64,000 nucleotides of DNA. It comes from Bacteroidota bacterium. GTDB taxonomy: Bacteria > Bacteroidota > Bacteroidia > Chitinophagales > Chitinophagaceae. Below, in pieces: positions 1 through 64,000 of the stretch (positions are counted from its first letter, which is position 1; every line of letters begins with the position of its first letter). The notes under the pieces were generated by a model that saw only the letters and a list, made by a program, of their open reading frames with translations, did not search any database and was not told the origin of the DNA. Location: the NCBI GenBank assembly GCA_016868815.1, contig VGFQ01000005.1, forward strand, positions 62,001-126,000. Direction: 5' to 3'. Both the position numbers and the translations under genes were made by a program.

Positions 1-10
1 TGACACATCT

Positions 11-931
11 TTAGCGCATCTCAAACCCCCGCATGACCCGTACATAGTATGGTATGGCCTCTTCGGGCTCTTCGATCTCCGGGTGCCAGAGCTTCTCCCA
101 TTCGAAGCCGTAAAATCCCTTGTAGCCTGCGTTGACGAGCAGATCCAGGGCCTGGAAGACGGGTGCGATACCCTGTCCGACGTAGCAGTGGCGCATCTTT
201 CCGTTGACCATCTTGAAATCCTTGACGTGGACGTGGCGTATCCAGGGAGCGAGTTTCGGGTATGCGGTGATGGGCATCTCTTTTGTGACAGACCACATGT
301 TGACTATGTCCCAAACGAGTCCGGCCTTGGGGTTGTCGATGTCTTTCATGATCTCAACGATGTCGGATATGAGGACTACCTCGCCATGGGTTTCCATCAG
401 TACAGAAACGTTGGTATCCTTGGCATGTTCGACGAGGGCGCGGATGCCGGAGCGGATGAGGTCGAAGGTGGCAGCCTTCTCGCGGTCTTTCGGCAGATTG
501 TTGGGGAAGACGCGGATATATGGGCAGCCGAGGGCTTGAGCTAGGTCGATGAATCGCTTTCCTTCGTCGATGGCCTTGTCGCGTTCCGATCCTGCAGCAT
601 GGTGCATGGCGGCAGAGGCGCCGAGGGCGGAGAACTTGATGCCGGCGTCTTCTGCCATTTTGCGGGTGGTGCGGATGCGGTCGGGGGTGGAGAAGTCGCT
701 GGCCCTGGGGAGGTCCATCTCACGCAGGATCCCGCGGATCTCGATGCCCTGGTAGCCGTTTTCCTTTGCGACTTTTACGATCTTGTCGAAGGCCCAGTCG
801 GGGCAGCCCAGCGTCGTATAGCAGAGCTGCATGCGCTGCTTGCGGGCGGGGGTGTCGAAGGCGAGGAGGCCAGCCCCCAAGAGCCCGGTGGTGGTGCGAA
901 GGAAATCCCTTCTGTCGCGTGGGAGGGTCAT
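11..931 (-). CDS. Exported sugar isomerase/epimerase-like TIM-barrel protein
   Basis: The protein is a xylose-isomerase-like (AP-endonuclease-2 fold) TIM barrel. Members isomerise, epimerise, hydrate or eliminate sugars at a divalent metal site. The N-terminus reads RDRRDFLRTTTGLLG, a twin-arginine signal, so it is probably exported folded. I chose the ATG that puts this signal at the start; an upstream ATG would add 18 residues. Likely metal ligands are Glu in METHGE, Asp in VWDIVN, His in HVHVKD and Glu in GFEWEK. Length after signal removal (about 285 residues) fits the family. The gene diverges from the aminotransferase-like gene beginning near 1019. The substrate cannot be read from sequence. 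In Bacteroidota such proteins accompany Gfo/Idh/MocA oxidoreductases and DUF1080 hydrolases in 3-keto-sugar pathways, and both kinds of partner occur in this window. Confidence 0.85.
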   Translation of the reverse strand: MTLPRDRRDFLRTTTGLLGAGLLAFDTPARKQRMQLCYTTLGCPDWAFDKIVKVAKENGYQGIEIRGILREMDLPRASDFSTPDRIRTTRKMAEDAGIKFSALGASAAMHHAAGSERDKAIDEGKRFIDLAQALGCPYIRVFPNNLPKDREKAATFDLIRSGIRALVEHAKDTNVSVLMETHGEVVLISDIVEIMKDIDNPKAGLVWDIVNMWSVTKEMPITAYPKLAPWIRHVHVKDFKMVNGKMRHCYVGQGIAPVFQALDLLVNAGYKGFYGFEWEKLWHPEIEEPEEAIPYYVRVMRGFEMR

Positions 932-1018
932 CAGTGAAATTAGCCAAAACGCGGGAAACATCTCTTCGGAAGACGTTCGTTCCATCCTGAATGCATATAT
1001 TGAGTGACTGCAACCCTG

Positions 1019-2287
1019 ATGGATATGGACAAGCGAACCTTCCTGCGCAAGATGGGCCTGGCGGCCTTTGCCACCCCGGTCACAATGGACGCCCTGGCGG
1101 GGCTGATGCGCGAAGTAGCAGACGTGCCGCCGGCAGAGTTAGCCGGCGATGAGGCTTTCTGGGCGGCCATCCGAAAAGGCTATCGGCTCAAGCCTGACTA
1201 CATCAACTTTGAGAACGGGTATTATAACATCATACCGGAGGCGGTCATGGAAAAATACCTCGCGCATATCCGGGAGGTCAACTACCAGGGGTCGTACTAC
1301 ATGCGGACGGCGCAATGGGAGAACAAGGACCGGATGGCGGCGATGTTGGCTGGATTGACAGGCTGCGATGCCGACGAGATGATCGTGACGCGCAATGCGA
1401 CCGAGTCGCTCGACCTGGTCATCGCCGGGTATCCATGGCAGGCAGGTGACGAGGCGGTGATGGCTGAACAGGACTATGGTGCGATGCTGGACATGTTCCG
1501 TCAGGTGGCGGAGCGGCACGGCATCTTAAACCGTATCATCTCCGTGCCAAACCATCCCTCCAGCGACGAGGAGATTGTATCGTTGTATGAGCGGGCCATC
1601 ACGCCGAAGACAAAGATGCTGATGGTCTGCCATATGATCAACATCACGGGACAGATTTTGCCGATCCGAAAGATCTGCGCCATGGCCCACCGCCATGGCG
1701 TGCAGGTACTAGTGGACGGCGCGCATGCCGTTGCACATATCGGTGTGAACCTGCACGAGCTGGACTGCGACTATTATGGAGCGAGCCTGCACAAGTGGCT
1801 GAGCGTGCCGCTGGGCGCCGGGATGCTCTATGTGAACCGGAAGAATACAGGTGTCATCTGGCCGATGTTCGGCGATGGTCCTCGGCCGAAGACCGACATC
1901 CACCGGTTGAACCATACAGGCACACATCCGGTGGCGACGGACCTGACCATCGCCGATGCCATCGACTACTTCCGCACGATCGGTGCCGAGCGTAAAGAGG
2001 CACGCATGCGTTACCTGCAGCAGTATTGGACTTCGAAGGTGCGGCAGCTGCCACACGTGGTCGTCAACACACCGGTGGACCCGGCAAGGTCCTGTGGCAT
2101 CGCCAACGTGGGGGTCCGAACGATGAAGCCCTCAGAGCTGGCGGATACACTGTTGAAGAAATACAACATATACACTGTGGCCATTGACTATGCCAATGTG
2201 CAGGGATGCCGCATCTCACCGAACGTGTACACGAACCTGTCTGACCTGGACGCGTTGGTGGGCGCCTTGCGAGAGCTTGGTAGCTGA
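1019..2287 (+). CDS. Class V aminotransferase-fold PLP enzyme, twin-arginine signal
   Basis: This is a PLP-dependent protein of the class V aminotransferase / isopenicillin-N epimerase-like group. The cofactor signature is clear: LVDGAHAVAHIG (Asp and His near the pyridine ring) followed by GASLHKWLSVPLG, where Lys is the likely Schiff-base residue. ATRNATES-like contacts lie near the N-terminal third (VTRNATESLDLV). The start MDMDKRTFLRKMGLAA carries one Lys-Arg pair before a hydrophobic stretch, a weak Tat-type or Sec signal. An in-frame GTG at 1004 is an alternative start. It is divergent from the sugar isomerase-like gene. Exported members of this group are common in Bacteroidota, but their substrates are mostly unknown, so no reaction is claimed. 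Confidence 0.85.
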   Translation: MDMDKRTFLRKMGLAAFATPVTMDALAGLMREVADVPPAELAGDEAFWAAIRKGYRLKPDYINFENGYYNIIPEAVMEKYLAHIREVNYQGSYYMRTAQWENKDRMAAMLAGLTGCDADEMIVTRNATESLDLVIAGYPWQAGDEAVMAEQDYGAMLDMFRQVAERHGILNRIISVPNHPSSDEEIVSLYERAITPKTKMLMVCHMINITGQILPIRKICAMAHRHGVQVLVDGAHAVAHIGVNLHELDCDYYGASLHKWLSVPLGAGMLYVNRKNTGVIWPMFGDGPRPKTDIHRLNHTGTHPVATDLTIADAIDYFRTIGAERKEARMRYLQQYWTSKVRQLPHVVVNTPVDPARSCGIANVGVRTMKPSELADTLLKKYNIYTVAIDYANVQGCRISPNVYTNLSDLDALVGALRELGS

Positions 2288-2321
2288 GCGCCCTCGGGGT
2301 GAAGAGACAAGACCGAATTTC

Positions 2322-2735
2322 TTACTTCTTATTCGCAGCCGACTGCTTGGCAGCGGCCTTGGCTAGGGCTTTGGCTGGGGCAGGTGCCGGGACTTCTACC
2401 CTCTTAGAGACCTTAGCAGGCTTCTTAGGTTTTTCTGAATTGGCTACTTCGTCTACTTCCACGACGCAGTTCTCCACACCCAGTCCGAAGACGGGGTTGT
2501 ATGCGGAAGCATTGGTATCATTCACCCAGCGGCCACCGTCGAGCAGGTAACGGTATTGGTAGGATTTGCCGGCCTCCAGTTCGACGGTCGTCTTCATGGA
2601 GCCGTCTTTGTACTTGCGGAGGGAGAAGCCGTGCTCCTTGTCCCAGTTGTTGAATTCTCCGAGGAGAAGACCTTGCGAGGCGCCAGCGACGATGTCGGCC
2701 GGGAGTATAAAGGTTACTTTCTTGGTGGTGAGCAT
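2322..2735 (-). CDS. Stand-alone AMPK/CBM48-type glycogen-binding domain protein
   Basis: A 137-residue protein with one immunoglobulin-like early-set domain (residues about 4-95). The motif GEFNNWDKE and the run YQYRYLLDGGRWVNDT match CBM48/AMPK-beta glycogen-binding modules, where the Trp residues stack on alpha-glucan. No catalytic domain is attached and there is no signal peptide, so it is probably cytosolic. The last 40 residues form a low-complexity tail rich in Ala, Lys and Pro (PAPAPAKALAKAAAKQ), which could be a flexible linker or a nucleic-acid-interacting tail. It may target glycogen or regulate a glucan enzyme; this is inference. The gene has a long GC-rich upstream region with hairpin potential (see 2761-2900). 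Confidence 0.8.
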   Translation of the reverse strand: MLTTKKVTFILPADIVAGASQGLLLGEFNNWDKEHGFSLRKYKDGSMKTTVELEAGKSYQYRYLLDGGRWVNDTNASAYNPVFGLGVENCVVEVDEVANSEKPKKPAKVSKRVEVPAPAPAKALAKAAAKQSAANKK

Positions 2736-2760
2736 AAATGATTTCTTGTGATGTGAAACA

Positions 2761-2900
2761 GTGGTGTCCCGCTTTTAATTCCTCCGCGGGAAGCAGGTAA
2801 CCCCGTTTGACCGGGGCGCACCCTGACTATCTCTGCTCCTTGCTATGACGTCCAAGCCTGGGGAATGGGCCCATCTCTTAGGTCAGGCGGGCGGGGTAGA
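2761..2900. other. GC-rich structured intergenic segment, candidate leader or ncRNA
   Basis: Between the glycogen-binding gene and the rhamnosidase gene the DNA holds several complementary pairs. TCCCGC near 2766 pairs with GCGGGA near 2786; CCCCG near 2801 pairs with CGGGG near 2812; ACCCCG (about 2800) can alternatively pair with CGGGGT (about 2892); CCTGAC (2822) pairs with GTCAGG (2882). Mutually exclusive pairings of this kind are typical of regulatory leaders or 6S-like RNAs. It lies 5' of the minus-strand gene ending at 2735. I do not recognise a known riboswitch. The orientation of any transcript is undetermined. Confidence 0.3.
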
Positions 2901-3003
2901 TAAACAAAACCCGTAGTACGGCTCATTTTTATTAAATAAGGCATATATGCTTTAAACTGATCGCCAAGAGATCATCCTCTTTCCTTCACCTCAAGAGGCG
3001 GCT

Positions 3004-5358
3004 TCAGAGCGAGTATGTCATGGTTCCCGAACAATGGATCACCTGATTCTTCCATCGCAGGGTTCCCTGGAGTCCTTTCGGGAGGGAAATTTCTCCTTCC
3101 AGTCCGTCCTTGCCCTTTCGTTTCAGGTGTACGCGAATCTCGCCGAGGGGGTGGGGCATGGAGCCCTTCACTTCGGTGAGTTCGCCGAGGGCAGGTTCGA
3201 TGGCCACGGCGGAGAAGCCGGGGGCGGCGGGTCGGATGCCGCAGAGGGTAGCGAGGAAGTCGTAGTTGGGGGAGGCGCTCCAGGCGTGGCAGTCGGACCG
3301 GGTGGGGTCGGGGTTTTCGGCGAAGGTGGTGAGTCCGTTGTCGATCATCCCGCGCCAGGGGGTGAGCTGGCTATAGTAGAGGTCGGCCATGCCGGCCTGC
3401 CGGAGGGCGCGGGTGAGATAAAAGCGATAGTAGAAGGTGGCTTGGGAGAGGGAGGTGTCGGAAAGGATGTGCTGCAGGACGATCTTTCTGTCGGCCATGG
3501 GGATGGCGTCGGTGAGGACGGCCATGATGGAGGCGTGCTGGCTAAAAGTCTTTTGGAGCGGCGTATTGGCCATCACCATGCGGGTAGTATGGTAGCAGTG
3601 TTTGCGGGTACCGGCGACCAGTCTGACGCGGAGCGACTGGCAGCGTGCGGCTTCGGTGGGGTTGCCATAGTGTTGGAAGAGTTGTTCGGCTTGTCGGAGG
3701 GTATAGGCCAGTTGAAGGGATAGGACGGAGGAGTGGCCATCGGTGGCGCCGTCGGGGGTGCCATTCCGAAACGCCTGGTCCCAGTCGACGAAGTTCCACC
3801 ATTCCATGGGTCCGAGCATATCCTTGCTGTCGTCGACATGGTGTTCGTACCAGTCGATGACCTGGCTGACGGCGGGGAGGAGGGGTTTGAGGAAGGCATC
3901 GTCGGTGCGGTGCATCCAGTAGTCGTGGATCATGGATATCCAGTAAAGGGAGAAGGGTGGGATGACCTGGAGGCGGTTGCTGGGGTAGCGTCCCTGGGTG
4001 AGGCCTTCGGCGATGCGGGACCGGTGGAAGTCGAGGATGGCCTTGCGCATGAGTCGGTCGTCGCCGGCCACATAGAGGGATATGAGGGATTGGATGCGGG
4101 TGTCGCCCTCGTATTGGAGTTGTTCGTAGTAGGGGCAGTCGTAGTAGGTTTCGCCTGCGCAGAGGAGGGCGGTGCGCCATCCGATGTCCCATATTTCGCG
4201 GAGCGAGCTGTCGTTGGAAGCGAAGGTTGCTTTTTGCGGAAAGGGGTATCCGGTGGCATTTGCGGAGAGGTCGTTTAGGGTGAGGGGTTGATCAGCCGTT
4301 TGGATATCGAGTTGGAGGTATCGGTAGGTACGCAGCCAGAGGGGTTGGAAGCTTCGGTCGGATCCGCCATCGGGGAGGAAATGGTCGTAATTACCCAGGA
4401 TCTCTTTCCCAGCTATCTCATTTCGGTTGCCCTTCTGACGTTCCTTGTCGAACAGTGCTTCGGCGTAGGTGAGGGTGATATTGGAGCCTTTCCCGCCGCT
4501 GACGCGGAGGGTGGGATAGGCGACGGTGAGGTGTCCGTTGTCGAGCAGGATGCTGGAATGGGTATTTGGGGGGATAGAGAACGGCTGTTTGCCAAGGAGG
4601 AAGGCGTCGGTGGCTTGGCTGCCGGTGCTGCGTCGTACGGAGGCGAGGCGTTCGGGATCCATGCGCATGAGGGGGATATTGCGCGGGGTGAGGGTCCAGA
4701 GGTTGTCGGTCCCGTAGCCGAAGGTGACGGCATTTCCGACTGCGATGGCGGGCTTCCATCCGCCATCATCGTAGCCGGGTTGTTCCCAACCCCAGGGGTG
4801 GCGACTGGCGTCGACTCGGTCGCCCGGGCCTACAACCATGTAAGAGCGGAGGCGTTGGCCGTTGTCGATGGAGCAGGGGCTGTAGGATGTATCGTGGAGG
4901 GTCTTCCATGACTTGTCGGTGTTGGTGGCCTCTTCCGCGGGGCTGTCGCCCTGAAGGAGGAAGGCTGTCTGGTTGGAGATCTGTGCCACGGGCGCGAGGG
5001 TGCCCATGTTCCAGACGGTGGCGGCGAGCGTGTTTTGGCCGGGCTGGAGCCAAGGGGCGATGTCGATGGTTTCGAAGTACCAGTGGGCCAGGTCGCCGCG
5101 CGCTGGACCCCGGCAGACTTCATGGCCGTTGACGAAGAGGCGATAGCGATTGTCGGCGGAGACATGGATGCGAAAACGGTTGGGTTTGGCTGAGAGGGTG
5201 ATGGACTTGCGGAGATGGATAACGGCGTAGTCGCGTTGTGGGATGCCGGGTGAGGTGATCCAGGAGGCCTTCCAGGTGCTGCGCGGATAGGTCGGTTCAT
5301 TGGGCTGTGCCGCGAGGGAGGAGTAGAAAAGCAGGAGTAGGCAGGCGAGGCGCATCAT
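3004..5358 (-). CDS. Alpha-L-rhamnosidase-like glycoside hydrolase (GH78)
   Basis: A 784-residue exported protein with signal peptide MMRLACLLLLFYSSLAAQ. Residues about 30-190 are beta-sandwich domains (RYRLFVNGHEVCRGPARGD is the conserved N-terminal bacterial rhamnosidase motif). An (alpha/alpha)6 barrel follows; CPYYEQLQYEGDTRIQS is typical of GH78 enzymes and lies near the general-acid region, with MEWWNFVDWDQAF further on. A C-terminal beta domain (APGFSAVAIEPALGEL) completes the fold. GH78 enzymes remove terminal alpha-L-rhamnose from flavonoid glycosides, saponins or rhamnogalacturonan; the actual substrate is unknown. Without a SusCD pair beside it, it is not part of a classical polysaccharide utilisation locus. 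Confidence 0.9.
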   Translation of the reverse strand: MMRLACLLLLFYSSLAAQPNEPTYPRSTWKASWITSPGIPQRDYAVIHLRKSITLSAKPNRFRIHVSADNRYRLFVNGHEVCRGPARGDLAHWYFETIDIAPWLQPGQNTLAATVWNMGTLAPVAQISNQTAFLLQGDSPAEEATNTDKSWKTLHDTSYSPCSIDNGQRLRSYMVVGPGDRVDASRHPWGWEQPGYDDGGWKPAIAVGNAVTFGYGTDNLWTLTPRNIPLMRMDPERLASVRRSTGSQATDAFLLGKQPFSIPPNTHSSILLDNGHLTVAYPTLRVSGGKGSNITLTYAEALFDKERQKGNRNEIAGKEILGNYDHFLPDGGSDRSFQPLWLRTYRYLQLDIQTADQPLTLNDLSANATGYPFPQKATFASNDSSLREIWDIGWRTALLCAGETYYDCPYYEQLQYEGDTRIQSLISLYVAGDDRLMRKAILDFHRSRIAEGLTQGRYPSNRLQVIPPFSLYWISMIHDYWMHRTDDAFLKPLLPAVSQVIDWYEHHVDDSKDMLGPMEWWNFVDWDQAFRNGTPDGATDGHSSVLSLQLAYTLRQAEQLFQHYGNPTEAARCQSLRVRLVAGTRKHCYHTTRMVMANTPLQKTFSQHASIMAVLTDAIPMADRKIVLQHILSDTSLSQATFYYRFYLTRALRQAGMADLYYSQLTPWRGMIDNGLTTFAENPDPTRSDCHAWSASPNYDFLATLCGIRPAAPGFSAVAIEPALGELTEVKGSMPHPLGEIRVHLKRKGKDGLEGEISLPKGLQGTLRWKNQVIHCSGTMTYSL

Positions 5359-5438
5359 GGGGTGTTTGAGGGAAGTTAGGAAGGATTTTTCGGGATCTTC
5401 GTTTCAGGGAAGCATGTACATTGGGCATAAATCAAAAA

Positions 5439-6497
5439 ATGGCGTCTTATAGATCCTTTGCCTTCGAGTTGGCATGTGTGAGTTTCCTATTTTCATCCTG
5501 TATGCTTGACAATCGCCAGTCCCATACTGAGCGGGTGGACGACATCATGAAAGAGTATGCCGACACCAGCGCTCCCGGCGCCTCGGTATTGGTGATGGTG
5601 GACGACAGCGTCGTCTTTGCCAAGGGGTACGGACTGGCCGACATAGAAGGACGGGAGCCGGTGACAACGGCCACCAACTTCCGGTTGGCCTCCGTCACGA
5701 AGCAGTTCACGGCGATGGGCATCCTGATGCTGATGGAGGCGGGCCGACTGAGACTGGACGATTCCCTGGAGCATTATTTTCCCGACTTCCCGACCTATGC
5801 ACACGGCATCCGCATCCGACACCTGTTGACGCATACGTCAGGGCTGGTGGATTATGAGGATCTCATCCCCGACACGTGGCAGCGGCAGGTGCTGGATCAG
5901 GACTGTCTCGACCTGATGCATCACACCGACTCGTTGTACTTCCCGCCGGGCAGTGCGTATCGATACAGCAACACTGGCTATGCCCTGCTGGCTTTGATCA
6001 CGCAGCAACTGAGCGGGAAAAGTTTCCCCGTCTTCCTGCAGGACAGCATCTTTTCTCCCCTGGGCATGGAGACGACCCTGGCCAGGGTGGATGAAGGACC
6101 GTCTGTGCAACATAGGGCTTTTGGTCATTCTCGGGCAGCGGTCGGCTGGGCGAAGACCGACCAGAGTCAGACCAGCGCCGTCTTAGGTGATGGGGGCATT
6201 TACTCGAATCCGACAGAGTTAGCGACCTGGGTGCGTGCGTTATGGCAGCACCGGCTGATCGGAAAGTCCTGGCAGGACAGTGCTTGGACGAAGGTAAGTT
6301 TGAATGATGGGACGTTGGTTGACTATGGCTTCGGCTGGCATCTCGACGGCGGGTATCCGCATCATGATGGCAGCACGAAAGGGTTTCGCAACCATGTGCT
6401 CGTCTTCCCTGAGAAGCGGATGTTCGTGGCGGTGCTCACCAATCGCGACGAGGGGAGGCCGCGGGAGCTGGCAGAGAGGATTGTGAAATTGTATTGA
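5439..6497 (+). CDS. Serine hydrolase, class C beta-lactamase/PBP fold, lipoprotein
   Basis: A penicillin-binding-protein-like serine hydrolase of the beta-lactamase family. The catalytic motifs are visible: SVTK (SxxK, nucleophile Ser), YSN in YRYSNTGY, and HDG in the place of KTG near the C-terminus. Starting at the ATG at 5439 the N-terminus gives a lipoprotein signal with a plausible lipobox LFSSC. An in-frame TTG 18 bases upstream is less likely. Family members hydrolyse esters, D-amino-acid peptides or beta-lactams; antibiotic resistance should not be assumed. The last 38 codons recur as a degenerate copy at 7690-7912. Confidence 0.88.
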   Translation: MASYRSFAFELACVSFLFSSCMLDNRQSHTERVDDIMKEYADTSAPGASVLVMVDDSVVFAKGYGLADIEGREPVTTATNFRLASVTKQFTAMGILMLMEAGRLRLDDSLEHYFPDFPTYAHGIRIRHLLTHTSGLVDYEDLIPDTWQRQVLDQDCLDLMHHTDSLYFPPGSAYRYSNTGYALLALITQQLSGKSFPVFLQDSIFSPLGMETTLARVDEGPSVQHRAFGHSRAAVGWAKTDQSQTSAVLGDGGIYSNPTELATWVRALWQHRLIGKSWQDSAWTKVSLNDGTLVDYGFGWHLDGGYPHHDGSTKGFRNHVLVFPEKRMFVAVLTNRDEGRPRELAERIVKLY

Positions 6498-6619
6498 GGA
6501 CCTGTAGATCGATGTGGCTCGATGGTAAAACAATGTCGGGTCATCCTCCTTAACTTTAGAAATCTGATCGCCCCCATTTCAAATTGAAATGATCAAGTAG
6601 AAAGACCATAGGGTTATCT

Positions 6620-7571
6620 TTATTTCCATGCCTCTATCCGCGGAATACGTACCATCGGTACGTTGAATATAAGACTGGCAGCCTTTGCAAAGCCTGAGTC
6701 CCAATTATAAACACTATAAGAATAAATTATGAGTGCTTTCTGCATGGAAAAGAATTCGGTTATTGTGTCGAAGAGGGAATCTGTATCTGTTTCGATACCA
6801 AAATGCATTGGCTTAATGGGGGGATGTGAAAATTATTTTTTTCTTGGCGTATACACGGAAAGATGGAGAGTCGCTAAGTAATAGCAAGTGGTTGTTTCCA
6901 AAGTATTCCTTCAAATAATCATAGAGTGTAGCACAGTCTTCATCTTTGGGACTGCTTGGATTTCCAAGGAGTTGTTCGTAGCCCAGTCTAATATGCAGCA
7001 CATTGTAATCGAATTTTGGCAACTTTTTCGTAATCTTTTACATCCATTGAGGTTTCAGTTGAAAGAATCTCCTCATGAATTCCATTTCCATCCTTTTTCA
7101 GGGATATTGAATTTCGGAAGGTGACTTTAGATCCATTGGTCAAAAAGGACAAAACATTATCTTTTTTCATTCTTGCACAATAAATCGGACTGCACTATGA
7201 TTGTCGGTAAAGACCTTGAAGTCAATCTTGTATTTTCTATCGTAAACCAGCGCTGAGTAGGGGTGAATTTCTTGAACAAGGAACTCTGAGATAGGATGGT
7301 GTTGCGTATCGACGATGTATCTGTATTCGTATTTTCTTGATATACGGTACAACAATAGCGCACCTCTGAGATAATCCCCTAACCCCCAAAAATGATCGGC
7401 AGCAGCGTTCCTTGGCTTTTGCACCCATGTAAGTATGATTGCTTGATTGCAATACAGCCTAATTTTTGATTTAAGAAGCCACCACCCTTTTTCAATTATG
7501 ATCGAACTGCTTGGGAATACCATTGGGTATAGATTGACTGCATAATGATTGGTGAAAAATATGTCATACCC
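6620..7571 (-). pseudogene. Broken AT-rich gene, possible glycosyltransferase-like protein
   Basis: Reading leftwards, four open segments in changing frames form one coherent protein: 7571-7167 (contains FWGLGDYLRGALLLYRISRK), 7170-6988, 7022-6813 (contains NVLHIRLGYEQLLG) and 6808-6620 (contains VYNWDSGFAKAASLIFNVP). The frame changes fall near 7170-7190, near 7010 in a run of five A, and near 6818 in a run of six C. Joined, they give about 310 residues ending at a stop at 6620. The GLGDxxRG motif and the late HIRLG motif recall uncharacterised sugar-transfer or fucosyltransferase-like proteins; I cannot name the family. The base composition is much more AT-rich than the flanking genes, suggesting transfer. 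Alternatives to decay are sequencing errors in homopolymers or phase variation. Confidence 0.5.
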
Positions 7572-7689
7572 TTAACTATAGCAATTCGTCTGAGATGATC
7601 GATATTTCGCCTTTTCTTCCATCACGAGCGGGTATAGAACCTGAAACCACTTCGCAAGAAATTGAAGGTATCACCGAATATCTTTAGAG

Positions 7690-7912
7690 ACTTGACACAT
7701 TCCTTGACTTCGAAGGCTACCATCGATGTGAGAAGAATGACGGCTTTGGCTGGTACCTCCATGGCTTGCATCCGCAATATGACAGCATGTTGAAGGAGTT
7801 TCGCAATCATGTGCTCTTCTTCCCTGACAAGCGAATATTCGTGGCAGTGCTCACCCATCGCGAGGAGGGGAGGCCCCGGGATCTGGTGGAGAGGACCGTT
7901 AAATACTTCTGA
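7690..7912 (+). pseudogene. 3' remnant of a duplicated serine hydrolase gene
   Basis: This stretch encodes GFGWYLHGLHPQ..., then FRNHVLFFPDKRIFVAVL, ending at TGA. It matches the C-terminus of the intact serine hydrolase at 5439-6497. Over the final 38 codons I count 19 base differences in 114, so the two are clearly duplicates. The reading frame is closed by a TAG just upstream at about 7687, and no SxxK or YxN motif precedes it, so only the tail survives. The HDG motif of the intact copy has become QYD. The missing 5' part is replaced by the AT-rich broken gene, consistent with insertion into, or deletion of, a tandem second copy. Confidence 0.7.
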
Positions 7913-8054
7913 GACGAAGATGAACGAATCACTAGAATCATTCGGGGGTGCTGTCGTGGGGGACATGCGAAATACAGTTGGTCTCGAAAGGGGGGATGGA
8001 TGGCCCCAGGTCGGCGATATGCCTAGGGCTGGTTGAGAAGTGGCCGGTCTTTTG
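7913..8054. other. Short non-coding spacer after the hydrolase remnant
   Basis: I see no gene with recognisable coding character and no clear terminator hairpin here. Together with 6498-6619 and 7572-7689 it makes the region between the intact serine hydrolase and the dehydrogenase at 8055 almost wholly non-functional. Confidence 0.5.
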
Positions 8055-9155
8055 TCATGCATACTCAATGTCTACCTTTCCTCCGATGCGCGCAGCTTTG
8101 TAGATAGCTTCGATGATTAAGAGGTCTTTGAGTCCTTCGCGGCCGTCGACGGGTACGATTGGCTGTTTGCCGTCTAGCAAGATGGCGGCCATCTCATCCA
8201 TCTGGATAGTCTGGTGGGTGATGTGGGGGAAGTCCAGCAGCCCTTTGTGGGTGCGGCCCATGATGGGACCGTAACCGGTGGAGGGCTGGAGTTCGGCGAA
8301 GCCATTGGTGCCGTCGAGGAAGAAGCGGTCGAGGTTGTTGAGGCTGTAGGTGGACAGACAGCTGGCGGTGGCACCGGAGGGGAATCCGAACTGGAAGGTG
8401 ATGGTTTCGTCGACGCCTTCCTTGAACTTGACGGGGTCGGTCTTGGTCTCCTGGGCGGTCACCCAGACGGGGTCTTCGCCGACCATGTAGCGGGCACCAT
8501 TGACGGCATAGATGCCGATGTCCATCATGGAGCCGCCGCCGGCGAGTTCGCGGTTGAGCCTCCATTGGGCGGGGTTGCCGATGCGGAAGCCGGAGAGGCC
8601 GTTGAAGTAGAGGACCTTGCCGAAGTCGCCCGCCTTCCGCATGCGGATGACTTCGAGGGTTTTGGCTTCGAAGTGCATGCGGTAGCCGACGAGCAATTTC
8701 ACCCCTGCCTTCTCGCAGGCTTCCACCATCATTCTGCCTTCTTTCGCGTGGAGGGCCATCGGCTTCTCGCAGATGACATGCTTACCGGCCTTTGCCACAC
8801 GGAGGGCATGCGGTAGGTGCAGGGCATTGGGAGTGATGATGTAGACGGCGTCGATGTCGGGGTTGTCACGGATGGCGTCGTACTGCTCGTACGAATAGCA
8901 ATTCTTCTCCGGCACTTGGAAACGTGCGGACCAGTCCTTGAGTTTCTGCGGCGTGCCGCTGACCAGGCCAGAGACGCGTGCCCGCGAACAGCCTTTCATG
9001 GCTTCGGCGACGCGGTTGGCATAGCCGCCTAGGCCCAGCAGGGCGACTTTCAAGACGCCTCCTTCCGTAGTTGTCGACCATCCTGCTTTTGAGAGAAGAG
9101 GCATGGCCGCGAGAGGCGCTGAGAGGGTCTGCAGAAAACTGCGCCTGGAGGTCAT
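8055..9155 (-). CDS. Gfo/Idh/MocA family oxidoreductase, twin-arginine signal
   Basis: An NAD(P)-dependent sugar oxidoreductase-like protein of 366 residues. MTSRRSFLQTLSAPLAA is a twin-arginine signal, so the enzyme is probably exported with its cofactor bound. The Rossmann motif is VALLGLGGYANRVAEAM. The family motif CEKPMALHAKEG holds the conserved EKP lysine. A C-terminal GFO_IDH_MocA beta-sheet domain follows, with GGGSMMDIGIYAVNGARY holding the usual substrate-binding Asp and Tyr residues. Substrate is unknown; glucose-fructose oxidoreductase and glycoside 3-dehydrogenases are the nearest precedents. The gene lies 29 bases downstream of the M24 peptidase gene on the same strand and may be cotranscribed with it. 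Confidence 0.9.
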   Translation of the reverse strand: MTSRRSFLQTLSAPLAAMPLLSKAGWSTTTEGGVLKVALLGLGGYANRVAEAMKGCSRARVSGLVSGTPQKLKDWSARFQVPEKNCYSYEQYDAIRDNPDIDAVYIITPNALHLPHALRVAKAGKHVICEKPMALHAKEGRMMVEACEKAGVKLLVGYRMHFEAKTLEVIRMRKAGDFGKVLYFNGLSGFRIGNPAQWRLNRELAGGGSMMDIGIYAVNGARYMVGEDPVWVTAQETKTDPVKFKEGVDETITFQFGFPSGATASCLSTYSLNNLDRFFLDGTNGFAELQPSTGYGPIMGRTHKGLLDFPHITHQTIQMDEMAAILLDGKQPIVPVDGREGLKDLLIIEAIYKAARIGGKVDIEYA

Positions 9156-9184
9156 GAGAGGGGCTTTGAGGTGAACGTATGGAT

Positions 9185-10447
9185 TCAGTCGAAGGGTTTG
9201 TCGATCGCGGAGCTTTGTTTGGAGAAGAAATGTGGGCCGTTTTCTCCGATGTACAGGCAGTCTTCGAGGCGGATGCCGAACGCTCCGGGGATGGCGATCG
9301 TGGGTTCGTCGCTAAAGCACATGCCGGGTGCGATGGGTGTCTGGTTACCGCGGACAAAGTTGGTCCATTCATGTCCTTCTAGGCCGATTCCGTGGCCGGT
9401 GCGGTGGGGGAGTCCCGGCAGGGCGTAATTCTTTCCCAAGCCGGCGTTTTCGATGACGGCGCGGGCGGCGGCGTCGACCGACTCGCAGGTGGCGCCGATG
9501 CGAACGGCGGCAAAGGCGGCGTCCTGTGCGCGTTTTTCAAGGTTCCATATCTCTGTCTGTCGGGCGTTGGCCTTGCCGACGACGATGGTACGGGTGATAT
9601 CGGATGCGTAGCCTTCGACGCTGGTGCCACCGTCGACCAGCAGCACGTCGCCTTCGTGGATGACCTGCGGCCTTATACTGCCGTGGGGGATGGCCGAGTC
9701 CTTGCCCACCAGTACCAGGGCTCCTCCGCTATATCCCAGCTTGCGGAAGGCGGCGGAGAGGTTAGCGCTGAATTCCGACTGCGACATGCCGTCGCGAATG
9801 GTGGCGAAAGTGGCCTTGTAAGCCTCGATGGTGACATCGCTGGAATACTGCATAAGGGCGATCTCTGTGGGGCTCTTGTGCATGCGCATGCCGGCGGTGA
9901 CGGGCGTGGCGTCTACGATCTCGAAGCCGGGCGCCTCGCGACGTACCCCGTCGGCGATGAAGAAGCGGACGCGCTCCTCCATCCCGATACGCCGATGCTT
10001 TATACCGCGCGCCCGGACAATGTCGACGATGAGTTTGTAGGGACTTTCATGCTCCTCCCAGCAGCGGATCTCATCGCCGAAGGCGGGGTTGATGAGTTCG
10101 CGGGCCCTGTCTTCCTCAAACTTGGGACAGACATACGCAATGGCGCCCATGGCAGGGATGATGAGTCCGAAGGTCCGTTCGCTCTGTCCCCAGCGCATGC
10201 CTGTAAAATAGAAGCTGGAGGCTGTGCCTTCCATGAAGATGGCGTCCATGCCTTGTTTCGCCATGAGTTCCTGTGCCCCAGCGATGCGACGCTTGCGCTC
10301 TTCCGGGGTGATGGGCACCACAGGTTTCGCAAGGGGCTTGAGTTTTTCGATGGAAGAGGGGATGTCGTATTCGTCCCGATGTTTGGCGGACAGCATTCCC
10401 CCGCTCAGTGCGGCGAGACCTAGGAATTTTCTTCTATGTAGGGCCAT
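9185..10447 (-). CDS. Xaa-Pro peptidase family M24 protein, exported
   Basis: A 420-residue pita-bread-fold metallopeptidase. MALHRRKFLGLAALSG is a twin-arginine signal. An N-terminal creatinase/prolidase domain (residues about 50-190) is followed by the catalytic domain. The five metal ligands can be seen: Asp in LVDGGTS, Asp in SDITRT, His in PHRTGHGIG, Glu in SDEPTIAI and Glu in IRLEDCLYIG. The enzyme should cleave an N-terminal residue preceding proline, or a related amide, in the periplasm. It precedes the Gfo/Idh/MocA gene on the same strand. Creatinase-like activity cannot be excluded. Confidence 0.9.
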   Translation of the reverse strand: MALHRRKFLGLAALSGGMLSAKHRDEYDIPSSIEKLKPLAKPVVPITPEERKRRIAGAQELMAKQGMDAIFMEGTASSFYFTGMRWGQSERTFGLIIPAMGAIAYVCPKFEEDRARELINPAFGDEIRCWEEHESPYKLIVDIVRARGIKHRRIGMEERVRFFIADGVRREAPGFEIVDATPVTAGMRMHKSPTEIALMQYSSDVTIEAYKATFATIRDGMSQSEFSANLSAAFRKLGYSGGALVLVGKDSAIPHGSIRPQVIHEGDVLLVDGGTSVEGYASDITRTIVVGKANARQTEIWNLEKRAQDAAFAAVRIGATCESVDAAARAVIENAGLGKNYALPGLPHRTGHGIGLEGHEWTNFVRGNQTPIAPGMCFSDEPTIAIPGAFGIRLEDCLYIGENGPHFFSKQSSAIDKPFD

Positions 10448-10526
10448 AAAATGTTTTATGCCCCAATGTACCGAAAATCATCCTACCATCATCGGCTCCA
10501 TCGGTAGTTGGTGAGCTCCTTCCTAC

Positions 10527-10534
10527 CTTTAAGG
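10527..10534 (+). promoter_or_regulatory. Candidate -7 box of the TonB receptor gene
   Basis: TACCTTTA matches the Bacteroidota -7 pattern TAnnTTTG except for the last base and ends 14 bases before the ATG at 10549. No convincing -33 TTG at the normal distance was seen. Confidence 0.3.
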
Positions 10535-10548
10535 CTGAAACAAGTCTG

Positions 10549-12450
10549 ATGCGCCTTTTGCTCTTGCTGTGTATGCCTTTTTCGTTGATTGGACAGGTGA
10601 AGGATCTCGACAGCATTGTCATCACGGCCTCTCTGCATGCAGAACATGAGAAAGAGACGGGCCGTAACATTCAGGTTGTGCGGGGCGAATGGCTTCGCGG
10701 GCTGCCGGCTATGAGCATTGATGAGCTGCTGCGGTACATCCCAGGTGTCGAGGTACAGCAGCGTGGCCCGCAGGGCTCACAGGCCGACATTTTGATCCGG
10801 GGAGGCACCTTTCAGCAGGTGTTACTGCTGATCGACGGGGTCCGGCTGAATGATCCGCTGACGGGCCATTTCAATGGCTATCTGCCCATCCACCCTTCGG
10901 AGATTGACCGCATTGAAGTCCTGAAGGGTACGGCAGCCTCCATCCATGGGTCGGATGCCATTGGCGGTGTGATCCATGTAATCACCAAGTCTGCTGCATT
11001 GACCGCCCAGGATACCCAACATCGTTTTTCAGCTGGAATGGAGGCCGGAGCGATGGGCCTGCGCAATGCAAATGGATGGTGGCGGATGCGGACAGAGCAC
11101 AGCTCCCTTTCAGTGGGCGCGACGAGCCAGAATGCAGAGGGGCCAGCATTGCGGGGTACGACGGGCTACTTCCACAACCATACCGTAGGCATCGCTTTTG
11201 CGAGGTCGTTGCACGCTGACTGGCGGTTGTCGCTGCGCTCGGCCATGGACCTGCGCGACTTCAACGCCCAGAATTATTACACAACCTTCCGCTCAGATAC
11301 AGCCCGTGAGCGCGTCCAGAGCACCTGGCAGCAACTGCATCTCCTAAAATCAGCGGGTGGCTACACACTGCATATGGACGTCGCCTACAAGGCCCTGGAG
11401 GATGTATATCGCTTTCGCCCGATGGTGACGCCCAACCAGAACCGAACGCGCATGATGGTGGCACAAGCCTATCTGCTGCTGCGGGCTGAAAAGCGCACCC
11501 GATTGACGACGGGGCTGCAGTACATCCGTCGCACGATCCGTTCCAACGACCGGGGCGATCATACCCTGGACCATGCGGCCGCCTACCTCATCGCTGCCCA
11601 CAGGCTCGGCGGCGGGCTGCATGTCAATGAGAGCCTTCGCATCGACTGGGATGCCAGCTACGGGTGGGTGTTGGTGCCGCAGGCCAACGCCTCATGGACG
11701 AGATCCAGGCTCACGCTGCGGGGTTCTGTGGGAAACGGCATCCGCGACGCTGACTTCACCGAGCGGTATAACAACTTCAAAAAACCCCTGGTGGCGAGTG
11801 GGAGCATTGGCAATCCCTGGCTGCGGACGGAGCGGTCGTGGAGTTATGAGGCCGGTGCAGACTATCGACTCCACCAGCGCTTGAAGGCGAGCATAGGGGC
11901 CTTTCGCAGGAGCCAGCAAGACCTGATCGACTGGGAACCTACTCCATATGCACAGATGCCCAGGCGTGAGAACCTAGTATCGGGTGCTACCTATGCACTG
12001 GCCACCAACCTCTCATCGGTACAGACCAGTGGACTCGAATTCGACCTTCAATACGACAGAAGTCTGGACGAGCAAGGGCGCAAGCGGCTTTTAGTGATGG
12101 CTGGCCTGCTCCTTCTCGACTCTAAGAGCGCCGACAAGACACCCTCCTTCTACATCTCTTCACATGCCCGGGCTCTGCTCAATGCGTCTGTGATCTATCG
12201 CGTCGGAGATGTTGACCTAAACGGCAGTATGGTCTGGAAGCGGCGCAATGCCCAGCAGGCGGCTGCTATCGGGGCCGACTTACCGCGTGAATACCTACTC
12301 TGCAATCTTCGTCTGCGCTATGCCGTCAGGCCGATGCGCGGGGCTGTATTTGTACAAGCATATAACCTTTTTGACCGCAATTTCAGCGACTTGCTGGGAG
12401 CACAAATGCCTGGCAGATGGCTCAGTATGGGGCTTCAGTTCGGGCAATGA
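10549..12450 (+). CDS. TonB-dependent outer membrane receptor
   Basis: A 633-residue outer membrane receptor. A short signal peptide (MRLLLLLCMPFSLIGQ) is followed at once by the TonB-box-like DSIVITA. The plug domain runs to about residue 150 (SIDELLRYIPGVEVQQRG, RGGTFQQVLLLIDGVRLND, IDRIEVLKGTAASIHGSDAIGGVIHVITK). A beta-barrel fills the rest and ends in an aromatic residue near LSMGLQFGQ. It lacks the carboxypeptidase-like extension typical of SusC proteins, and at this length it resembles BtuB/FecA-type receptors for cobalamin or iron chelates. No cobalamin riboswitch is visible upstream, so the ligand stays open. Confidence 0.88.
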   Translation: MRLLLLLCMPFSLIGQVKDLDSIVITASLHAEHEKETGRNIQVVRGEWLRGLPAMSIDELLRYIPGVEVQQRGPQGSQADILIRGGTFQQVLLLIDGVRLNDPLTGHFNGYLPIHPSEIDRIEVLKGTAASIHGSDAIGGVIHVITKSAALTAQDTQHRFSAGMEAGAMGLRNANGWWRMRTEHSSLSVGATSQNAEGPALRGTTGYFHNHTVGIAFARSLHADWRLSLRSAMDLRDFNAQNYYTTFRSDTARERVQSTWQQLHLLKSAGGYTLHMDVAYKALEDVYRFRPMVTPNQNRTRMMVAQAYLLLRAEKRTRLTTGLQYIRRTIRSNDRGDHTLDHAAAYLIAAHRLGGGLHVNESLRIDWDASYGWVLVPQANASWTRSRLTLRGSVGNGIRDADFTERYNNFKKPLVASGSIGNPWLRTERSWSYEAGADYRLHQRLKASIGAFRRSQQDLIDWEPTPYAQMPRRENLVSGATYALATNLSSVQTSGLEFDLQYDRSLDEQGRKRLLVMAGLLLLDSKSADKTPSFYISSHARALLNASVIYRVGDVDLNGSMVWKRRNAQQAAAIGADLPREYLLCNLRLRYAVRPMRGAVFVQAYNLFDRNFSDLLGAQMPGRWLSMGLQFGQ

Positions 12451-12664
12451 GGCTTTCTCTACATACAGGTATGGGTGATTTTGAGGGGCTTGTATCGGGA
12501 AGAAGCGATAGCTAGGTCGACGTATTTTTTCATATCTATTTTTTCCATTCGGAGGATATGATTGCAGGTTTTCATTCTCTTTATTATTTTGTAACAGAAA
12601 CCACACGGATGTGTAGATACCAGGCATGCTGTCTGGGCATCTGCGGGCCCTCTGACCAAGTACG

Positions 12665-13411
12665 ATGAAATTTCACGATGTCCATTCCGGGCGCCATCTG
12701 CAACCGGCAATAAAAAAATTCAAACAGTTGCGACCCATCGTCCTTGCTGTATACTGCACTATCTTGTCTGTCACATCATCTAATGCACAGGCATTTCAGG
12801 AAGTCAAGATCGGCAACGCCTTTTGGATGGCCGAGAATCTGTCTGTCGATCGATTTCGGACAGGTGATACCATCCGCCAGGCGAAGAATGCAGCGGAATG
12901 GAACCGAGCGGGACAGGAGAAAGAGCCCGTCTGGAGTTTTTATGGCTACGATAGCGATAATGGGGCTCAGTTCGGCAAACTCTATAACTGGTATGCTGTC
13001 AGGGATGCTCGCGGCTTATGTCCCGTCGGCTGGGAGGTGCCTACTGATGCCGAATGGAAGAATCTTACGCGCACCATCGGAGTAAAGGGTGCAGGTTTTA
13101 AGATGAAGAGTACTTCGGGATGGGATGACTATGAGGGCAAGAATGGAAATGGGAGCAATGCCAGTGGTTTTTTTGGTCGGCCCGGTGGGTATTGCGACAG
13201 CGACGGCACATGCTTCAACAAAGGGCTGGGTAGTTATTGGTGGACTTCTTCAGCCTATGCCTCTGGGTATGCGTGGCTCAGGAATCTATTTCATGCCGAT
13301 ATCGAAATGTCCCGGTACAGCTATCCTATGGGGGCTGGATTTTCTGTCCGCTGCATGAAGAAGGTGTTTGAAAACAATCCTCGCCTCAACCATCGGGGTG
13401 AATTTTTCTGA
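12665..13411 (+). CDS. Fibrobacter succinogenes major paralogous domain protein
   Basis: A 248-residue secreted protein. A long signal-like N-terminus (hydrophobic PIVLAVYCTILSVTSSNAQA) is followed by the Fib_succ_major domain: QEVKIGNAFWMAENLSVDRF, FGKLYNWYAVRDARGLCPVGWEVPTDAEW, and the closing SFSVRCMK-like AGFSVRCMKK. The domain resembles C-type-lectin/sulfatase-modifying-factor folds and is common in secreted Bacteroidota and Fibrobacterota proteins, but no molecular function is established. It stands alone between the TonB receptor and the convergent SGNH hydrolase. Confidence 0.82.
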   Translation: MKFHDVHSGRHLQPAIKKFKQLRPIVLAVYCTILSVTSSNAQAFQEVKIGNAFWMAENLSVDRFRTGDTIRQAKNAAEWNRAGQEKEPVWSFYGYDSDNGAQFGKLYNWYAVRDARGLCPVGWEVPTDAEWKNLTRTIGVKGAGFKMKSTSGWDDYEGKNGNGSNASGFFGRPGGYCDSDGTCFNKGLGSYWWTSSAYASGYAWLRNLFHADIEMSRYSYPMGAGFSVRCMKKVFENNPRLNHRGEFF

Positions 13412-13426
13412 TCCAGATCGCCGTTT

Positions 13427-14098
13427 TCATTCGATGCGTTGGATGGCCTGCCACATGGCCTGGGCTACGACAAGATTTCCTTTTGAGTTCAGGTGTACCC
13501 TGTCTGATGTCAGGATTCCTTTTTCTTCATTGCGTGGATTGTTTGTCAGGTTATAGTCAAGGAAGATCTTGCGTAGGTCCACCAGTGGCAGCCTTTGGGT
13601 GGCTGCATATCCACGGATCCAGTTGCTGTAATGGTTGAGGTCGCCGTCCTGACCATTGCTATGGTCAGTCCGTTCTCCAATGACTGCGGGGGTTGCCAGT
13701 ATGACCTTGATCCCTGCTGCCCTGAGTTTAGTTACGACGGCATCGTAGAAACGACCAAACTTGTCGTAGTCGGTGCCCGTGCCGGAGCTTGTCTTGTGCC
13801 AGACGTCGTTGACGCCGATATAGACGATGCAGATGTCGGGCTTTAGCGCGAGTACGTCGGTATCCATCCGTAGGAGGAGGTCGTAAATCTTATTGCCACT
13901 GATACCGGCACCGATGGTCTGGTAGCGGTCGGTCTTCTCTTTGGTGGCCATAATTGAGTCGATCAGCCAGATGTAGCCGCCGGGCTTTACCCCGGCCTGG
14001 GTGATGGAGTCTCCGAAGAACAGGACTTTTTTCTTAGCCTGCTGGGTGAAGGCAATCAGCGAGGCACTGATGAGTGTGAGTAGCAATAGGCGTTGCAT
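13427..14098 (-). CDS. Secreted SGNH/GDSL-family hydrolase
   Basis: A 223-residue esterase-like protein. It has a signal peptide (MQRLLLLTLISASLIAFTQQ), block I FFGDSITQAG with the nucleophile Ser, block II Gly in GAGISGNK, block III GVND, and block V DRVHLNSKGN holding the catalytic Asp and His. All SGNH residues are present, so it should be active. Targets of secreted members include acetylated glycans and lysophospholipids. It converges with the Fib_succ_major gene with only 15 bases between the two ends. Confidence 0.92.
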   Translation of the reverse strand: MQRLLLLTLISASLIAFTQQAKKKVLFFGDSITQAGVKPGGYIWLIDSIMATKEKTDRYQTIGAGISGNKIYDLLLRMDTDVLALKPDICIVYIGVNDVWHKTSSGTGTDYDKFGRFYDAVVTKLRAAGIKVILATPAVIGERTDHSNGQDGDLNHYSNWIRGYAATQRLPLVDLRKIFLDYNLTNNPRNEEKGILTSDRVHLNSKGNLVVAQAMWQAIQRIE

Positions 14099-14148
14099 AT
14101 CGTGTAAGGCTTTGACCGAATATAGTGAATTGATACAAGCGACAGAGA

Positions 14149-15321
14149 TCAGGAGAGGTTACGTATGCGAGAGACAAGCAGGCTGATCACGATGCCACCC
14201 ATCCCCATGAGTGCGAAGGAGATTGGTAGTCCGGCTGCTTCTGCGATGTAGCCGATGATTGGCGGTCCGAGCAGGAATCCCAGGTATCCCACGCTGGCGA
14301 CACTGGCGATGGCGATGCTGCTGGGGATGGAAGTATCTTTCCCGGCGGTGCTGTACATCAGGGGTACAATGCTGCTGACACCGAAGCCAACGAGTATGCA
14401 GCCCAGGGTGGCGGTCCAGAGGTAAGGGAGTAAGACAGTCAGGGCGATGCCGCTGGCCATCAAAATCCCGCTGATGCGCACCCACCGGCTCCTACCGAAC
14501 TGCACGGCCATGCGGTCGCCCATGAAGCGCCCACCCGACATGGTGATCATGAATGCGGCGTATCCTGCGGAGGCATAACGGGCGTCTGCGCCGATGATAT
14601 CCCGGAAATAAACACCTGTCCAGTCGAACATGCATCCTTCGACACTCATGGTACAAAAAGTCATGGCCCCTAGCAGCAACAGCTGGCCTTGAGGCGGACG
14701 GAATCGAAAGCGTGGCACTGCTGTGATAAAAGCATGTCGGGGTACGAGGTGTTGTTGAAATGCAGCGTCATTGATCCAGATGAAGAGGGTGATGAAAGGG
14801 AAATGATGGGCTGGATCGATCTGCATACGCGTCATGATCCAGCCAATTAGTGCGCCGGTGAACCCTCCGAGGCTCCACAGCCCATGGAAGGTGGTAAAGA
14901 CCGCTCGTCCATGCAGGGTTTCCGTCTGCACGCCCTGGGTGTTGACAGAGATATTGCAGAGGTTGCCGACGAGGCCGAAGAGGTAGAGGTAGATTGCCAG
15001 CTGCCAGGCGTGCTCGACTTGTCCGATCATCATCAGCATGAACGAATAGGCAGCCAAGGCCAAGCGTAGGACATTTCGGCTTCCAAAACGCGCAGCGATG
15101 CGGCCACTGAACGGCATCATCGTCATCTGCCCCATCGGCAACAGGAAGAGGATGGAGCCAAGCGTGCCTTCGCTGAGCTCAAGGCGTTCTTTCAGGTCGG
15201 GGATGCGGCTGGCCCAGCTCCCAAAGCACAAGCCTTGAATGAAAAAGAATACAGAGACGGCTTTGAGGGTCTTGGAGACGGGATGGCGTAGGGCGGTGAG
15301 GTCGTAGCTGGGTGTCGACAA
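14149..15321 (-). CDS. MFS transporter (YbjJ/fucose-permease-like)
   Basis: A 390-residue inner-membrane protein with about 12 hydrophobic segments. The N-terminus GLCFGSWASRIPDLKERLELSEG is typical of the YbjJ-like branch of major facilitator transporters, with GRIAARFGSRNVLR as the loop 2-3 signature. The length is normal. Substrate cannot be assigned; sugar-type substrates are plausible in this catabolic neighbourhood. It is transcribed away from the lipid-kinase gene's 3' end on the same strand, 55 bases downstream. Confidence 0.88.
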   Translation of the reverse strand: MSTPSYDLTALRHPVSKTLKAVSVFFFIQGLCFGSWASRIPDLKERLELSEGTLGSILFLLPMGQMTMMPFSGRIAARFGSRNVLRLALAAYSFMLMMIGQVEHAWQLAIYLYLFGLVGNLCNISVNTQGVQTETLHGRAVFTTFHGLWSLGGFTGALIGWIMTRMQIDPAHHFPFITLFIWINDAAFQQHLVPRHAFITAVPRFRFRPPQGQLLLLGAMTFCTMSVEGCMFDWTGVYFRDIIGADARYASAGYAAFMITMSGGRFMGDRMAVQFGRSRWVRISGILMASGIALTVLLPYLWTATLGCILVGFGVSSIVPLMYSTAGKDTSIPSSIAIASVASVGYLGFLLGPPIIGYIAEAAGLPISFALMGMGGIVISLLVSRIRNLS

Positions 15322-15376
15322 AGGAATTTATTGAAATGGCCAAAGGTACGTGGCCAGCCGCAAGGAAGTGGGCGCA

Positions 15377-16246
15377 TCAGTATCGGATGCGGAGGATGCC
15401 CGGTAACACCGAGATCTGCAGGCTGGCTGCCTCATGCACGTCTCCATCCATGTGAAAACACATAGGGCTGTTGCTCTTGATCTGCAATTCCCTGATCCGT
15501 TTGCCATGCACAAACGGAAGTTCGAGGTGCTGACCGCGTTCGATGACGGGCAGATATCGTAGGCGTTTGATGGCATGGACGGCATCAATGTACATGAGGT
15601 CCAGCCAGCCATCGTCTGGCTTTGCCTGTGGGGAGACGTGAAAGCCTCCGCCGCTGCGTCCGCCGTTGTTGACGTCGACCATCAGCCAATATCCGGAGAG
15701 TAGTTCCCCATCAGCCGTCATCTGGTAATGTTTGGATGAGTAGCCTACGATGTGGCACAGCACCACCGCCCTGTAAGAGGCTTTTCCTGACCGCTTCTTC
15801 CTACCTGAAAGGTCATGCGCAACAGCCCCTTCAAAGCCGATGCCCAGGCCATTGATGAATCGTTCCCCATTGCAAAGTCCCAGGTCTATCCTTTTTGGAG
15901 CGGAGCGAAGTATCCGGCTGACCAGTGCCTCCAGCGGGAGGTCTCCATAGAGCTGCCAGTGAAAGTCATTGCCTGTCCCTCCGTTGATCACCCCCAGCGG
16001 TAAGCTGTTCTCTGGATAGTGGTTTATGAAATAGTGCAGCGTGCCATCTCCTCCTATAATCCAAATGTCTGTGAATGACTGGAAGTCTGATGGCCAGTCT
16101 GCTACGAATACCTGACAGCCGATGGCTTTGGATGCAAGCAGGTCCCTGACTTGCCAGGCCATTCCAATAGACCGCCCTACCCCAGCGAGCGGATGGCAAA
16201 GGATGGCAATCTGTGCCGTGCCTGCTGTCTGCAGTGGTTCAGCCAT
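15377..16246 (-). CDS. Diacylglycerol/lipid kinase family protein
   Basis: A 289-residue DAGK catalytic-domain protein related to YegS, BmrU and DgkB. The nucleotide loop IIGGDGTLHYFINH and the following INGGTGNDFHWQL are the two hallmark motifs (GGDGT and GTGND). A C-terminal beta domain includes MFIDAVHAIKRL-like strands (MYIDAVHAIKRLRYLP) and ends near CFHMDGDVHEAASL. It should transfer the ATP gamma-phosphate to a lipid such as diacylglycerol at the cytosolic face of the membrane. The specific lipid is unknown. Confidence 0.9.
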   Translation of the reverse strand: MAEPLQTAGTAQIAILCHPLAGVGRSIGMAWQVRDLLASKAIGCQVFVADWPSDFQSFTDIWIIGGDGTLHYFINHYPENSLPLGVINGGTGNDFHWQLYGDLPLEALVSRILRSAPKRIDLGLCNGERFINGLGIGFEGAVAHDLSGRKKRSGKASYRAVVLCHIVGYSSKHYQMTADGELLSGYWLMVDVNNGGRSGGGFHVSPQAKPDDGWLDLMYIDAVHAIKRLRYLPVIERGQHLELPFVHGKRIRELQIKSNSPMCFHMDGDVHEAASLQISVLPGILRIRY

Positions 16247-16366
16247 CCCTTAAAATAGGCTTTCCAGCATAAACACATTGAATGTTCATTGATTCGTTGG
16301 TCTATTCATTATCTGCATATCCAAACTTTCCTATCCGTGGATCGTTAAAAAATATAAAATTTACTG

Positions 16367-16804
16367 ATGGATCGCAAGGAGTTTTTGAACCAATTGACGG
16401 GTGGCCTGACTGTCACCTGCGTAGCCTGCATGATGGAGGCCTGCTCGAAGGACAGCACTACGCCAGGTGGCGGAGGCAATCCCAATCCACCTCCCGGTAA
16501 TACGGCTCTGCTGACGGTGAACTTGAACAATCAACTTCTTTCTATCAACGACTCCGAAGCTGGCAACGGTGTCATTGTTGTACGTATCGCTGCTGGCAAT
16601 ATCGCCTCCAGCTTTTCAGCTTTCTCCAGCGTTTGTCCGCACGCGGGCGGCACGGTAGCGTTCCGTCCTCAGACGTTGAGTTTCAACTGTCCTGTACACA
16701 ATTCCAATTTCTCGATCTCAGGCGCTGTAACGAGTGGACCAGCAGCTACGGGTCTGGCGAAGAAGACCGTAGAGGTCAATGGCACCACCCTCACGGTTAA
16801 GTAA
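16367..16804 (+). CDS. Rieske [2Fe-2S] lipoprotein
   Basis: A 145-residue protein with a Rieske fold. The cluster ligands are Cys90 and His92 (SVCPHAGG) and Cys108 and His111 (FNCPVHNSNF). The N-terminus MDRKEFLNQLTGGLTVTCVA ends in a possible lipobox MMEAC (Cys26), followed by a Gly/Pro/Asn-rich linker, so the domain is probably tethered to a membrane and faces the periplasm. No transmembrane helix typical of cytochrome bc1 Rieske proteins and no oxygenase domain are present. It may pass electrons to a periplasmic oxidoreductase; the partner is unknown. Confidence 0.9.
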   Translation: MDRKEFLNQLTGGLTVTCVACMMEACSKDSTTPGGGGNPNPPPGNTALLTVNLNNQLLSINDSEAGNGVIVVRIAAGNIASSFSAFSSVCPHAGGTVAFRPQTLSFNCPVHNSNFSISGAVTSGPAATGLAKKTVEVNGTTLTVK

Positions 16805-16870
16805 TTAGTTTCTATCTTCAGTAAGCGGTCCGAAGCGTTTTCTTTTTCGTATTTTCCAGAAAAAGAATTC

Positions 16871-17959
16871 ATGTTCCGACTGTCTATCTTCTCTTTATAT
16901 TTTCTCCTATCCTTTGCCGCTGCCCTCGCACAGCCAGTCCGCCTAGCCGTGGCAGGCATCTCTCATGGGCATAGCTCCTGGATATTGGGTCGCCGCGATG
17001 ATGCTACAGCCATGCTCGTCGGTATCTACGAGCCCAGCCGCTCATTGGCGGGAAAGATGGCGAGCCGTTACAAACTTGACCCCTCTCTCTTCTACAGCGA
17101 CCTGGGGCAGATGCTCGAGGCAGTCAAGCCCGAGGGAGTGATGGCCTTTGGCAGTACCTACGACCATCTGAAGGTCGTGGAGGCAGCAGCCCCCCGCCAC
17201 ATCCCTGTGATGGTGGAGAAGCCGTTGGCAACAACCCTGGCCGATGCTGAGCGCATCGTGGCGCTTTCTCGCCAACATGGTGTGCCAGTCCTGACGAATT
17301 ACGAGACCTCCTGGTACCCGGTGACGGACAGGGTGCATGCCCTGACCCGCGATACGTCATTCATGGGCCGCATCCGTAAAGTGGTGGTACATGATGGTCA
17401 TCCGGGACCGCGGGAGATCGGCGTCTCGCAGGAGTTCTTCGACTGGCTGACAGATCCGGTACTCAACGGCGGCGGAGCGCTGACCGATTTCGGATGTTAC
17501 GGTGCCAACTTGATGACACATCTGATGGACGGTCAGGTGCCGCTATCGGTGACGGCTGTCACCCAGCAATTCAAACCTCATATCTATCCCAAAGTGGATG
17601 ATGAGGCCACCATCATCCTGACCTATCCTACGGCACAGTGCATCATCCAGGCCAGCTGGAACTGGCCGTATAACCGCAAGGACATGGCTGTCTACGGAGA
17701 AGGCGGCTATGCCATCACCAAAGATGCCCGCGAGATGCGGGTGAAGGGAAAGGCAGGTACGGAGCAGACGGTGGTGTTGCAGGCCAAGGAGACGGGCACC
17801 TATACAAGTCCGTTTCAGTATTTCGCGGATGTGATCCGGGGACGGTTGACGCTACTGCCGTATGGGCTGTATTCACTAGAGAACAACCTGCTGGTGGTGC
17901 GGATATTGGAGGCGGCGCGGGAGTCGGCCCGGATGGGTCAGCGCGTCTTACTGCAATAA
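16871..17959 (+). CDS. Secreted Gfo/Idh/MocA family oxidoreductase
   Basis: The second Gfo/Idh/MocA protein of the window (362 residues). It starts with a Sec-type signal, MFRLSIFSLYFLLSFAAALAQ, not the usual twin-arginine one. The expected nucleotide-binding GxGxxG is replaced by AVAGISHGHSSW, as in a divergent subgroup. MVEKPLATTLADAERIV is the family EKP motif, and GGGALTDFGCYGANL is the substrate-site motif. Sec export of a dinucleotide-dependent enzyme is unexpected, so either cofactor binds after folding outside or the protein no longer uses one. It is convergent with the FAD oxidoreductase gene, 7 bases apart. A TATTTTCC box at 16850-16857 is a possible -7 element. Confidence 0.87.
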   Translation: MFRLSIFSLYFLLSFAAALAQPVRLAVAGISHGHSSWILGRRDDATAMLVGIYEPSRSLAGKMASRYKLDPSLFYSDLGQMLEAVKPEGVMAFGSTYDHLKVVEAAAPRHIPVMVEKPLATTLADAERIVALSRQHGVPVLTNYETSWYPVTDRVHALTRDTSFMGRIRKVVVHDGHPGPREIGVSQEFFDWLTDPVLNGGGALTDFGCYGANLMTHLMDGQVPLSVTAVTQQFKPHIYPKVDDEATIILTYPTAQCIIQASWNWPYNRKDMAVYGEGGYAITKDAREMRVKGKAGTEQTVVLQAKETGTYTSPFQYFADVIRGRLTLLPYGLYSLENNLLVVRILEAARESARMGQRVLLQ

Positions 17960-17966
17960 TGACTGA

Positions 17967-19643
17967 TCAGCCCCAAGCGGTCTCGAGGCCTTGGGACTGT
18001 ATCCATCGTTGGAATGCCACCATCCGATCTGGGTCTTCCCGAACGGCTCTGGGATGCTCTCGGGTTGCCTGTGAAAAGGCTGCCAGGCAGCCTACGGCCT
18101 CTCCGATGCTCCACTCGACCGGGTGTAGTCGGTAACATCCATTGGTGATATGGGTGGTGCCGATGTTCTTGCCTGCTGGCAGCAGGTTCTCGAGTCGGAT
18201 GGGGGTCAGCGCGCCTAAGGGAATTTGGAAAGGAACCGATGGAAAGTCGATGTAGTTGGTGCCTCGGTTGCTGGGATGCAGGTCGATATGATAGTAACCG
18301 ATCCCGACACTGTCATGAAATAGGGCTCCTCTGCCTCCCGACTGTTCCTTTCCGCAATGGCGTTCGTCGACGGTGAAGAGGGCTTTGATGCGCCGAGATT
18401 CGCGCACGTATGGGTATTTCGCGAGTCCGTCAGCTGTGCCCATAACATCGGGCCTGAGGCGGAGACCACGCCAGCCTTTGCCGCCGTCGGGTCGGGGTGC
18501 TTCCGTCTGCAGCCAGTACAGGAGGGACAGGCTGAGTTGTTTGGCGTCATCGACATGTGTCCGGAACTCTTTTCGGCTGACATCAATGAGGTTGCCCTTC
18601 ATATAGTCGTTCTGCGGCCAGTTGACGAGTGAGAGGTCACCCTTGTAGGTGCCGGCTTTGAATAATCCTTTGTCAAGGATGCGCCGATAGATCCAGAGGT
18701 TGAGGTTGTCTCCGGTGGACAGCCCTTCGGGATGGAAGCCGAGGGCTTTGGGCTTCAGTGTTGAGGGCTGGCTGTAATGCAGGTCAAGGAGTTTTCCAGG
18801 CCATGGCGGGTGCATTGCTGGGACGAAGTCGCGCCAGTAGCTGAAGTCGGTCGGCTTTTCGATGACATGGTCTTCCCCGGGGCAGTAGTCCATCGCAAAA
18901 CACATCGTGAAGGACTGATGGTTTTTCGGGTCAGCGGCATCGGCGGCATGCAATTCTCCTGTCATAGTTTTCGACTCGGTGCCGGTAACGTATTCGCAGC
19001 CGGTCAGGGGCAGAAGGTCGCCCAGCTCTGTGGCATCCGCAAACCAGGGGGCGGAGAGGAGTGTTTCTTTGTTTGTTCGTGCGTCCCTGACCGTTATAGC
19101 GATCACCCTGTTGCCAGACATCTCTGCTGAGACGGGCTGTTGTTCAGTCAGGATGCGGAGCCTTCCGCTGCTGCTCCAGGGAGCGAGCATCTCCCGGATC
19201 ACGGCATGGGCGACGGTGGGCTCATGGCAGAGGCGGGAGACACTGCCGCGGCCGGGGTTCAGCAGCGGGTCCTGCAGGCCGGCGTCTGTGAGCGGGTAGT
19301 GCCGGCGGTAGTAGTCGCGAATGCCTTGGCGCAGTGCCCGGTAGGAGCGGGGTGCGCCATGGGTCTCAATCAAGGGGTGTTCGTCGGGCGGGACACCCTG
19401 GGCGGTGAGCTGTCCACCGAGCCAGTCGGTCTCCTCTGTGAGGATGACGCTGAGTCCATTGCGGAGGGCTGCGAGGGCGGCTGCCACGCCGCCGAGTCCT
19501 CCGCCGATGATTGCGAGGTCAGCTTCCCAGGCTTGCTTGCGGGAAGGTGCCTCTAAGGCTTGTGTATGGCCGACCGATGGAAGTGCGCCTGCCAGTGCCG
19601 GTGCAGCTGCCGTGGTGAGCCCGATGAAGTCACGCCTCTTCAT
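17967..19643 (-). CDS. FAD-dependent oxidoreductase, twin-arginine signal
   Basis: A 558-residue flavoprotein of the FAD_oxidored (PF12831-like) family. MKRRDFIGLTTAAAPALAGA is a good twin-arginine signal. The dinucleotide-binding motif ADLAIIGGGLGGVAAALAALRNG sits at residues about 40-65, followed by TEETDWLGGQLTAQGVPPDEH, a stretch conserved in this family. Near the C-terminus NIGTTHITNGCYRLHPVEWSIG is also conserved. Such enzymes are periplasmic in Bacteroidota and often sit in glycan or xenobiotic clusters; the substrate is not known. A dienelactone hydrolase gene lies 39 bases upstream on the same strand. Confidence 0.9.
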   Translation of the reverse strand: MKRRDFIGLTTAAAPALAGALPSVGHTQALEAPSRKQAWEADLAIIGGGLGGVAAALAALRNGLSVILTEETDWLGGQLTAQGVPPDEHPLIETHGAPRSYRALRQGIRDYYRRHYPLTDAGLQDPLLNPGRGSVSRLCHEPTVAHAVIREMLAPWSSSGRLRILTEQQPVSAEMSGNRVIAITVRDARTNKETLLSAPWFADATELGDLLPLTGCEYVTGTESKTMTGELHAADAADPKNHQSFTMCFAMDYCPGEDHVIEKPTDFSYWRDFVPAMHPPWPGKLLDLHYSQPSTLKPKALGFHPEGLSTGDNLNLWIYRRILDKGLFKAGTYKGDLSLVNWPQNDYMKGNLIDVSRKEFRTHVDDAKQLSLSLLYWLQTEAPRPDGGKGWRGLRLRPDVMGTADGLAKYPYVRESRRIKALFTVDERHCGKEQSGGRGALFHDSVGIGYYHIDLHPSNRGTNYIDFPSVPFQIPLGALTPIRLENLLPAGKNIGTTHITNGCYRLHPVEWSIGEAVGCLAAFSQATREHPRAVREDPDRMVAFQRWIQSQGLETAWG

Positions 19644-19682
19644 ATTATTTGTCGAGCCATGATAGACGGATTTTTTTCTTTC

Positions 19683-20579
19683 TCAATGGGTCGTCAGGAA
19701 AGCGACGGCCTTGGCGAAAGAGTCTTCTGTCGCATCCTGATTGAAGTTGGGGTTGCTAGGATTGGAGAATCCGTGGCCGGCATCATAGCGGTGGACAGTG
19801 AGGCTCTTTCCAAGGTCTGCCATCGTACGTTCGAACCCGTCGACCATGGCTGGTGAGGGCGACCGGTCGCGGGTGCCGAAGAAGCCGATGACATCGCAGC
19901 GGATCGACTTGAGTTTTTCGATATCGGTCTCGGGGCGTCCATAGAACATGACGGAGCCTTTGCCTTTTTCTCCGGCCAGGATGGCCGTCTGCAGGCTCCA
20001 CATGCCGCCGAAGCACCAGCCGACGCTGTAGATGGAGGCCTTCTCTCCGGCGTGGTCCATGGCGGCCCGTACGATGGAGGTCATGCGGTTCATGTCGGCC
20101 GAGCGCATGATCTTCATGGCGCTGTCGGGGGTGGCGGCCACGCGTCCATCGTACATATCGATTGCCAGCACGTTGTATTCGCCCAGGGCCTTGAAGTACT
20201 TGTCGGCCTCTTGCTTGATGTTCTCGTTCAGTCCCCACCATTCCTGGATGACGAGCAGCCATTTCTTCGACTGCTTTTTTGCCGGTACGAAGTAGGCGTT
20301 TGCGTCGGCTCCACCTGTAACGCGGAAGCGGATCATCGTCCCGAGCAGCGGGTCCGTGTCGGCCTTTCTCGGGATGGGGTGCAAGGTGGCAAAGGCAGGG
20401 GTGGAGGCCTGTGCCTGGTAGGCATCCAGCGTCTCCATGGATAGGCAGGCGATGGCGGTGCTGCGGTCGATCATCGTCTTTGGCTGGTGGCTCTGTCTCC
20501 AGCCCAGCCAAGCGAGCGAGAGGATGGCTAGGATGGGGAGGATCAGCGGCCTTGTGTTCGATCTGCGTCTCATGGTCAT
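19683..20579 (-). CDS. Dienelactone hydrolase family protein, membrane-anchored or secreted
   Basis: An alpha/beta hydrolase of 298 residues. The nucleophile elbow is SVGWCFGGMWSL, where Cys replaces Ser as in dienelactone hydrolases. GFFGTRDRSPSPAM likely provides the catalytic Asp and YDAGHGFSNPSNPNF the His. An N-terminal hydrophobic stretch (PLILPILAILSLAWLGW) after several Arg residues indicates a signal anchor. DLH enzymes open lactones from chlorocatechol breakdown, but many paralogues act on other esters. The FAD oxidoreductase follows on the same strand. Confidence 0.88.
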   Translation of the reverse strand: MTMRRRSNTRPLILPILAILSLAWLGWRQSHQPKTMIDRSTAIACLSMETLDAYQAQASTPAFATLHPIPRKADTDPLLGTMIRFRVTGGADANAYFVPAKKQSKKWLLVIQEWWGLNENIKQEADKYFKALGEYNVLAIDMYDGRVAATPDSAMKIMRSADMNRMTSIVRAAMDHAGEKASIYSVGWCFGGMWSLQTAILAGEKGKGSVMFYGRPETDIEKLKSIRCDVIGFFGTRDRSPSPAMVDGFERTMADLGKSLTVHRYDAGHGFSNPSNPNFNQDATEDSFAKAVAFLTTH

Positions 20580-20661
20580 TGCGGGTTGGGTGCTCCGATG
20601 GGGTTTGCGGCAAGCAGGAGATTTGTGTAGCGATATCTCCTGGCCACAATATCAGGTGTGA

Positions 20662-21483
20662 TCAGGCCGAGGGGATATCTGTCAGGTATAGGGATTGAGA
20701 GGGATTCATGATCCAGGTCTTGATGGATCCGTCCCGGAAGAGTTCGACCATGCGGTATCCGCGGTAGTCGGTGCCCCAGCTGCCGCCGAGGTGGCTGTCG
20801 AAGAGGTAGGGGATCTTGTCCTGCCATTTGATGCCGTCTTGGTCGTGTTCATGTCCGTGGAAGACGGCGCGCAGGTTTTTCTGTCGTTTGACGAGTTCTT
20901 GGAAGGCGGTGGATTCGATGGCGTGTTTGGTCCATTTGATGGGAGGGATGTGTATGAACAGTAGGATATGCCGGGCCTTTTCGTGTTCTTTGAACTTGGC
21001 GGTGAGCCAGTCCATATCTGGCGGCAGGTACTTTCCTGTCTCATTGGAGGTGGTGCCAAACAGGAGGGTGGCATCGTCTTTGACCACATCGAAGTTCACG
21101 GGCATATCCCAGGCGGTCTGCCATTGGGTGGCGGTGGCGAGGTCGTGGTTTCCTTGGGTGACGTAGTATTTGACGTCCAGTGTGTCGAGGGTTCGGCGGG
21201 CTTCCGGGAGGAAGGAGATGTCGTCGTGGACAATGTCTCCGTTGACGACGCAGAAGTTGAGTCGCTTGACTGCGTGCATGGCGTTGATGTTCTGCACTCC
21301 GGTCAGAAGCATCTCTCGGAAACCGGTGTTGGGCTGTCCGTAATGTGTGTCAGAGGCAATGGCGAAGCGGAGGATGGGCTTTCGGCGTTTCCAGCCGGCA
21401 TCTTGCGAGGCCAGCAGGGTTTGGCCGTTCAGCAGCAGGAGCGCGGAGGCGGAGAGGTCCTTGATAAAACGTCTGCGTTGCAT
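20662..21483 (-). CDS. Exported calcineurin-like metallophosphoesterase
   Basis: A 273-residue phosphoesterase. MQRRRFIKDLSASALLLLNG is a twin-arginine-type signal. The metal site motifs are FAIASDTHYG (DxH), VNGDIVHDD (GDxxxD), TQGNHDL (GNHD), LLFIHIPP (His) and FHGHEHDQDG (GHxH). Members of this export group hydrolyse phosphomonoesters or diesters such as nucleotides or cell-wall lipids; the substrate is not given by sequence. A TATTTTCA box on the minus strand at 21502-21509 is a possible -7 promoter element. Confidence 0.9.
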   Translation of the reverse strand: MQRRRFIKDLSASALLLLNGQTLLASQDAGWKRRKPILRFAIASDTHYGQPNTGFREMLLTGVQNINAMHAVKRLNFCVVNGDIVHDDISFLPEARRTLDTLDVKYYVTQGNHDLATATQWQTAWDMPVNFDVVKDDATLLFGTTSNETGKYLPPDMDWLTAKFKEHEKARHILLFIHIPPIKWTKHAIESTAFQELVKRQKNLRAVFHGHEHDQDGIKWQDKIPYLFDSHLGGSWGTDYRGYRMVELFRDGSIKTWIMNPSQSLYLTDIPSA

Positions 21484-21600
21484 AAATAAATGTTAGGTGC
21501 TTGAAAATACGAGTTTTGCAGTGTTCGTTCTATTGTACCGATTTGGGATGAAATGGCTTCCAGATGTTTGAGGGCCGAATAAACAGATCTTGCCAGACAC

Positions 21601-22419
21601 ATGATGCTGCATAGTACTGCCAAGCTATTGTCGGATGGGTGGTCTACCATGAAGGGGCTGTACTGGGATAAGGCCCTGAGGTCTTTCTTTGACATCCCTG
21701 TAAGACGCGGTATGTCGTTTCGCTTCGCGCGGTACGGCGACGTGGCCCGGATGCTGTACATGCAGTCGCACCTCGTGCGGTTCGGCAAGTCATTCGAGAC
21801 GGAGATGCTCGACCTCTTCTGCAGCCGCCTGACACCGGGCGCCACCGTCATCGATGTTGGCGCCAACGTGGGCATGTATGCGATGGCGGCCTCGCGGCTG
21901 GTGGGTCCGCAGGGACGGGTGCTGGCCTATGAGCCCGACCCTGTCACCTATGCCGCGCTGTGTCGCAACCTGGAGATGAACGGCTGTGCGAATGTCAGGG
22001 CCTTCCCGCTGGCGCTCTCCGACCGCGCGGGTTGGGTGAGCCTCTCGGTCCCGGACGTTGTGCAGGCAAGATTTACGTATGGCGACTCCTACCATTCGAT
22101 GACGCCGGTGGCGGAAGGGGTGGAAGGCGGCATCGAATGCGTGGCGCTGGACGATCATCTCGCCGGCCTGGGCATCGCCTGCGCGGATGTCATGAAGGTC
22201 GATGTGGAAGGTGCCGAGCTCAGCTGTCTCAGAGGGGCATCCGGGCTGCTTTCCGCCGCCGGCCATCCCTTTCTCATGCTCGAATGCGACGAAGCCCTCT
22301 GTGCCCGTTTCGGTCACAACGTCTTCCATACGTTGTCTTTTCTCGCCCAGCAGGGGTATATGCCTGAGCAGATTGCGGCACACGACTGGGTGGCGCATCC
22401 ATCCCGTCTCCAATCATGA
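21601..22419 (+). CDS. FkbM family methyltransferase
   Basis: A 272-residue SAM-dependent methyltransferase. TVIDVGANVGMYAMAASRLVG is motif I, and VLAYEPDPVTYAALCRNLEMNG is the ribose-binding acidic loop. VDVEGAELSCLRGA is the FkbM-specific block. These enzymes O-methylate sugars or secondary metabolites; in Bacteroidota they often modify cell-surface glycans. It is convergent with the esterase gene, whose stop codon lies 4 bases away. No glycan biosynthesis genes surround it. Confidence 0.88.
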   Translation: MMLHSTAKLLSDGWSTMKGLYWDKALRSFFDIPVRRGMSFRFARYGDVARMLYMQSHLVRFGKSFETEMLDLFCSRLTPGATVIDVGANVGMYAMAASRLVGPQGRVLAYEPDPVTYAALCRNLEMNGCANVRAFPLALSDRAGWVSLSVPDVVQARFTYGDSYHSMTPVAEGVEGGIECVALDDHLAGLGIACADVMKVDVEGAELSCLRGASGLLSAAGHPFLMLECDEALCARFGHNVFHTLSFLAQQGYMPEQIAAHDWVAHPSRLQS

Positions 22420-22422
22420 TAT

Positions 22423-24069
22423 TTATTTTTTTCGCGAATCCTTGACGGGCTTTTGCACATGCCCAAACATCCAGGCGAGGAAGTCGGGATCTGCGAATGC
22501 TTTATCCCAGCTGTTATGGTTGACGCTTGGGTATTCCGTGTATTCGACATTTTTCACCCGCAATATTTTGAGTCGTTCCACCATTCTCCTGGATAGGGTC
22601 ACGTCGACGACGGCGTCTGCATCACCATGATAGACACGGAAGGCAACGTCTTTCACGCGCTTGTCGTAGGCGGCGGTGTTTCCGCCCCCGCAGATGGGCA
22701 GGGCGGCTGCGAAGCGGCCAGGCCAACGGTGCACCATCTCGAAGGTGCCCATCCCGCCCATGGAGAGGCCAGTGATGTAGATGCGGTCAGCGTCGACGGC
22801 TTCCTGGGCCATGATGCTGTCGACGAGCCGGTTGACCGCGTCGAGGGGCCAGGTGGGCGCACCGTCGTAGTTGAATTCAAAGGAGACAGGCGTCTTGGTG
22901 CGGTCGATCTTGGTATTGGCCCAAAAGCTGTTCTCAGGGCATTGCGGGAAGAGGACGATGGCGGGATACTGGCTTCTCACCTCTGGCTTTAGGAACATCT
23001 TAGAGCCGTGGATGAGCTGCCGCTGGTTGTCATTCCCCCGTTCACCTGCGCCGTGCAGGAATAGAATCAGGGGGTATTTCTTTGACCGGTCATAGTGCTC
23101 TGGGTAGAGGATGCGGTAAGGCAGTACTTGGTCCTTGCCGAAAGGGAAGGTTCTTTTCTGATAGGATTTCATGGCGGGGTCGTAGTTGCTTTTCGTAAGC
23201 CATCCGTTGAGTTGCAGCCAATCTCCGAAGCGTTCGATCCACTGGTCGGAGGGGAGTTTCTGAGAGCGCATGCCGAAGCCGTGACCGCCTTTGGCATAGA
23301 GGTGCATCTCGACATTCTTCTTTGCCTTGAGCCATGCGTTGTAGAGGGCAACGCTATGGGGTGCCAGGTCGAGGCCGTCGTCGCTGGCAGCAGCGAGGAA
23401 CATAGGCGGGGCGTCTTCTGCGACCTTTCCTATCAACTCGTCCGGAAAGAATGGGTAGATAGAGGCCACAAAGGAAGGCCGGTTTCTCACGTCATAACCG
23501 AAGGCTGCGGCTCCTGCCACTGTTCCCCCGGCGGAGAACCCGACGATGCCGATGCGGTCGGGATCCAACTTCCATTCATCGATATGACGTCGCAGCCAGG
23601 CGACGGCATTGCGGCCGTCGGCGATGCTGAGGGGGATCACCTTTCGGCTTTCTTCTGCAAAGGCGGGCGTTCCCCAGTCGGCTGTCATCTCTGCCACCGG
23701 ATCATCCGTCTTCATATGCACCAGCCGATACTTGAGGACGAAGCAGGTTACTCCCTTCTTCGTTAGCCAACGGGCCACGTCAAAGCCTTCGCTCTCGATC
23801 GAGAGTGCCCGGAAGGCGCCTCCCGGGCAAATGACGACGGACGTGCCATTGGCTTTGCCTGCCTCCGGCAGAAAAACCGAGAGGGTCGGCTGGGTTACAT
23901 TGTAGACAACCCGGGTATTCCATCCGTTCTTCAGGCTTTCCGACTCCTGCCAGTCCCACGATGATGAGCCAGGGGCAGGGCCTTCATAGAGGGGGACGAC
24001 CCGGTCTTGCGCAAGGGCTATCGTGCAGGCGGTCAGGCTGAGGGCCAGCAGCACTGTGAACCTTCTCAT
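22423..24069 (-). CDS. Two-domain secreted esterase (two alpha/beta hydrolases fused)
   Basis: A 548-residue protein with signal peptide MRRFTVLLALSLTACTIALAQ. Residues about 30-275 form an acetylxylan-esterase-like alpha/beta hydrolase: oxyanion region ICPGGAFRALS, nucleophile GIVGFSAGGTVAG (about residue 176) and His in KGGHGFGMR. Residues about 290-548 form a second hydrolase of the feruloyl-esterase/PHB-depolymerase type: LFLHGAGERG, ITGLSMGGMGTFEM (about residue 433) and His in SVNHNSWD. Both triads look intact. A pair of esterases in one chain suggests removal of two acyl groups, for example acetate and ferulate, from plant xylan; this is inference. It lies convergent to the FkbM gene. 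Confidence 0.85.
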   Translation of the reverse strand: MRRFTVLLALSLTACTIALAQDRVVPLYEGPAPGSSSWDWQESESLKNGWNTRVVYNVTQPTLSVFLPEAGKANGTSVVICPGGAFRALSIESEGFDVARWLTKKGVTCFVLKYRLVHMKTDDPVAEMTADWGTPAFAEESRKVIPLSIADGRNAVAWLRRHIDEWKLDPDRIGIVGFSAGGTVAGAAAFGYDVRNRPSFVASIYPFFPDELIGKVAEDAPPMFLAAASDDGLDLAPHSVALYNAWLKAKKNVEMHLYAKGGHGFGMRSQKLPSDQWIERFGDWLQLNGWLTKSNYDPAMKSYQKRTFPFGKDQVLPYRILYPEHYDRSKKYPLILFLHGAGERGNDNQRQLIHGSKMFLKPEVRSQYPAIVLFPQCPENSFWANTKIDRTKTPVSFEFNYDGAPTWPLDAVNRLVDSIMAQEAVDADRIYITGLSMGGMGTFEMVHRWPGRFAAALPICGGGNTAAYDKRVKDVAFRVYHGDADAVVDVTLSRRMVERLKILRVKNVEYTEYPSVNHNSWDKAFADPDFLAWMFGHVQKPVKDSRKK

Positions 24070-24138
24070 GTCTGTATGTTTGTGGGAATGTACGATCGAA
24101 CGGCATCTTCTGCAAAGCCAGGCACCCGTGGCGTATGG

Positions 24139-24966
24139 ATGGGCACTTCCCTAGGCCGATGGTTCTGCATGTTGCTCAGCTCTTGTCTGTACACCAGCTC
24201 CTGCCATCTGCCAAAAAAACTCCCCTTTCCCAATAAATTGGGAACGGCGGTCACAGGCAGTGAGTTTTATCATCAAGCAGCAGCCTATGGATGGCATGCT
24301 CGCGACTCTTTTGCTGTAGACGCGTTTCGGCGGGGATGGACGCCCGACTTCTTAAAGCGTTTTGCACCGGTGCGCAGTCAATGGACAGACACGACGGGCC
24401 GTGCATGGAAGGCAGTCTTCTTTGTATCGAAAGACTACTTCATGGTAGGTACCAATAGCAACCATGCCCGTGTTCCACTCACGCCCATGGCCGGCCAAAA
24501 AGTGGCCGACCAGATCGATTGTTTTCTGCCAACCCGAAGACTTGTGGACCTCATCTATGCCCAAAGCCGTGTACGGCTTGAGCCGATACCCATGTATGCA
24601 TTCCGGGACAGCACCGTGACCATGATGCAGCACGATCTCATCATCGAGGGTCAGCGACAGGGGCGGCGCGGACTGGTGAGTGGCATCAAAAAGGATGTCG
24701 TCCTCTGCAGCCAGCAGGCCTTGAAGGGGCGCAGCCATCGGGTGGCCATTTATGGATGGCACCGTAAAGACGCCAAGCCCATACAGCCCTTGTACACCGG
24801 GCATGTAGACTGGTATGCCGACTACAGCCATGGCATCCGCTTCGTATGGAAAAGGGTTAAGGTCAATGGCCGATGGCTCGACTATACAGCACTCATGCGC
24901 CATCCACACCTGCGCGGGCTTCTGACGGACGAACAGGGTGAGATGATGCTGCGGTATGGCCCGTAG
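24139..24966 (+). CDS. Conserved lipoprotein of unknown function
   Basis: About 275 residues. Starting at ATG 24139 the N-terminus is MGTSLGRWFCMLLSSCLYTSSC, a signal with Cys in lipobox-like positions; earlier in-frame ATGs at 24076 and 24088 would overlap the divergent gene's 5' side. The body carries a distinctive set of motifs: HARVPLTPMAGQKVADQI, KKDVVL, HRVAIYGWH, PIQPLYTGHVDWYADYSHGIR. I recall a scattered family of hypothetical proteins with these motifs but no function. Repeated His and Asp/Tyr residues late in the chain could form a metal site. No enzyme name is justified. Confidence 0.65.
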   Translation: MGTSLGRWFCMLLSSCLYTSSCHLPKKLPFPNKLGTAVTGSEFYHQAAAYGWHARDSFAVDAFRRGWTPDFLKRFAPVRSQWTDTTGRAWKAVFFVSKDYFMVGTNSNHARVPLTPMAGQKVADQIDCFLPTRRLVDLIYAQSRVRLEPIPMYAFRDSTVTMMQHDLIIEGQRQGRRGLVSGIKKDVVLCSQQALKGRSHRVAIYGWHRKDAKPIQPLYTGHVDWYADYSHGIRFVWKRVKVNGRWLDYTALMRHPHLRGLLTDEQGEMMLRYGP

Positions 24967-25008
24967 TCCGATTCTTTTGTATCTGCGAGGTCGAGTATGC
25001 TATGACTT

Positions 25009-26517
25009 TCATCTCTTGAGGAGGGCGCCTGTGTGTTGGCCAGTCGTCTGGCCATCCTGGAATACCAGACCTCCATTGACCCATACCTGATGGATGCCGG
25101 TCGAAAGGGCATGGCTATCCTGGAGGGTTGCATGGTCGATGATGGCGTTGGGGTCGAACAATACCAGATCGGCAGCTTGACCCGGCTGGATAAGTCCTCT
25201 TCCTTGGATTCCAAGCTGTTTTGCGGTGAGGCCGGTCATTTTATGTATGGCTTCTTCCAGCCGCATCAGCCCTGCCTCCCGTACGTACAGGCCCAGGACG
25301 CGGGGGAAGGAGCCATAGCCGCGGGGGTGACGGCCTGCGTTGCCATCAGAGCAGATAACGCTGTGTTTCCATTGGGTGAATGCCCGGACGTCTGCTTCCA
25401 GCATGGACTTGCCGGCGATGGCTTCGACATCGTCTGCATCGGGGTCTGCCACTCGATACTTGTCGGCGGCTGCGATGAGGTGGAGTAGGGTTGCAGCAGG
25501 TGTTTCTCGCCGTTCGCGGGCAAGGTCAGCTATCATGCGCCCTTCATAGGTCGTATTGGGCCGGAAGCGGGCAAGCATCGACGAGTCGGCATCAAAGAGG
25601 CGTTGGCAGGCCAGGGCAGCACTGCGGATGTCTTTGTACTGTTTGTCGGGGAACAGCACTTTGAGTGTAGAGTTCCAATACGTGTATGGGTACACGTCGG
25701 CTGTGATGTCTATGCCTTGTTGACGAGCGCTGTCCATCCTGGACAGGATCCGGCCGGCCTGTCCCCAGCACATTTTGTCTGCAATCTTGATATGAGATAC
25801 TTGCACGGGCATGCCCGTCTTGCGGCCGATCTCTATGATTTCACTAAGTGCCTCGTCGAGGCGGAAGTCTTCACTCCGTAGGTGGCTGATGTATCTTCCG
25901 TTGCTCGCTGCCGCAGTTTGCGCCAGTGCAAGCACTTCCTCCAGGCTGCTGTAGAAGGCACCTTCATATTCCAGACCCGTGGAGAGGCCGAGGGACCCCT
26001 TGGAGAGTTCTTTAGTCAGGAGCGACTGCATCTGCTCAATTTCCCGGGCTGTGGCTGTCCGAAGCAATTCCTTTTCTCCCATCACCTGTTCGCGAAGGCT
26101 TGTCTGGCCCGTATAGCTTGCGATGTTGACCGCAAATGCACGGGATCGAAATAGGGCTGCTAGGCTATCCATCGGTTCAGAGGACCCATCCTGCCCAAGG
26201 ACGATGGTAGTGATGCCTTGGCTGGCCGTGGCGGGTGATGAAGGATTCCGAAGGATATGTCCAAGGTGATGGGAGTGCGCATCGATGAAGCCAGGTGCTA
26301 GCACCAGGCCTCGTCCATCGATGACGGAGTCGTTCGACGCAGCTTTTAGATCTCCTACGTCCAGGATTCGGCCTTCCCGGATGCGGACAGCCCCTTCAAA
26401 AGCGTCGGAACCTGTTCCGTCGATCAGGCGCACATGCGTGATGAGGACATCCTGTTTGGCCGTCTGACAAGCATCCAATCCTGCCAGTGCCAACCCTGCG
26501 AGCAGGATGTGGATCAT
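25009..26517 (-). CDS. N-acyl-D-amino-acid deacylase (D-aminoacylase) family amidohydrolase
   Basis: An amidohydrolase-superfamily enzyme of about 500 residues. The metal motif is LAPGFIDAHSHHLGH, near residue 80. VQVSHIKIADKMCWGQ and the later SDGNAGRHPRGYGSFPRVLG are typical of D-aminoacylases. A C-terminal small beta domain closes the chain (GLIQPGQAADLVLFDP). It should release D-amino acids from N-acyl derivatives, perhaps during peptidoglycan turnover. The N-terminus IHILLAGLALAGLDAC is hydrophobic and may be a lipoprotein signal with an imperfect lipobox. An ATG at 26547 is an alternative start. Confidence 0.9.
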   Translation of the reverse strand: MIHILLAGLALAGLDACQTAKQDVLITHVRLIDGTGSDAFEGAVRIREGRILDVGDLKAASNDSVIDGRGLVLAPGFIDAHSHHLGHILRNPSSPATASQGITTIVLGQDGSSEPMDSLAALFRSRAFAVNIASYTGQTSLREQVMGEKELLRTATAREIEQMQSLLTKELSKGSLGLSTGLEYEGAFYSSLEEVLALAQTAAASNGRYISHLRSEDFRLDEALSEIIEIGRKTGMPVQVSHIKIADKMCWGQAGRILSRMDSARQQGIDITADVYPYTYWNSTLKVLFPDKQYKDIRSAALACQRLFDADSSMLARFRPNTTYEGRMIADLARERRETPAATLLHLIAAADKYRVADPDADDVEAIAGKSMLEADVRAFTQWKHSVICSDGNAGRHPRGYGSFPRVLGLYVREAGLMRLEEAIHKMTGLTAKQLGIQGRGLIQPGQAADLVLFDPNAIIDHATLQDSHALSTGIHQVWVNGGLVFQDGQTTGQHTGALLKR

Positions 26518-26547
26518 ATGTAAGAATGGGTGGGTGGCCGACTGCAT

Positions 26548-27245
26548 AGAAGCTGCTTTTTCTTAAAAGTAAGCCAATGAGAGGCAACGCAGCCTATGCA
26601 CCTTCCGAAATCCAGGTAGGTGCCTATATTAGGATGTATTCTTATCCTGCGGACCTTTGTACTACGAACGCTTATAGCCCAGTCTCTTCGTACGCTTCCG
26701 TCGGGCTATGCTGGTCAGTCTGACAAATTAAGAACGGGTGATGCTAGGCTTCGACGTATCTTTCCAATATGTCGGCACGGAACGTCTAATGCATGGGCTG
26801 GTCGTGTCTGAAATGAAGCAGCTGGAGCTTTGTCCTTCGCATACCCGCGCGGGGATGCGCCGGCATGGCTACCGGTCTAGCTCATTGAGCAAGTACAGAT
26901 GCTGGTATATGACCGGTTGGACCTCATACACCCAGACTACTGATGATGGAGATGGTTCTGCTATGGCGAAGACCCTACTTCGGGTGCGGCGACGGGCAAG
27001 TCATACCATCACTTCCAAGCTGGAAGGGTATTCCTCCTTGAAGCCCGATCTGAACCTCGATCCCGATGAGTATACCATCGACAACGTTCGCAATACAATC
27101 GGGTTGCAGTATCAATATGCCAAAGGGAGGAAGGACGGTATTTTCTACATCTATCGCCTCGACTATTCCAAAAGTTATAACCGTGTATTCCATATCGTCG
27201 GTATGCGATGGCACCTCGACTGGAAGGTAGGAGGTTGAGCTTACC
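26548..27245 (+). other. Gene-poor stretch with a possible relic open frame
   Basis: No confident gene lies here. An open frame at 26738-27238 (+) codes for 166 residues whose last 55 (TIDNVRNTIGLQYQYAKG ... RVFHIVGMRWHLDW) look like real protein with alternating aromatic residues, as in outer-membrane beta-strands. The first half has no such character. This may be the 3' end of a decayed outer-membrane protein gene. It ends 7 bases before the next ATG. Confidence 0.3.
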
Positions 27246-28550
27246 ATGGCGAAATCATCCGCAGCTGATACGTTCCCCATGAAATTTCTCCATTCTAATA
27301 CCGTCTTTCCAACGGCTTCCCATCAAGCCCTTCTCTGCACGGATCCTGGAACCTTGCAGGCACGGGTCTCTGCCAGGCTTGCAGCACAGCCTTCTCCAGC
27401 CACCACCTGGGATGCCATTGTCCTCGGCGTCGGTAGCATGGGCGCTGCCACCTGCCTGGAGCTTGCCCGGCGCGGGCTCCGTGTCTTGGGCCTGGAGCAG
27501 TTCGACATCCCACATGTGCACGGTGAGCATGGGGGGCAGAGCCGTATCATCCGTAAGGCATACTACGAGCATCCCGACTATGTGCCTTTGCTCGAGACAG
27601 CCTACTCCAACTGGCAGCGGCTGGAACAAGAGACGGGTGAGCAGGTTTATTTCCCTACCGGTCTCTTGTACTTTGCGGCCTCTAGCCATCCGTTGATATC
27701 GGGACTGCGGCTTTCTGCTGATGCCTATGGCGTACCGATCGGGGTGCTGACGTCTGCTGAGCAAAAGACGCGGTATCCCCATTTCCAGTTACCGGACCCA
27801 TTTGAGCGGCTGATCGAGCCCGCGGCCGGCTTTCTGACGCCGGAGCGCTGCATACTCCTGCAGGCAGAGAGGGCAATAGATCTGGGGGCGTGTATACGTT
27901 CCCGTGAGTGTGTGCGCTCCTGGTCGCCGATGCGGGAAGGTGTCGAAGTCGTCACCGACAAAGCCCGTTACCATGCAGCCCGCCTCGTGATCACCGCAGG
28001 CCCTTGGGCGGGCCGGCAAGTGCCTGCCCTGTCGCGTCGGCTGCGGGTGACCCGGCAGATCTTGGCATGGGTGGCGCCCGACAGGGAGACAGGCATGGGC
28101 CTTTCTGAGTTCCCATGCTGGACACTGGGGGATGCTGCCTGGCCGGGCATCTTCTATGGCTTTCCCATGTTGGAGTCGCAGCGCTTCGGAGGTCCGAGAG
28201 GACTCAAACTGGCACACCACGCGCCTGCTACCGAGGTGGACCCCGATCATGTCCAGCGGCAGACAGATCCTGCAGATGAGGCTCCGATCCGCTATTTCCT
28301 GGATCAGTATATGCCCGGCCTGCGTTATCAGATAGAAGCCCTGCACACCTGTCTGTATACGAATACGCCGGACGAGCATTTCATCCTTGACCGACTCCCC
28401 GGGTATGAGCAACAGGTGTGTGTTGCGGCAGGCTTCAGCGGCCATGGCTTTAAATTCTGCAGTGCGGTTGGCGAAGTGATGGCGGACTTCGCAGAGAAGG
28501 GCAGTACGGACCACCCGGTGGAATTCCTGCGAGCTGGCAGGTTTGGATGA
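27246..28550 (+). CDS. Sarcosine oxidase / N-methyltryptophan oxidase family FAD enzyme
   Basis: A 434-residue flavoprotein of the MSOX/SolA family. WDAIVLGVGSMGAATCLELARRG is the FAD-binding Rossmann motif, and DIPHVHGEHGGQSRIIRKAY is the family's conserved second segment, near the flavin. A Cys (TNTPDEHF near LHTCLYTNTPD) matches the residue that binds FAD covalently in monomeric sarcosine oxidase. FSGHGFKFCSAVGEVMADF is the C-terminal motif. The enzyme should oxidatively demethylate an N-methyl amino acid, releasing formaldehyde and hydrogen peroxide. The FAD motif begins near residue 54, so the first 50 residues are an unusual extension, or the real start lies downstream. Confidence 0.85.
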   Translation: MAKSSAADTFPMKFLHSNTVFPTASHQALLCTDPGTLQARVSARLAAQPSPATTWDAIVLGVGSMGAATCLELARRGLRVLGLEQFDIPHVHGEHGGQSRIIRKAYYEHPDYVPLLETAYSNWQRLEQETGEQVYFPTGLLYFAASSHPLISGLRLSADAYGVPIGVLTSAEQKTRYPHFQLPDPFERLIEPAAGFLTPERCILLQAERAIDLGACIRSRECVRSWSPMREGVEVVTDKARYHAARLVITAGPWAGRQVPALSRRLRVTRQILAWVAPDRETGMGLSEFPCWTLGDAAWPGIFYGFPMLESQRFGGPRGLKLAHHAPATEVDPDHVQRQTDPADEAPIRYFLDQYMPGLRYQIEALHTCLYTNTPDEHFILDRLPGYEQQVCVAAGFSGHGFKFCSAVGEVMADFAEKGSTDHPVEFLRAGRFG

Positions 28551-28656
28551 TATGCAACGCATGGCAGCTATTGTACTTGTTTTCAATCTTGGTTCATAAC
28601 TTTCCTTGTAGGATATGTATGGTTGCACGAAGCACGACCCTACCAATCCTTTCATA

Positions 28657-29568
28657 ATGAAGATCCACATCCGTTTCTGGCTGCTCATGACCGGTCTGAC
28701 TATGGCCAGCCATTGGTCTACATCGGCCCAGGACAGGCTACGTTTGATGGACCTTCCTAATAAATGGAATAGTTTCCTGCAAGGCAGTATGCCCCTGGTG
28801 ATTTCTGCGCCGCATGGGGGGACGAACAATTTGGAGTCGGTGCCTGACAGGAGCTGCGAAGGGGCTGTCACGGTCACGGATATGAACACTGCAGAGCTGG
28901 CACTTGCCATTGCCGAGCAGATGGAGGCGGCCTATGGGGTGAAACCTTACCTGGTCGTCTGCAACCTGTCGCGCAAGGATGTCGACCAAAACCGGGAGAT
29001 CGAAGTGGCGACCTGTGGCAATGAGAAGATGCAGCAAAGCTGGGGCGAGTTTCATGGGCTTATCGATGGTGCCTTGAAGGAGGCGGTGGAACGGCATGGC
29101 TTCTGCCTGTATATCGACCTGCATGGCCATGGCCATGAGGTGCAGCGGCTGGAGCTAGGCTACCTCCTGGAGGAAAAGGTGTTGGAGCGACTCTACCAGG
29201 GATCCTCCTTGTCGGCCAGTGAGCCGTTCTCCTTGCAGCGGCTCCTGCGCGATTCGGTCGATCTGCATCGGCTGGTCTATGGTCCGCGATCTTTTGGTAC
29301 AATGATGGCGGAGGCCGGATTCCCTTCGGTCCCCAGCCAAGGGGATCCTTTTCCAATGGCGGGGCAAAAATTCTATGGGGGTGGCTACAACACGAGGCGG
29401 TACACCGGCCCTGACTACCCCGGTGTTTTTGGATGGCAGATCGAGTCGCATTTTAAGGGTGTACGGGACAAGTCTGGTCGTCCACTTTTTGCCGAAGCCT
29501 TTGGAAGGGTGGTGTTGCAGATGCTAAAGGAACACCGGGGGTGGGCACCTGCTTCACCTATGCAATGA
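28657..29568 (+). CDS. Secreted N-formylglutamate amidohydrolase-like protein
   Basis: About 303 residues with signal peptide ending near SHWSTSAQ. VISAPHGGTNN and YIDLHGHGHE are the metal-binding motifs of the N-formylglutamate amidohydrolase family; CNLSRKDVDQNREI matches the conserved Arg/Asp region. The usual enzyme is cytosolic and belongs to histidine degradation, but this one is exported and no hut genes are nearby, so the natural substrate is probably another amide or peptide. I chose the ATG at 28657, which gives a clean signal peptide. TAACTTTC about 60 bases upstream (28600) is a possible -7 box. Confidence 0.8.
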   Translation: MKIHIRFWLLMTGLTMASHWSTSAQDRLRLMDLPNKWNSFLQGSMPLVISAPHGGTNNLESVPDRSCEGAVTVTDMNTAELALAIAEQMEAAYGVKPYLVVCNLSRKDVDQNREIEVATCGNEKMQQSWGEFHGLIDGALKEAVERHGFCLYIDLHGHGHEVQRLELGYLLEEKVLERLYQGSSLSASEPFSLQRLLRDSVDLHRLVYGPRSFGTMMAEAGFPSVPSQGDPFPMAGQKFYGGGYNTRRYTGPDYPGVFGWQIESHFKGVRDKSGRPLFAEAFGRVVLQMLKEHRGWAPASPMQ

Positions 29569-29639
29569 AGCTGTTTACATCTGACCTATCCTCCCCGTCT
29601 CATCCTATCTATATTCGAACCGCTGTATACCTTTACATC

Positions 29640-30953
29640 ATGAGGATTTATCTTTTGTCCCTTTACTTCCCCGTGCTGGCAGCTGTTGGCCAGCCTATTG
29701 ATACAGCCAGCCTGCATCGCTACTTCGACGTGCTGGACTCCAACCACCGCTTCATGGGTACTGTTGCGGTTATGAAGGATGGCAAGACAATATACCAACG
29801 GTCGGTCGGCTATGCCGATGTAGAGGCTCAACTTCCAGCTCAGGCGGGCGTGCGCTACGGCGTGGGTTCTATCACAAAATCTTTTACTTCGGTATTAGCC
29901 TTCAAGGCCGTTGAAAAGGGTTTGATTTCCCTCGACGACACGGTGGCGCGCTGGTTCCCGCAGGTACACTATGCAGGAAAAATCACGGTAAGGCACCTGC
30001 TGACGCACCGCAGTGGACTGCACAACTTCACCGCCAACCCCGGTTATGCCCGTTGGACGACACAGCCTTGCACTGCGGCGAGGATGATGGACACGGTGGC
30101 TGCGCAGCATGCCGACTTCTTGCCGGGCGAGCAATATGCCTATAGCAATACAGGCTTCGTGCTCTTGACTCAGATACTCGAGAAGGCGAGCGGCCAGACC
30201 TATGGCGGGTTATTGAAGCGCTGGGTTCTACGACCGGGGCGACTGCGCGCAACAGACATGCCAGTAGATCCCGATACTTCCCGGGGCAGCGCCCGTTCCT
30301 ATGCCTGGCTTTTCGGTGGCTGGCGCCGACAGCCTGTCACTCATCCTTCCGTACCAGCCGGGGCGGGTGCCATCCGTTCGACAGCCGTTGATATCGCCCG
30401 ATTCGCAGAGCAGCTCTTCGATGGACGATTCATCTCCCAGGCGAGTCTGGCTGCTATGACCGAGATGCGTGACAATGTGGGGGCCGGCATCTTCCAGATC
30501 CCTGCCGGCGGGAAGCTTGCCTATGGGCATGGCGGGAGGATCGACGGCTTCGAATCCGTCTACATCCACCTCCCGAAAGAAGGCTTGACCGTGTCCATCC
30601 TTTCCAATGGCGTGAACCTACCTTTCAACGATGTTACCATTGCCGTCATGAGTGCTGCGTTAGGGGCACCTGTGGAGATGCCCAGGTTTGGCACCGTCTC
30701 AATGACAGATGCCGAGTTGGACTGCTACACAGGCGTCTACGGCAGCAAGCAGCTTCCTATGAAAATCACGGTGATGCGCCGCGATGGGAAGCTTATGGCG
30801 CAGGCCACTGGACAGTCGCTCTTCGGCCTGGAGGCACATGGGGAGCATCGATTCTCTTTCCGACAGGCCGGCATCGAGATGATCTTTGCCCCTGAGGAGC
30901 GCAACTTCATCCTCATCCAGGGCGGTGGCCGTTACCGGTTTGAGCGGGAGTGA
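29640..30953 (+). CDS. Secreted serine hydrolase, beta-lactamase fold
   Basis: About 437 residues with signal peptide MRIYLLSLYFPVLAAVGQ. The catalytic motifs are SITK (SxxK) in VGSITKSFTS, YSN in YAYSNTGF, and HGG in YGHGGRIDG. A C-terminal DUF3471-like domain (DCYTGVYGSKQLPMKITV) extends beyond the hydrolase. It is a paralogue of the lipoprotein at 5439, with a different C-terminus. Likely activity is ester or D-amino-peptide cleavage in the periplasm. The neighbouring D-aminoacylase and amidohydrolase-like genes suggest peptide or amide recycling. Confidence 0.88.
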   Translation: MRIYLLSLYFPVLAAVGQPIDTASLHRYFDVLDSNHRFMGTVAVMKDGKTIYQRSVGYADVEAQLPAQAGVRYGVGSITKSFTSVLAFKAVEKGLISLDDTVARWFPQVHYAGKITVRHLLTHRSGLHNFTANPGYARWTTQPCTAARMMDTVAAQHADFLPGEQYAYSNTGFVLLTQILEKASGQTYGGLLKRWVLRPGRLRATDMPVDPDTSRGSARSYAWLFGGWRRQPVTHPSVPAGAGAIRSTAVDIARFAEQLFDGRFISQASLAAMTEMRDNVGAGIFQIPAGGKLAYGHGGRIDGFESVYIHLPKEGLTVSILSNGVNLPFNDVTIAVMSAALGAPVEMPRFGTVSMTDAELDCYTGVYGSKQLPMKITVMRRDGKLMAQATGQSLFGLEAHGEHRFSFRQAGIEMIFAPEERNFILIQGGGRYRFERE

Positions 30954-30962
30954 GCGATCCTC

Positions 30963-33900
30963 TCATTCCTCTTTGCTGTTCATCAACATCATCATCGGAT
31001 TACCGCCTGGATTGAGGTCAGGCACCACTGGCTTTTCGCCGAAGCGGGCTGTATTGTTCTTGGCGTTCCGGTCGATCAGCAGGTGGTTGGGGTCAATGCC
31101 GGCGCTGTGGGGCTTCTCCTTCAGGAGCCATTCGAAGGTCTTCTCGGGCTTGTCCATCCAGACGCGTTGCGAGGCGAGTGTCACCTGGCGCTCTTTACCC
31201 CTCTCCATGCGGGTGCCGAAGACGGACACATCGATGAGGTCGGCGACTTTGACCTTACGCTCCCTGCCGAGGCTGTCGGCATAGAACTTGGCCGATCCCA
31301 CGGTGAGGGTTACACGATACCGTCCATCGGGAAGTCGGCTCGTGTCCAGGGCTTTGACATAATTCTCGTGGATGGTGATCTTTTCGAAGAGGTCGGTCAC
31401 GAGGTATTGCAGCGTGTCGGGTGTGACGGCCCGGATGTGATCGACGAAGTCGATCGAGTTGGTATAGGGCGGGCCTGAGAACCGGGTCTTCTCCAGGTAG
31501 GTGCGGATCGCGCCATTGAGGCGTGCCTCGCCTAGATAGTCTTGCAGAGCGTACATCACTACGCTTCCCTTGTTGTAGTGGATATACTGCTGGTTCTCGA
31601 CGAGCATGAGGGGCATCTCTCCGCGCCATTCTCCGACGCGCCCGAGGAGGTAGCGGTCCATCTCGTACTTGAGGAATTTCTTCATAGCCTCCTTTCCATA
31701 TTCCTGCTGCATGACCATCAGGGCCGAGTATTGGCTCATGGTCTCGCTCATGAGGACACTGCCCTGTACATCGCCGCCGATGACCTGGTGGGCCCACCAC
31801 TGGTGTGCAACCTCATGGGCGGTGACATAGAAGGGTACGTCGATGTCGTCCGGGCCATCCTCTACCTTGGTGATAAAGCCGATGGCCTCGGAGAAGGGGA
31901 TCGTGTTGGGGAATGACTGTGCGAAGCTGGCATAGCGGGGGAACTCCAGGATGCGCACTTGTCGGTGCTGGTAGGGGCCGAAGTGTTTCGTGTAATAGTC
32001 GAGTGCGCGTTTGATGCCTTTGACCATCCGATTGATGTTGTACTCGTGGCCTTTGTGGTACCAGACTTCGATGTTGACATCCTTCCATTTGTCTTTCCGG
32101 AGTTCGTAGCGTGCACTTAGGAAGGAGAAGAAATGTAGGATGGGGCTGTCCATCCGGTATTGGAAGTAGTGCCTGCCGTTGTTTGTCCAATCTTTCACGA
32201 GGTAACCCGGCGCGATGGCGCGCTGTCCTTCCTGAGTACTGACGGTGGCTTCGAAGCGTATCCAGTCAGCATCACGGGAGATGTAGTTGTTCATGAGGGC
32301 GGCACTGTCGTCGACCCGCGCCATGCGGGGCTTGGGTTGGAGTCCGTATTCCTGGCGGGCTTTATTCTGGCTGAGTTCGGCATCACCCAGGTAGCCAATG
32401 CTGGGCAGCAGGCTGCTGTTGAGGAAGGTGCCGTTGTCAACGACGGGGGAAGCACTTCTGGCGAACAGTCCGTTGGGTATGTACTGCATCTTAAATTCGA
32501 AGCCGATGCTGTCGCCGGGAAGGATGGGCTTTGCGAGTGTATAGATGCGGATGCCGTGGTTTTTATCATCTACTGCGATACGTGCTGGCACTGTGGGTTT
32601 GAAGATGGGGTAGTGATAGGGGCTCTTTCGTCCGCTTGGGTAGTCGATGTATAGTGTGTCAATGGGGCTGACCGTTTTGTTGCGAAGGGTATATATGCCT
32701 TTTATCTGAAGGGTCTTCTCATCCGGGTGGATATCGACTTCCAGGGTGACGGTGGTGATGCGGGGTTGTGGGAGGTATTTGTACCGAGAGAACCGCTTCT
32801 CGAGGTCGGCCGCCTCTTTCTCTTGGTCTTTGGGTTTACGGACGTCTGCCAGCACGTGGGTTTGGTAGTGGATGATGGTGCCACTCGCAGCTGTGGCGGT
32901 GAGTGTCGCTGCGAAGCCCCAACGAAGGAAAGCCGGATCGATATGCCGGGAAAGCTTCCATCTCGCCCGGATGCCTTTTTCCTTTCCCCTGGGATATAGG
33001 ATGACGGCCAGCAGGCAGAGGGTGGCGGAGAGCGAGATCCAATAGGTCCGGTAGATAAGCCATTGGGGGAGGGTGCCTCCATAGACGTTCATGTCTGAGT
33101 AGGGCCGCGCTTCGCCTGTGCCGTTGATGTCGAGCAGGGGGTGGCTCCATTCGAAGATGCTCGACAGGATGGGGATGAGGAGTAAGGGCAGCAGGGTGAG
33201 GAAGAAGCCGAGGTAACGGTTGGGTGAATAGACCTGCATAGAGAGGGCGATGGCTATGAAGACAATTCCGACGGCCATGTTCATCAGGATCATGGAGGCG
33301 TATTGACCCAGGTCGATGTCGGTGAAGCCTGAGTATAGCTGGATGCCGATGCCTGTGGCGGAGACGAGGGCCAGCATGACGGCCATCGCCAGCGAAAAGG
33401 CAAGGATGCGGGCGGTGAGGAGGGCGGTGTTGGCGACAGGGGTGACGCCGATGAGTTCCTGGATATTGGCCTCCCGGTCGCGCCATACCGAGGTGCCCGA
33501 GTGGAAGATGATGAAGATGACCATGTACAGGTTATAGGAGCCCATGACGTTCTCTACCACCTTGTACGTGACGAGCCAGGTGGAGCTTTCGTACATGGAG
33601 TCCATAAATCGGACAATCAGGAGGCAGGTGCCTACGGCTAGGAGGCACATGACGATATAAAAGACGCTGCGGAGCATCTTGTGGGCTTCAAACTGCGCGA
33701 TGGCGAGCATCTGTCGCCAGGCGGTGGCGGTGCCGTAGGAGGGGTCTACCTTCGGGAGCTTGTCGAGTGTAAGGGGACCATGGCGGACGGGTGCTTCCGG
33801 CCTGACTTTCCCTGTGAAGAGGCGCAAGGGCTGTAGAAACTGGCTGAAGGAGAATCCTGTGTAGCTGACAGTACCGATCAGCAGCGATACGCCCAACCAC

Positions 33901-34652
33901 AAGAGCCTGTTATATAGGATCTCGTCGCGTAGGGGTATCATGTTGGTGTTGCGCTCTGCAGGGCTCCAGTACTGTGTGACGAGGCGGAGGGCTTCTGCGC
34001 CGGAGGGTTCTAGGAGAGCGGCAAGGGTCTTGTTGTCGAGGTTGGCGGTGATGTTGTCGCTGGCGATCTGTAGTACCATCAGGACGATGGCGACGACATA
34101 GGCCGCCATGGCGGTACGCAGGTAGGTAGTGAGAGAGAAGAAGAGGATGCCGAGGAAGAGGATGTTGGGGAGGGTAAAGAGTAGGAAGGGCTGTAGGTAG
34201 TTCATGAGGCGGTAGTTGCCCATGACGGGTTTTCCCATACCAAAGAGGCTGCCCATCCAGTAGCCCAGCAGGAGGCCTGAGAAGATGAAGACGGCCACGG
34301 TGGAGCCGCCGAGTAGCCGACCAAAGAAATAGCCTGGTTTCGATACCGGCTTCGTAAAGAACAACGGGTGCATGTTGTACTCGTAGTCTTTTTGGATGAC
34401 GGTCGCCATCGAAGAGATTAGTAGGATGCTGACGAGGATACTGAAGATGCTGCTGCTGGTGCCGAGGAGGATGTTGGCGATGGCGCCTGCCGAGTTGCGG
34501 ATGGTAAGGCTGTCGGAGCGGGTGGTGTCAAAGACTTCCGAGGCGGCCATTCCAATCAGCAAGGTGAGCAGGAAGAGGATGCCGAAGTAAAGATAGGTGT
34601 ATGGGCGGCGCATGGCCGTCTTCAGCTCAAAGGCAAAGATCTCGCGAAACAT
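30963..34652 (-). CDS. ABC-2 type permease fused to M1-family zinc aminopeptidase
   Basis: A 1229-residue fusion. Residues 1 to about 600 contain about 12 hydrophobic segments arranged as two ABC-2-like permease units (MFREIFAFELKTAMRRPYTY, then IAQFEAHKMLRSVFYIVM). From about residue 640 a gluzincin peptidase follows; HEVAHQWWAH near residue 940 and Glu in LMSETMSQYSA supply the zinc ligands (HExxH-E). The peptidase should face the periplasm if the last helix orients it outwards. The ATPase gene ends 3 bases before this start, so the pair forms one operon. The arrangement is known from Bacteroidota genome annotation but the transported substrate is unknown; peptides are an obvious guess. The GAMEN-like exopeptidase motif is not obvious to me. 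Confidence 0.88.
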   Translation of the reverse strand: MFREIFAFELKTAMRRPYTYLYFGILFLLTLLIGMAASEVFDTTRSDSLTIRNSAGAIANILLGTSSSIFSILVSILLISSMATVIQKDYEYNMHPLFFTKPVSKPGYFFGRLLGGSTVAVFIFSGLLLGYWMGSLFGMGKPVMGNYRLMNYLQPFLLFTLPNILFLGILFFSLTTYLRTAMAAYVVAIVLMVLQIASDNITANLDNKTLAALLEPSGAEALRLVTQYWSPAERNTNMIPLRDEILYNRLLWLGVSLLIGTVSYTGFSFSQFLQPLRLFTGKVRPEAPVRHGPLTLDKLPKVDPSYGTATAWRQMLAIAQFEAHKMLRSVFYIVMCLLAVGTCLLIVRFMDSMYESSTWLVTYKVVENVMGSYNLYMVIFIIFHSGTSVWRDREANIQELIGVTPVANTALLTARILAFSLAMAVMLALVSATGIGIQLYSGFTDIDLGQYASMILMNMAVGIVFIAIALSMQVYSPNRYLGFFLTLLPLLLIPILSSIFEWSHPLLDINGTGEARPYSDMNVYGGTLPQWLIYRTYWISLSATLCLLAVILYPRGKEKGIRARWKLSRHIDPAFLRWGFAATLTATAASGTIIHYQTHVLADVRKPKDQEKEAADLEKRFSRYKYLPQPRITTVTLEVDIHPDEKTLQIKGIYTLRNKTVSPIDTLYIDYPSGRKSPYHYPIFKPTVPARIAVDDKNHGIRIYTLAKPILPGDSIGFEFKMQYIPNGLFARSASPVVDNGTFLNSSLLPSIGYLGDAELSQNKARQEYGLQPKPRMARVDDSAALMNNYISRDADWIRFEATVSTQEGQRAIAPGYLVKDWTNNGRHYFQYRMDSPILHFFSFLSARYELRKDKWKDVNIEVWYHKGHEYNINRMVKGIKRALDYYTKHFGPYQHRQVRILEFPRYASFAQSFPNTIPFSEAIGFITKVEDGPDDIDVPFYVTAHEVAHQWWAHQVIGGDVQGSVLMSETMSQYSALMVMQQEYGKEAMKKFLKYEMDRYLLGRVGEWRGEMPLMLVENQQYIHYNKGSVVMYALQDYLGEARLNGAIRTYLEKTRFSGPPYTNSIDFVDHIRAVTPDTLQYLVTDLFEKITIHENYVKALDTSRLPDGRYRVTLTVGSAKFYADSLGRERKVKVADLIDVSVFGTRMERGKERQVTLASQRVWMDKPEKTFEWLLKEKPHSAGIDPNHLLIDRNAKNNTARFGEKPVVPDLNPGGNPMMMLMNSKEE

Positions 34653-34655
34653 GGG

Positions 34656-35531
34656 TCAGCCTCTGTTTTCGGTGATGGTGGAGAAGTATACGTCTTCCAG
34701 GGAGGCGGCGGCCTGTTCGAATCCTTCTTCGGGCCTTTCGTCGGCGTAGACGTGTACGACCATCTTCCCTTCGGATACGTGATGGGAGATGACGCGCATG
34801 GTCTGGCGGTAGTGGGTGAAGTCTGTCTTCTCGACGGCCATGCTCCATATCTTCCCCTGGATGGCTTCGACGGTGCTGGCGGGTGTCCCTTCGAGGAGGA
34901 TGCTGCCGTTGTTCATGACGACGAGTCTATTGCAGAGGCTGCGTACGTCGTCGACGATGTGGGTGGACAAGATGACGATCACCTGTTCGCCGATCTCACT
35001 GAGGATGTTATGAAAGCGGTTGCGCTCCATGGGGTCGAGGCCGGCCGTGGGCTCGTCGACGATGATGAGTTTTGGATTTCCGAGTAGTGCCTGCGCGATG
35101 CCGAAGCGCTGCCGCATGCCACCTGAGTATTCGCTGACACTGCGTTTGCGCTCCTCATAGAGATTTGTCTGTTGCAATAGCGCGTCGATAATCTCTTTTC
35201 GTTGGCGCTTGTCAGAGATACCCTTGAGGATGGCAAAGTGGTTGAGCAGGTCGAGGGCCGAGACCTTGGGATAGAAGCCGAAATCCTGCGGCAGGTAGCC
35301 CAGCACCTTGCGCACTTCGTTCTTCTCGTGGACGACGTCGATGCCGTCGAGGTGTATGCTGCCGCTGTCAGGGTCTTGCAAGGTGGCGATGGTGCGCATG
35401 AGCGTACTCTTGCCGGCGCCGTTCGGACCGAGGAGGCCGAACATGCCTTTGCCTAGGGTGAGGGTAATGTCGTTCAGCGCCTTGACGCCGTTGGGGTAGA
35501 CCTTGCTAAGATTCTTGATTTCCAGGAACAT
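34656..35531 (-). CDS. ABC transporter ATP-binding protein
   Basis: A 291-residue ATPase. Walker A is LLGPNGAGKST, the Q-loop is YLPQDFGFYP, the signature is EYSGGMRQRFG, Walker B is LIIVDEPTAGLDP and the switch His is STHIVDD. A C-terminal extension after about residue 220 fits the CcmA/NatA-type exporters. I placed the start at the ATG at 35531, which begins MFLEIKNLSKVYPNG; an upstream frame adds 42 residues with no ATPase homology. It is paired with the permease/peptidase fusion that starts 3 bases downstream. Confidence 0.93.
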   Translation of the reverse strand: MFLEIKNLSKVYPNGVKALNDITLTLGKGMFGLLGPNGAGKSTLMRTIATLQDPDSGSIHLDGIDVVHEKNEVRKVLGYLPQDFGFYPKVSALDLLNHFAILKGISDKRQRKEIIDALLQQTNLYEERKRSVSEYSGGMRQRFGIAQALLGNPKLIIVDEPTAGLDPMERNRFHNILSEIGEQVIVILSTHIVDDVRSLCNRLVVMNNGSILLEGTPASTVEAIQGKIWSMAVEKTDFTHYRQTMRVISHHVSEGKMVVHVYADERPEEGFEQAAASLEDVYFSTITENRG

Positions 35532-35853
35532 GGGAGGGTTTTGAGGGCCGATCGGTGACAGGTACAACCACTGCCAATAAGATATCAAAGGTAATATCCC
35601 TCTATCAGTATTTGGGAACGTAGGAAGATTACAAGGATGCTTTCTGCGCATCGACATAGCCTCTGCAGCGCTTCATGGTTATAGCTCCCTTCATCGAGGG
35701 ATCGGAATACTAAAATTTATATTCCAGTCACCCAGCAAATGAAAAAAGGACCTATTACCAAGGACTGGCATGGAACACTGTAACTTGCAGGAGATGTCTG
35801 AGGTGATGTGCTCAGGCAATTTCCCACAGCTTTCCCATCTTCAATGGCTACAC

Positions 35854-37893
35854 ATGAGATACCTGCTGCTCCTATGGCTGATTCCTGCTTTCGTTGAAGC
35901 ACAAGTTGACCCAAAAACGGTGACCATCGCGCGCGATAGTTTCGGGGTACCCCACATCTTCGCCAAGACCGACGCGGAGGTCTCTTACGGCCTTGCCTGG
36001 GCACATGCCGAGGATGACTTCCGCAGCATCCAGCTGGCAGCACTGCCCTCCAAGGGACTGATGGGCCGTGTGTTAGGGATGCAGGGGGTGTCGGGAGATT
36101 TCGCCTTTGCAGTTTTCCGCTGCCGGGAGATTACAGAAGAGAAATGGCATACGCTGTCGCCCGATTTCTTGTGGTTGGTGGACGGATATCTACAGGGTGT
36201 CAATGACTATGCGAAGGCTCATCCCGAGGAGGTCTTGCACCCGAGGCTATTCCCGATCACGGCGAAGGAATACATCGCCTCCTCTGTGCTGTCGCTCACC
36301 GTCTTCAACGGTGGCGGCCGGACTTTATCTTCGATCTATAACAATACAGTGCCTTCTGTCATAGACTTTGACAAGATCGGCTCCAATGCCATCGCCATTC
36401 ATCCGTCGAAGACGAACACGGGCGAGGCCTTTCTCGCCATCAACGCACACCAGCCCAACGAGGGGCCTGAGGCCTTCTATGAAGCGCATGTCAACAGCGA
36501 AGAGGGATGGAACGCCCTCGGCGGACTGCTGGCGGGCGGTCCATGCATCCTGCATGGCGTCAACGAGCACCTGGGATGGGCGCATACCGTTAACCACTGC
36601 GACCGCACCGACGTCTTCCAGCTGCATATGAATCCAGACAATCCCAACCAGTACCAATTCGACGGGCAGTGGGTGGACCTCGAGCGTAGCAAAGTCCGAC
36701 TGCATGTCAAGGGCGTACCTATCGCTGTGAAGCGCGAGCTGCTATGGAGCAAGTACGGTGCAACCTTGCGCAACAAGCAGGGCGTCTTCTCGATCCGCCT
36801 TGGCGCCAACATGGAGATAAGGGCGCTGGAGCAATGGTACCGCATGAACAAGGCGCAGAACTTCACGCAGTTCAGGAAGGCAGTCTCCCTGCAGGGCCTC
36901 TCAATGTTTAACATCACGTACGCCGACCGCCACGACACGATCTTCTACATCAACAACGCGTTGATGCCGGTGCGTGATGCATCGCCCCAGTTCGACTGGA
37001 AGTCGACCCTGCCTGGTAACACCTCAAGGACACTTTGGACAAGTTTCCGGGGTATTAGCGAGCTGCCGCAGTACGTCAATCCGAAAAGTGGCTTTCTCTT
37101 CAATACCAACCATTCATCTTTCTTTGCGACGGGACCGGTCGACAACCTCCGTGCTGTGGCCTTTGCGCGTCAGGACGGCTGGGAGACAAACCACAATAAT
37201 CGCAGCATCCGCTTCCTGGAGCTGTTGCCCGAGGGTCCTGTCGACTTCGCCACCTTCTGTCGCATCAAGTTCGACCGGCAACTGCCGGAGCAACTGCACT
37301 ATCCCATCGGCATCGACACGCTATGGCTGATGCGGCCGGACGACTATCCCGCCTACGATGCGCTCCTCCGCAACCTGCAACAGTGGGACCGCCGCGGCGT
37401 GGCCGACAGCAAGGGGGCAGCCGTTTTCCTCATGGTGTACGAGAACGTCTCGCGCCGAATGCGGGGCCGCGAGGGCGTGCAGCTCGACAAGGCCGCTTGT
37501 GAGACGGTGCTCCGCGAGGTTCAGGAGAAGATGATGGCCGAGTCCGGCCGCATCGACCCCATGCTGGGTGACCTGCAGAAGCTGGTACGTGGCGACCAGG
37601 AATTCCCCGCCCATGGCCTGCCCGACCTGCTGGCACCCGAGTCGGGCAATACGTTGCGCAAGGGTGTCCGTAAGATCACGGCGGGAGACGCCTATGTGGC
37701 ACTGGTGCGTTTCCCGAAGCAGGGACTTCCCATCATCGAGACTGTCAACACCTATGGGGCTTCGTCAAAGCCCGGCCATCCGCACTTTGCCGACCAGGTG
37801 CCGTTGTTCCTCGAGCAGCGCACCAAGCGGATGACGCTCGACAAGGCTGAGGTGCTGGCCAAGGCCGTGCGCACGTATCATCCGGGGGAATGA
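35854..37893 (+). CDS. Penicillin acylase family Ntn-hydrolase
   Basis: About 679 residues with signal peptide MRYLLLLWLIPAFVEAQ. The alpha-chain region begins VTIARDSFGVPHIFAKTDAEVSYGLAWAHAEDDF. The autoproteolysis site is at IGSNAIAIHPS, where Ser177 should become the N-terminal nucleophile of the beta chain; GWAHTVNHCDRTDVFQL and the Asn-containing TNHSSF follow as oxyanion and substrate elements. Family members hydrolyse penicillins, acyl-homoserine lactones or other N-acyl amides in the periplasm. Quorum quenching or acyl-amide scavenging is possible; the specificity cannot be told. The ATG at 35854 was chosen because it gives the signal peptide. Confidence 0.88.
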   Translation: MRYLLLLWLIPAFVEAQVDPKTVTIARDSFGVPHIFAKTDAEVSYGLAWAHAEDDFRSIQLAALPSKGLMGRVLGMQGVSGDFAFAVFRCREITEEKWHTLSPDFLWLVDGYLQGVNDYAKAHPEEVLHPRLFPITAKEYIASSVLSLTVFNGGGRTLSSIYNNTVPSVIDFDKIGSNAIAIHPSKTNTGEAFLAINAHQPNEGPEAFYEAHVNSEEGWNALGGLLAGGPCILHGVNEHLGWAHTVNHCDRTDVFQLHMNPDNPNQYQFDGQWVDLERSKVRLHVKGVPIAVKRELLWSKYGATLRNKQGVFSIRLGANMEIRALEQWYRMNKAQNFTQFRKAVSLQGLSMFNITYADRHDTIFYINNALMPVRDASPQFDWKSTLPGNTSRTLWTSFRGISELPQYVNPKSGFLFNTNHSSFFATGPVDNLRAVAFARQDGWETNHNNRSIRFLELLPEGPVDFATFCRIKFDRQLPEQLHYPIGIDTLWLMRPDDYPAYDALLRNLQQWDRRGVADSKGAAVFLMVYENVSRRMRGREGVQLDKAACETVLREVQEKMMAESGRIDPMLGDLQKLVRGDQEFPAHGLPDLLAPESGNTLRKGVRKITAGDAYVALVRFPKQGLPIIETVNTYGASSKPGHPHFADQVPLFLEQRTKRMTLDKAEVLAKAVRTYHPGE

Positions 37894-37959
37894 TGGCATG
37901 CTTCTGGAAGAATTTCTTACATTGTCTGCGGACAGCTTGAAAACCCTGTCCAGGACCTT

Positions 37960-38859
37960 ATGCATCGATCATTTCCTCATCCGGCATTGGCTGTTTTTAT
38001 ATTTATTTCTTCATCATTCTCCATCCAGGCGCAGCGGTCGACGCGGGAGGAATGGGTGTCGCTGTTCAACGGACGCGACCTCAACGGCTGGACACCCAAG
38101 ATTCGCTACCACGAGGCCGGTGACAACTTCGCCAACACCTTCCGGGTCGAGAACCGCAATATCGTCGTACGCTATGATGGCTATGATCGTTTCGATGAAC
38201 GCTTTGGCCACCTCTTCTACCAGAAGCCTTTTGGTTACTACCGGTTGAAGCTGGAGTATCGTTTCATCGGGGAGCAGGCCAAGGAAAGTCCCGGCTGGGC
38301 GATCCGCAACAGCGGCGTGATGCTCCACGGGCAGACGCCGCAGAGCATGGGCAAGGAGCAGGACTTCCCCGTCTCCATCGAAGTGCAATTCCTCGGTGGC
38401 AACGGAAAGGACCTGCGCAGTACCTGCAACCTCTGCACCCCCGGCACGAACGTCGAGATGAACGGTAAGCTCTTCACACCGCACTGCGTGAACTCGAAGT
38501 CGCAGACCTACCACGGCGACCAGTGGGTGCGGGCCGAGGTGCTGGTGCTGGGGGATTCCCTGATCCGCCACTATGCCAACGGCGAAGAGGTGTTGGCGTA
38601 CCAGCGGCCGCAGGTAGGTGGCAGCAATGTCAGCGGATTGGGTACCCCCGTCGGACATCCCGGGCTGCTGCTCGCCTCGGGCACGATCTCGCTGCAGAGC
38701 GAGAGCCATCCCGTGGAGTTCCGGAAGATAGAGCTCCTCGAGCTGGAAGGCTGCATGGACCCGGCGGCGCTGAACTTCAAATCATACCATGTGAAGTCGA
38801 AGCCGGGTGACTGCCGCTACAAGAAGGGTCGAACACCGACTGGAAAAGAGAAGGATTGA
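37960..38859 (+). CDS. DUF1080 3-keto-disaccharide hydrolase-like protein
   Basis: A 299-residue secreted protein (signal peptide to about ISSSFSIQAQ). EEWVSLFNGRDLNGWTPKI is the hallmark start of the DUF1080 / 3-keto-disaccharide hydrolase domain, a concanavalin-like beta sandwich. It continues through KPFGYYRLKLEYRF, WAIRNSGVMLHGQ and VSIEVQFLGG. Established work links this family to cleavage of 3-keto-glycosides made by Gfo/Idh/MocA dehydrogenases. Two such dehydrogenases lie in the window (8055 and 16871), though not adjacent. The last 35 residues are Lys/Gly rich and outside the domain. It starts 66 bases after the penicillin acylase and may be cotranscribed. Confidence 0.88.
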   Translation: MHRSFPHPALAVFIFISSSFSIQAQRSTREEWVSLFNGRDLNGWTPKIRYHEAGDNFANTFRVENRNIVVRYDGYDRFDERFGHLFYQKPFGYYRLKLEYRFIGEQAKESPGWAIRNSGVMLHGQTPQSMGKEQDFPVSIEVQFLGGNGKDLRSTCNLCTPGTNVEMNGKLFTPHCVNSKSQTYHGDQWVRAEVLVLGDSLIRHYANGEEVLAYQRPQVGGSNVSGLGTPVGHPGLLLASGTISLQSESHPVEFRKIELLELEGCMDPAALNFKSYHVKSKPGDCRYKKGRTPTGKEKD

Positions 38860-39589
38860 TCGTCACCTTCTTATTCAAAGGCTAGCCCTGTTTGTGAAGC
38901 CGGCCTTGACCGAACTCAAGGGAAAGAGTACTTTTTAACTTATTCTATAAAGTGCTACTGATCAAGCAAATATAAAGGACAATCATGAATCCGTCAGTAA
39001 TCCTTGTTCATCTTGGCCCTTCCTTGCCTGCCCATATCTAGTATTGGATGGCGTAGACACAACAATCAATAATATCCACGTTCATTCTAAGAGGCTTTCC
39101 AAATTCAGATCATGAAAGTCATTTTCAAATGGGCACTTATAGTAAGTGTTTAGCAGATTTAACAAATGCACTCAAATGAACATGCCGTTTTCAATATAAA
39201 AAAGCGATTGTCTATTCGAAGCGGATTTTATTAGATCATTGGACCATGTTATTCGTACTTCGTCAATTTTCCCTCCTTCTGCTGCTGCTGACACTGGCAG
39301 GCTTTGCCCAGAAGACCTACTACCTCTCGGCGCTGCGCCTCTTGGGAAGTCTGCCTCCGATGTGCATCTCCGATATAGGCAACAAGCTATTTATCATGAA
39401 AGACGTCGTGGTGCCCAAGCACCCATCACGATGAGTTGTTTAGGCCGCTCTCTGTTCGACATTACCGGGGGAATGCCTATCCATCCCTTCCAGGGAGGGC
39501 GCTGCCGACCCTCGACGTGCAGCAGAGCGTCTTGCAGTTGCCCGTCATCCCTTTGAGCTTCCCAGCGACGACGAGCCTGTTGGTCTCTA
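38860..39589. other. Non-coding stretch with gene remnants
   Basis: About 730 bases without a confident gene. The first 380 are AT-rich and featureless to me. At 39246-39434 (+) there is a short open frame starting MLFVLRQFSLLLLLLTLAGFAQ, a convincing signal peptide, but after about 60 residues it stops and coding character appears to continue in another frame (PSLPGRALPTLDVQQSVLQLPV). It is probably the decayed 5' end of a secreted-protein gene. Confidence 0.4.
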
Positions 39590-39826
39590 TTAGTAGATGT
39601 CGCTTTGCCGGATGGTATCCTTCCACATCTTTTTGATGTGCCGGTATAGGAGGATGGCGCTTCCGATGAGCCAGCCGTAGAAAAGGGCAGTGCCAACAGG
39701 GTGTCCGTCGTCCAGTACGGCCATGCGGTAGCGGAGTCCGATGAGGATGTTCACCATCCCCCAGAGAAGGAGCAGCGAGAGTGTCTGAAGGATGTTGACC
39801 AGGAATTGGCGAATGTCTGGCTCCAT
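39590..39826 (-). CDS. Small membrane protein with two helices
   Basis: A 78-residue protein starting MEPDIRQFLVNILQTLSLLLLWG. Two hydrophobic segments (LQTLSLLLLWGMVNILIGL and ALFYGWLIGSAILLYRHI) are separated by a polar loop, and a charged C-terminus (KKMWKDTIRQSDIY) follows. I do not recognise a named family. It follows the GH25 lysozyme gene on the same strand, its start 47 bases before that gene's stop end, so the two are tightly packed. Frame and hydropathy make it more likely than not a real gene. Confidence 0.6.
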   Translation of the reverse strand: MEPDIRQFLVNILQTLSLLLLWGMVNILIGLRYRMAVLDDGHPVGTALFYGWLIGSAILLYRHIKKMWKDTIRQSDIY

Positions 39827-39872
39827 GCGTGAGGCTTGGGTGCAAGGTAGCCATTCGGGAAGACTCCTGGCG

Positions 39873-40646
39873 TTAGCGCAAGAGCAGGCGTTGAAAGGCT
39901 GCGGCATCTCCCTGGAAGGCGTTCAGGTCTACCACTCCGCGGATGCCGGAGATCCTGGCTTTTTCACTGAACTGCCAGAAGGCCCAGTCGCGTCGGATCC
40001 TTGGCTGGTGGGGTTGCAGGTAGTGGGCGACCCAGAGGGGGTAGGCGTCAAATCGGTCGCCCAGCGTTTGCTCGTAGAAATCCACATAGGTGTAGAGGAT
40101 GGGTCGTACGCCGTAATGTTTCTCGACTGACTCCAGCCATCTGGCGATTCGATTGCGCAGGGTGGCTGCCGGCACACCTCTCGTCTCTTCTACGTCTAGG
40201 ACGGGCGGCAGGTCGCCGGCATGGAGCTGAACCCTAGAGATAAAATGCCGGGCCTGCGCCGCTGGGTCTACAGCTGGCAGGAAGTAATGGTATGCTCCTC
40301 GGCGGATGCCTTGTTTTGCCGCCGCCTCCCAGTTCCTACGAAACTGGGGGTCTACATGCCCGCCGCCTTCTGTGGCTTTGATGAAGGCAAAATGGATCGT
40401 TGTCTTCCCGTCTTGCCTTTTCCCGACCTGTTTCCAGTCGATCGCACCCTGGTAGCGGGAGATGTCTATCCCGAAGAGGCGATGGCCCGCTGGCAAGGGA
40501 ATGCTAAAGCCATTCGTGGCAGGCGTCTTGCGAAATCTCTCATACAAGATGCCGAAGGCCATGGCTGCCAGGAGCGTGCTGAAGAGGATGGCCAGCAGCC
40601 AACGCGCCAGGGGAATGCGTCTGCTGCGGCGGTAAGAGGTGGCCAT
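39873..40646 (-). CDS. GH25 lysozyme-type muramidase, membrane-anchored
   Basis: A 257-residue protein with a basic N-terminus and one signal-anchor helix (WLLAILFSTLLAAMAFGIL). The GH25 barrel begins LFGIDISRYQGAIDWKQV. HFAFIKATEGG, GIRRGAYHYF and LPPVLDVEETRG hold the conserved acids (Asp in DISRYQ, Asp and Glu in DVEE). The closing AFWQFSEKARISGIRG is typical. It should hydrolyse beta-1,4 bonds of peptidoglycan. Cell-wall remodelling is the simplest role; competition with other bacteria is possible. It is divergent from the radical SAM gene. Confidence 0.92.
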   Translation of the reverse strand: MATSYRRSRRIPLARWLLAILFSTLLAAMAFGILYERFRKTPATNGFSIPLPAGHRLFGIDISRYQGAIDWKQVGKRQDGKTTIHFAFIKATEGGGHVDPQFRRNWEAAAKQGIRRGAYHYFLPAVDPAAQARHFISRVQLHAGDLPPVLDVEETRGVPAATLRNRIARWLESVEKHYGVRPILYTYVDFYEQTLGDRFDAYPLWVAHYLQPHQPRIRRDWAFWQFSEKARISGIRGVVDLNAFQGDAAAFQRLLLR

Positions 40647-40713
40647 AAGGGTTCTGTACACGCAAAGAAAGGGCAGCGGGGAAGGATCTCACAGGAATCG
40701 GCCGGCTTTGGCT

Positions 40714-40721
40714 TAATTTTA
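40714..40721 (+). promoter_or_regulatory. Candidate -7 box of the radical SAM gene, nearly leaderless
   Basis: TAATTTTA matches TAnnTTTG in seven of the informative positions but the last, and ends 5 bases before the ATG at 40727. A transcript starting about 7 bases after the box centre would have almost no leader. Confidence 0.35.
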
Positions 40722-40726
40722 CCGTT

Positions 40727-41755
40727 ATGCCTCGGATCCATGTCCATGATGCGTTGAACATCTTGTCGAAGCTGACGCTGAGAAGAGCCTTGAATGCGTT
40801 CAAAGTCTTCGCCAGCTACCAGTGGAGTCGATGGACCGGCCGGCCTGTGCAATGGGGGCTGCCCGTCTCGATCTCCTTTGAGCCGACCACTTCCTGCAAC
40901 CTCCGTTGCCCCGAGTGTCCCAGTGGCCTGCGCTCATTTACGCGTCCGACGGGGATGTTGGAAGTGGATTTCTTCCGACGAACCCTCGACGACATCCATC
41001 GCGAGCTCCTGTACCTGATCTTTTATTTCCAGGGCGAACCCTACCTGAACCCAGCTTTCACCGAGATGGTCCACTATGCGGCGGACAAGGGCATCTACAC
41101 CGCCACGTCCACAAACGGCCATTATCTCACGCCCGAGCATGCCCGCAAGACGGTGGAGAGCGGGCTGGACCGGCTGATCATTTCCATCGATGGCACGACG
41201 CAGGATGTCTATCAGCAGTACCGCGTCGGGGGGCAGCTCGACAAGGTACTGGCGGGCGCCCGTGAGATCGTCCGATGGAAGCGGACATTGCGCAGCCGCA
41301 AGCCATTTGTCGTTTTCCAGTTTCTGGTGGTGCGGCCGAATGAGCATCAGATCAGCGAAGTGCAGCGGCTGGGTAGAGAGATCGGCGTAGATGATGTCTG
41401 GCTGAAGACTGCACAAGTGTATGACTATGCAAACGATCCCAACGGACTGATCCCTACCTTGTCCGACTATTCCCGCTACAAGACGCAGGCCGACGGAAGC
41501 CGGGCACCGAAGAACCGCCTGGAAAACCATTGCTGGAAACTTTGGCATTCCAATGTCATCACCTGGGATGGCCTGGTCGTCCCCTGCTGCTTTGACAAAG
41601 ACGCCACCCACCGTCTCGGCAATCTACATCAAGAACGGTTTCGGGATGTCTGGATGAATAGAAATTACCACGACTTTCGCTCCAAGCTCATGCAAGGGCG
41701 AAAGGAAATTGATATATGCTCCAACTGCAGTGAAGGGACACGCGTCTGGAGTTGA
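40727..41755 (+). CDS. Radical SAM/SPASM domain protein
   Basis: A 342-residue radical SAM enzyme. The [4Fe-4S] motif is TTSCNLRCPECPSG (CxxxCxxC). A C-terminal SPASM domain carries further Cys: VVPCCFDKDATHRLGNL and DICSNCSEGT. The region between holds SIDGTTQDVYQQYRVGG, typical of the family. SPASM proteins modify peptides or proteins or mature enzymes, and some act on cell-surface sugars. No short precursor peptide gene was seen next to it. The neighbouring genes do not suggest a substrate. Confidence 0.9.
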   Translation: MPRIHVHDALNILSKLTLRRALNAFKVFASYQWSRWTGRPVQWGLPVSISFEPTTSCNLRCPECPSGLRSFTRPTGMLEVDFFRRTLDDIHRELLYLIFYFQGEPYLNPAFTEMVHYAADKGIYTATSTNGHYLTPEHARKTVESGLDRLIISIDGTTQDVYQQYRVGGQLDKVLAGAREIVRWKRTLRSRKPFVVFQFLVVRPNEHQISEVQRLGREIGVDDVWLKTAQVYDYANDPNGLIPTLSDYSRYKTQADGSRAPKNRLENHCWKLWHSNVITWDGLVVPCCFDKDATHRLGNLHQERFRDVWMNRNYHDFRSKLMQGRKEIDICSNCSEGTRVWS

Positions 41756-41911
41756 GGCAGTCAGGTGCTACATATATTTTTTGTGGCAGAGTCTTTGGTT
41801 GACCGTATCCGGTTACTTGACTCTTGAGTGTTATCTAGCCGATAGCTTTATCATCGTCCGGGAGCTCTATTTCTTGCTGCCGGAATGAAGTAAGCCCCAG
41901 GACTTTCTTCG

Positions 41912-43117
41912 TTAAATCTCTTTTGGGAATGGGTCTGCAAATCCTTGTATACTTTCAAACTGCTTTTGGTCGCTTTCTAGCAGTAAACATTTTTCGAGAT
42001 CGATAATCATTTTTTCTTTGTCTATGTCTTGACCTATAAAAACAAGCTCATTCATTCTGTCACCCCATTGTTTGTGCCATTTACTTTCAATGTATTCTCT
42101 ATTGTCAACGAATGATTGGTATTTAATCCGTTCATGAAATGGCATACTAATCCACCAAACGCCCGCTTTCTCAAGTCGTGATGAACCACCTGCTTGGCTA
42201 AAATTAATTGCGTCATTGGGTCTTGATGCTAACCAAAATAGCCCTTTAGCTCTGATTACTCCACTTGGATAATCTTCATTAAGATATTTCCAAAATCGTT
42301 CAGGATGAAATGGTTTTTGATTGCGAAATACAAATGATGAAATTCCATATTCTTCAGTTTCAGGTGTGTGAACTCCACCTTCTAATTCTTTTTGCCAACC
42401 TGCTGATGATTGAGCTATTTCAAAATCAAAGAGTTTTGTATTTAGAATTTCTTTGGGGTCAACTTTGCTAAAATCAGAAGTCAAGATTTTAGCACTTGGA
42501 TTTAATTTTTTAATGGAAGCTTTTAGAAGACCAATAGTTTTTTTATCTACTAAATCTGTCTTATTTAAGATTATCACATTGGCAAATTCTATTTGATCGG
42601 TCAGTAAATTTACAATTGTTCTGTTATCGCCTTCTATATCTGTTAACTTACGATCAACTAACAATTCATTTGTTCCAAAGTCTTTAAAGAAATTAAAACA
42701 ATCTACCACTGTAACCATTGTGTCTATATAGCTGAATTTTGAGAGGTCAATACTTTTTTCTTCGTCTATAAAACTAAATGTTTGAGCAACTGGTATAGGC
42801 TCACTAATGCCAGTACTTTCTATCAATAAATAATCAAACCTATTTTCATTGGCTAATTTTTCAACTTCAATCATTAAGTCTTCCCTAAGAGTGCAACAGA
42901 TACAGCCATTGCTCATTTCTACTAATTTTTCATCGGTTCGCGATAGAATATTTTGCTCATTTACCAATCTTGCATCAACATTTACTTCACTCATATCATT
43001 TACAATAACGGCGACTCGCAAACCTTCTTTATTATGCAAGACGTAATTAAGTAAGGTAGTTTTTCCTGCCCCAAGAAAGCCGCTTAAAACAGTTACAGGT
43101 AATCTTTTTGTTATCAT
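41912..43117 (-). CDS. COG0523 (CobW/ZNG-like) GTPase metallochaperone
   Basis: A 401-residue G3E GTPase. The Walker A motif is FLGAGKTTLLNYV (residues about 14-26). The metal-binding CxCC motif is at residues 72-75 (GCICCTLREDL), between switch regions, and ILNKTDLVD is the guanine-specificity motif. A CobW C-terminal domain follows (SSFVFRNQKPFHPERFWKYL). COG0523 proteins deliver zinc to client proteins in zinc starvation, or act on cobalt or nitrile hydratase iron. The threonyl-tRNA synthetase gene lies upstream on the same strand, 320 bases away. Zinc-starvation regulons in other bacteria pair COG0523 with thrS paralogues, so this is probably a zinc role. The DNA is far more AT-rich than its surroundings. 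Confidence 0.9.
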   Translation of the reverse strand: MITKRLPVTVLSGFLGAGKTTLLNYVLHNKEGLRVAVIVNDMSEVNVDARLVNEQNILSRTDEKLVEMSNGCICCTLREDLMIEVEKLANENRFDYLLIESTGISEPIPVAQTFSFIDEEKSIDLSKFSYIDTMVTVVDCFNFFKDFGTNELLVDRKLTDIEGDNRTIVNLLTDQIEFANVIILNKTDLVDKKTIGLLKASIKKLNPSAKILTSDFSKVDPKEILNTKLFDFEIAQSSAGWQKELEGGVHTPETEEYGISSFVFRNQKPFHPERFWKYLNEDYPSGVIRAKGLFWLASRPNDAINFSQAGGSSRLEKAGVWWISMPFHERIKYQSFVDNREYIESKWHKQWGDRMNELVFIGQDIDKEKMIIDLEKCLLLESDQKQFESIQGFADPFPKEI

Positions 43118-43437
43118 TTTTATAATTTACTTTTTTATATTATATGATTATACTCGTCTAATATTTTACTATCTTTTTACGATCACAAAAAAAAATGAAG
43201 AATGTGTCTATATATATAAAATTAAAAAGACTGCTTCACTTTACGATTTATCACTAAACGATAAATCAGATCTGTAAATATAAATGGTATGATGTTCAGC
43301 TATATTCTTAAAAATATTCGCTACCTGATATATTTCAGGAACATTACTCATATTGTAGGATACATATTTGGATTTATAAAAGTGTTATTAATGGCGTGTG
43401 AAGATACCAAGCCTAGATTCTATATTATTGATGACAC
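43118..43437. other. AT-rich spacer between thrS and the COG0523 gene
   Basis: No gene is visible. The stretch is very AT-rich and includes one notable inverted repeat at 43245-43267 and a TATATTTA box on the minus strand near 43296, so the COG0523 gene may have its own promoter. Long A and T runs are present. Confidence 0.55.
43245..43267. repeat. Inverted repeat GATTTATC-N7-GATAAATC
   Basis: The two 8-base arms (43245-43252 and 43260-43267) are perfect inverted copies with a 7-base spacer. It lies 128-150 bases before the COG0523 start codon. It could be a regulator site. In such AT-rich DNA an 8-bp inverted repeat can also arise by chance. Confidence 0.45.
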
Positions 43438-45234
43438 CTACAGTTTCAAATTTTGTATAAGCTCATTTGTGAATTCTTCAATAGTATAAATTTTATTTTT
43501 TATATCGTCTCTTTGCCTCACTGATACTGTTTGCGAGTTCATTTCCTCTTCACCAACAATGAGCATATAAGGTACTTTTTGCAACTGAGCATCACGAATT
43601 TTTTTACCCAACTTTTCGTTTCTATTATCCACCTCTATCTCTAAATCTAATTTATTATTTATTTGTTCCGCGACTTGTATGGCGTACTCTTCAAACTTTT
43701 CAGATACCGTTAATACAATTGCTTTAATAGGAGCTAACCAAACAGGGAATTTTCCTGCATTATTTTCAATCAGAAGCGCAATAAAACGCTCCATAGATCC
43801 AAATAGAGCTCGATGAATCATTACAGGGCGGTGCTTCTGGTTGTCGCTACCTGTGTATTGTAAATCAAAATTCTCCGGCATCATATAGTCAACTTGTATG
43901 GTGCCAATTTGCCATTTTCTGCCGATAGCATCACGTACTATAAAATCTAGTTTTGGTCCGTAAAAAGCTGCTTCACCTTCTTTTGTTGTGGTTTTCATAC
44001 CACGTTCCTCTGTGGCTTCCACTATTGCCTTTTCAGCCAATTCCCACATTTCATCTGTACCTAGATACTTGTATTTGTTCCCTGGATCTCTTAATGATAT
44101 TTGTGTTTGAAATTCACTAAAACCTAATTTACTATAAACTAGATTTACCAAATCAACGACTTTTAAAAACTCTTCCTTCAATTGATCAGGACGGCAAAAA
44201 ATATGAGCATCATCTTGAGTAAAGCCGCGCACTCTTGTTAAGCCGTGTAATTCACCGTGTTGCTCGTAGCGATAAACAGTCCCGAATTCTGCATATTTAA
44301 TCGGTAATTCTTTATAACTCTTAGCTTTTGAAGCATAGATTTTACAATGATGTGGACAATTCATTGGCTTGAGGAAAAACTCCTCATTTTCAGCAGGTGT
44401 TCTAATCGGTTGATAAGCATCTTGACCATATTTTGCGTAATGTCCTGAAGTTACATAGAGTTCTTTTTTTCCTATATGAGGGCTTGCTACGTGTTGGTAT
44501 CCAGCCTTTCGTTGAATATTTTTGAGGAAATTTATGAGGTTTTGGCGGAGCGCTTCACCTTTAGGAGCCCAAAGTGGTAAGCCCATACCTACCTCTTCAT
44601 CAAAATAAAACAAGTCTAATTCTTTGCCAATTTTTCTGTGGTCACGTTTTTTGGCTTCTTCAATGTTGCTTACATACTCATCAAGTAGAATCTTGTCTGG
44701 GAACGAAATACCATATACACGGGTAAGCATCTTATTTTTTTCGTTACCACGCCAATAGGCACCAGCTATATTGGTTATTTTAATTGCTTTTATTAAGGCA
44801 GTGTTAGGTATGTGCGGGCCTGCACATAAATCTACAAATTCTCCAGTCTCATAAAAAGTGATAGTACCGTCTGCTAAACCATCTAAAATTTCCAACTTAT
44901 ATTGATCTCCTTTTTTCTGGAAATAGTTTGCTGCATCCTTTTTACTAATTTCTACACGAATATTTTGTAACCCTTTTTTGGCAAGTTCAAGCATTTTCTG
45001 CTCTACTTTCATGAAATCTTTTTCTGAAAAATTATAATCGTTAAAATCAACATCATAATAGAACCCATTTTCAATAGCAGGTCCAGTTCCTAACTTAATG
45101 CCAGGATACAGATTTTCCAGGGCATAGGCTAATAAATGACTTGATGTATGCCAAAAGGTTGATTTGTAAATGTCGTTTTCCCAATCTGATATTTTTTCTG
45201 TGGAAATCACGGATGCGCTCAATTCTAATGGCAA
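43438..45234 (-). CDS. thrS: Threonyl-tRNA synthetase lacking the TGS domain
   Basis: A 598-residue class II synthetase, shorter than the usual 640 or so because the N-terminal TGS domain is missing. The editing domain is intact: HTSSH (His29, His33) and DLCAGPH (Cys137, His141). The catalytic core has zinc ligands Cys293 (KPMNCPHH), His344 (QDDAHIF) and His474 ([10 protein letters not shown]), so it still depends on zinc in appearance. The anticodon-binding domain ends the chain ([13 protein letters not shown] is the start region). The upstream frame closes at TAG nine codons before, and no ATG is available, so translation probably begins at TTG 45234 (or a nearby GTG). The AT-rich composition differs from the rest of the window. 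Together with the COG0523 gene it suggests a second, zinc-starvation copy; a primary thrS should exist elsewhere. Confidence 0.92.
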
Positions 45235-45263
45235 GTATTTAGTTTTAGATTCAAGAATCTATA

Positions 45264-45278
45264 TGCAACAATGTTGCA
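45264..45278. promoter_or_regulatory. Candidate operator of thrS, 15-bp palindrome
   Basis: TGCAACAATGTTGCA is a perfect inverted repeat (6-base arms, 3-base spacer) located 30-44 bases upstream of the thrS start. On the minus strand it touches a -7-like box, TTATTTTG at plus positions 45277-45284. A repressor bound here would cover the transcription start. A Fur-family regulator such as Zur is a reasonable candidate given the genes controlled; this is inference. Confidence 0.6.
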
Positions 45279-45724
45279 AAATAATGATTATCTCAGTACA
45301 CGCGACGAACTTTTTTTAATATTTCAAAAAAAATAAGGTAGAAGAGTGCACAACATGAAAATATACCCTGTCTTGGGAAATTTTACGGATGATGTTGTTA
45401 TGGAATGACACTTCAGTCAAATAATGTAAATATTTTTGGTTATATCTCAACGAATAGGAACGAAAACAAGCATATTGCACAACACCATTTTTTTTGTAGT
45501 CATGCCATACATATAAAAAATACTATTTACGAAATCGTTTATTAAATCAAAATTTATTTATAAATGATATTTAATACACGATCTAATTTCTATCAATATT
45601 TATCCTTGTATGGTGTCTTTTCTTTTGATAATATATATTTTATTTACAGACGTTATTTCCGCTGTTTGCAGTTCTTGGTCTATTGAGAAATTTCCCCGTC
45701 ATTATAATCTAAAATTGCTATTGC
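45279..45724. other. AT-rich non-coding stretch
   Basis: About 450 bases with high AT, many T and A runs, and stop codons in all frames. Apart from the promoter side of thrS I see no gene, RNA or repeat. It is part of the same compositional island as thrS. Confidence 0.6.
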
Positions 45725-46040
45725 TCAGATCATCTCTTTAAAATCACCATCCTTCCAACACAAGCTTACATTTTCAGCAATTTTATTATCTTCTGAATTG
45801 AGAATTGTAGAGGCAGCGAGAGCAGATTTTAACACTACTTTTTTGGGTTCAAAAAGGCGTTAGTATTCTTAACCCCCCGATATCATTTATCCATTCTGCT
45901 TCTGCACCATATTTTTTTGCTACTCTGGTTGTATGCACTAGGTAATATCCACTTTCTAGCACCCTACTGCTAATATATCCAATATGCCTTCTCTGCTTCA
46001 TGGGCCTCATCCTTGGCATATTTCTCCTCGCTTGTCTCAT
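45725..46040 (-). pseudogene. Frame-shifted C-terminal gene relic
   Basis: Read leftwards from 46040, one frame encodes HIGYISSRVLESGYYLVHTT and WINDIGGLRILTPF, then stops. Shifting frame in the run of five T near 45865 lets it continue as FEPKKVVLKSALAASTIL and CWKDGDFKEMI to a TGA at 45725. The combined product of about 105 residues looks like the C-terminus of one protein. I do not recognise the family. There is no start region, so this is probably debris at the island edge. The N-terminal part may have been lost when the AT-rich DNA was inserted or trimmed. Confidence 0.45.
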
Positions 46041-46125
46041 CCTGCTGGCGCGTATTTACACTTTTGCATTTGTAAACTATTCTTTCTGCGACTTTGGAGC
46101 TGAGTGATCTCATCACTGTTCCTCG

Positions 46126-46133
46126 TACTTTCG
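46126..46133 (+). promoter_or_regulatory. Candidate -7 box of the GHL10 gene, nearly leaderless
   Basis: TACTTTCG differs from TAnnTTTG at one informative base and ends 4 bases before the ATG at 46138. If used, the mRNA would start at or next to the start codon. Confidence 0.35.
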
Positions 46134-46137
46134 CGGT

Positions 46138-47715
46138 ATGAGACTCATCGTTCGAACCTGCTTCCCACAGGCCATCCTGTGGCTGTTGTTGACAACAAGC
46201 TATGGCATAACAGATCTCATGGGCCAGCCGACTTCCCCGCGCTATGAATTCCGGGGTGCATGGATAGCAACGGTGGACAACATCGACTGGCCTTCGAGGA
46301 AAGGTCTTCCTTCGGACTCACAGCGGGCTGAGTTCATCCGGCTCCTCGATATGCACCGTTCTAATGGCATGAATGCGGTGATCATGCAAGTGCGACCGGC
46401 AGCGGATGCTTTCTACCCCTCCCCGCTGGAACCCTGGAGCGAGTGGCTCACCGGTGTTCAGGGTAAGGCTCCCGAGCCATATTACGACCCGCTGGCATTC
46501 ATGGTAGAGGAGACGCATCGCAGGGGGATGGAGTTCCATGCCTGGCTGAATCCCTACCGGGCTGTCTTTAACAGGACCTATTCCTCCATCGCTGCCAACC
46601 ACATCACCCGCATGCGGCCGGAGTGGTTTCTCGACTATGGCGATAAGCGTTATTTTGACCCAGGCCATCCCGAGGCACAGGCCTTCGTGACAGAAGTGGT
46701 GGTGGACATCGTCCGGCGCTATCCGGTCGACGCCATTCACTTCGACGATTACTTCTATCCTTACCGCATTGCCGGAAAGAACTTTCCTGATACAGCTACC
46801 TACCGGCAGTTTTCACGGGGGATGGCCACAGACGACTGGCGGCGCAGCAATGTCGACTCCATTATCGTCCGACTGCGGCGGGCCATCCATCGGGAGAACC
46901 CCTACTGCCGCTTTGGGATCTCTCCCTTTGGCGTGTGGAGGAACCGCGATAAAGACCCGCGGGGGAGTGATACCCACGCCGGCCAGACCAACTACGACGA
47001 TCTCTATGCTGATATCCGGCTATGGCTGGAAAAAGATTGGATAGACTATGTCGTGCCGCAGCTCTATTGGGAGTTGGAACATAACAAGGTGCCCTTCGAG
47101 CCCTTGCTGAACTGGTGGAGCCATAACTCTTTTGGCAAACCCTGCTACATCGGACTGGGCTTTTATCGCGCCGGCAGCAACCTCGCCTGGCGCGACCACA
47201 CACAGCTCTCCCGACAGCTGGCGGCGATCCGCAGTCGGCCCAACATACAGGGCGCCGCCTATTTTAGCAGTAAGTCTTTTTTTAAGAATCCTTTGGGATG
47301 GAACGATACCCTCCGCCGCTACTATCAGTATCCCGCACTGGTTCCCCCGGCACACAGCCATGAAGGGACAGTTGCGCTGACACCTCGCATCCGCACCGAG
47401 GCGGGTCTCTTGGCGGAGAAGGTTCGTTTCCGCATCTTGGCGCCTGCCGAAGGCATGGATACGAAGATCCGGCAGATAGCCGTCTATGCGGTGTATGAGG
47501 AGCAGTCGACTTTCTCGCAGGCCCAACTCGTAGCCCTCCAGCCTTTCGGTGGAGATGTGGCTTTCGAGATCAACTGTCCGCCGACGGCCACATACTTACG
47601 CGTGCATGTCACCTATGTCGACCATGCCAACCGCGAAAGTCCGGTAGAGGGCCTGGGGGCCGCCACCTGCTCCTTTGTCCGAAGAGCCGGCAGTTGGGAA
47701 CCGATCCGTCCCTAG
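46138..47715 (+). CDS. GHL10-family glycoside hydrolase-like protein
   Basis: A 525-residue exported protein (signal to about [11 protein letters not shown]). [20 protein letters not shown] is the typical start of the GHL10 (DUF187, YngK-like) TIM barrel. [40 protein letters not shown] and [12 protein letters not shown] carry the conserved acids. A C-terminal fibronectin-like region follows ([12 protein letters not shown]). Family members act on amino-sugar glycans, probably bacterial exopolysaccharide or peptidoglycan-derived; substrate here unknown. Its stop codon overlaps the opposite gene's stop codon. Confidence 0.88.
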
Positions 47716-48029
47716 CGCCGCTTCCCTTCCAGGCGATCGACATATTCCAGGTTCCCCAGCCGCATGCGTAAGGGGATACGCATGGTCTTCTCGAATTTCC
47801 ATTCCTGCTGGCAGAAGAAACCCATGTGACGGGTATAGTTGTCAGCGCCTATCTGCCAGATAGGCCTGCTCATCTGCAACCTCGCGCGTCCCACGCTGTC
47901 GGCAGCAGCCACCTGCCAGCGCGGCAAGGGGGACTGCAAAGATTGGGCAGACACGCGTGTGTCTTGTGCATGGAGTTGCTGAAACATACAAGCAGCGATG
48001 ATCCAACTGCCAACGCCTGACATGCCCAT
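47712..48029 (-). CDS. Small secreted protein of unknown function
   Basis: A 105-residue protein with signal peptide [22 protein letters not shown]. The C-terminal half [19 protein letters not shown] followed by [19 protein letters not shown] is a block I recall from small Chitinophagaceae proteins of unknown role. It diverges from rpoN and converges with the GHL10 gene, sharing CTAG: the stop codons TAG on both strands overlap by two bases. Function cannot be inferred. Confidence 0.7.
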
Positions 48030-48107
48030 CTCGCTCGTTTTGTTTGTAATTTAGGCCTGATTTTTGATCACGCGCGAAATGATAAACTTTATCCTGCCTA
48101 AAGAATA

Positions 48108-49598
48108 ATGGCGCTTCAACAGAGTCTTCAACTGAAGCTTCAGCAAAAGCTCTCCCCGCAGCAGATCCAGCTCATGAAACTGTTGCAGGTGCCTACCTCC
48201 AGTCTGGAGGAAAGGGTCAAAGAGGAATTGCAGGAAAATCCGGCCCTGGAGCTGTCGGAAGAGGGCCATGAGGAGGGCGGCGCGGAAGACATACTAGAGA
48301 TGTCTGATGCCCCGGCCGAGGAGGCCTCTGAGGCAGAGGAGGCAGAGGAAGACTACGGAGATATCGACATCAGCGAATACGTGCAGGACCCGGATGAAGA
48401 CGGCGACTACCGACTTCGAGACGACAACTACCCCGAGATGGAAGAGGGCCGCAGCCTGCCCATTCGGGTCGAGTCTTCCTTCCACGATTCATTGCTGGAG
48501 CAGTTGGGTATGCTGGAACTAGACGAGCGGCAGCAGAGGATTGCCGAACAGGTGGTCGGCAGCATGGATGAAGATGGGTATCTGCGCCGGGAGACGGCCT
48601 CCATCGTCGACGATCTCGCCTTCCGCCAAAACATAGAAGCCAGCGCTGACGAGGTAGAAGCGATCATCCAGATGATCCAGGGCTTCGACCCGGCCGGCAT
48701 CGCGGCACGCAACCTCCAGGAATGCCTGCTGTTACAACTCTGGCGGCGACTGGCAGGGCGGAGCGACCGATCCCTCTCCGACGCCATCGGCATGCTGGAG
48801 CGGTATTTTGAAGAGTTCACCAAGAAGCATTACGAGCGCATCCAGCGGTCCATGGGTCTGTCTGACCTCGCCATCAAAGAGGCTGTGGCACAGGTGCTCA
48901 AGCTAAACCCCAAGCCGGGTGGCCATGTGGGTACAGGTACGGAGGGTACCTACATGATACCGGACTTCTTCGTCTACAACACTTCCGGTAAGCCAGAAGT
49001 GACGTTGAATGCGCAGAATGCACCTGACCTCCGCGTCAGCGAAGGCTTCCGGGAGATGCTGCGCGACTACGACAAAGGCAACAAGAAGGACAAACGGCAA
49101 CGAGAGGCGGTGATGTTCATAAAGCAGAAGATTGATGCTGCCAAGTGGTTCATCGATGCGATCCGTCAGCGGCAGCAGACCCTCTTGCTGACGATGGAGG
49201 CCATCGTCGGCCACCAGCAGGAATTCTTCCTAACGGGGGAAGATACCAGCCTGCGCCCGATGATCCTCAAAGACATCTCCCTGGCTACCGGCCTCGACAT
49301 CTCCACCGTCTCCCGCGTAGCAAACAGTAAGTTTGTACAGACAGAGTTTGGCACCTATCGGCTGAAGTATTTCTTCAGCGAGTCGCTCAGCACAGACAGC
49401 GGAGAAGAGGTCTCTACCCGGGAAGTCAAAAGGATCCTGAGTGATATGGTCGAAGCCGAAAATAAAAGAAAGCCTTTAAGCGATGAGCGGCTGACCGAGC
49501 TGCTCAAGGAAAAGGGATATAACATCGCCCGGCGAACGGTGGCCAAATACCGTGAGCAGCAAAACATCCCTGTGGCTAGGCTGAGGAAGGAGCTATGA
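48108..49598 (+). CDS. rpoN: RNA polymerase sigma-54 factor
   Basis: A 496-residue sigma-54. Region I is Gln/Leu rich (QQSLQLKLQQKLSPQQIQL), binding the core enzyme and activator AAA+ proteins. Region II (residues about 50-110) is strongly acidic. The core-binding region runs through DPAGIAARNLQECLLLQL, and the DNA-binding part has a helix-turn-helix with KDISLATGLDISTVSRVANS and the RpoN box ARRTVAKYRE close to the C-terminus. It recognises -24/-12 promoters. No enhancer-binding activator lies in the window. The next gene overlaps its stop codon by 4 bases (ATGA). Confidence 0.97.
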   Translation: MALQQSLQLKLQQKLSPQQIQLMKLLQVPTSSLEERVKEELQENPALELSEEGHEEGGAEDILEMSDAPAEEASEAEEAEEDYGDIDISEYVQDPDEDGDYRLRDDNYPEMEEGRSLPIRVESSFHDSLLEQLGMLELDERQQRIAEQVVGSMDEDGYLRRETASIVDDLAFRQNIEASADEVEAIIQMIQGFDPAGIAARNLQECLLLQLWRRLAGRSDRSLSDAIGMLERYFEEFTKKHYERIQRSMGLSDLAIKEAVAQVLKLNPKPGGHVGTGTEGTYMIPDFFVYNTSGKPEVTLNAQNAPDLRVSEGFREMLRDYDKGNKKDKRQREAVMFIKQKIDAAKWFIDAIRQRQQTLLLTMEAIVGHQQEFFLTGEDTSLRPMILKDISLATGLDISTVSRVANSKFVQTEFGTYRLKYFFSESLSTDSGEEVSTREVKRILSDMVEAENKRKPLSDERLTELLKEKGYNIARRTVAKYREQQNIPVARLRKEL

Positions 49599-50248
49599 GT
49601 ACAGATCAAGTGCAGACGGGCACGCCTCTCCTCTACAGGCTGTCCCTAGCGGCCAGGACCATTTCCGTCATCTTTCATCCCATCTTCGTAGGAATAGGGA
49701 TGATGTACTACATCACCTTTGTCCACCCAGACATCTTCCTGGGTGTGGAACAGCGCACCCGGGTCTTGAAGTTCATCACCTTTGCCAACAACAACGGACT
49801 CTTTCCATTGCTGATCGTATGGTTGCTCAAAGGGCTGGGGTTCAGCCGCTCGATCCGAATGGATACAGCCAGGGAGCGCATCATACCATATATTTCTGTG
49901 ATCATCTTTCAGTTTTGGACCTGGCATGTATTCCGCAACCAGTCAGATTCTCCCGGTGTCCTCACTGCCCTCTGCCTTGGGATATTTTTGTCGGCCAGCC
50001 TGGCGCTGGTCGCCAATACTTTCATGAAAGTGAGCATGCACGCCATTGGCATGGGGGGGCTCACAGGCTTGATGGTTGCCCTTACCCTTTTGGGGTACTC
50101 TACCGATGGCTTTGAGGTGCTGGCGTCGATGGTGCTGGCGGGTCTGGTTGGTTCGGCCCGTATGGTGGAAGGTGCACATAGCCGTTCCGAGATGTTGATG
50201 GGCTTCTGCATCGGCTTCGGCACCCAGTATGCTGTGCAGATGGCGTAG
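49595..50248 (+). CDS. Polytopic membrane protein of unknown function
   Basis: A 217-residue protein with about six hydrophobic segments. Notable conserved-looking parts are IFHPIFVGIGMMYY, FANNNGLFPLLIVWLL, and VSMHAIGMGGLTGLM. The last of these recalls the His/Gly region of PAP2-type membrane phosphatases, but the full phosphatase motif set is not visible. It overlaps the rpoN stop by ATGA and so is translationally coupled. I would call it a conserved membrane protein downstream of rpoN. Confidence 0.8.
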   Translation: MSTDQVQTGTPLLYRLSLAARTISVIFHPIFVGIGMMYYITFVHPDIFLGVEQRTRVLKFITFANNNGLFPLLIVWLLKGLGFSRSIRMDTARERIIPYISVIIFQFWTWHVFRNQSDSPGVLTALCLGIFLSASLALVANTFMKVSMHAIGMGGLTGLMVALTLLGYSTDGFEVLASMVLAGLVGSARMVEGAHSRSEMLMGFCIGFGTQYAVQMA

Positions 50249-50373
50249 CCGCGAGGCTTCTTAGCCCTCTCCATTCAGCAGCGATGAGCTTCGGAGGTAG
50301 CCCGTGGTCTTGTCGCCAGGCCCTGGTAGCGAACATTTTAAGAAAGTGGAAACATTCGCCGGCCACTTTCGAT

Positions 50374-50381
50374 TAGTTTTG
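50374..50381 (+). promoter_or_regulatory. Candidate -7 box of rlmD, nearly leaderless
   Basis: TAGTTTTG is a perfect TAnnTTTG match and ends 4 bases before the ATG at 50386. The predicted start of transcription coincides with the start codon. No clear -33 element was seen. Confidence 0.4.
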
Positions 50382-50385
50382 CCGG

Positions 50386-51813
50386 ATGCGCAGAAAGCAG
50401 GGCCGGGTATTGGGGGGGATTGCATTGACGGACTATGTGTCTGGCGGCCGTTCCCTGGCGCGTGTCGATGGGAAGGTGGTGTTTGTGGAAGGTGCGGTGC
50501 CGGGGGATGTGGTAGATGTCTTGCTGACAAAGAGCCGGACTGACTGGTCGGAAGGTCGGGCGATCCGGTTCCACCAGTTGTCTCAGGAGCGGGAAGCGCC
50601 TTTCTGCCGGCATTTCGGCAGTTGTGGCGGCTGCCAATGGCAGATGCTGCCTTATGCGCGACAGCTATCCTGGAAGGAAAAGGAGGTAGGGGAGCAACTG
50701 CGTCGCATTGGAAGGGTCGAGATCCCAGATCTATTGCCAATCCTGGGGGCTGCTACGACGCGCGGTTATCGCAACAAGCTGGAGTATACTTTCAGCAACC
50801 GAAGATACCTCACAGAGGCAGAGATGCACGCGGCCGGGGGATGGGAGGAGCAGCAAGCCTGGAAGGAGCGGCCGGCCTTGGGCTATCACGCCCCCCGGCA
50901 GTTCGACAAGGTCTTGGACATCGGCCAATGCCACCTGCAGGCGGAGCCTTCCAACGCCATCCGGGAGTGGTTTCGCGCCTATGCCCTGCAAGAGGGACTT
51001 TCTTTCTATGACATTCGTGCTCAGACGGGGCTGTTGCGGAACCTGGTGTTGCGGTCTACGCGCGGCGGAGAATGGATGGTCAACCTGGTGACGGGCCCGC
51101 GGGAGCAAGAGGACGTCGCCCGTATGCTATCGGCCTTCCTGGAGGCGTTTCCTGCGACTACCTCGCTCTACCATACTGTCAACCCCAAACGCAACGACAG
51201 TCTTTACGACCTCGCGCCTATTCTCTTTGCAGGCCGGCCATATATCACGGAGACTCTAGGGGACCTGTATTTTCGGATAGGGCCTATTTCTTTCTTCCAG
51301 ACCAATCCCGAACAGGCGGAACGCCTCTATGGGGTGGTGCGATCCTTTGCTGGCTTAACGGGCCGCGAGACCGTCTATGACCTCTATTGCGGTACGGGCA
51401 GCATCGGCCTCTTCCTGCATGCTGGCGCACAGCGCGTCGTAGGCGTAGAGGCTGTAGCCGCTGCGGTGGAGGATGCCCGCGCGAATGCTGTCTTGAACGG
51501 CATTGCTCACGCCTCTTTTCATGCAGGGGATGTGGCTGATCTATGTACAGAGGCTTTTTTTTCGGCACAGGGGCGGCCCGATGTGGTGGTCACGGATCCG
51601 CCCAGGGCCGGGATGCATGCCAGGCTGGTGGAGACGATCTTATCGGTTCAGGCACCAAGACTGATCTATGTCAGTTGCAACCCGGCCACGCAGGCAAGGG
51701 ACTTGCAGGCGTTGGATATTGCCTATCGGGTGACAGCCGTCCAGCCCGTCGATATGTTTCCACATACCCATCACATAGAAAACGTAGTGCAGCTACAGCT
51801 ACGAGAATTATAG
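50386..51813 (+). CDS. rlmD: 23S rRNA (uracil-C5)-methyltransferase, RlmD/RumA family
   Basis: A 475-residue tRNA/rRNA uracil-C5 methyltransferase. The N-terminal TRAM domain is TDYVSGGRSLARVDGKVVFV. An iron-sulfur site is visible as CRHFGSCGGCQWQML with the distal Cys in GQCHLQ. The SAM motif is VYDLYCGTGSIGLFLHAG. The catalytic loop VTDPPRAGMH and YVSCNPATQARDL contain the nucleophile Cys. The family methylates U1939 (RlmD) or U747/U1939 pairs of 23S rRNA; which position is modified cannot be read from sequence, so the gene name is by best family match. Confidence 0.88.
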   Translation: MRRKQGRVLGGIALTDYVSGGRSLARVDGKVVFVEGAVPGDVVDVLLTKSRTDWSEGRAIRFHQLSQEREAPFCRHFGSCGGCQWQMLPYARQLSWKEKEVGEQLRRIGRVEIPDLLPILGAATTRGYRNKLEYTFSNRRYLTEAEMHAAGGWEEQQAWKERPALGYHAPRQFDKVLDIGQCHLQAEPSNAIREWFRAYALQEGLSFYDIRAQTGLLRNLVLRSTRGGEWMVNLVTGPREQEDVARMLSAFLEAFPATTSLYHTVNPKRNDSLYDLAPILFAGRPYITETLGDLYFRIGPISFFQTNPEQAERLYGVVRSFAGLTGRETVYDLYCGTGSIGLFLHAGAQRVVGVEAVAAAVEDARANAVLNGIAHASFHAGDVADLCTEAFFSAQGRPDVVVTDPPRAGMHARLVETILSVQAPRLIYVSCNPATQARDLQALDIAYRVTAVQPVDMFPHTHHIENVVQLQLREL

Positions 51814-51836
51814 CGATGCAGACAGGCGGGATGCGT

Positions 51837-51844
51837 TACTTTTG
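51837..51844 (+). promoter_or_regulatory. Candidate -7 box of the rhomboid gene
   Basis: TACTTTTG is a perfect TAnnTTTG match, 19 bases before the ATG at 51864. The leader would be about 15 bases. It lies just after the rlmD stop. Confidence 0.4.
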
Positions 51845-51863
51845 AAGGGAGAAACAGAAAGCT

Positions 51864-52562
51864 ATGCAAACCGAATTCAGGCCGGGTGGGTACAGCAGCC
51901 TTCCCTTGATCGTCAAAAATTTGCTCATCATCAATGGGATTGTATGGCTCTCTCAGATCACCATCGGGACCAGCCTCTTTCCGGTCGATAAAACTTTCGC
52001 GCTTTTCTATTATGAGTCGCCTTTTTTTCGCCCCTGGCAGGTGCTGACCTATATGTTCTTGCATGCGCCTGACGATTTCTTCCACCTCCTTTTCAATATG
52101 TTTGCCTTGTGGATGTTCGGGAGCACGCTGGAGAACCTCTGGGGTCCCAACCGTTTTTTGATTTTTTACCTGCTCTGTGGCTTAGGGGCCGCCTTGGTAC
52201 ACATGGGGGCCCTCTGGTATGATGTAGAGGCAGTCCGACGATTGTGGACCGAGGGCGCCATTAACGACCCGTCGTCTTTTTATGCGATCCTCAACAGACC
52301 TACGATGGGCGCTTCGGGCGCTGTCATGGGTATCTTCGCTGCCTTTGCCTATACCTTCCCCAACAGCCAGCTATTCATCCTTCCGATCCCTTTTCCTGTC
52401 AAGGCAAAATGGGCGCTGGCCGGACTGGTCGTCTTCGACCTGATCGGAGGTTTCTCTTCCAGCCCGAGTGGTGTGGCGCATTTCGCACACGTGGGAGGGG
52501 CTGTCATTGGGATCATACTGGTGCTTCTCTGGAACCGAAAGAGTCGCAGCACGTTCTATTGA
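51864..52562 (+). CDS. Rhomboid intramembrane serine protease
   Basis: A 232-residue protein with six or so helices. The active site is intact: GASGAVMG with Ser151 in the GxSG motif and His209 in HVGGAVIG on the last helix. His74 and Asn78 (HLLFNMFALW) form the oxyanion part. Rhomboids cleave single-helix substrates within the membrane. A second, altered rhomboid gene follows 51 bases downstream, and an EEP-family gene after that, an arrangement I recognise as common in Bacteroidota. Confidence 0.93.
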   Translation: MQTEFRPGGYSSLPLIVKNLLIINGIVWLSQITIGTSLFPVDKTFALFYYESPFFRPWQVLTYMFLHAPDDFFHLLFNMFALWMFGSTLENLWGPNRFLIFYLLCGLGAALVHMGALWYDVEAVRRLWTEGAINDPSSFYAILNRPTMGASGAVMGIFAAFAYTFPNSQLFILPIPFPVKAKWALAGLVVFDLIGGFSSSPSGVAHFAHVGGAVIGIILVLLWNRKSRSTFY

Positions 52563-52586
52563 ATGTAGTCCACCGTCGAATAATGC

Positions 52587-52594
52587 TAATTTTA
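52587..52594 (+). promoter_or_regulatory. Candidate -7 box of the second rhomboid gene
   Basis: TAATTTTA resembles TAnnTTTG and lies 19 bases before the ATG at 52614, the same spacing as for the first rhomboid gene. Confidence 0.3.
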
Positions 52595-52613
52595 CGCCTC
52601 AGCAGGGAAGCGT

Positions 52614-53537
52614 ATGGGATATAGGGATTATCCAGTGCAACGAAGGATGCCCGTCTGGGGCAGCAACAGCGTATTGTTTATACTGGTCGTCGTCAACGTG
52701 CTGGTATTCATTTTGATGCATTTCATCAAGACTGTCTACGGCCTTTCGCGGCTGCCGGAGGAGTCTTTTTACCGAAATATACTGGCATGGTTCACCCTGC
52801 CTGCCGATGGCGGGACGTTTCTGGAGCGACCCTGGACGCTGCTCACCTCTTTTATCACGCACATGCAGCTCTGGATGCTGCTGGCCAACCTCTTATGGCT
52901 TTGGGTCTTTGGATATATCCTCCAAGACCTGGCCGGAGAGCGGCTGCTGGTACCGATCTACCTCTATGGGGGGCTGGCCGGGGCCCTGACATTCTTAGCC
53001 ACCTATCAGCTTGTTCCCTCGCTGCAGCCACAGGCTGCACAGGCAGTGATGATGGGTGCCACGCCTGCCGTGCTGGCGGTGGCGGTGGCTGCCACAGTCC
53101 TGTCGCCTCAATACAGGGTCTTCCCTATGATCAGCGGCGGACTACCCCTATGGGTGCTCATGCTTGTCTTTGCCGTCATCGACGTCGCTAGCATTTCCCG
53201 CTCCGTCAGCTTCTTCTACGTACATGTCGTGGCAGCCTTGACAGGTTTCGTTTTTTCGAAGGGCCTGCTTCGCGGCATCGATGCGGCTGCCTGGATGAAC
53301 CGTTTCTATGTCCATGCTACCCGGTTGTTTCAGCCGGGCCGGACGGCCCTGAAGCGAAAGCTTCACCGCGAGGAAGTTTTCTATAATACCCGTGGTCAGC
53401 AGCCCTTCACCCGCAAGTCGAATATCACCCAGCAGCGCGTCGACGAGATCCTCGACAAGATCAGCCAGAAAGGCTATCACCGCCTTACGGAAGAGGAGCG
53501 TGACCTGCTGAAACGGGCCAGTGAAGAGGATCTATAA
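52614..53537 (+). CDS. Rhomboid-fold protein, predicted catalytically inactive
   Basis: A 307-residue polytopic protein following the active rhomboid. The fold is recognisable: WMLLANLLWLWVFGYILQDL, then YLYGGLAGALTFL, MMGATPAVLAVAV and FFYVHVVAALTGFVF. The GxSG motif has become GATP: Thr150 replaces the nucleophile Ser and Pro151 the glycine. The His of the HxxxN pair is Met88, though Asn92 and His204 remain. It should not be a protease of the normal type. A cytosolic C-terminal region of about 85 residues (KLHREEVFYNTRGQQPFTRK ... RVDEILDKISQKGYHRLTEEERDLLKRASE) is the DUF6576-like helical tail. It may bind substrates or regulate its neighbour. Confidence 0.88.
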   Translation: MGYRDYPVQRRMPVWGSNSVLFILVVVNVLVFILMHFIKTVYGLSRLPEESFYRNILAWFTLPADGGTFLERPWTLLTSFITHMQLWMLLANLLWLWVFGYILQDLAGERLLVPIYLYGGLAGALTFLATYQLVPSLQPQAAQAVMMGATPAVLAVAVAATVLSPQYRVFPMISGGLPLWVLMLVFAVIDVASISRSVSFFYVHVVAALTGFVFSKGLLRGIDAAAWMNRFYVHATRLFQPGRTALKRKLHREEVFYNTRGQQPFTRKSNITQQRVDEILDKISQKGYHRLTEEERDLLKRASEEDL

Positions 53538-53545
53538 GAAACATT

Positions 53546-54697
53546 ATGTTCAGGATCCTGCAGCGGATATCCGTCAGATCCTTGATCCTGACAAATGCCT
53601 TGACCGCGATCGCTTATGGGATCGCATCCTGGCATCTGTCGGACCGTCCTTTGCTAGGCTTTCTCTCGCTGCTGCTGCCATACCTTCTGTTGCTGCTCGT
53701 CTGCCACCTCCTCGGATGGCTGCTGGTGAAGCCGCTATATGCCCTCCCTACGCTGTTTCTGCTGATCGCTACGCATGCATCCATCCGGCAAGTCCTGCCT
53801 ATCCATCCGGGGCAAGACTTCTCGCAGGCGCCGCCGGAAGGCAGCCTGCGGGTGATGACCTGGAACCTGCGCTCCTTCACTCCTTTCGATAAGATCTTTT
53901 CAGAACCGGGGAATGCCATCCGCCACGGCTTCCTCTTCGATGAGGTGCAGCGTTTCTCGCCCGACGTCGTCTGCTTTCAGGAGCTCACAGATGCTGCCAA
54001 GGAATCTTCTGAAGATCCGGTCGACATCCTCCGACGGCAGATGGGCTATCGATACCATTTTTTCCCGGGGGATGAGCTGGGTAGTCAGCATACCGTCCGC
54101 TACGGAACCGCCATTTTTTCTAAGCATCCGATCCTGCGCGCCGCCCAGGTGCGGTACAGCGGAACGCGGTTCTCCAACAGTGAGCATACGCTGTGGGCAG
54201 ACCTGCTCTGGAATGGAGATACAGTGAGGGTGCATGTGATGCATCTGCAATCGTATCGCTTTCTGCCAGGCGACTATCGTACCCTGGCAAAGATGCGGGA
54301 GGATTCTGACCAGGGACTTCATGGTGCGCTGCTTATGTACCGAAAGTTGCGCAACAATTTCATCGACCACGCGGAGCAGTCGCGCTGGCTCAGGGGCATC
54401 CTGGACACCTGCCGATATCCGATGCTTGTATGTGCCGATCTGAACAATGTGCCGGCCTCGTATGCCTATAGGACCCTACTGAAAGATGGAAAAGATACCT
54501 TCACGGAGAAGGGTACCGGTTTCGGAAGGACGTATATCAACCCATTATCCCGTTGGATGGGCTCTCTGCCGACCTTACGAATCGACTACATACTGACCAG
54601 TCCCATCTTTGAAACCTTGCAGGTGACCCGGGGCAAGGCCAGGCTCTCCGACCATCAGGCCGTCGTGGCGGACCTACGATTGCCTCAAAAAGAATAA
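53546..54697 (+). CDS. Endonuclease/exonuclease/phosphatase family membrane protein
   Basis: A 383-residue protein. The first 90 residues have about three helices (LSLLLPYLLLLLVCHLLGWLLV). The EEP domain starts RVMTWNLRSFTPFD (Asn and Asp), contains QELTDAAKE (Glu) and YGTAIFSKHPI, then VCADLNNVPASYAYRTL and ends SDHQAVVADL with the catalytic Asp and His. It should hydrolyse phosphodiesters or phospholipids near the membrane. It starts 8 bases after the inactive rhomboid gene and is probably in the same transcript. Confidence 0.9.
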   Translation: MFRILQRISVRSLILTNALTAIAYGIASWHLSDRPLLGFLSLLLPYLLLLLVCHLLGWLLVKPLYALPTLFLLIATHASIRQVLPIHPGQDFSQAPPEGSLRVMTWNLRSFTPFDKIFSEPGNAIRHGFLFDEVQRFSPDVVCFQELTDAAKESSEDPVDILRRQMGYRYHFFPGDELGSQHTVRYGTAIFSKHPILRAAQVRYSGTRFSNSEHTLWADLLWNGDTVRVHVMHLQSYRFLPGDYRTLAKMREDSDQGLHGALLMYRKLRNNFIDHAEQSRWLRGILDTCRYPMLVCADLNNVPASYAYRTLLKDGKDTFTEKGTGFGRTYINPLSRWMGSLPTLRIDYILTSPIFETLQVTRGKARLSDHQAVVADLRLPQKE

Positions 54698-54722
54698 TTT
54701 CGCTGTTCCCCTTCCTACCATC

Positions 54723-56237
54723 ATGTCTTCCCTTTCCTTTTATAATTCTCTGCGCCGACAAAAGGAGGTTTTTGCTCCGATCGTGCCCGGCCATGTAGGC
54801 CTCTATGTCTGCGGGCCCACCGTCAGTGGCGAGAGCCATCTCGGCCATGCCCGCCCCTTTATCACTTTCGATGTGTTGTATCGCTACCTGATGCACCTCG
54901 GCTATAAAGTGAGGTATGTCCGCAACATCACAGATGCCGGGCATTTTGAAGAAGAAGGGCGCGAGGCAGTGGACAAAGTGTCTGCAAAGGCCGTCTTAGA
55001 GAAGCTGGAGCCTATGGAGCTGGTGCAGAAGTATACCAACCTCTTTCATGGCGCCATGCGGGCCTTCAACAACCTGGAGCCTTCCATCGAGCCGACGGCG
55101 ACCGGGCATATTATCGAGCAGATCGGAATGATTGAGCGGATTCTGGCAGACGGTTTTGCCTATGTGGCCAACGGGTCGGTGTATTTCGATGTCAGACGTT
55201 ACCATGAAGTCTTTAGTACCAAGGGGATGCCTTATGGCATCTTGAGTGGGCGCGATCTGGAGGAGCAGCTCGAAACCACCCGTGACTTGGAGTCGCAGGA
55301 TGAAAAACGCAGCAAGGCCGACTTCGCCCTCTGGAAGCATGCGCCCCCGGGACATATCATGCAGTGGAAGAGCCCCTGGGGCATGGGTTTCCCCGGCTGG
55401 CATATCGAATGCTCGGCGATGAGTTCAAAATATCTGGGAGAGCAGTTCGACATCCACGGGGGTGGGATGGACCTCCAGTTCCCGCACCATGAATGTGAGA
55501 TCGCCCAGAGCGCTGTCTGCCACCATCAGATCCCCGCCCGCTACTGGCTGCATAACAACATGATCACCATCAACGGGCGTAAGATGGGGAAAAGCTATAA
55601 CAATGTCATCCGGCTGAGTGAGCTCTTCACCGGGAGCCACCCCCAGCTGGGGCAGGCCTATTCGCCCATGACGGTACGTTTCTTCATCCTGCAGACACAT
55701 TACCGCAGCACCCTCGACTTCAGCAATGAGGCCTTGCAGGCCGCCGATCGCGGTCTCCGTCGCCTATGGGATGCCTTCCAATTCCTGCGGGGTATGCCGT
55801 TGGCGTCGGGGAGTAATACGGCTTCTGTCGATGAAGCTCTGGAGGCCCGCTGCCAGTCGCTGCTTGGAGAGCTCGATGGGTTCATGGACGACGACCTGAA
55901 TACTGCCAAGGTGCTTGCGAACCTCTTCGAACTGGTACCGGTGGTCAACTCATTCAAAGACGGGCATCTGCCGACAGGTGCGCTTACCGCTACGACCCAT
56001 GGCCTCCTGCAAGAACGGTTTCAGACCTTTCTCATCCAGATCTTTGGGCTGAAGGATGAGGCGGTGGCCGACGACGGCCGACTAGACGGTGTGCTTGGTC
56101 TGCTGGCAGAGATCCGTCAGGATGCCCGTTCCCGGAAGGACTTTGTGACGTCGGATAAGATCCGACAGCAGCTGCAATCGATCGGCATTCAGCTGAAAGA
56201 TGAGAAAGACGGGCGGACGAGCTGGATGGTGCAGTAA
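54723..56237 (+). CDS. cysS: Cysteinyl-tRNA synthetase
   Basis: A 504-residue class I synthetase. The HIGH motif is HLGH at residues 39-42 ([12 protein letters not shown]). The zinc ligands are Cys30 (YVCGPT), Cys in HIECSAM, and His/Glu in [10 protein letters not shown]. The KMSKS motif appears as KMGKS ([10 protein letters not shown]), a mild variant with Gly for the first Ser. Catalytic FALWK-like and [11 protein letters not shown] regions are normal. The C-terminal anticodon-binding domain ([16 protein letters not shown]) is complete. A TAATTTCG box at 54695-54702 (about 20 bases upstream) may be its -7 element. Confidence 0.97.
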
Positions 56238-56270
56238 AAAAAAGTCCCGCCCTCCTATGGGGAGCGGGGC
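56238..56270 (-). terminator. Terminator between cysS and the S46 peptidase gene
   Basis: CCCGC at 56246-56250 pairs with GCGGG at 56264-56268, continued by CTCC/GGAG, and on the minus strand the hairpin is followed by a run of eight T (plus-strand A run 56236-56243). It is a strong intrinsic terminator for the minus-strand peptidase gene and probably stops cysS transcription as well. Confidence 0.7.
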
Positions 56271-56290
56271 TCTTGCAAGCAGGGTAGCGC

Positions 56291-58450
56291 TCAGCGTATG
56301 AGTTTCAATTCCCGCACGATATGGGGCGCACCACCTAGCTTATCTATACACCACAATACATATCGCACATCGACGCAGATGGTGCGGTTGAGGTCTTTGT
56401 CGAAGGCGATCTTATGGCTGAGGGCCTCATAGTTTCCGTCGAATGCCAGACCGATGAGTTCTCCCTGCGCATTGATGACGGGGGAGCCTGAATTGCCACC
56501 TGTGATGTCGTTGGTGGTGATGAAGCTGACGACGAGGTCGTTGCGCAGCTTGTCGGCATAAGGCCCGAAGTCCTGCTGGCTGGCTTTTGCCACGAGGTTC
56601 GCGGGGAGGTCGAACTCATAGTCGGCAGGCTTATATTTTTCGAGTACGCCCTTCATCGTACACACGTAGTCATAGCGCACCGCATCTCGTGGCTGGTAGC
56701 TTTTCACTTGGCCGTAGCTCACCCGCATGGTGAAGGTAGCATCGGGGTACATGAGTTTCGAGGGGTTCATGGCGCGGATGCCTTTGAGGTAGAGCCTTCC
56801 CAGCTCAGCATCGGTGGCAATGAACGACTGACGGTCCTGGTTGTACTTGGTGGTATAGTTTTTTACAAAGGTGCTGGCGGCTGCATAGGCGGCATCCGAC
56901 TGCAGCTTGACGGCGTCGGGGGCATCGAGGAAGGCCTTCCAACGGTTATCATCGGTGAGGATGGAGGTCCCAAAGACGAAGTCGGAGTACTTGGCATAGG
57001 TGGCATCTTCGTCCAGTTTCCCGAACCGGTTTCGAAGGTCTTCATAAAAGCCAGCCGGATGTTGCCCCTTGTCGATCTGGGCGCGGTACATGCGTATGGC
57101 GTCGGCGAGGATCTTCCGGTCAGAGGGCAGGTCAGTTTCAGAGAGAAATCCTTTCCTTGACCGGTCAGCGGCGGCCAGGCCTTTTTTTACGTCGGGGTGG
57201 TCCACGCCTTTACGGACCATATCTGCCTCCAGGGCCATGAGGGAGGAGGCGAAGGCCAGGAGGGGAGAGCCTAGGATGCCTTCGTTGATATAGATCCGGT
57301 GTTTGGCATATGGCTCCCATGCCTGATAGGCTTTGGCCCAGTCGACGAAGAGATTTTCGTAGGAGGGGTTGCCTTTGGCCCATTCGGCAAAGGCTTTTTC
57401 ATCGGCTTGTTTTTTCTCGTAGATGCGGTATTTGAGGAGTTGTTTGGATTCGCCGTCGAAGAATTTCCAGTAGTTGGCAATTCCTGCATAGGCAGAGGCG
57501 AGCTTCAGCTTCACGGCAGGGTCTTTTTTCATTTGCTCGAACATGTGCTTGAGGCGCATGTCTCGTAAGGCTACCGTAGAGGGGTTCTCTATCTCTGTTT
57601 TCAGTTTGACACCGTAGGAGGTCTCATATCGGTTGGTGGAACCGGGGTAGCCGTAGATCATGGAGTAGTCGCCGTCTTTAAAGCCTTTGATAGAAACAGG
57701 CAGAAAGTGTTTCGGCTGGAGGGGGATGTTGCTGGCGGCGTAGTCGGCGGGCTTACCATCTTTGCCCATGTAGACGCGGAAGACGGAGAAGTCGCCGGTA
57801 TGCCGGGGCCATTCCCAGTTGTCGGTGTCTCCACCGTATTTGCCGATGCTTTCGGGTGGCGTGCCTACTAGGCGTACATCGCGGTAGCGTTGGTATACGA
57901 ATACCAGAAACTGGTTGCCTTTAAACAGAGGGCTGATGCGGGCTTCGATACCATTGGCTGCATCTGCATATTGTTTGGCGATGGCCGTGCTCATGTCTGC
58001 GATCTTTTTCGCGCGGTCGGCGCCGGAGAGTCCTTGCGTGGCGCTGTCCATCGCACGGGTTACGTCTTCGATGCGGAGCAGAAACTGTGCGCTCAGCCCG
58101 GCTGACGGTATCTCGTCTGCGCGGGTGGGTGCATAAAAGCCGTCTCGCAGGTAGTTGTTTTGCATGGAGCTGGCGGCGGCGATGGCGCCATAGCCGCAGT
58201 GGTGGTTGGTAAACAGCAGCCCTTGAGCGCTGACGATTTCGCCGGTGCAGCCACCCCCGAAGATGACGATGGCGTCTTTGATGGAGGGCTTATTGACGTG
58301 GTAGAGCTGCTCTTTGGTGAGCTTGAGGCCACGTTTGACCATGTCGTTATAGACTTGTTGGCCGAGGAGCATAGGCAGCCACATGCCTTCGTCTGCTATG
58401 GCCAGCACGGTGGTGAGTATAAAAGAGCAGGAAAGCAAGAACTTCTTCAT
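56291..58450 (-). CDS. S46 family dipeptidyl-peptidase, DPP7-like
   Basis: A 719-residue secreted peptidase with signal peptide MKKFLLSCSFILTTVLA. The catalytic His lies in LLFTNHHCGYGAI, the Asp in the GGDTDNWEWPRHTGDFSVFRV region, and the Ser (about residue 652) in TGGNSGSPVIN. The residue 18 positions after Ser is Gly in LAFDGNYE. In Porphyromonas enzymes, Arg there (Arg673 after Ser655) gives DPP11 its Asp/Glu preference, while DPP7 has Gly. So this enzyme should prefer hydrophobic P1 residues. It releases dipeptides from peptides in the periplasm. Confidence 0.93.
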   Translation of the reverse strand: MKKFLLSCSFILTTVLAIADEGMWLPMLLGQQVYNDMVKRGLKLTKEQLYHVNKPSIKDAIVIFGGGCTGEIVSAQGLLFTNHHCGYGAIAAASSMQNNYLRDGFYAPTRADEIPSAGLSAQFLLRIEDVTRAMDSATQGLSGADRAKKIADMSTAIAKQYADAANGIEARISPLFKGNQFLVFVYQRYRDVRLVGTPPESIGKYGGDTDNWEWPRHTGDFSVFRVYMGKDGKPADYAASNIPLQPKHFLPVSIKGFKDGDYSMIYGYPGSTNRYETSYGVKLKTEIENPSTVALRDMRLKHMFEQMKKDPAVKLKLASAYAGIANYWKFFDGESKQLLKYRIYEKKQADEKAFAEWAKGNPSYENLFVDWAKAYQAWEPYAKHRIYINEGILGSPLLAFASSLMALEADMVRKGVDHPDVKKGLAAADRSRKGFLSETDLPSDRKILADAIRMYRAQIDKGQHPAGFYEDLRNRFGKLDEDATYAKYSDFVFGTSILTDDNRWKAFLDAPDAVKLQSDAAYAAASTFVKNYTTKYNQDRQSFIATDAELGRLYLKGIRAMNPSKLMYPDATFTMRVSYGQVKSYQPRDAVRYDYVCTMKGVLEKYKPADYEFDLPANLVAKASQQDFGPYADKLRNDLVVSFITTNDITGGNSGSPVINAQGELIGLAFDGNYEALSHKIAFDKDLNRTICVDVRYVLWCIDKLGGAPHIVRELKLIR

Positions 58451-58546
58451 GATGCAACCATTTTATACGTCAAACCTACTTTATTCTGGTAAACCACCTG
58501 TAGTTTCGCGGGGCAACGGCGTTTGCATCATTCAAAAACCACCTAT

Positions 58547-58870
58547 ATGATTGTTACCACGACCAACAACATCGAAGGCAGGGTTGTCAGCCAATACCTG
58601 GGCGTCATTAGTTCCGAGGTCATCATTGGCGCCAACATTTTCAAAGATATCCTGGGTGGCCTTCGCGACGTCTTCGGCGGCCGCAGCGGCACCTACGAAC
58701 GGGTGATGGAGGAGGCCAAGGAGAATGCCATCCGGGAGTTGCAGGATAAGGCCCGTGCCCTGGGGGCAGATGCGATCCTGGGCGTCGACCTTGATTTTGA
58801 GACGGTCGGTGGCGGCGGCACAATGCTCATGGTCAGTGCTTCGGGCACAGCGGTGCGGCTGCTCTCCTAG
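58547..58870 (+). CDS. YbjQ/UPF0145 family protein
   Basis: A 107-residue protein starting [20 protein letters not shown]. The body [20 protein letters not shown] and [20 protein letters not shown] matches the UPF0145 (YbjQ, heavy-metal-binding domain) family, which forms pentameric beta-strand rings. Function is not firmly established; the family is sometimes linked to metal handling. It diverges from the S46 peptidase gene. TAGTTTCG at 58501-58508 may be its -7 box. Confidence 0.9.
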
Positions 58871-59014
58871 CGGGACACCGAGCCCACTTCTTCCCCAGTA
58901 TGCCCTTTGACGGTGGGGCTCATCCTCGGACTGGCAGCTTGTTCCTTGTCCGGGGCTGGCAGCATATATCCCTGCCTTGCGCCATCCCGCATGGGGGGAG
59001 GCTGCATGGCCATT

Positions 59015-59413
59015 TCAGGGTGTGCCTCCGGCCAGCATCTGTTTGAAAGCATCGATGCCGGGGTGCTTTTGCAGCTGCTCGTCCATGCGGCGGAGGCTGG
59101 CCTCTGAGATGACCCAGTTCATTGGAAACAGCTCTTCTTCGCCTTTTTGGTAGCGGTCGGTGCTGCAGTAGGCGTTGCCTTTGTCGGGCATCGACGGGAG
59201 GTATCTGACCAGGTGGAGGTTGTTGACATCTGTTTGAGTGCTATAAGCTCCCAGCAGCGAGGTGACAGGTGCGGCTAGTTCGTTAGCCATAGGATGGCCT
59301 TTCCCGGCGGGCTTTTCGTCGATCGTAGAGTTACGGGCATGGATGGCATGAAAGCGCAACTTGCCGAGCCAATGGCTGGTATTTTTTTGCCAGGCTGTCG
59401 GTATCGTCAACAA
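59015..59413 (-). CDS. Small protein downstream of obgE, unknown
   Basis: A frame of 132 residues overlapping the obgE stop by 7 bases. Start is uncertain: TTG 59413 or ATG 59290 (MANELAAPVTSLL). The amino-acid make-up (LFPMNWVISEASLRRMDEQL near the end) looks protein-like and no signal or helix is apparent. I do not recognise a family. It is transcribed after obgE and could share its mRNA. Confidence 0.42.
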   Translation of the reverse strand: MLTIPTAWQKNTSHWLGKLRFHAIHARNSTIDEKPAGKGHPMANELAAPVTSLLGAYSTQTDVNNLHLVRYLPSMPDKGNAYCSTDRYQKGEEELFPMNWVISEASLRRMDEQLQKHPGIDAFKQMLAGGTP

Positions 59414-60399
59414 TTCAGCGTCTCCCAGAGCAGGTCTTTGAGGCGGGGCAGTCCCTGTCCGTCGAGGGAAGAGAAGAAGGTATGGGGGATCCCCGGGGGG
59501 AGCTCTCGGGCAATGGCCTTGCGGAGTTCCTCATCGAGCAGGTCGCTCTTGCTGATGCCGATGATGAATTTTTTATCGAGGAGTGCCTCGTCGTAGCGTT
59601 CAAGCTCTCCGTGTAGGATCTCCAACTCTTTGCAATGGTCTTGGCTGTCGGCCGGTATGACGAAGAGGAGGACAGGGTTCCGTTCGATGTGGCGGAGAAA
59701 GCGATGTCCGAGGCCTCTGCCTTCGGCGGCCCCTTCGATGATGCCGGGGAGGTCGGCCACGCAGAAGGAGCGACCGTCGCGGTATTCCACCATTCCCAGC
59801 TGTGGCGTGAGGGTGGTGAAGGCGTAGTCGGCGATCTTCGGCTTGGCGGCGGTGATGCAGGATAGCAGGGTAGACTTGCCGGCGTTGGGGAAGCCCACAA
59901 GCCCTACGTCCGCCAGTACTTTCAGTTCCAGGATCTTCCAGCCTTCGATGCCGGACTCTCCTGGCTGTGCGTAGTCGGGTGCCTGATGCGTGGGGGTCGC
60001 GAAGTGGCTGTTGCCGAGTCCTCCCCTCCCACCACGTATCCAGACGACTTCCTGCCCATCTTCTAGGATCTCCCCCTCCTTCTCCCCCGTCTCCTCATCG
60101 AGTGCGAGGGTGCCAAGCGGTACTTCCAGGACGATATCCTTGCCATCGCGACCGGTCATGTTGTTCTTGTCGCCGGGGCGTCCGTCTTCGGCATGCACGT
60201 TCTTGAAGTACCGCATGTGCAGCAGGGTCCACAGGTTTCGGTTGCCGCGCAGGACGATGTGTCCGCCCCGTCCACCGTCGCCGCCGTCGGGGCCGGCCGT
60301 TGGGTTGAACTTGGTACGCATAAAATGGCGGCTGCCGGCGCCGCCATGGCCGCTGCGGCAGAAGATGCGGATCTGGTCGACGAAGTTGGAACGTTCCAT
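59407..60399 (-). CDS. obgE: GTPase ObgE/CgtA
   Basis: A 330-residue Obg GTPase. The N-terminal glycine-rich Obg fold includes RSGHGGAGSRHFMRTKF and GPDGGDGGRGGHI. The G domain has Walker A GFPNAGKSTLLS, DLPGIIEGAAEGRGLGHRF (G3) and ISKSDLLD (G4). The start is ATG 60399, giving MERSNFVDQIRIF, the typical N-terminus. Obg proteins act in 50S ribosome assembly and stress control. A TATCTTGC box on the minus strand (plus 60407-60414) lies 8 bases before the start and may be a -7 element. Confidence 0.96.
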   Translation of the reverse strand: MERSNFVDQIRIFCRSGHGGAGSRHFMRTKFNPTAGPDGGDGGRGGHIVLRGNRNLWTLLHMRYFKNVHAEDGRPGDKNNMTGRDGKDIVLEVPLGTLALDEETGEKEGEILEDGQEVVWIRGGRGGLGNSHFATPTHQAPDYAQPGESGIEGWKILELKVLADVGLVGFPNAGKSTLLSCITAAKPKIADYAFTTLTPQLGMVEYRDGRSFCVADLPGIIEGAAEGRGLGHRFLRHIERNPVLLFVIPADSQDHCKELEILHGELERYDEALLDKKFIIGISKSDLLDEELRKAIARELPPGIPHTFFSSLDGQGLPRLKDLLWETLNC

Positions 60400-60550
60400 T
60401 ATGCCTGCAAGATAGGCAGGCTGGGGTGCACACCTATCAGCGGACACTCAGCATCCAGCAGGATCTTGATGCAGTCGTACGTTGATGGCCCACATAGCGT
60501 AGGGACTGCCTTCCTGTTGGCAGCCCTCGAGCTCGCCAAGCTACCGCCTA

Positions 60551-60994
60551 TTACAACGATGCGGACGCTCCGAGCACGGGCTTTCCCGTGCGAAAGCAGG
60601 TACCTTTGAAGAGGGCGATGGTCTCATGCTGCTGATTGGTGAGGGTGACGAGGTAGACGCCGGTGCTGCGTCCATTGTGTATTTCGCAGGCCTCTGCGGT
60701 GACGGTGTCGCCCAAGTGCGTCGGCTTTATGAACGACATGTTGGCATCGAGCGCGACGGAGCGGGCGTTCCGGTTGTTGCAGGCATATGCGAAGGCGGTG
60801 TCTGCCAGGGAGAACGGCACTCCGCCATGCACCATTCCAAAACTGTTGAGCATCTCTTCCCGTATCGATGCCTGGAGTCGGCAGTAGCCTTCCGAGAGGT
60901 CCAGGACCTCTACCCCCAGCCAGCGGCTGAAGTGGTCTTTGGCGATCATGTGGCTGACTACTTGATGGGTCATTGCTGGGCTTTGCGCGTCCAT
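60551..60994 (-). CDS. PaaI-type hotdog thioesterase
   Basis: A hotdog-fold acyl-CoA thioesterase of about 147 residues. The active-site region NSFGMVHGGVPFSLADTAFAYACN matches PaaI, with the HGG loop and the acidic residue in LADTAF. PaaI removes CoA from stalled phenylacetyl-CoA intermediates and rescues phenylacetate catabolism. Only the TetR gene lies nearby; no paaABCDE genes were seen. The upstream open frame reaches 61048, but ATG 60994 gives the better start. Confidence 0.85.
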   Translation of the reverse strand: MDAQSPAMTHQVVSHMIAKDHFSRWLGVEVLDLSEGYCRLQASIREEMLNSFGMVHGGVPFSLADTAFAYACNNRNARSVALDANMSFIKPTHLGDTVTAEACEIHNGRSTGVYLVTLTNQQHETIALFKGTCFRTGKPVLGASASL

Positions 60995-61059
60995 GGCAGA
61001 GGTATTGTGGATGGGTGATGCGGGTAGTGCCTTGCGACAAACACTCATCTGCCTGGCCC

Positions 61060-61662
61060 TTAGCCCTGGCTGTTCCGGATGCCATCGACAATCAGCTCGA
61101 CCATCGTGGACTCGAGGCTGGCTGCGGAAACGTGCTTCCTGGAGCGATGCCAGAATTCGATGCCGCGGACGGCACTCATGAGGGTGAGCACTACGCCATA
61201 GGGCTCCAGCGGGCGGATGCTGCCCTCCTGGATGCCTTGGGAGAGGATGGCCTCGATGCGCCGCATATACATGCGTCTTTCCTGCAGGAAGTGCTCCAGC
61301 CAGGGCTCTTCGAGGCTGCGGAATTCGTTGGTGGCTACCAGCACTTCATCGAGCCGTTCTATCCAGAGCCGGACGTGGAAGCGGACGATGGCTTCGAGCT
61401 GGCCGAGGCTGTCGAGCCCCGGTGCTGCTTCCAGCTCCCGAAGGTGTGCGTTGCAGGCGTCGGCGATGCGGAAGCAGATGTCTCGCAACAGGGCTGCCTT
61501 GGAATCGATGTGGTTGTACAGGCTGGCAGCCTCAATGCCGACCGAGCCGGCGAGGTCGCGCATGCCTGTGCCGGAAAACCCTTTCTCTCGGAAGAGCCTA
61601 GCCGCAGCGGAGGCGATCGCTTCACGCCTTCCTCCTTCTCTGGTACGGACTTTCCTGGGCAT
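61060..61662 (-). CDS. TetR/AcrR family transcriptional regulator
   Basis: A 200-residue repressor. The helix-turn-helix lies at residues about 12-58: AIASAAARLFREKGFSGTGM and SVGIEAASLYNHIDSKAALL. The C-terminal ligand domain (FHVRLWIERLDEVLVATNEF) resembles TetR_C_33-type regulators of acyl-CoA or phenylacetate genes. It is followed on the same strand by the PaaI-like thioesterase, its likely target. Effector unknown. Confidence 0.88.
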   Translation of the reverse strand: MPRKVRTREGGRREAIASAAARLFREKGFSGTGMRDLAGSVGIEAASLYNHIDSKAALLRDICFRIADACNAHLRELEAAPGLDSLGQLEAIVRFHVRLWIERLDEVLVATNEFRSLEEPWLEHFLQERRMYMRRIEAILSQGIQEGSIRPLEPYGVVLTLMSAVRGIEFWHRSRKHVSAASLESTMVELIVDGIRNSQG

Positions 61663-61729
61663 GATGGGTGTGATGGGTTGAAGGTACTGAAACCGGTGAA
61701 CGGGGGAGCGTGTAGATATGACAGATGAC

Positions 61730-63577
61730 TTAGTAGCCCCTGACGTTCTTACCTTCCATGAAGTTCAGGTATGCCTTGTTGACCACGCGGTTGCCTCCCG
61801 GCGTGGGGTAGTTGCCGGTGAAGTACCAGTCGCCGGTATTGTTGGGGCAGGCGGCATGCAAGTCCTCGATGTTCTGGAAGATGACTTGTACGGGGATGGT
61901 GATATCACGGGGGGTAATGAGCCTTGCCACCATGTCGGATATCTGTTCGGTGGTGAAGGGTCGGTAGATGCGTCGGACGAGGTTTTCGGTGTGGAGCTGC
62001 CCGTTCCGGTGGCGTTCGCGGCATTCCTGATAGACTTCTTCGGATACCTCCATCATCTGATGCTCCCGTAGCAGTTCCATGGCTGCACGGAATGCGATGA
62101 AGTCGCCCAGCTTGCTCATGTCGATGCCATAGCAGTCGGGGTAGCGTATCTGCGGTGCTGAGGAGACGATGATGATCTTCTTTGGGTGCAGCCTCGCCAG
62201 CATGCGCACGATGCTTTGTTTGAGGGTGGTACCCCGTACGATGGAGTCATCGATCACGACGATGGTGTCGGTGTCGCGGGAGACAGTGCCATAGGTGATG
62301 TCGTACACATGTTGTACCATCTCCGAGCGAGAGGCGTCTTCGGTGATGAAGGTGCGCATCTTGACATCTTTGGTAGTCACTTTTTCCACACGGATCTTGC
62401 GGCGGATCATCTCTGAGAGCTTCTCTTCGTCGAAGTCGTTCTTCCAAGAGAGGATGCGGGTCACTTTAATGCTGTTGAGGTAGTCTTCCATCCCTTTGAG
62501 CAGTCCATAGAACGCCACCTCTGCTGTGTTGGGGATGAAGGAGAAGATGGTATGACGCAGGTCGTTGTCGATGGCCTGCAGCACGCGGCTGTGGAGGCCG
62601 TAGCCGAGGGCGATCCGCTCCCGATAAATCTTTTCATCGCTGCCGCGGGAGAAGTAGATGCGCTCGAAGCTGCAGGCTCTGCGGGGCCTGGCCTCCAGGA
62701 CAGGTTCTACGTTATAGCTACCGTCGGGCTTTACAATCAGGGCATGCCCTGGCATGAGCTCTAGCACTTCATTCTCACCGACGTTGAAGGTGGTTCGGAT
62801 GGCGGCCCTTTCGGAGGCTGCCACGATGACTTCGTCGTTGATGTAGTAATAGGAGGGGCGGATGCCGTGGGCGTCTCTGACGACGAACGCGTCTCCGCTG
62901 CCCAAGAGGCCTCCGACGTTGAATCCGCCATCGCAGAGGCGGAAGGCACGCTGCAGGATAGAGGGGATGGAGAGGTCCCCGGGGTGTTGCTCGTCTTCTT
63001 TCACCAGGAAGTGGTGTACGACTTCCATCATGGCTGCCAGGTCGCTCTGCCGTTGGAACTCTCCGGGGTCTATGTTGACCAAGGCGAAGAGTTCTTCAGT
63101 ATTGACGAGGTTGAAGTTCCCTGCCAGCGCCAGGTTCCGGGCAGGGATGGTGTCTTTTTTCAGGAAAGGATGGCAGTATTCAACGTTATTGCGTCCTTGC
63201 GTACCATAGCGGAGATGGCCCAGCAGGAGTTCGCCGAGGTAGGGCAGGTGTCCTTTCAGCAGCCCGGGGTGCCGGAGGATCTCGGGCTGGTATTTTTCCA
63301 GTTCTCGGACTTCCCGGCCGATGGTGGCGAAGAGGTCTGCGATGGGCTGGGTGGTGTTGCTGCGCAGTTGGTGGAGGAATGGGTAGCCGGGCTCGGTGTG
63401 TAGCTTGACGGTGGCGATGCCGGCGCCGTCCTGGCCGCGGTTGTGCTGCTTCTCCATGAGGAGGTAGAGCTTGTTGAGCCCGTAGAGGGCAGTGCCCTTC
63501 TCCCGCATATAATATGAGAACGGCTTTCTGAGCCGTATGAATGCGAGGCCGCACTCATGCTTGATCTCATCGCTCAT
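61730..63577 (-). CDS. PurF-like amidotransferase/phosphoribosyltransferase (long form)
   Basis: A 615-residue protein, longer than classical amidophosphoribosyltransferase (about 470-510). The glutaminase begins KHECGLAFIRL with the nucleophile Cys9 after an eight-residue leader, similar to the propeptide of the Bacillus-type enzyme; EKQHNRGQDGAGIAT is the glutaminase motif. RRACSFERIYFSRGSD is near the linker region. The PRPP-binding motif is IVVIDDSIVRGTTLKQS. The C-terminal 140 residues exceed the normal enzyme. It should make phosphoribosylamine from PRPP and glutamine, but this long form is widespread in Bacteroidota and may be a paralogue with another role. Confidence 0.85.
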   Translation of the reverse strand: MSDEIKHECGLAFIRLRKPFSYYMREKGTALYGLNKLYLLMEKQHNRGQDGAGIATVKLHTEPGYPFLHQLRSNTTQPIADLFATIGREVRELEKYQPEILRHPGLLKGHLPYLGELLLGHLRYGTQGRNNVEYCHPFLKKDTIPARNLALAGNFNLVNTEELFALVNIDPGEFQRQSDLAAMMEVVHHFLVKEDEQHPGDLSIPSILQRAFRLCDGGFNVGGLLGSGDAFVVRDAHGIRPSYYYINDEVIVAASERAAIRTTFNVGENEVLELMPGHALIVKPDGSYNVEPVLEARPRRACSFERIYFSRGSDEKIYRERIALGYGLHSRVLQAIDNDLRHTIFSFIPNTAEVAFYGLLKGMEDYLNSIKVTRILSWKNDFDEEKLSEMIRRKIRVEKVTTKDVKMRTFITEDASRSEMVQHVYDITYGTVSRDTDTIVVIDDSIVRGTTLKQSIVRMLARLHPKKIIIVSSAPQIRYPDCYGIDMSKLGDFIAFRAAMELLREHQMMEVSEEVYQECRERHRNGQLHTENLVRRIYRPFTTEQISDMVARLITPRDITIPVQVIFQNIEDLHAACPNNTGDWYFTGNYPTPGGNRVVNKAYLNFMEGKNVRGY

Positions 63578-63644
63578 AGAGAATCACCGGCTGCGTATGA
63601 CCTGCGCATGCGCCGGAGCTGACAAGGTACGTCTTTTGGGGGGA

Positions 63645-64000
63645 CTATTTCTTTACAACGTCTCCGAACGACTTACGTATGGCTTCGCAGGTCTCGTAGT
63701 CTTTGTCGATCATGATGTAGTAGGTCGACAGCTTGGTAGTGAACCATTTGTCGATGGCCTTATTCTTCTTCTCCTCCAGGGCCCGTTGGGAGATGCGGTT
63801 GTAGTCGTCGCGCAGGTTTTCGCGATGGGGTTCCGTACGGCTACGAAGGTTGACGATGCGGACACCCACTTTTTCGCGTTCGTCGGTGAAGGTGAGAGGG
63901 GCGCTGTACTCGCCCACTTTCAGGCGTTTAAGGTCGTTCACGAGGTCTTTGTCGAGTTCATCGATGGTCACGAATGAGCCGCCCTGACCGCTGATGAGTC
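63645..64000 (-). CDS. SurA-like periplasmic peptidyl-prolyl isomerase, C-terminus (partial)
   Basis: The frame is open to the window edge, so the 5' part is missing. The visible 117 residues run LISGQGGSFVTIDELDKDL ... FTDEREKVGVRIVNLRSRTE ... DYNRISQRALEEKKNKAIDKW and end with VVKK. The DERxKVGxRIV and SRTEPHRENLRDDYN motifs are typical of the last parvulin domain and C-terminal helix of Bacteroidota SurA-type foldases that help outer-membrane proteins. The stop is near 63645. It is the next gene upstream of, and on the same strand as, the PurF-like gene. Confidence 0.82.
   Translation of the reverse strand, partial: LISGQGGSFVTIDELDKDLVNDLKRLKVGEYSAPLTFTDEREKVGVRIVNLRSRTEPHRENLRDDYNRISQRALEEKKNKAIDKWFTTKLSTYYIMIDKDYETCEAIRKSFGDVVKK

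Follow-up and report, generated by a model that had tools for sequence, protein, structure and literature searches.

A thrS2–COG0523 gene pair with a candidate Zur box in an imported AT-rich block of a Bacteroidota genome

Known thrS2–COG0523 systems

Pairs of a gene for threonyl-tRNA synthetase (ThrRS), thrS2, and a gene for a COG0523 GTPase are already known in cyanobacteria and on plasmids. In Anabaena, as described in the accounts cited, thrS2 is controlled by Zur and co-transcribed with a COG0523 gene (PMC4787780, PMC6103462), and the authors report failed attempts to show interaction (PMC4787780). A conjugative plasmid of Dolichospermum, pDol_DET69_01, has the arrangement thrS–COG0523–folE. 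On a conjugative plasmid of Phaeobacter inhibens the order is COG0523–thrS–hisI–DUF1826, accompanied by a further phosphoribosyl-AMP cyclohydrolase gene; the COG0523 protein of this plasmid scores best with another model, below the cut-off of that model.

A further case of such pairs occurs in an AT-rich block of a Bacteroidota genome, in a window of 64,000 nt (the whole stretch of DNA analysed). As in the Anabaena pair thrS2 (T2)–all4722, a (here presumed) second ThrRS gene stands beside a COG0523 gene; Zur control in Anabaena has its counterpart here in a candidate Zur box, and the zinc residues are kept in the block ThrRS (PMC4787780, PMC6103462 for the features of Anabaena given here). The two differ in phylum, in the partner, which is ZigA-like in the block, and in an insert of 20 aa described for T2 close to its editing motif, absent from the block ThrRS when aligned to Escherichia coli ThrRS. 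pDol_DET69_01 shares the pair, its order and a mobile element as carrier; in contrast to the block, it has folE and further GTPases, and the box TGCAAC-N3-GTTGCA was not found in the plasmid stretch. The P. inhibens plasmid likewise places a COG0523 gene beside thrS, but in reversed order and with a ThrRS that keeps its TGS domain.

The AT-rich block and its two genes

GC content is 0.28–0.37 (∼0.33) from ∼41.9 to ∼45.9 kb versus ∼0.57 around, and recovers near 46.1 kb. In the rest of the window it averages 0.567 (sd 0.033, 116 overlapping one-kb windows), with a minimum of 0.39 at 6.5 kb. These values confirm the abrupt AT-rich island of the first-pass annotation; its extent, given there as 41756–46137, has to be narrowed to a foreign part of ∼41.88–45.91 kb, with remnants of a host AI-2E transporter gene close by on the outside. 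The block (41884..45912, approximate edges) is delimited by the GC drop, by the codon composition of its genes and by these remnants, immediately outside both edges. Its neighbors, both on the plus strand, are a radical SAM/SPASM gene on the left (40727..41755) and a GHL10 gene on the right (46138..47715). The block contains only two full genes, thrS2 (43438..45234) and the COG0523 gene (41912..43117), which share the minus strand; the first description had likewise placed them on one strand. The 320-bp stretch between them (43118..43437, minus strand) has a GC content of 0.25, with no terminator-like site listed and no box found upstream of the COG0523 gene, which has none of its own. Searches of the whole window for tRNAs, and for Rfam families at the gathering threshold, gave no match.

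The COG0523 gene encodes a protein of 401 aa with cobW (PF02492) and CobW_C (PF07683) domains and the motif GCICC, in agreement with the earlier assignment to CobW/COG0523 GTPases with a CxCC motif. It matches the ZigA model NF038288 over full length (1–390/390) with 547 bits. This score is below the curated cut-off of 600 bits, hence the label ‘ZigA-like’; two other Bacteroidota members that were checked also remain below 600 (552.7 and 562). The gene adjoins thrS2 on the same strand, as expected of a thrS2–COG0523 pair. Around 29 zigA genes from other genomes, no thrS was encountered; the search covered mostly 1.5 kb on each side, and a wider stretch as well for six of these genes.

The thrS2 product (ThrRS2), of 598 aa with a TTG start, is a bacterial ThrRS by its score with TIGR00418 (699 bits, curated cut-off 384). 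Alignment to E. coli ThrRS (1QF6) indicates that both the zinc-site and the editing residues are kept, and the early statement that all three zinc ligands are retained stands for what we take to be these ligands, i.e. the cysteine of PMNCP and the histidines of LHGL and IHRA. By sequence, the enzyme is intact, with its zinc site. An addition to the first reading is the missing TGS domain. This domain, usual in bacterial ThrRSs, gives no Pfam match in ThrRS2, nor does it in the ThrRS of pDol_DET69_01. In an alignment of 139 rows, six conserved TGS columns are empty in ThrRS2, while each is occupied in 132–137 of the 138 relatives. Visual inspection of the translations upstream of thrS2 revealed no TGS-like frame, and a literature search found no publications on ThrRSs devoid of TGS.

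The palindromic box and its putative regulator

A perfect 7-1-7 palindrome, TGCAACATTGTTGCA in minus-strand reading (45264..45278), is the candidate Zur box, with the TTG start of thrS2 29 bp downstream of it; a second short palindrome, TAGATTCAAGAATCTA (45246..45261), is located between the box and the start codon. The perfect box is present in the window versus none in 100 shuffles of it. In other Bacteroidota, it occurs with at most one mismatch within 300 bp upstream of zigA in 9 of 29 loci (those with the highest scores among 48 other places); the other 20 have no such box within that distance, one of them holding only 27 bp upstream. Counted by position, boxes with at most one mismatch amount to 14 sites per 8,015 positions upstream of zigA versus 13 per 111,120 in the remainder of these loci, and perfect boxes to eight upstream of zigA versus two elsewhere. 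Eleven chosen genomes contain 22 perfect boxes versus one for the reversed pattern. Six are at zigA, and these are not independent since the box at zigA was known beforehand in four of the 11 genomes; another six are at a Fur-family gene or its SCO1–FUR/MerC promoter, one is at MerC/SCO1 with no FUR seen there, and nine are elsewhere (five of them inspected). A perfect box is absent from three of the 11, the two closest zigA carriers among them. In the source genome, the homologous MerC/SCO1–FUR promoter has a box with two mismatches, to be set against four other sites with exactly two mismatches in the 64 kb of the window. Because the box is enriched upstream of zigA and present at Fur-family promoters, TGCAACATTGTTGCA is probably a Zur box. 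A published Bacteroidota Zur box was not found among the titles and abstracts listed, which does not amount to a claim of absence from print. The parts consulted of PMC3087516 and PMC10957091 contain none, and the word stem ‘bacteroid’ is absent from the main text of the broad Zur accounts PMC2770081 and PMC6103462.

The first-pass annotation proposed a search for zur, and its outcome is mixed. A Fur-family protein is encoded on contig C4 of the source genome (PF01475 score 38.8, cut-off 23.1), but it reaches only 35 bits with the Zur model NF008646, for which the cut-off is 167. The zinc-starvation role suggested at the outset is favored by the ZigA-like partner, the candidate box upstream of thrS2 and the presence of this Fur-family regulator. 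Altogether, we consider it likely that the block is a horizontally acquired, Zur-controlled thrS2–zigA cassette serving under zinc scarcity. In such a mechanism, a zinc-bound Fur-family repressor (Zur) would sit on the palindrome 45264–45278 and keep thrS2 off, and zigA would probably be shut off with it through read-through, if both genes are co-transcribed. When zinc is low, the repressor would release the box, and the derepressed cell would gain an extra ThrRS, itself a zinc enzyme. The ZigA-type GTPase would then help supply its clients, perhaps ThrRS2 among them, with the scarce zinc.

An unlikely alternative is that the box answers a Fur-family nickel/cobalt (or iron) sensor, which would place thrS2–zigA in a different metal response. 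The source genome has two perfect boxes, one at thrS2 and the other ∼45 bp in front of the gene for a NicO nickel/cobalt transporter, the first gene of a run that includes two COG0523 genes and lies in an island also containing cobT and cobS; a Fur-family protein so far under the Zur cut-off fits this alternative as well. Against it stand the recurrence of the box at zigA of other Bacteroidota and the zinc dependence of ThrRS, an enzyme needed for translation. Moreover, many COG0523 genes are preceded by putative Zur sites, according to passages of PMC2770081. The box on contig C8 was also considered as the mark of a native regulon, but this reading was dropped since the box itself stands in an AT-rich island.

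A wider proposal, somewhat less likely than not, is that much of Bacteroidota uses TGCAAC-N3-GTTGCA as its Zur box, that AT-rich foreign blocks arrive pre-wired with it, and that thrS2–zigA is one plug-in unit in which ZigA helps metallate the TGS-less ThrRS. If the zinc-scarcity cassette is real, it extends the mobile thrS2–COG0523 zinc kit to Bacteroidota and provides a concrete box for mapping zinc regulons in this phylum. A natural ThrRS without TGS is also material for asking whether a COG0523 protein metallates a client.

The search for another thrS in the genome

The term ‘paralogue’, given early to the block thrS, presumes another copy, and the lack of one had been named as an outcome against it. 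The source assembly (92% complete, 33 contigs) contains no other full thrS. However, infC and RNase R also have no match in it (the RNase R search being without positive control), and infC adjoins thrS in 17/17 same-genus loci, with RNase R a few genes on. This suggests that the native thrS–infC locus fell into an assembly gap, so that a single thrS was dropped as a refutation of paralogy, and the block gene may be a paralogue.

That the block thrS replaced the native gene and is now the housekeeping enzyme is quite improbable. In favor of this, the block gene is the only full thrS of the assembly, and a thrS match at E ≤ 1e-100 is present in 368 of 396 genomes of the order, with a single match for each genome listed and at most three candidates scored in each. 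Besides the missing infC and RNase R, what disfavors replacement is that four of 24 same-genus assemblies (91, 98, 60 and 89% complete) also have no thrS over the cut-off, i.e. such gaps occur, and that the enzyme is devoid of TGS and forms a long branch of the gene tree.

Borrelidin and obafluorin are ThrRS inhibitors, and one known route to self-resistance is a second ThrRS copy that has diverged. A spare ThrRS conferring resistance to such compounds is, however, very improbable for a gene paired with a zinc GTPase behind a box common to zigA genes, in a block with no other full gene.

Import into the host genome

Transfer, as the first-pass annotation supposed, is supported by the split AI-2E gene, by codon composition and by phylogeny. 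On the left, a segment corresponding to the N-terminal part of the transporter (∼residues 13–34; 41817..41882, plus strand) is weak alone: tblastn with the AI-2E protein of a relative gives E 0.33 in the window and 0.008 in the edge alone, with similar matches for proteins of four further relatives. On the right, a remnant of the C-terminal part of the same gene (∼residues 278–344; 45913..46104, plus strand) is detected by tblastn at E 2e-7 in the window; proteins of 7/7 relatives match it, as does a profile at E 4.5e-8. Between the same flanking genes, the AI-2E gene is intact in seven of eight extended same-genus loci; together with the remnants at both edges, this shows the block to be horizontally imported DNA. 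The proposed comparison of codon usage points the same way, with GC3 of 0.29 for thrS2 and 0.24 for the COG0523 gene versus 0.67–0.75 in five flanking genes. So does the gene tree, in which ThrRS2 falls outside the ThrRS clade of the genus (AU p 9e-60).

ThrRS2 has no close relatives above 65% identity among 80 genome loci listed, and none above 64% within the order among the matches listed. Identities to plasmid records are ≤61% among the records listed, with two of 710 in the 60–80% band; those to phage records are ≤58% (32/32 under 60%), and 57 loci of viral contigs are at 36–43%. An assembly error or contaminant, as might be suspected from the abrupt change of composition and a draft assembly in 33 contigs, is scarcely credible, for the two edges run through what remains of a single host gene, correctly ordered although weak on the left, the contig is 160 kb long, and a second block of like composition exists.

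An AT-rich block imported into an AI-2E transporter gene

GC falls to 0.28–0.37 between ~41.9 and ~45.9 kb of the window, compared with ~0.57 around it (mean 0.567, sd 0.033 outside the block). Two intact genes lie there on the minus strand: thrS (thrS2; 43438–45234, 598 aa), encoding a threonyl-tRNA synthetase (ThrRS), and a ZigA-like COG0523 gene (41912–43117, 401 aa). Their GC3 values are 0.29 and 0.24, respectively, versus 0.67–0.75 in five flanking genes. The AT-rich island described in the first-pass annotation, with thrS and a COG0523 gene on one strand, is thus confirmed.

The block is imported into an AI-2E transporter gene. Its left flank, a radical SAM gene (40727–41755, plus strand), turned up in 32 of 41 same-genus genomes, this one included; its right flank is a GHL10 gene (46138–47715, plus strand). 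Among 29 radical SAM loci taken from other members of the genus, covering ~1.5 kb on either side, GHL10 was visible in four. Eight loci (these four and four others) were extended, and in seven an AI-2E gene, identified by Pfam in one and by likeness in the others, lies between the two flanks, accompanied in three by an extra small gene; the eighth contains neither the AI-2E gene nor GHL10 within the stretch covered. In the present genome the block occupies this place, bordered by an AI-2E remnant at the right edge (45913–46104, E 2e-7) and a weak one at the left (41817–41882; E 0.33 against the full window, 0.008 against the edge alone), the latter in the correct frame and order. The middle part of the gene is absent, implying either replacement or insertion followed by loss.

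Other AT-rich stretches occur in this genome. A smaller dip (window 6500–8000, GC 0.39–0.43), with only short frames, separates beta-lactamase-like serine hydrolase and oxidoreductase-like genes, both named by eye. A second island (GC ~0.32; GC3 0.21–0.28 in five genes) lies on contig C8 at ~37.0–47.5 kb (~1000–11450 of the fetched stretch L232). It carries cobT, cobS, two COG0523 genes, NicO and genes for a histidine phosphatase, a bestrophin, a WD40 protein, a methyltransferase and a 2Fe-2S protein, and holds the sole other perfect TGCAAC-N3-GTTGCA box of the genome.

A divergent synthetase

The closest relatives of the island ThrRS, among the matches listed, are Bacteroidota ThrRSs (57–65%). 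Same-genus ThrRSs form a separate clade; a tree that groups the island protein with 17 of these sequences is worse by 252 log units (AU test of two trees after a quick search, p 9e-60). For thrS, the phylogenetic check proposed in the first-pass annotation places the protein outside the genus clade. The donor cannot be named, as the protein sits on a long branch (1.46) and its placing among the remaining ThrRSs is unsure.

At 173 columns common to at least 95% of 138 relatives, the island ThrRS deviates 14 times, six of them reflecting a missing TGS domain; other rows of the alignment show a median of one deviation and a maximum of nine. The DLCRGPH motif could be recognized in 118 of the 138 relatives, all of which have R or K at a position where the island enzyme has A. 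Zinc-site and editing residues are kept in the alignment. Judged from its sequence, the synthetase appears to be functional while evolving fast. Loss of TGS separates it from the other Bacteroidota enzymes compared.

The native thrS copy

No second full thrS was found in the assembly (2.85 Mb in 33 contigs, completeness 92%), and 4 of 24 same-genus assemblies likewise have no thrS above cut-off. The simplest reading is an assembly gap across the native locus, since genes neighbouring thrS in the genus are unmatched in this genome. These are infC, identified by motif directly after thrS in all 17 same-genus thrS loci fetched, and the RNase R gene, a few genes beyond in nine extended loci (Pfam name in one). 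The control search for infC was positive in 10 of 14 genomes; that for RNase R had no control. Contig ends carry rplT, which is located away from thrS in the loci of the genus, with an adjoining rpmI-like frame.

A candidate Zur box

The TTG start of thrS2 is preceded, at a distance of 29 bp, by a perfect 7-1-7 palindrome, TGCAACATTGTTGCA; 100 shuffles of the window yielded no occurrence of the pattern TGCAACNNNGTTGCA. Perfect sites number two in the genome, and the second precedes, by ~45 bp, a NicO gene heading a run that includes two COG0523 genes. Two more sites with one mismatch both fall within open frames; at this tolerance the reversed control pattern is found once.

The box recurs in other Bacteroidota. 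Of 29 zigA loci (the top-scoring ones among 48 other places), nine carry it with at most one mismatch within 300 bp upstream; at this tolerance zigA upstream regions hold 14 sites in 8,015 positions versus 13 in 111,120 elsewhere in the loci, and eight perfect sites versus two. A search of 11 genomes (nine with zigA, four pre-known to carry the box there) gave 22 perfect sites versus one control-pattern site, with none perfect in three genomes. Six of the 22 are at zigA, six at a Fur-family gene or SCO1-FUR promoter opposite a MerC gene, one at MerC/SCO1 where no FUR gene is visible, and nine elsewhere (four of these unread). Fur-family proteins were identified by Pfam (two of these genomes) or by alignment (three), MerC and SCO1 partly by visual inspection. 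Fur-family repressors typically control their own genes. The homologous MerC/SCO1-FUR promoter of the present genome (contig C4, ~46.2–47.8 kb) has a two-mismatch version, weak taken alone given four other such sites in the 64-kb window. The Fur-family protein of this genome has a PF01475 match; among NCBIfam models Zur scores highest, though far under the curated cut-off.

Recurrence at zigA and Fur-family promoters makes the palindrome a probable Zur box, the main rival being control by nickel or cobalt. With Zur at the box, the zinc-loaded repressor would silence the thrS2 promoter and zinc loss would free it, so that extra ThrRS and zinc GTPase would be made. The 320-bp gap between thrS and the COG0523 gene contains no box and no listed terminator-like site; read-through from thrS2 is thus possible.

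Two side observations concern genes behind the box. At four loci (L244, L250, L252 and L253), where a MerC-domain gene either faces a SCO1-FUR run or follows a FUR gene, the promoter contains the box; the MerC-domain protein may be a Zur-controlled zinc transporter in Bacteroidota. At another (L255:1548–1904), the gene for a histidine-rich DUF2946-like protein (Pfam slightly under cut-off) lies 33 bp downstream of a perfect box and is followed by another gene in the same direction.

Precedents

The pairing of thrS with COG0523 is already known, and precedents in Anabaena and on conjugative plasmids assign the block to a known type. In the portions of the literature available, ThrRS paralogues with conserved zinc residues figure among Zur-linked enzymes (Haas et al. 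2009, PMC2770081); low zinc induces Anabaena T2, whose gene is described as co-transcribed with a COG0523 gene, attempts to show interaction of the two proteins having failed (Rubio et al. 2015, PMC4787780); the Anabaena Zur regulon includes thrS2 and all4722 (review, PMC6103462); and ThrRS and COG0523 genes lie near zepA (2024, PMC10957091). The available portions of these accounts mention neither this phylum nor a ZigA-like partner, and the candidate box does not figure in them.

Comparable gene sets reside on conjugative plasmids of Dolichospermum and Phaeobacter. The Dolichospermum plasmid ThrRS, like the island enzyme, has no TGS hit. The Phaeobacter inhibens plasmid (locus L319) carries COG0523, thrS, hisI and DUF1826 genes with ExbB/ExbD/TonB genes nearby, and looks like a mobile zinc-scarcity set.
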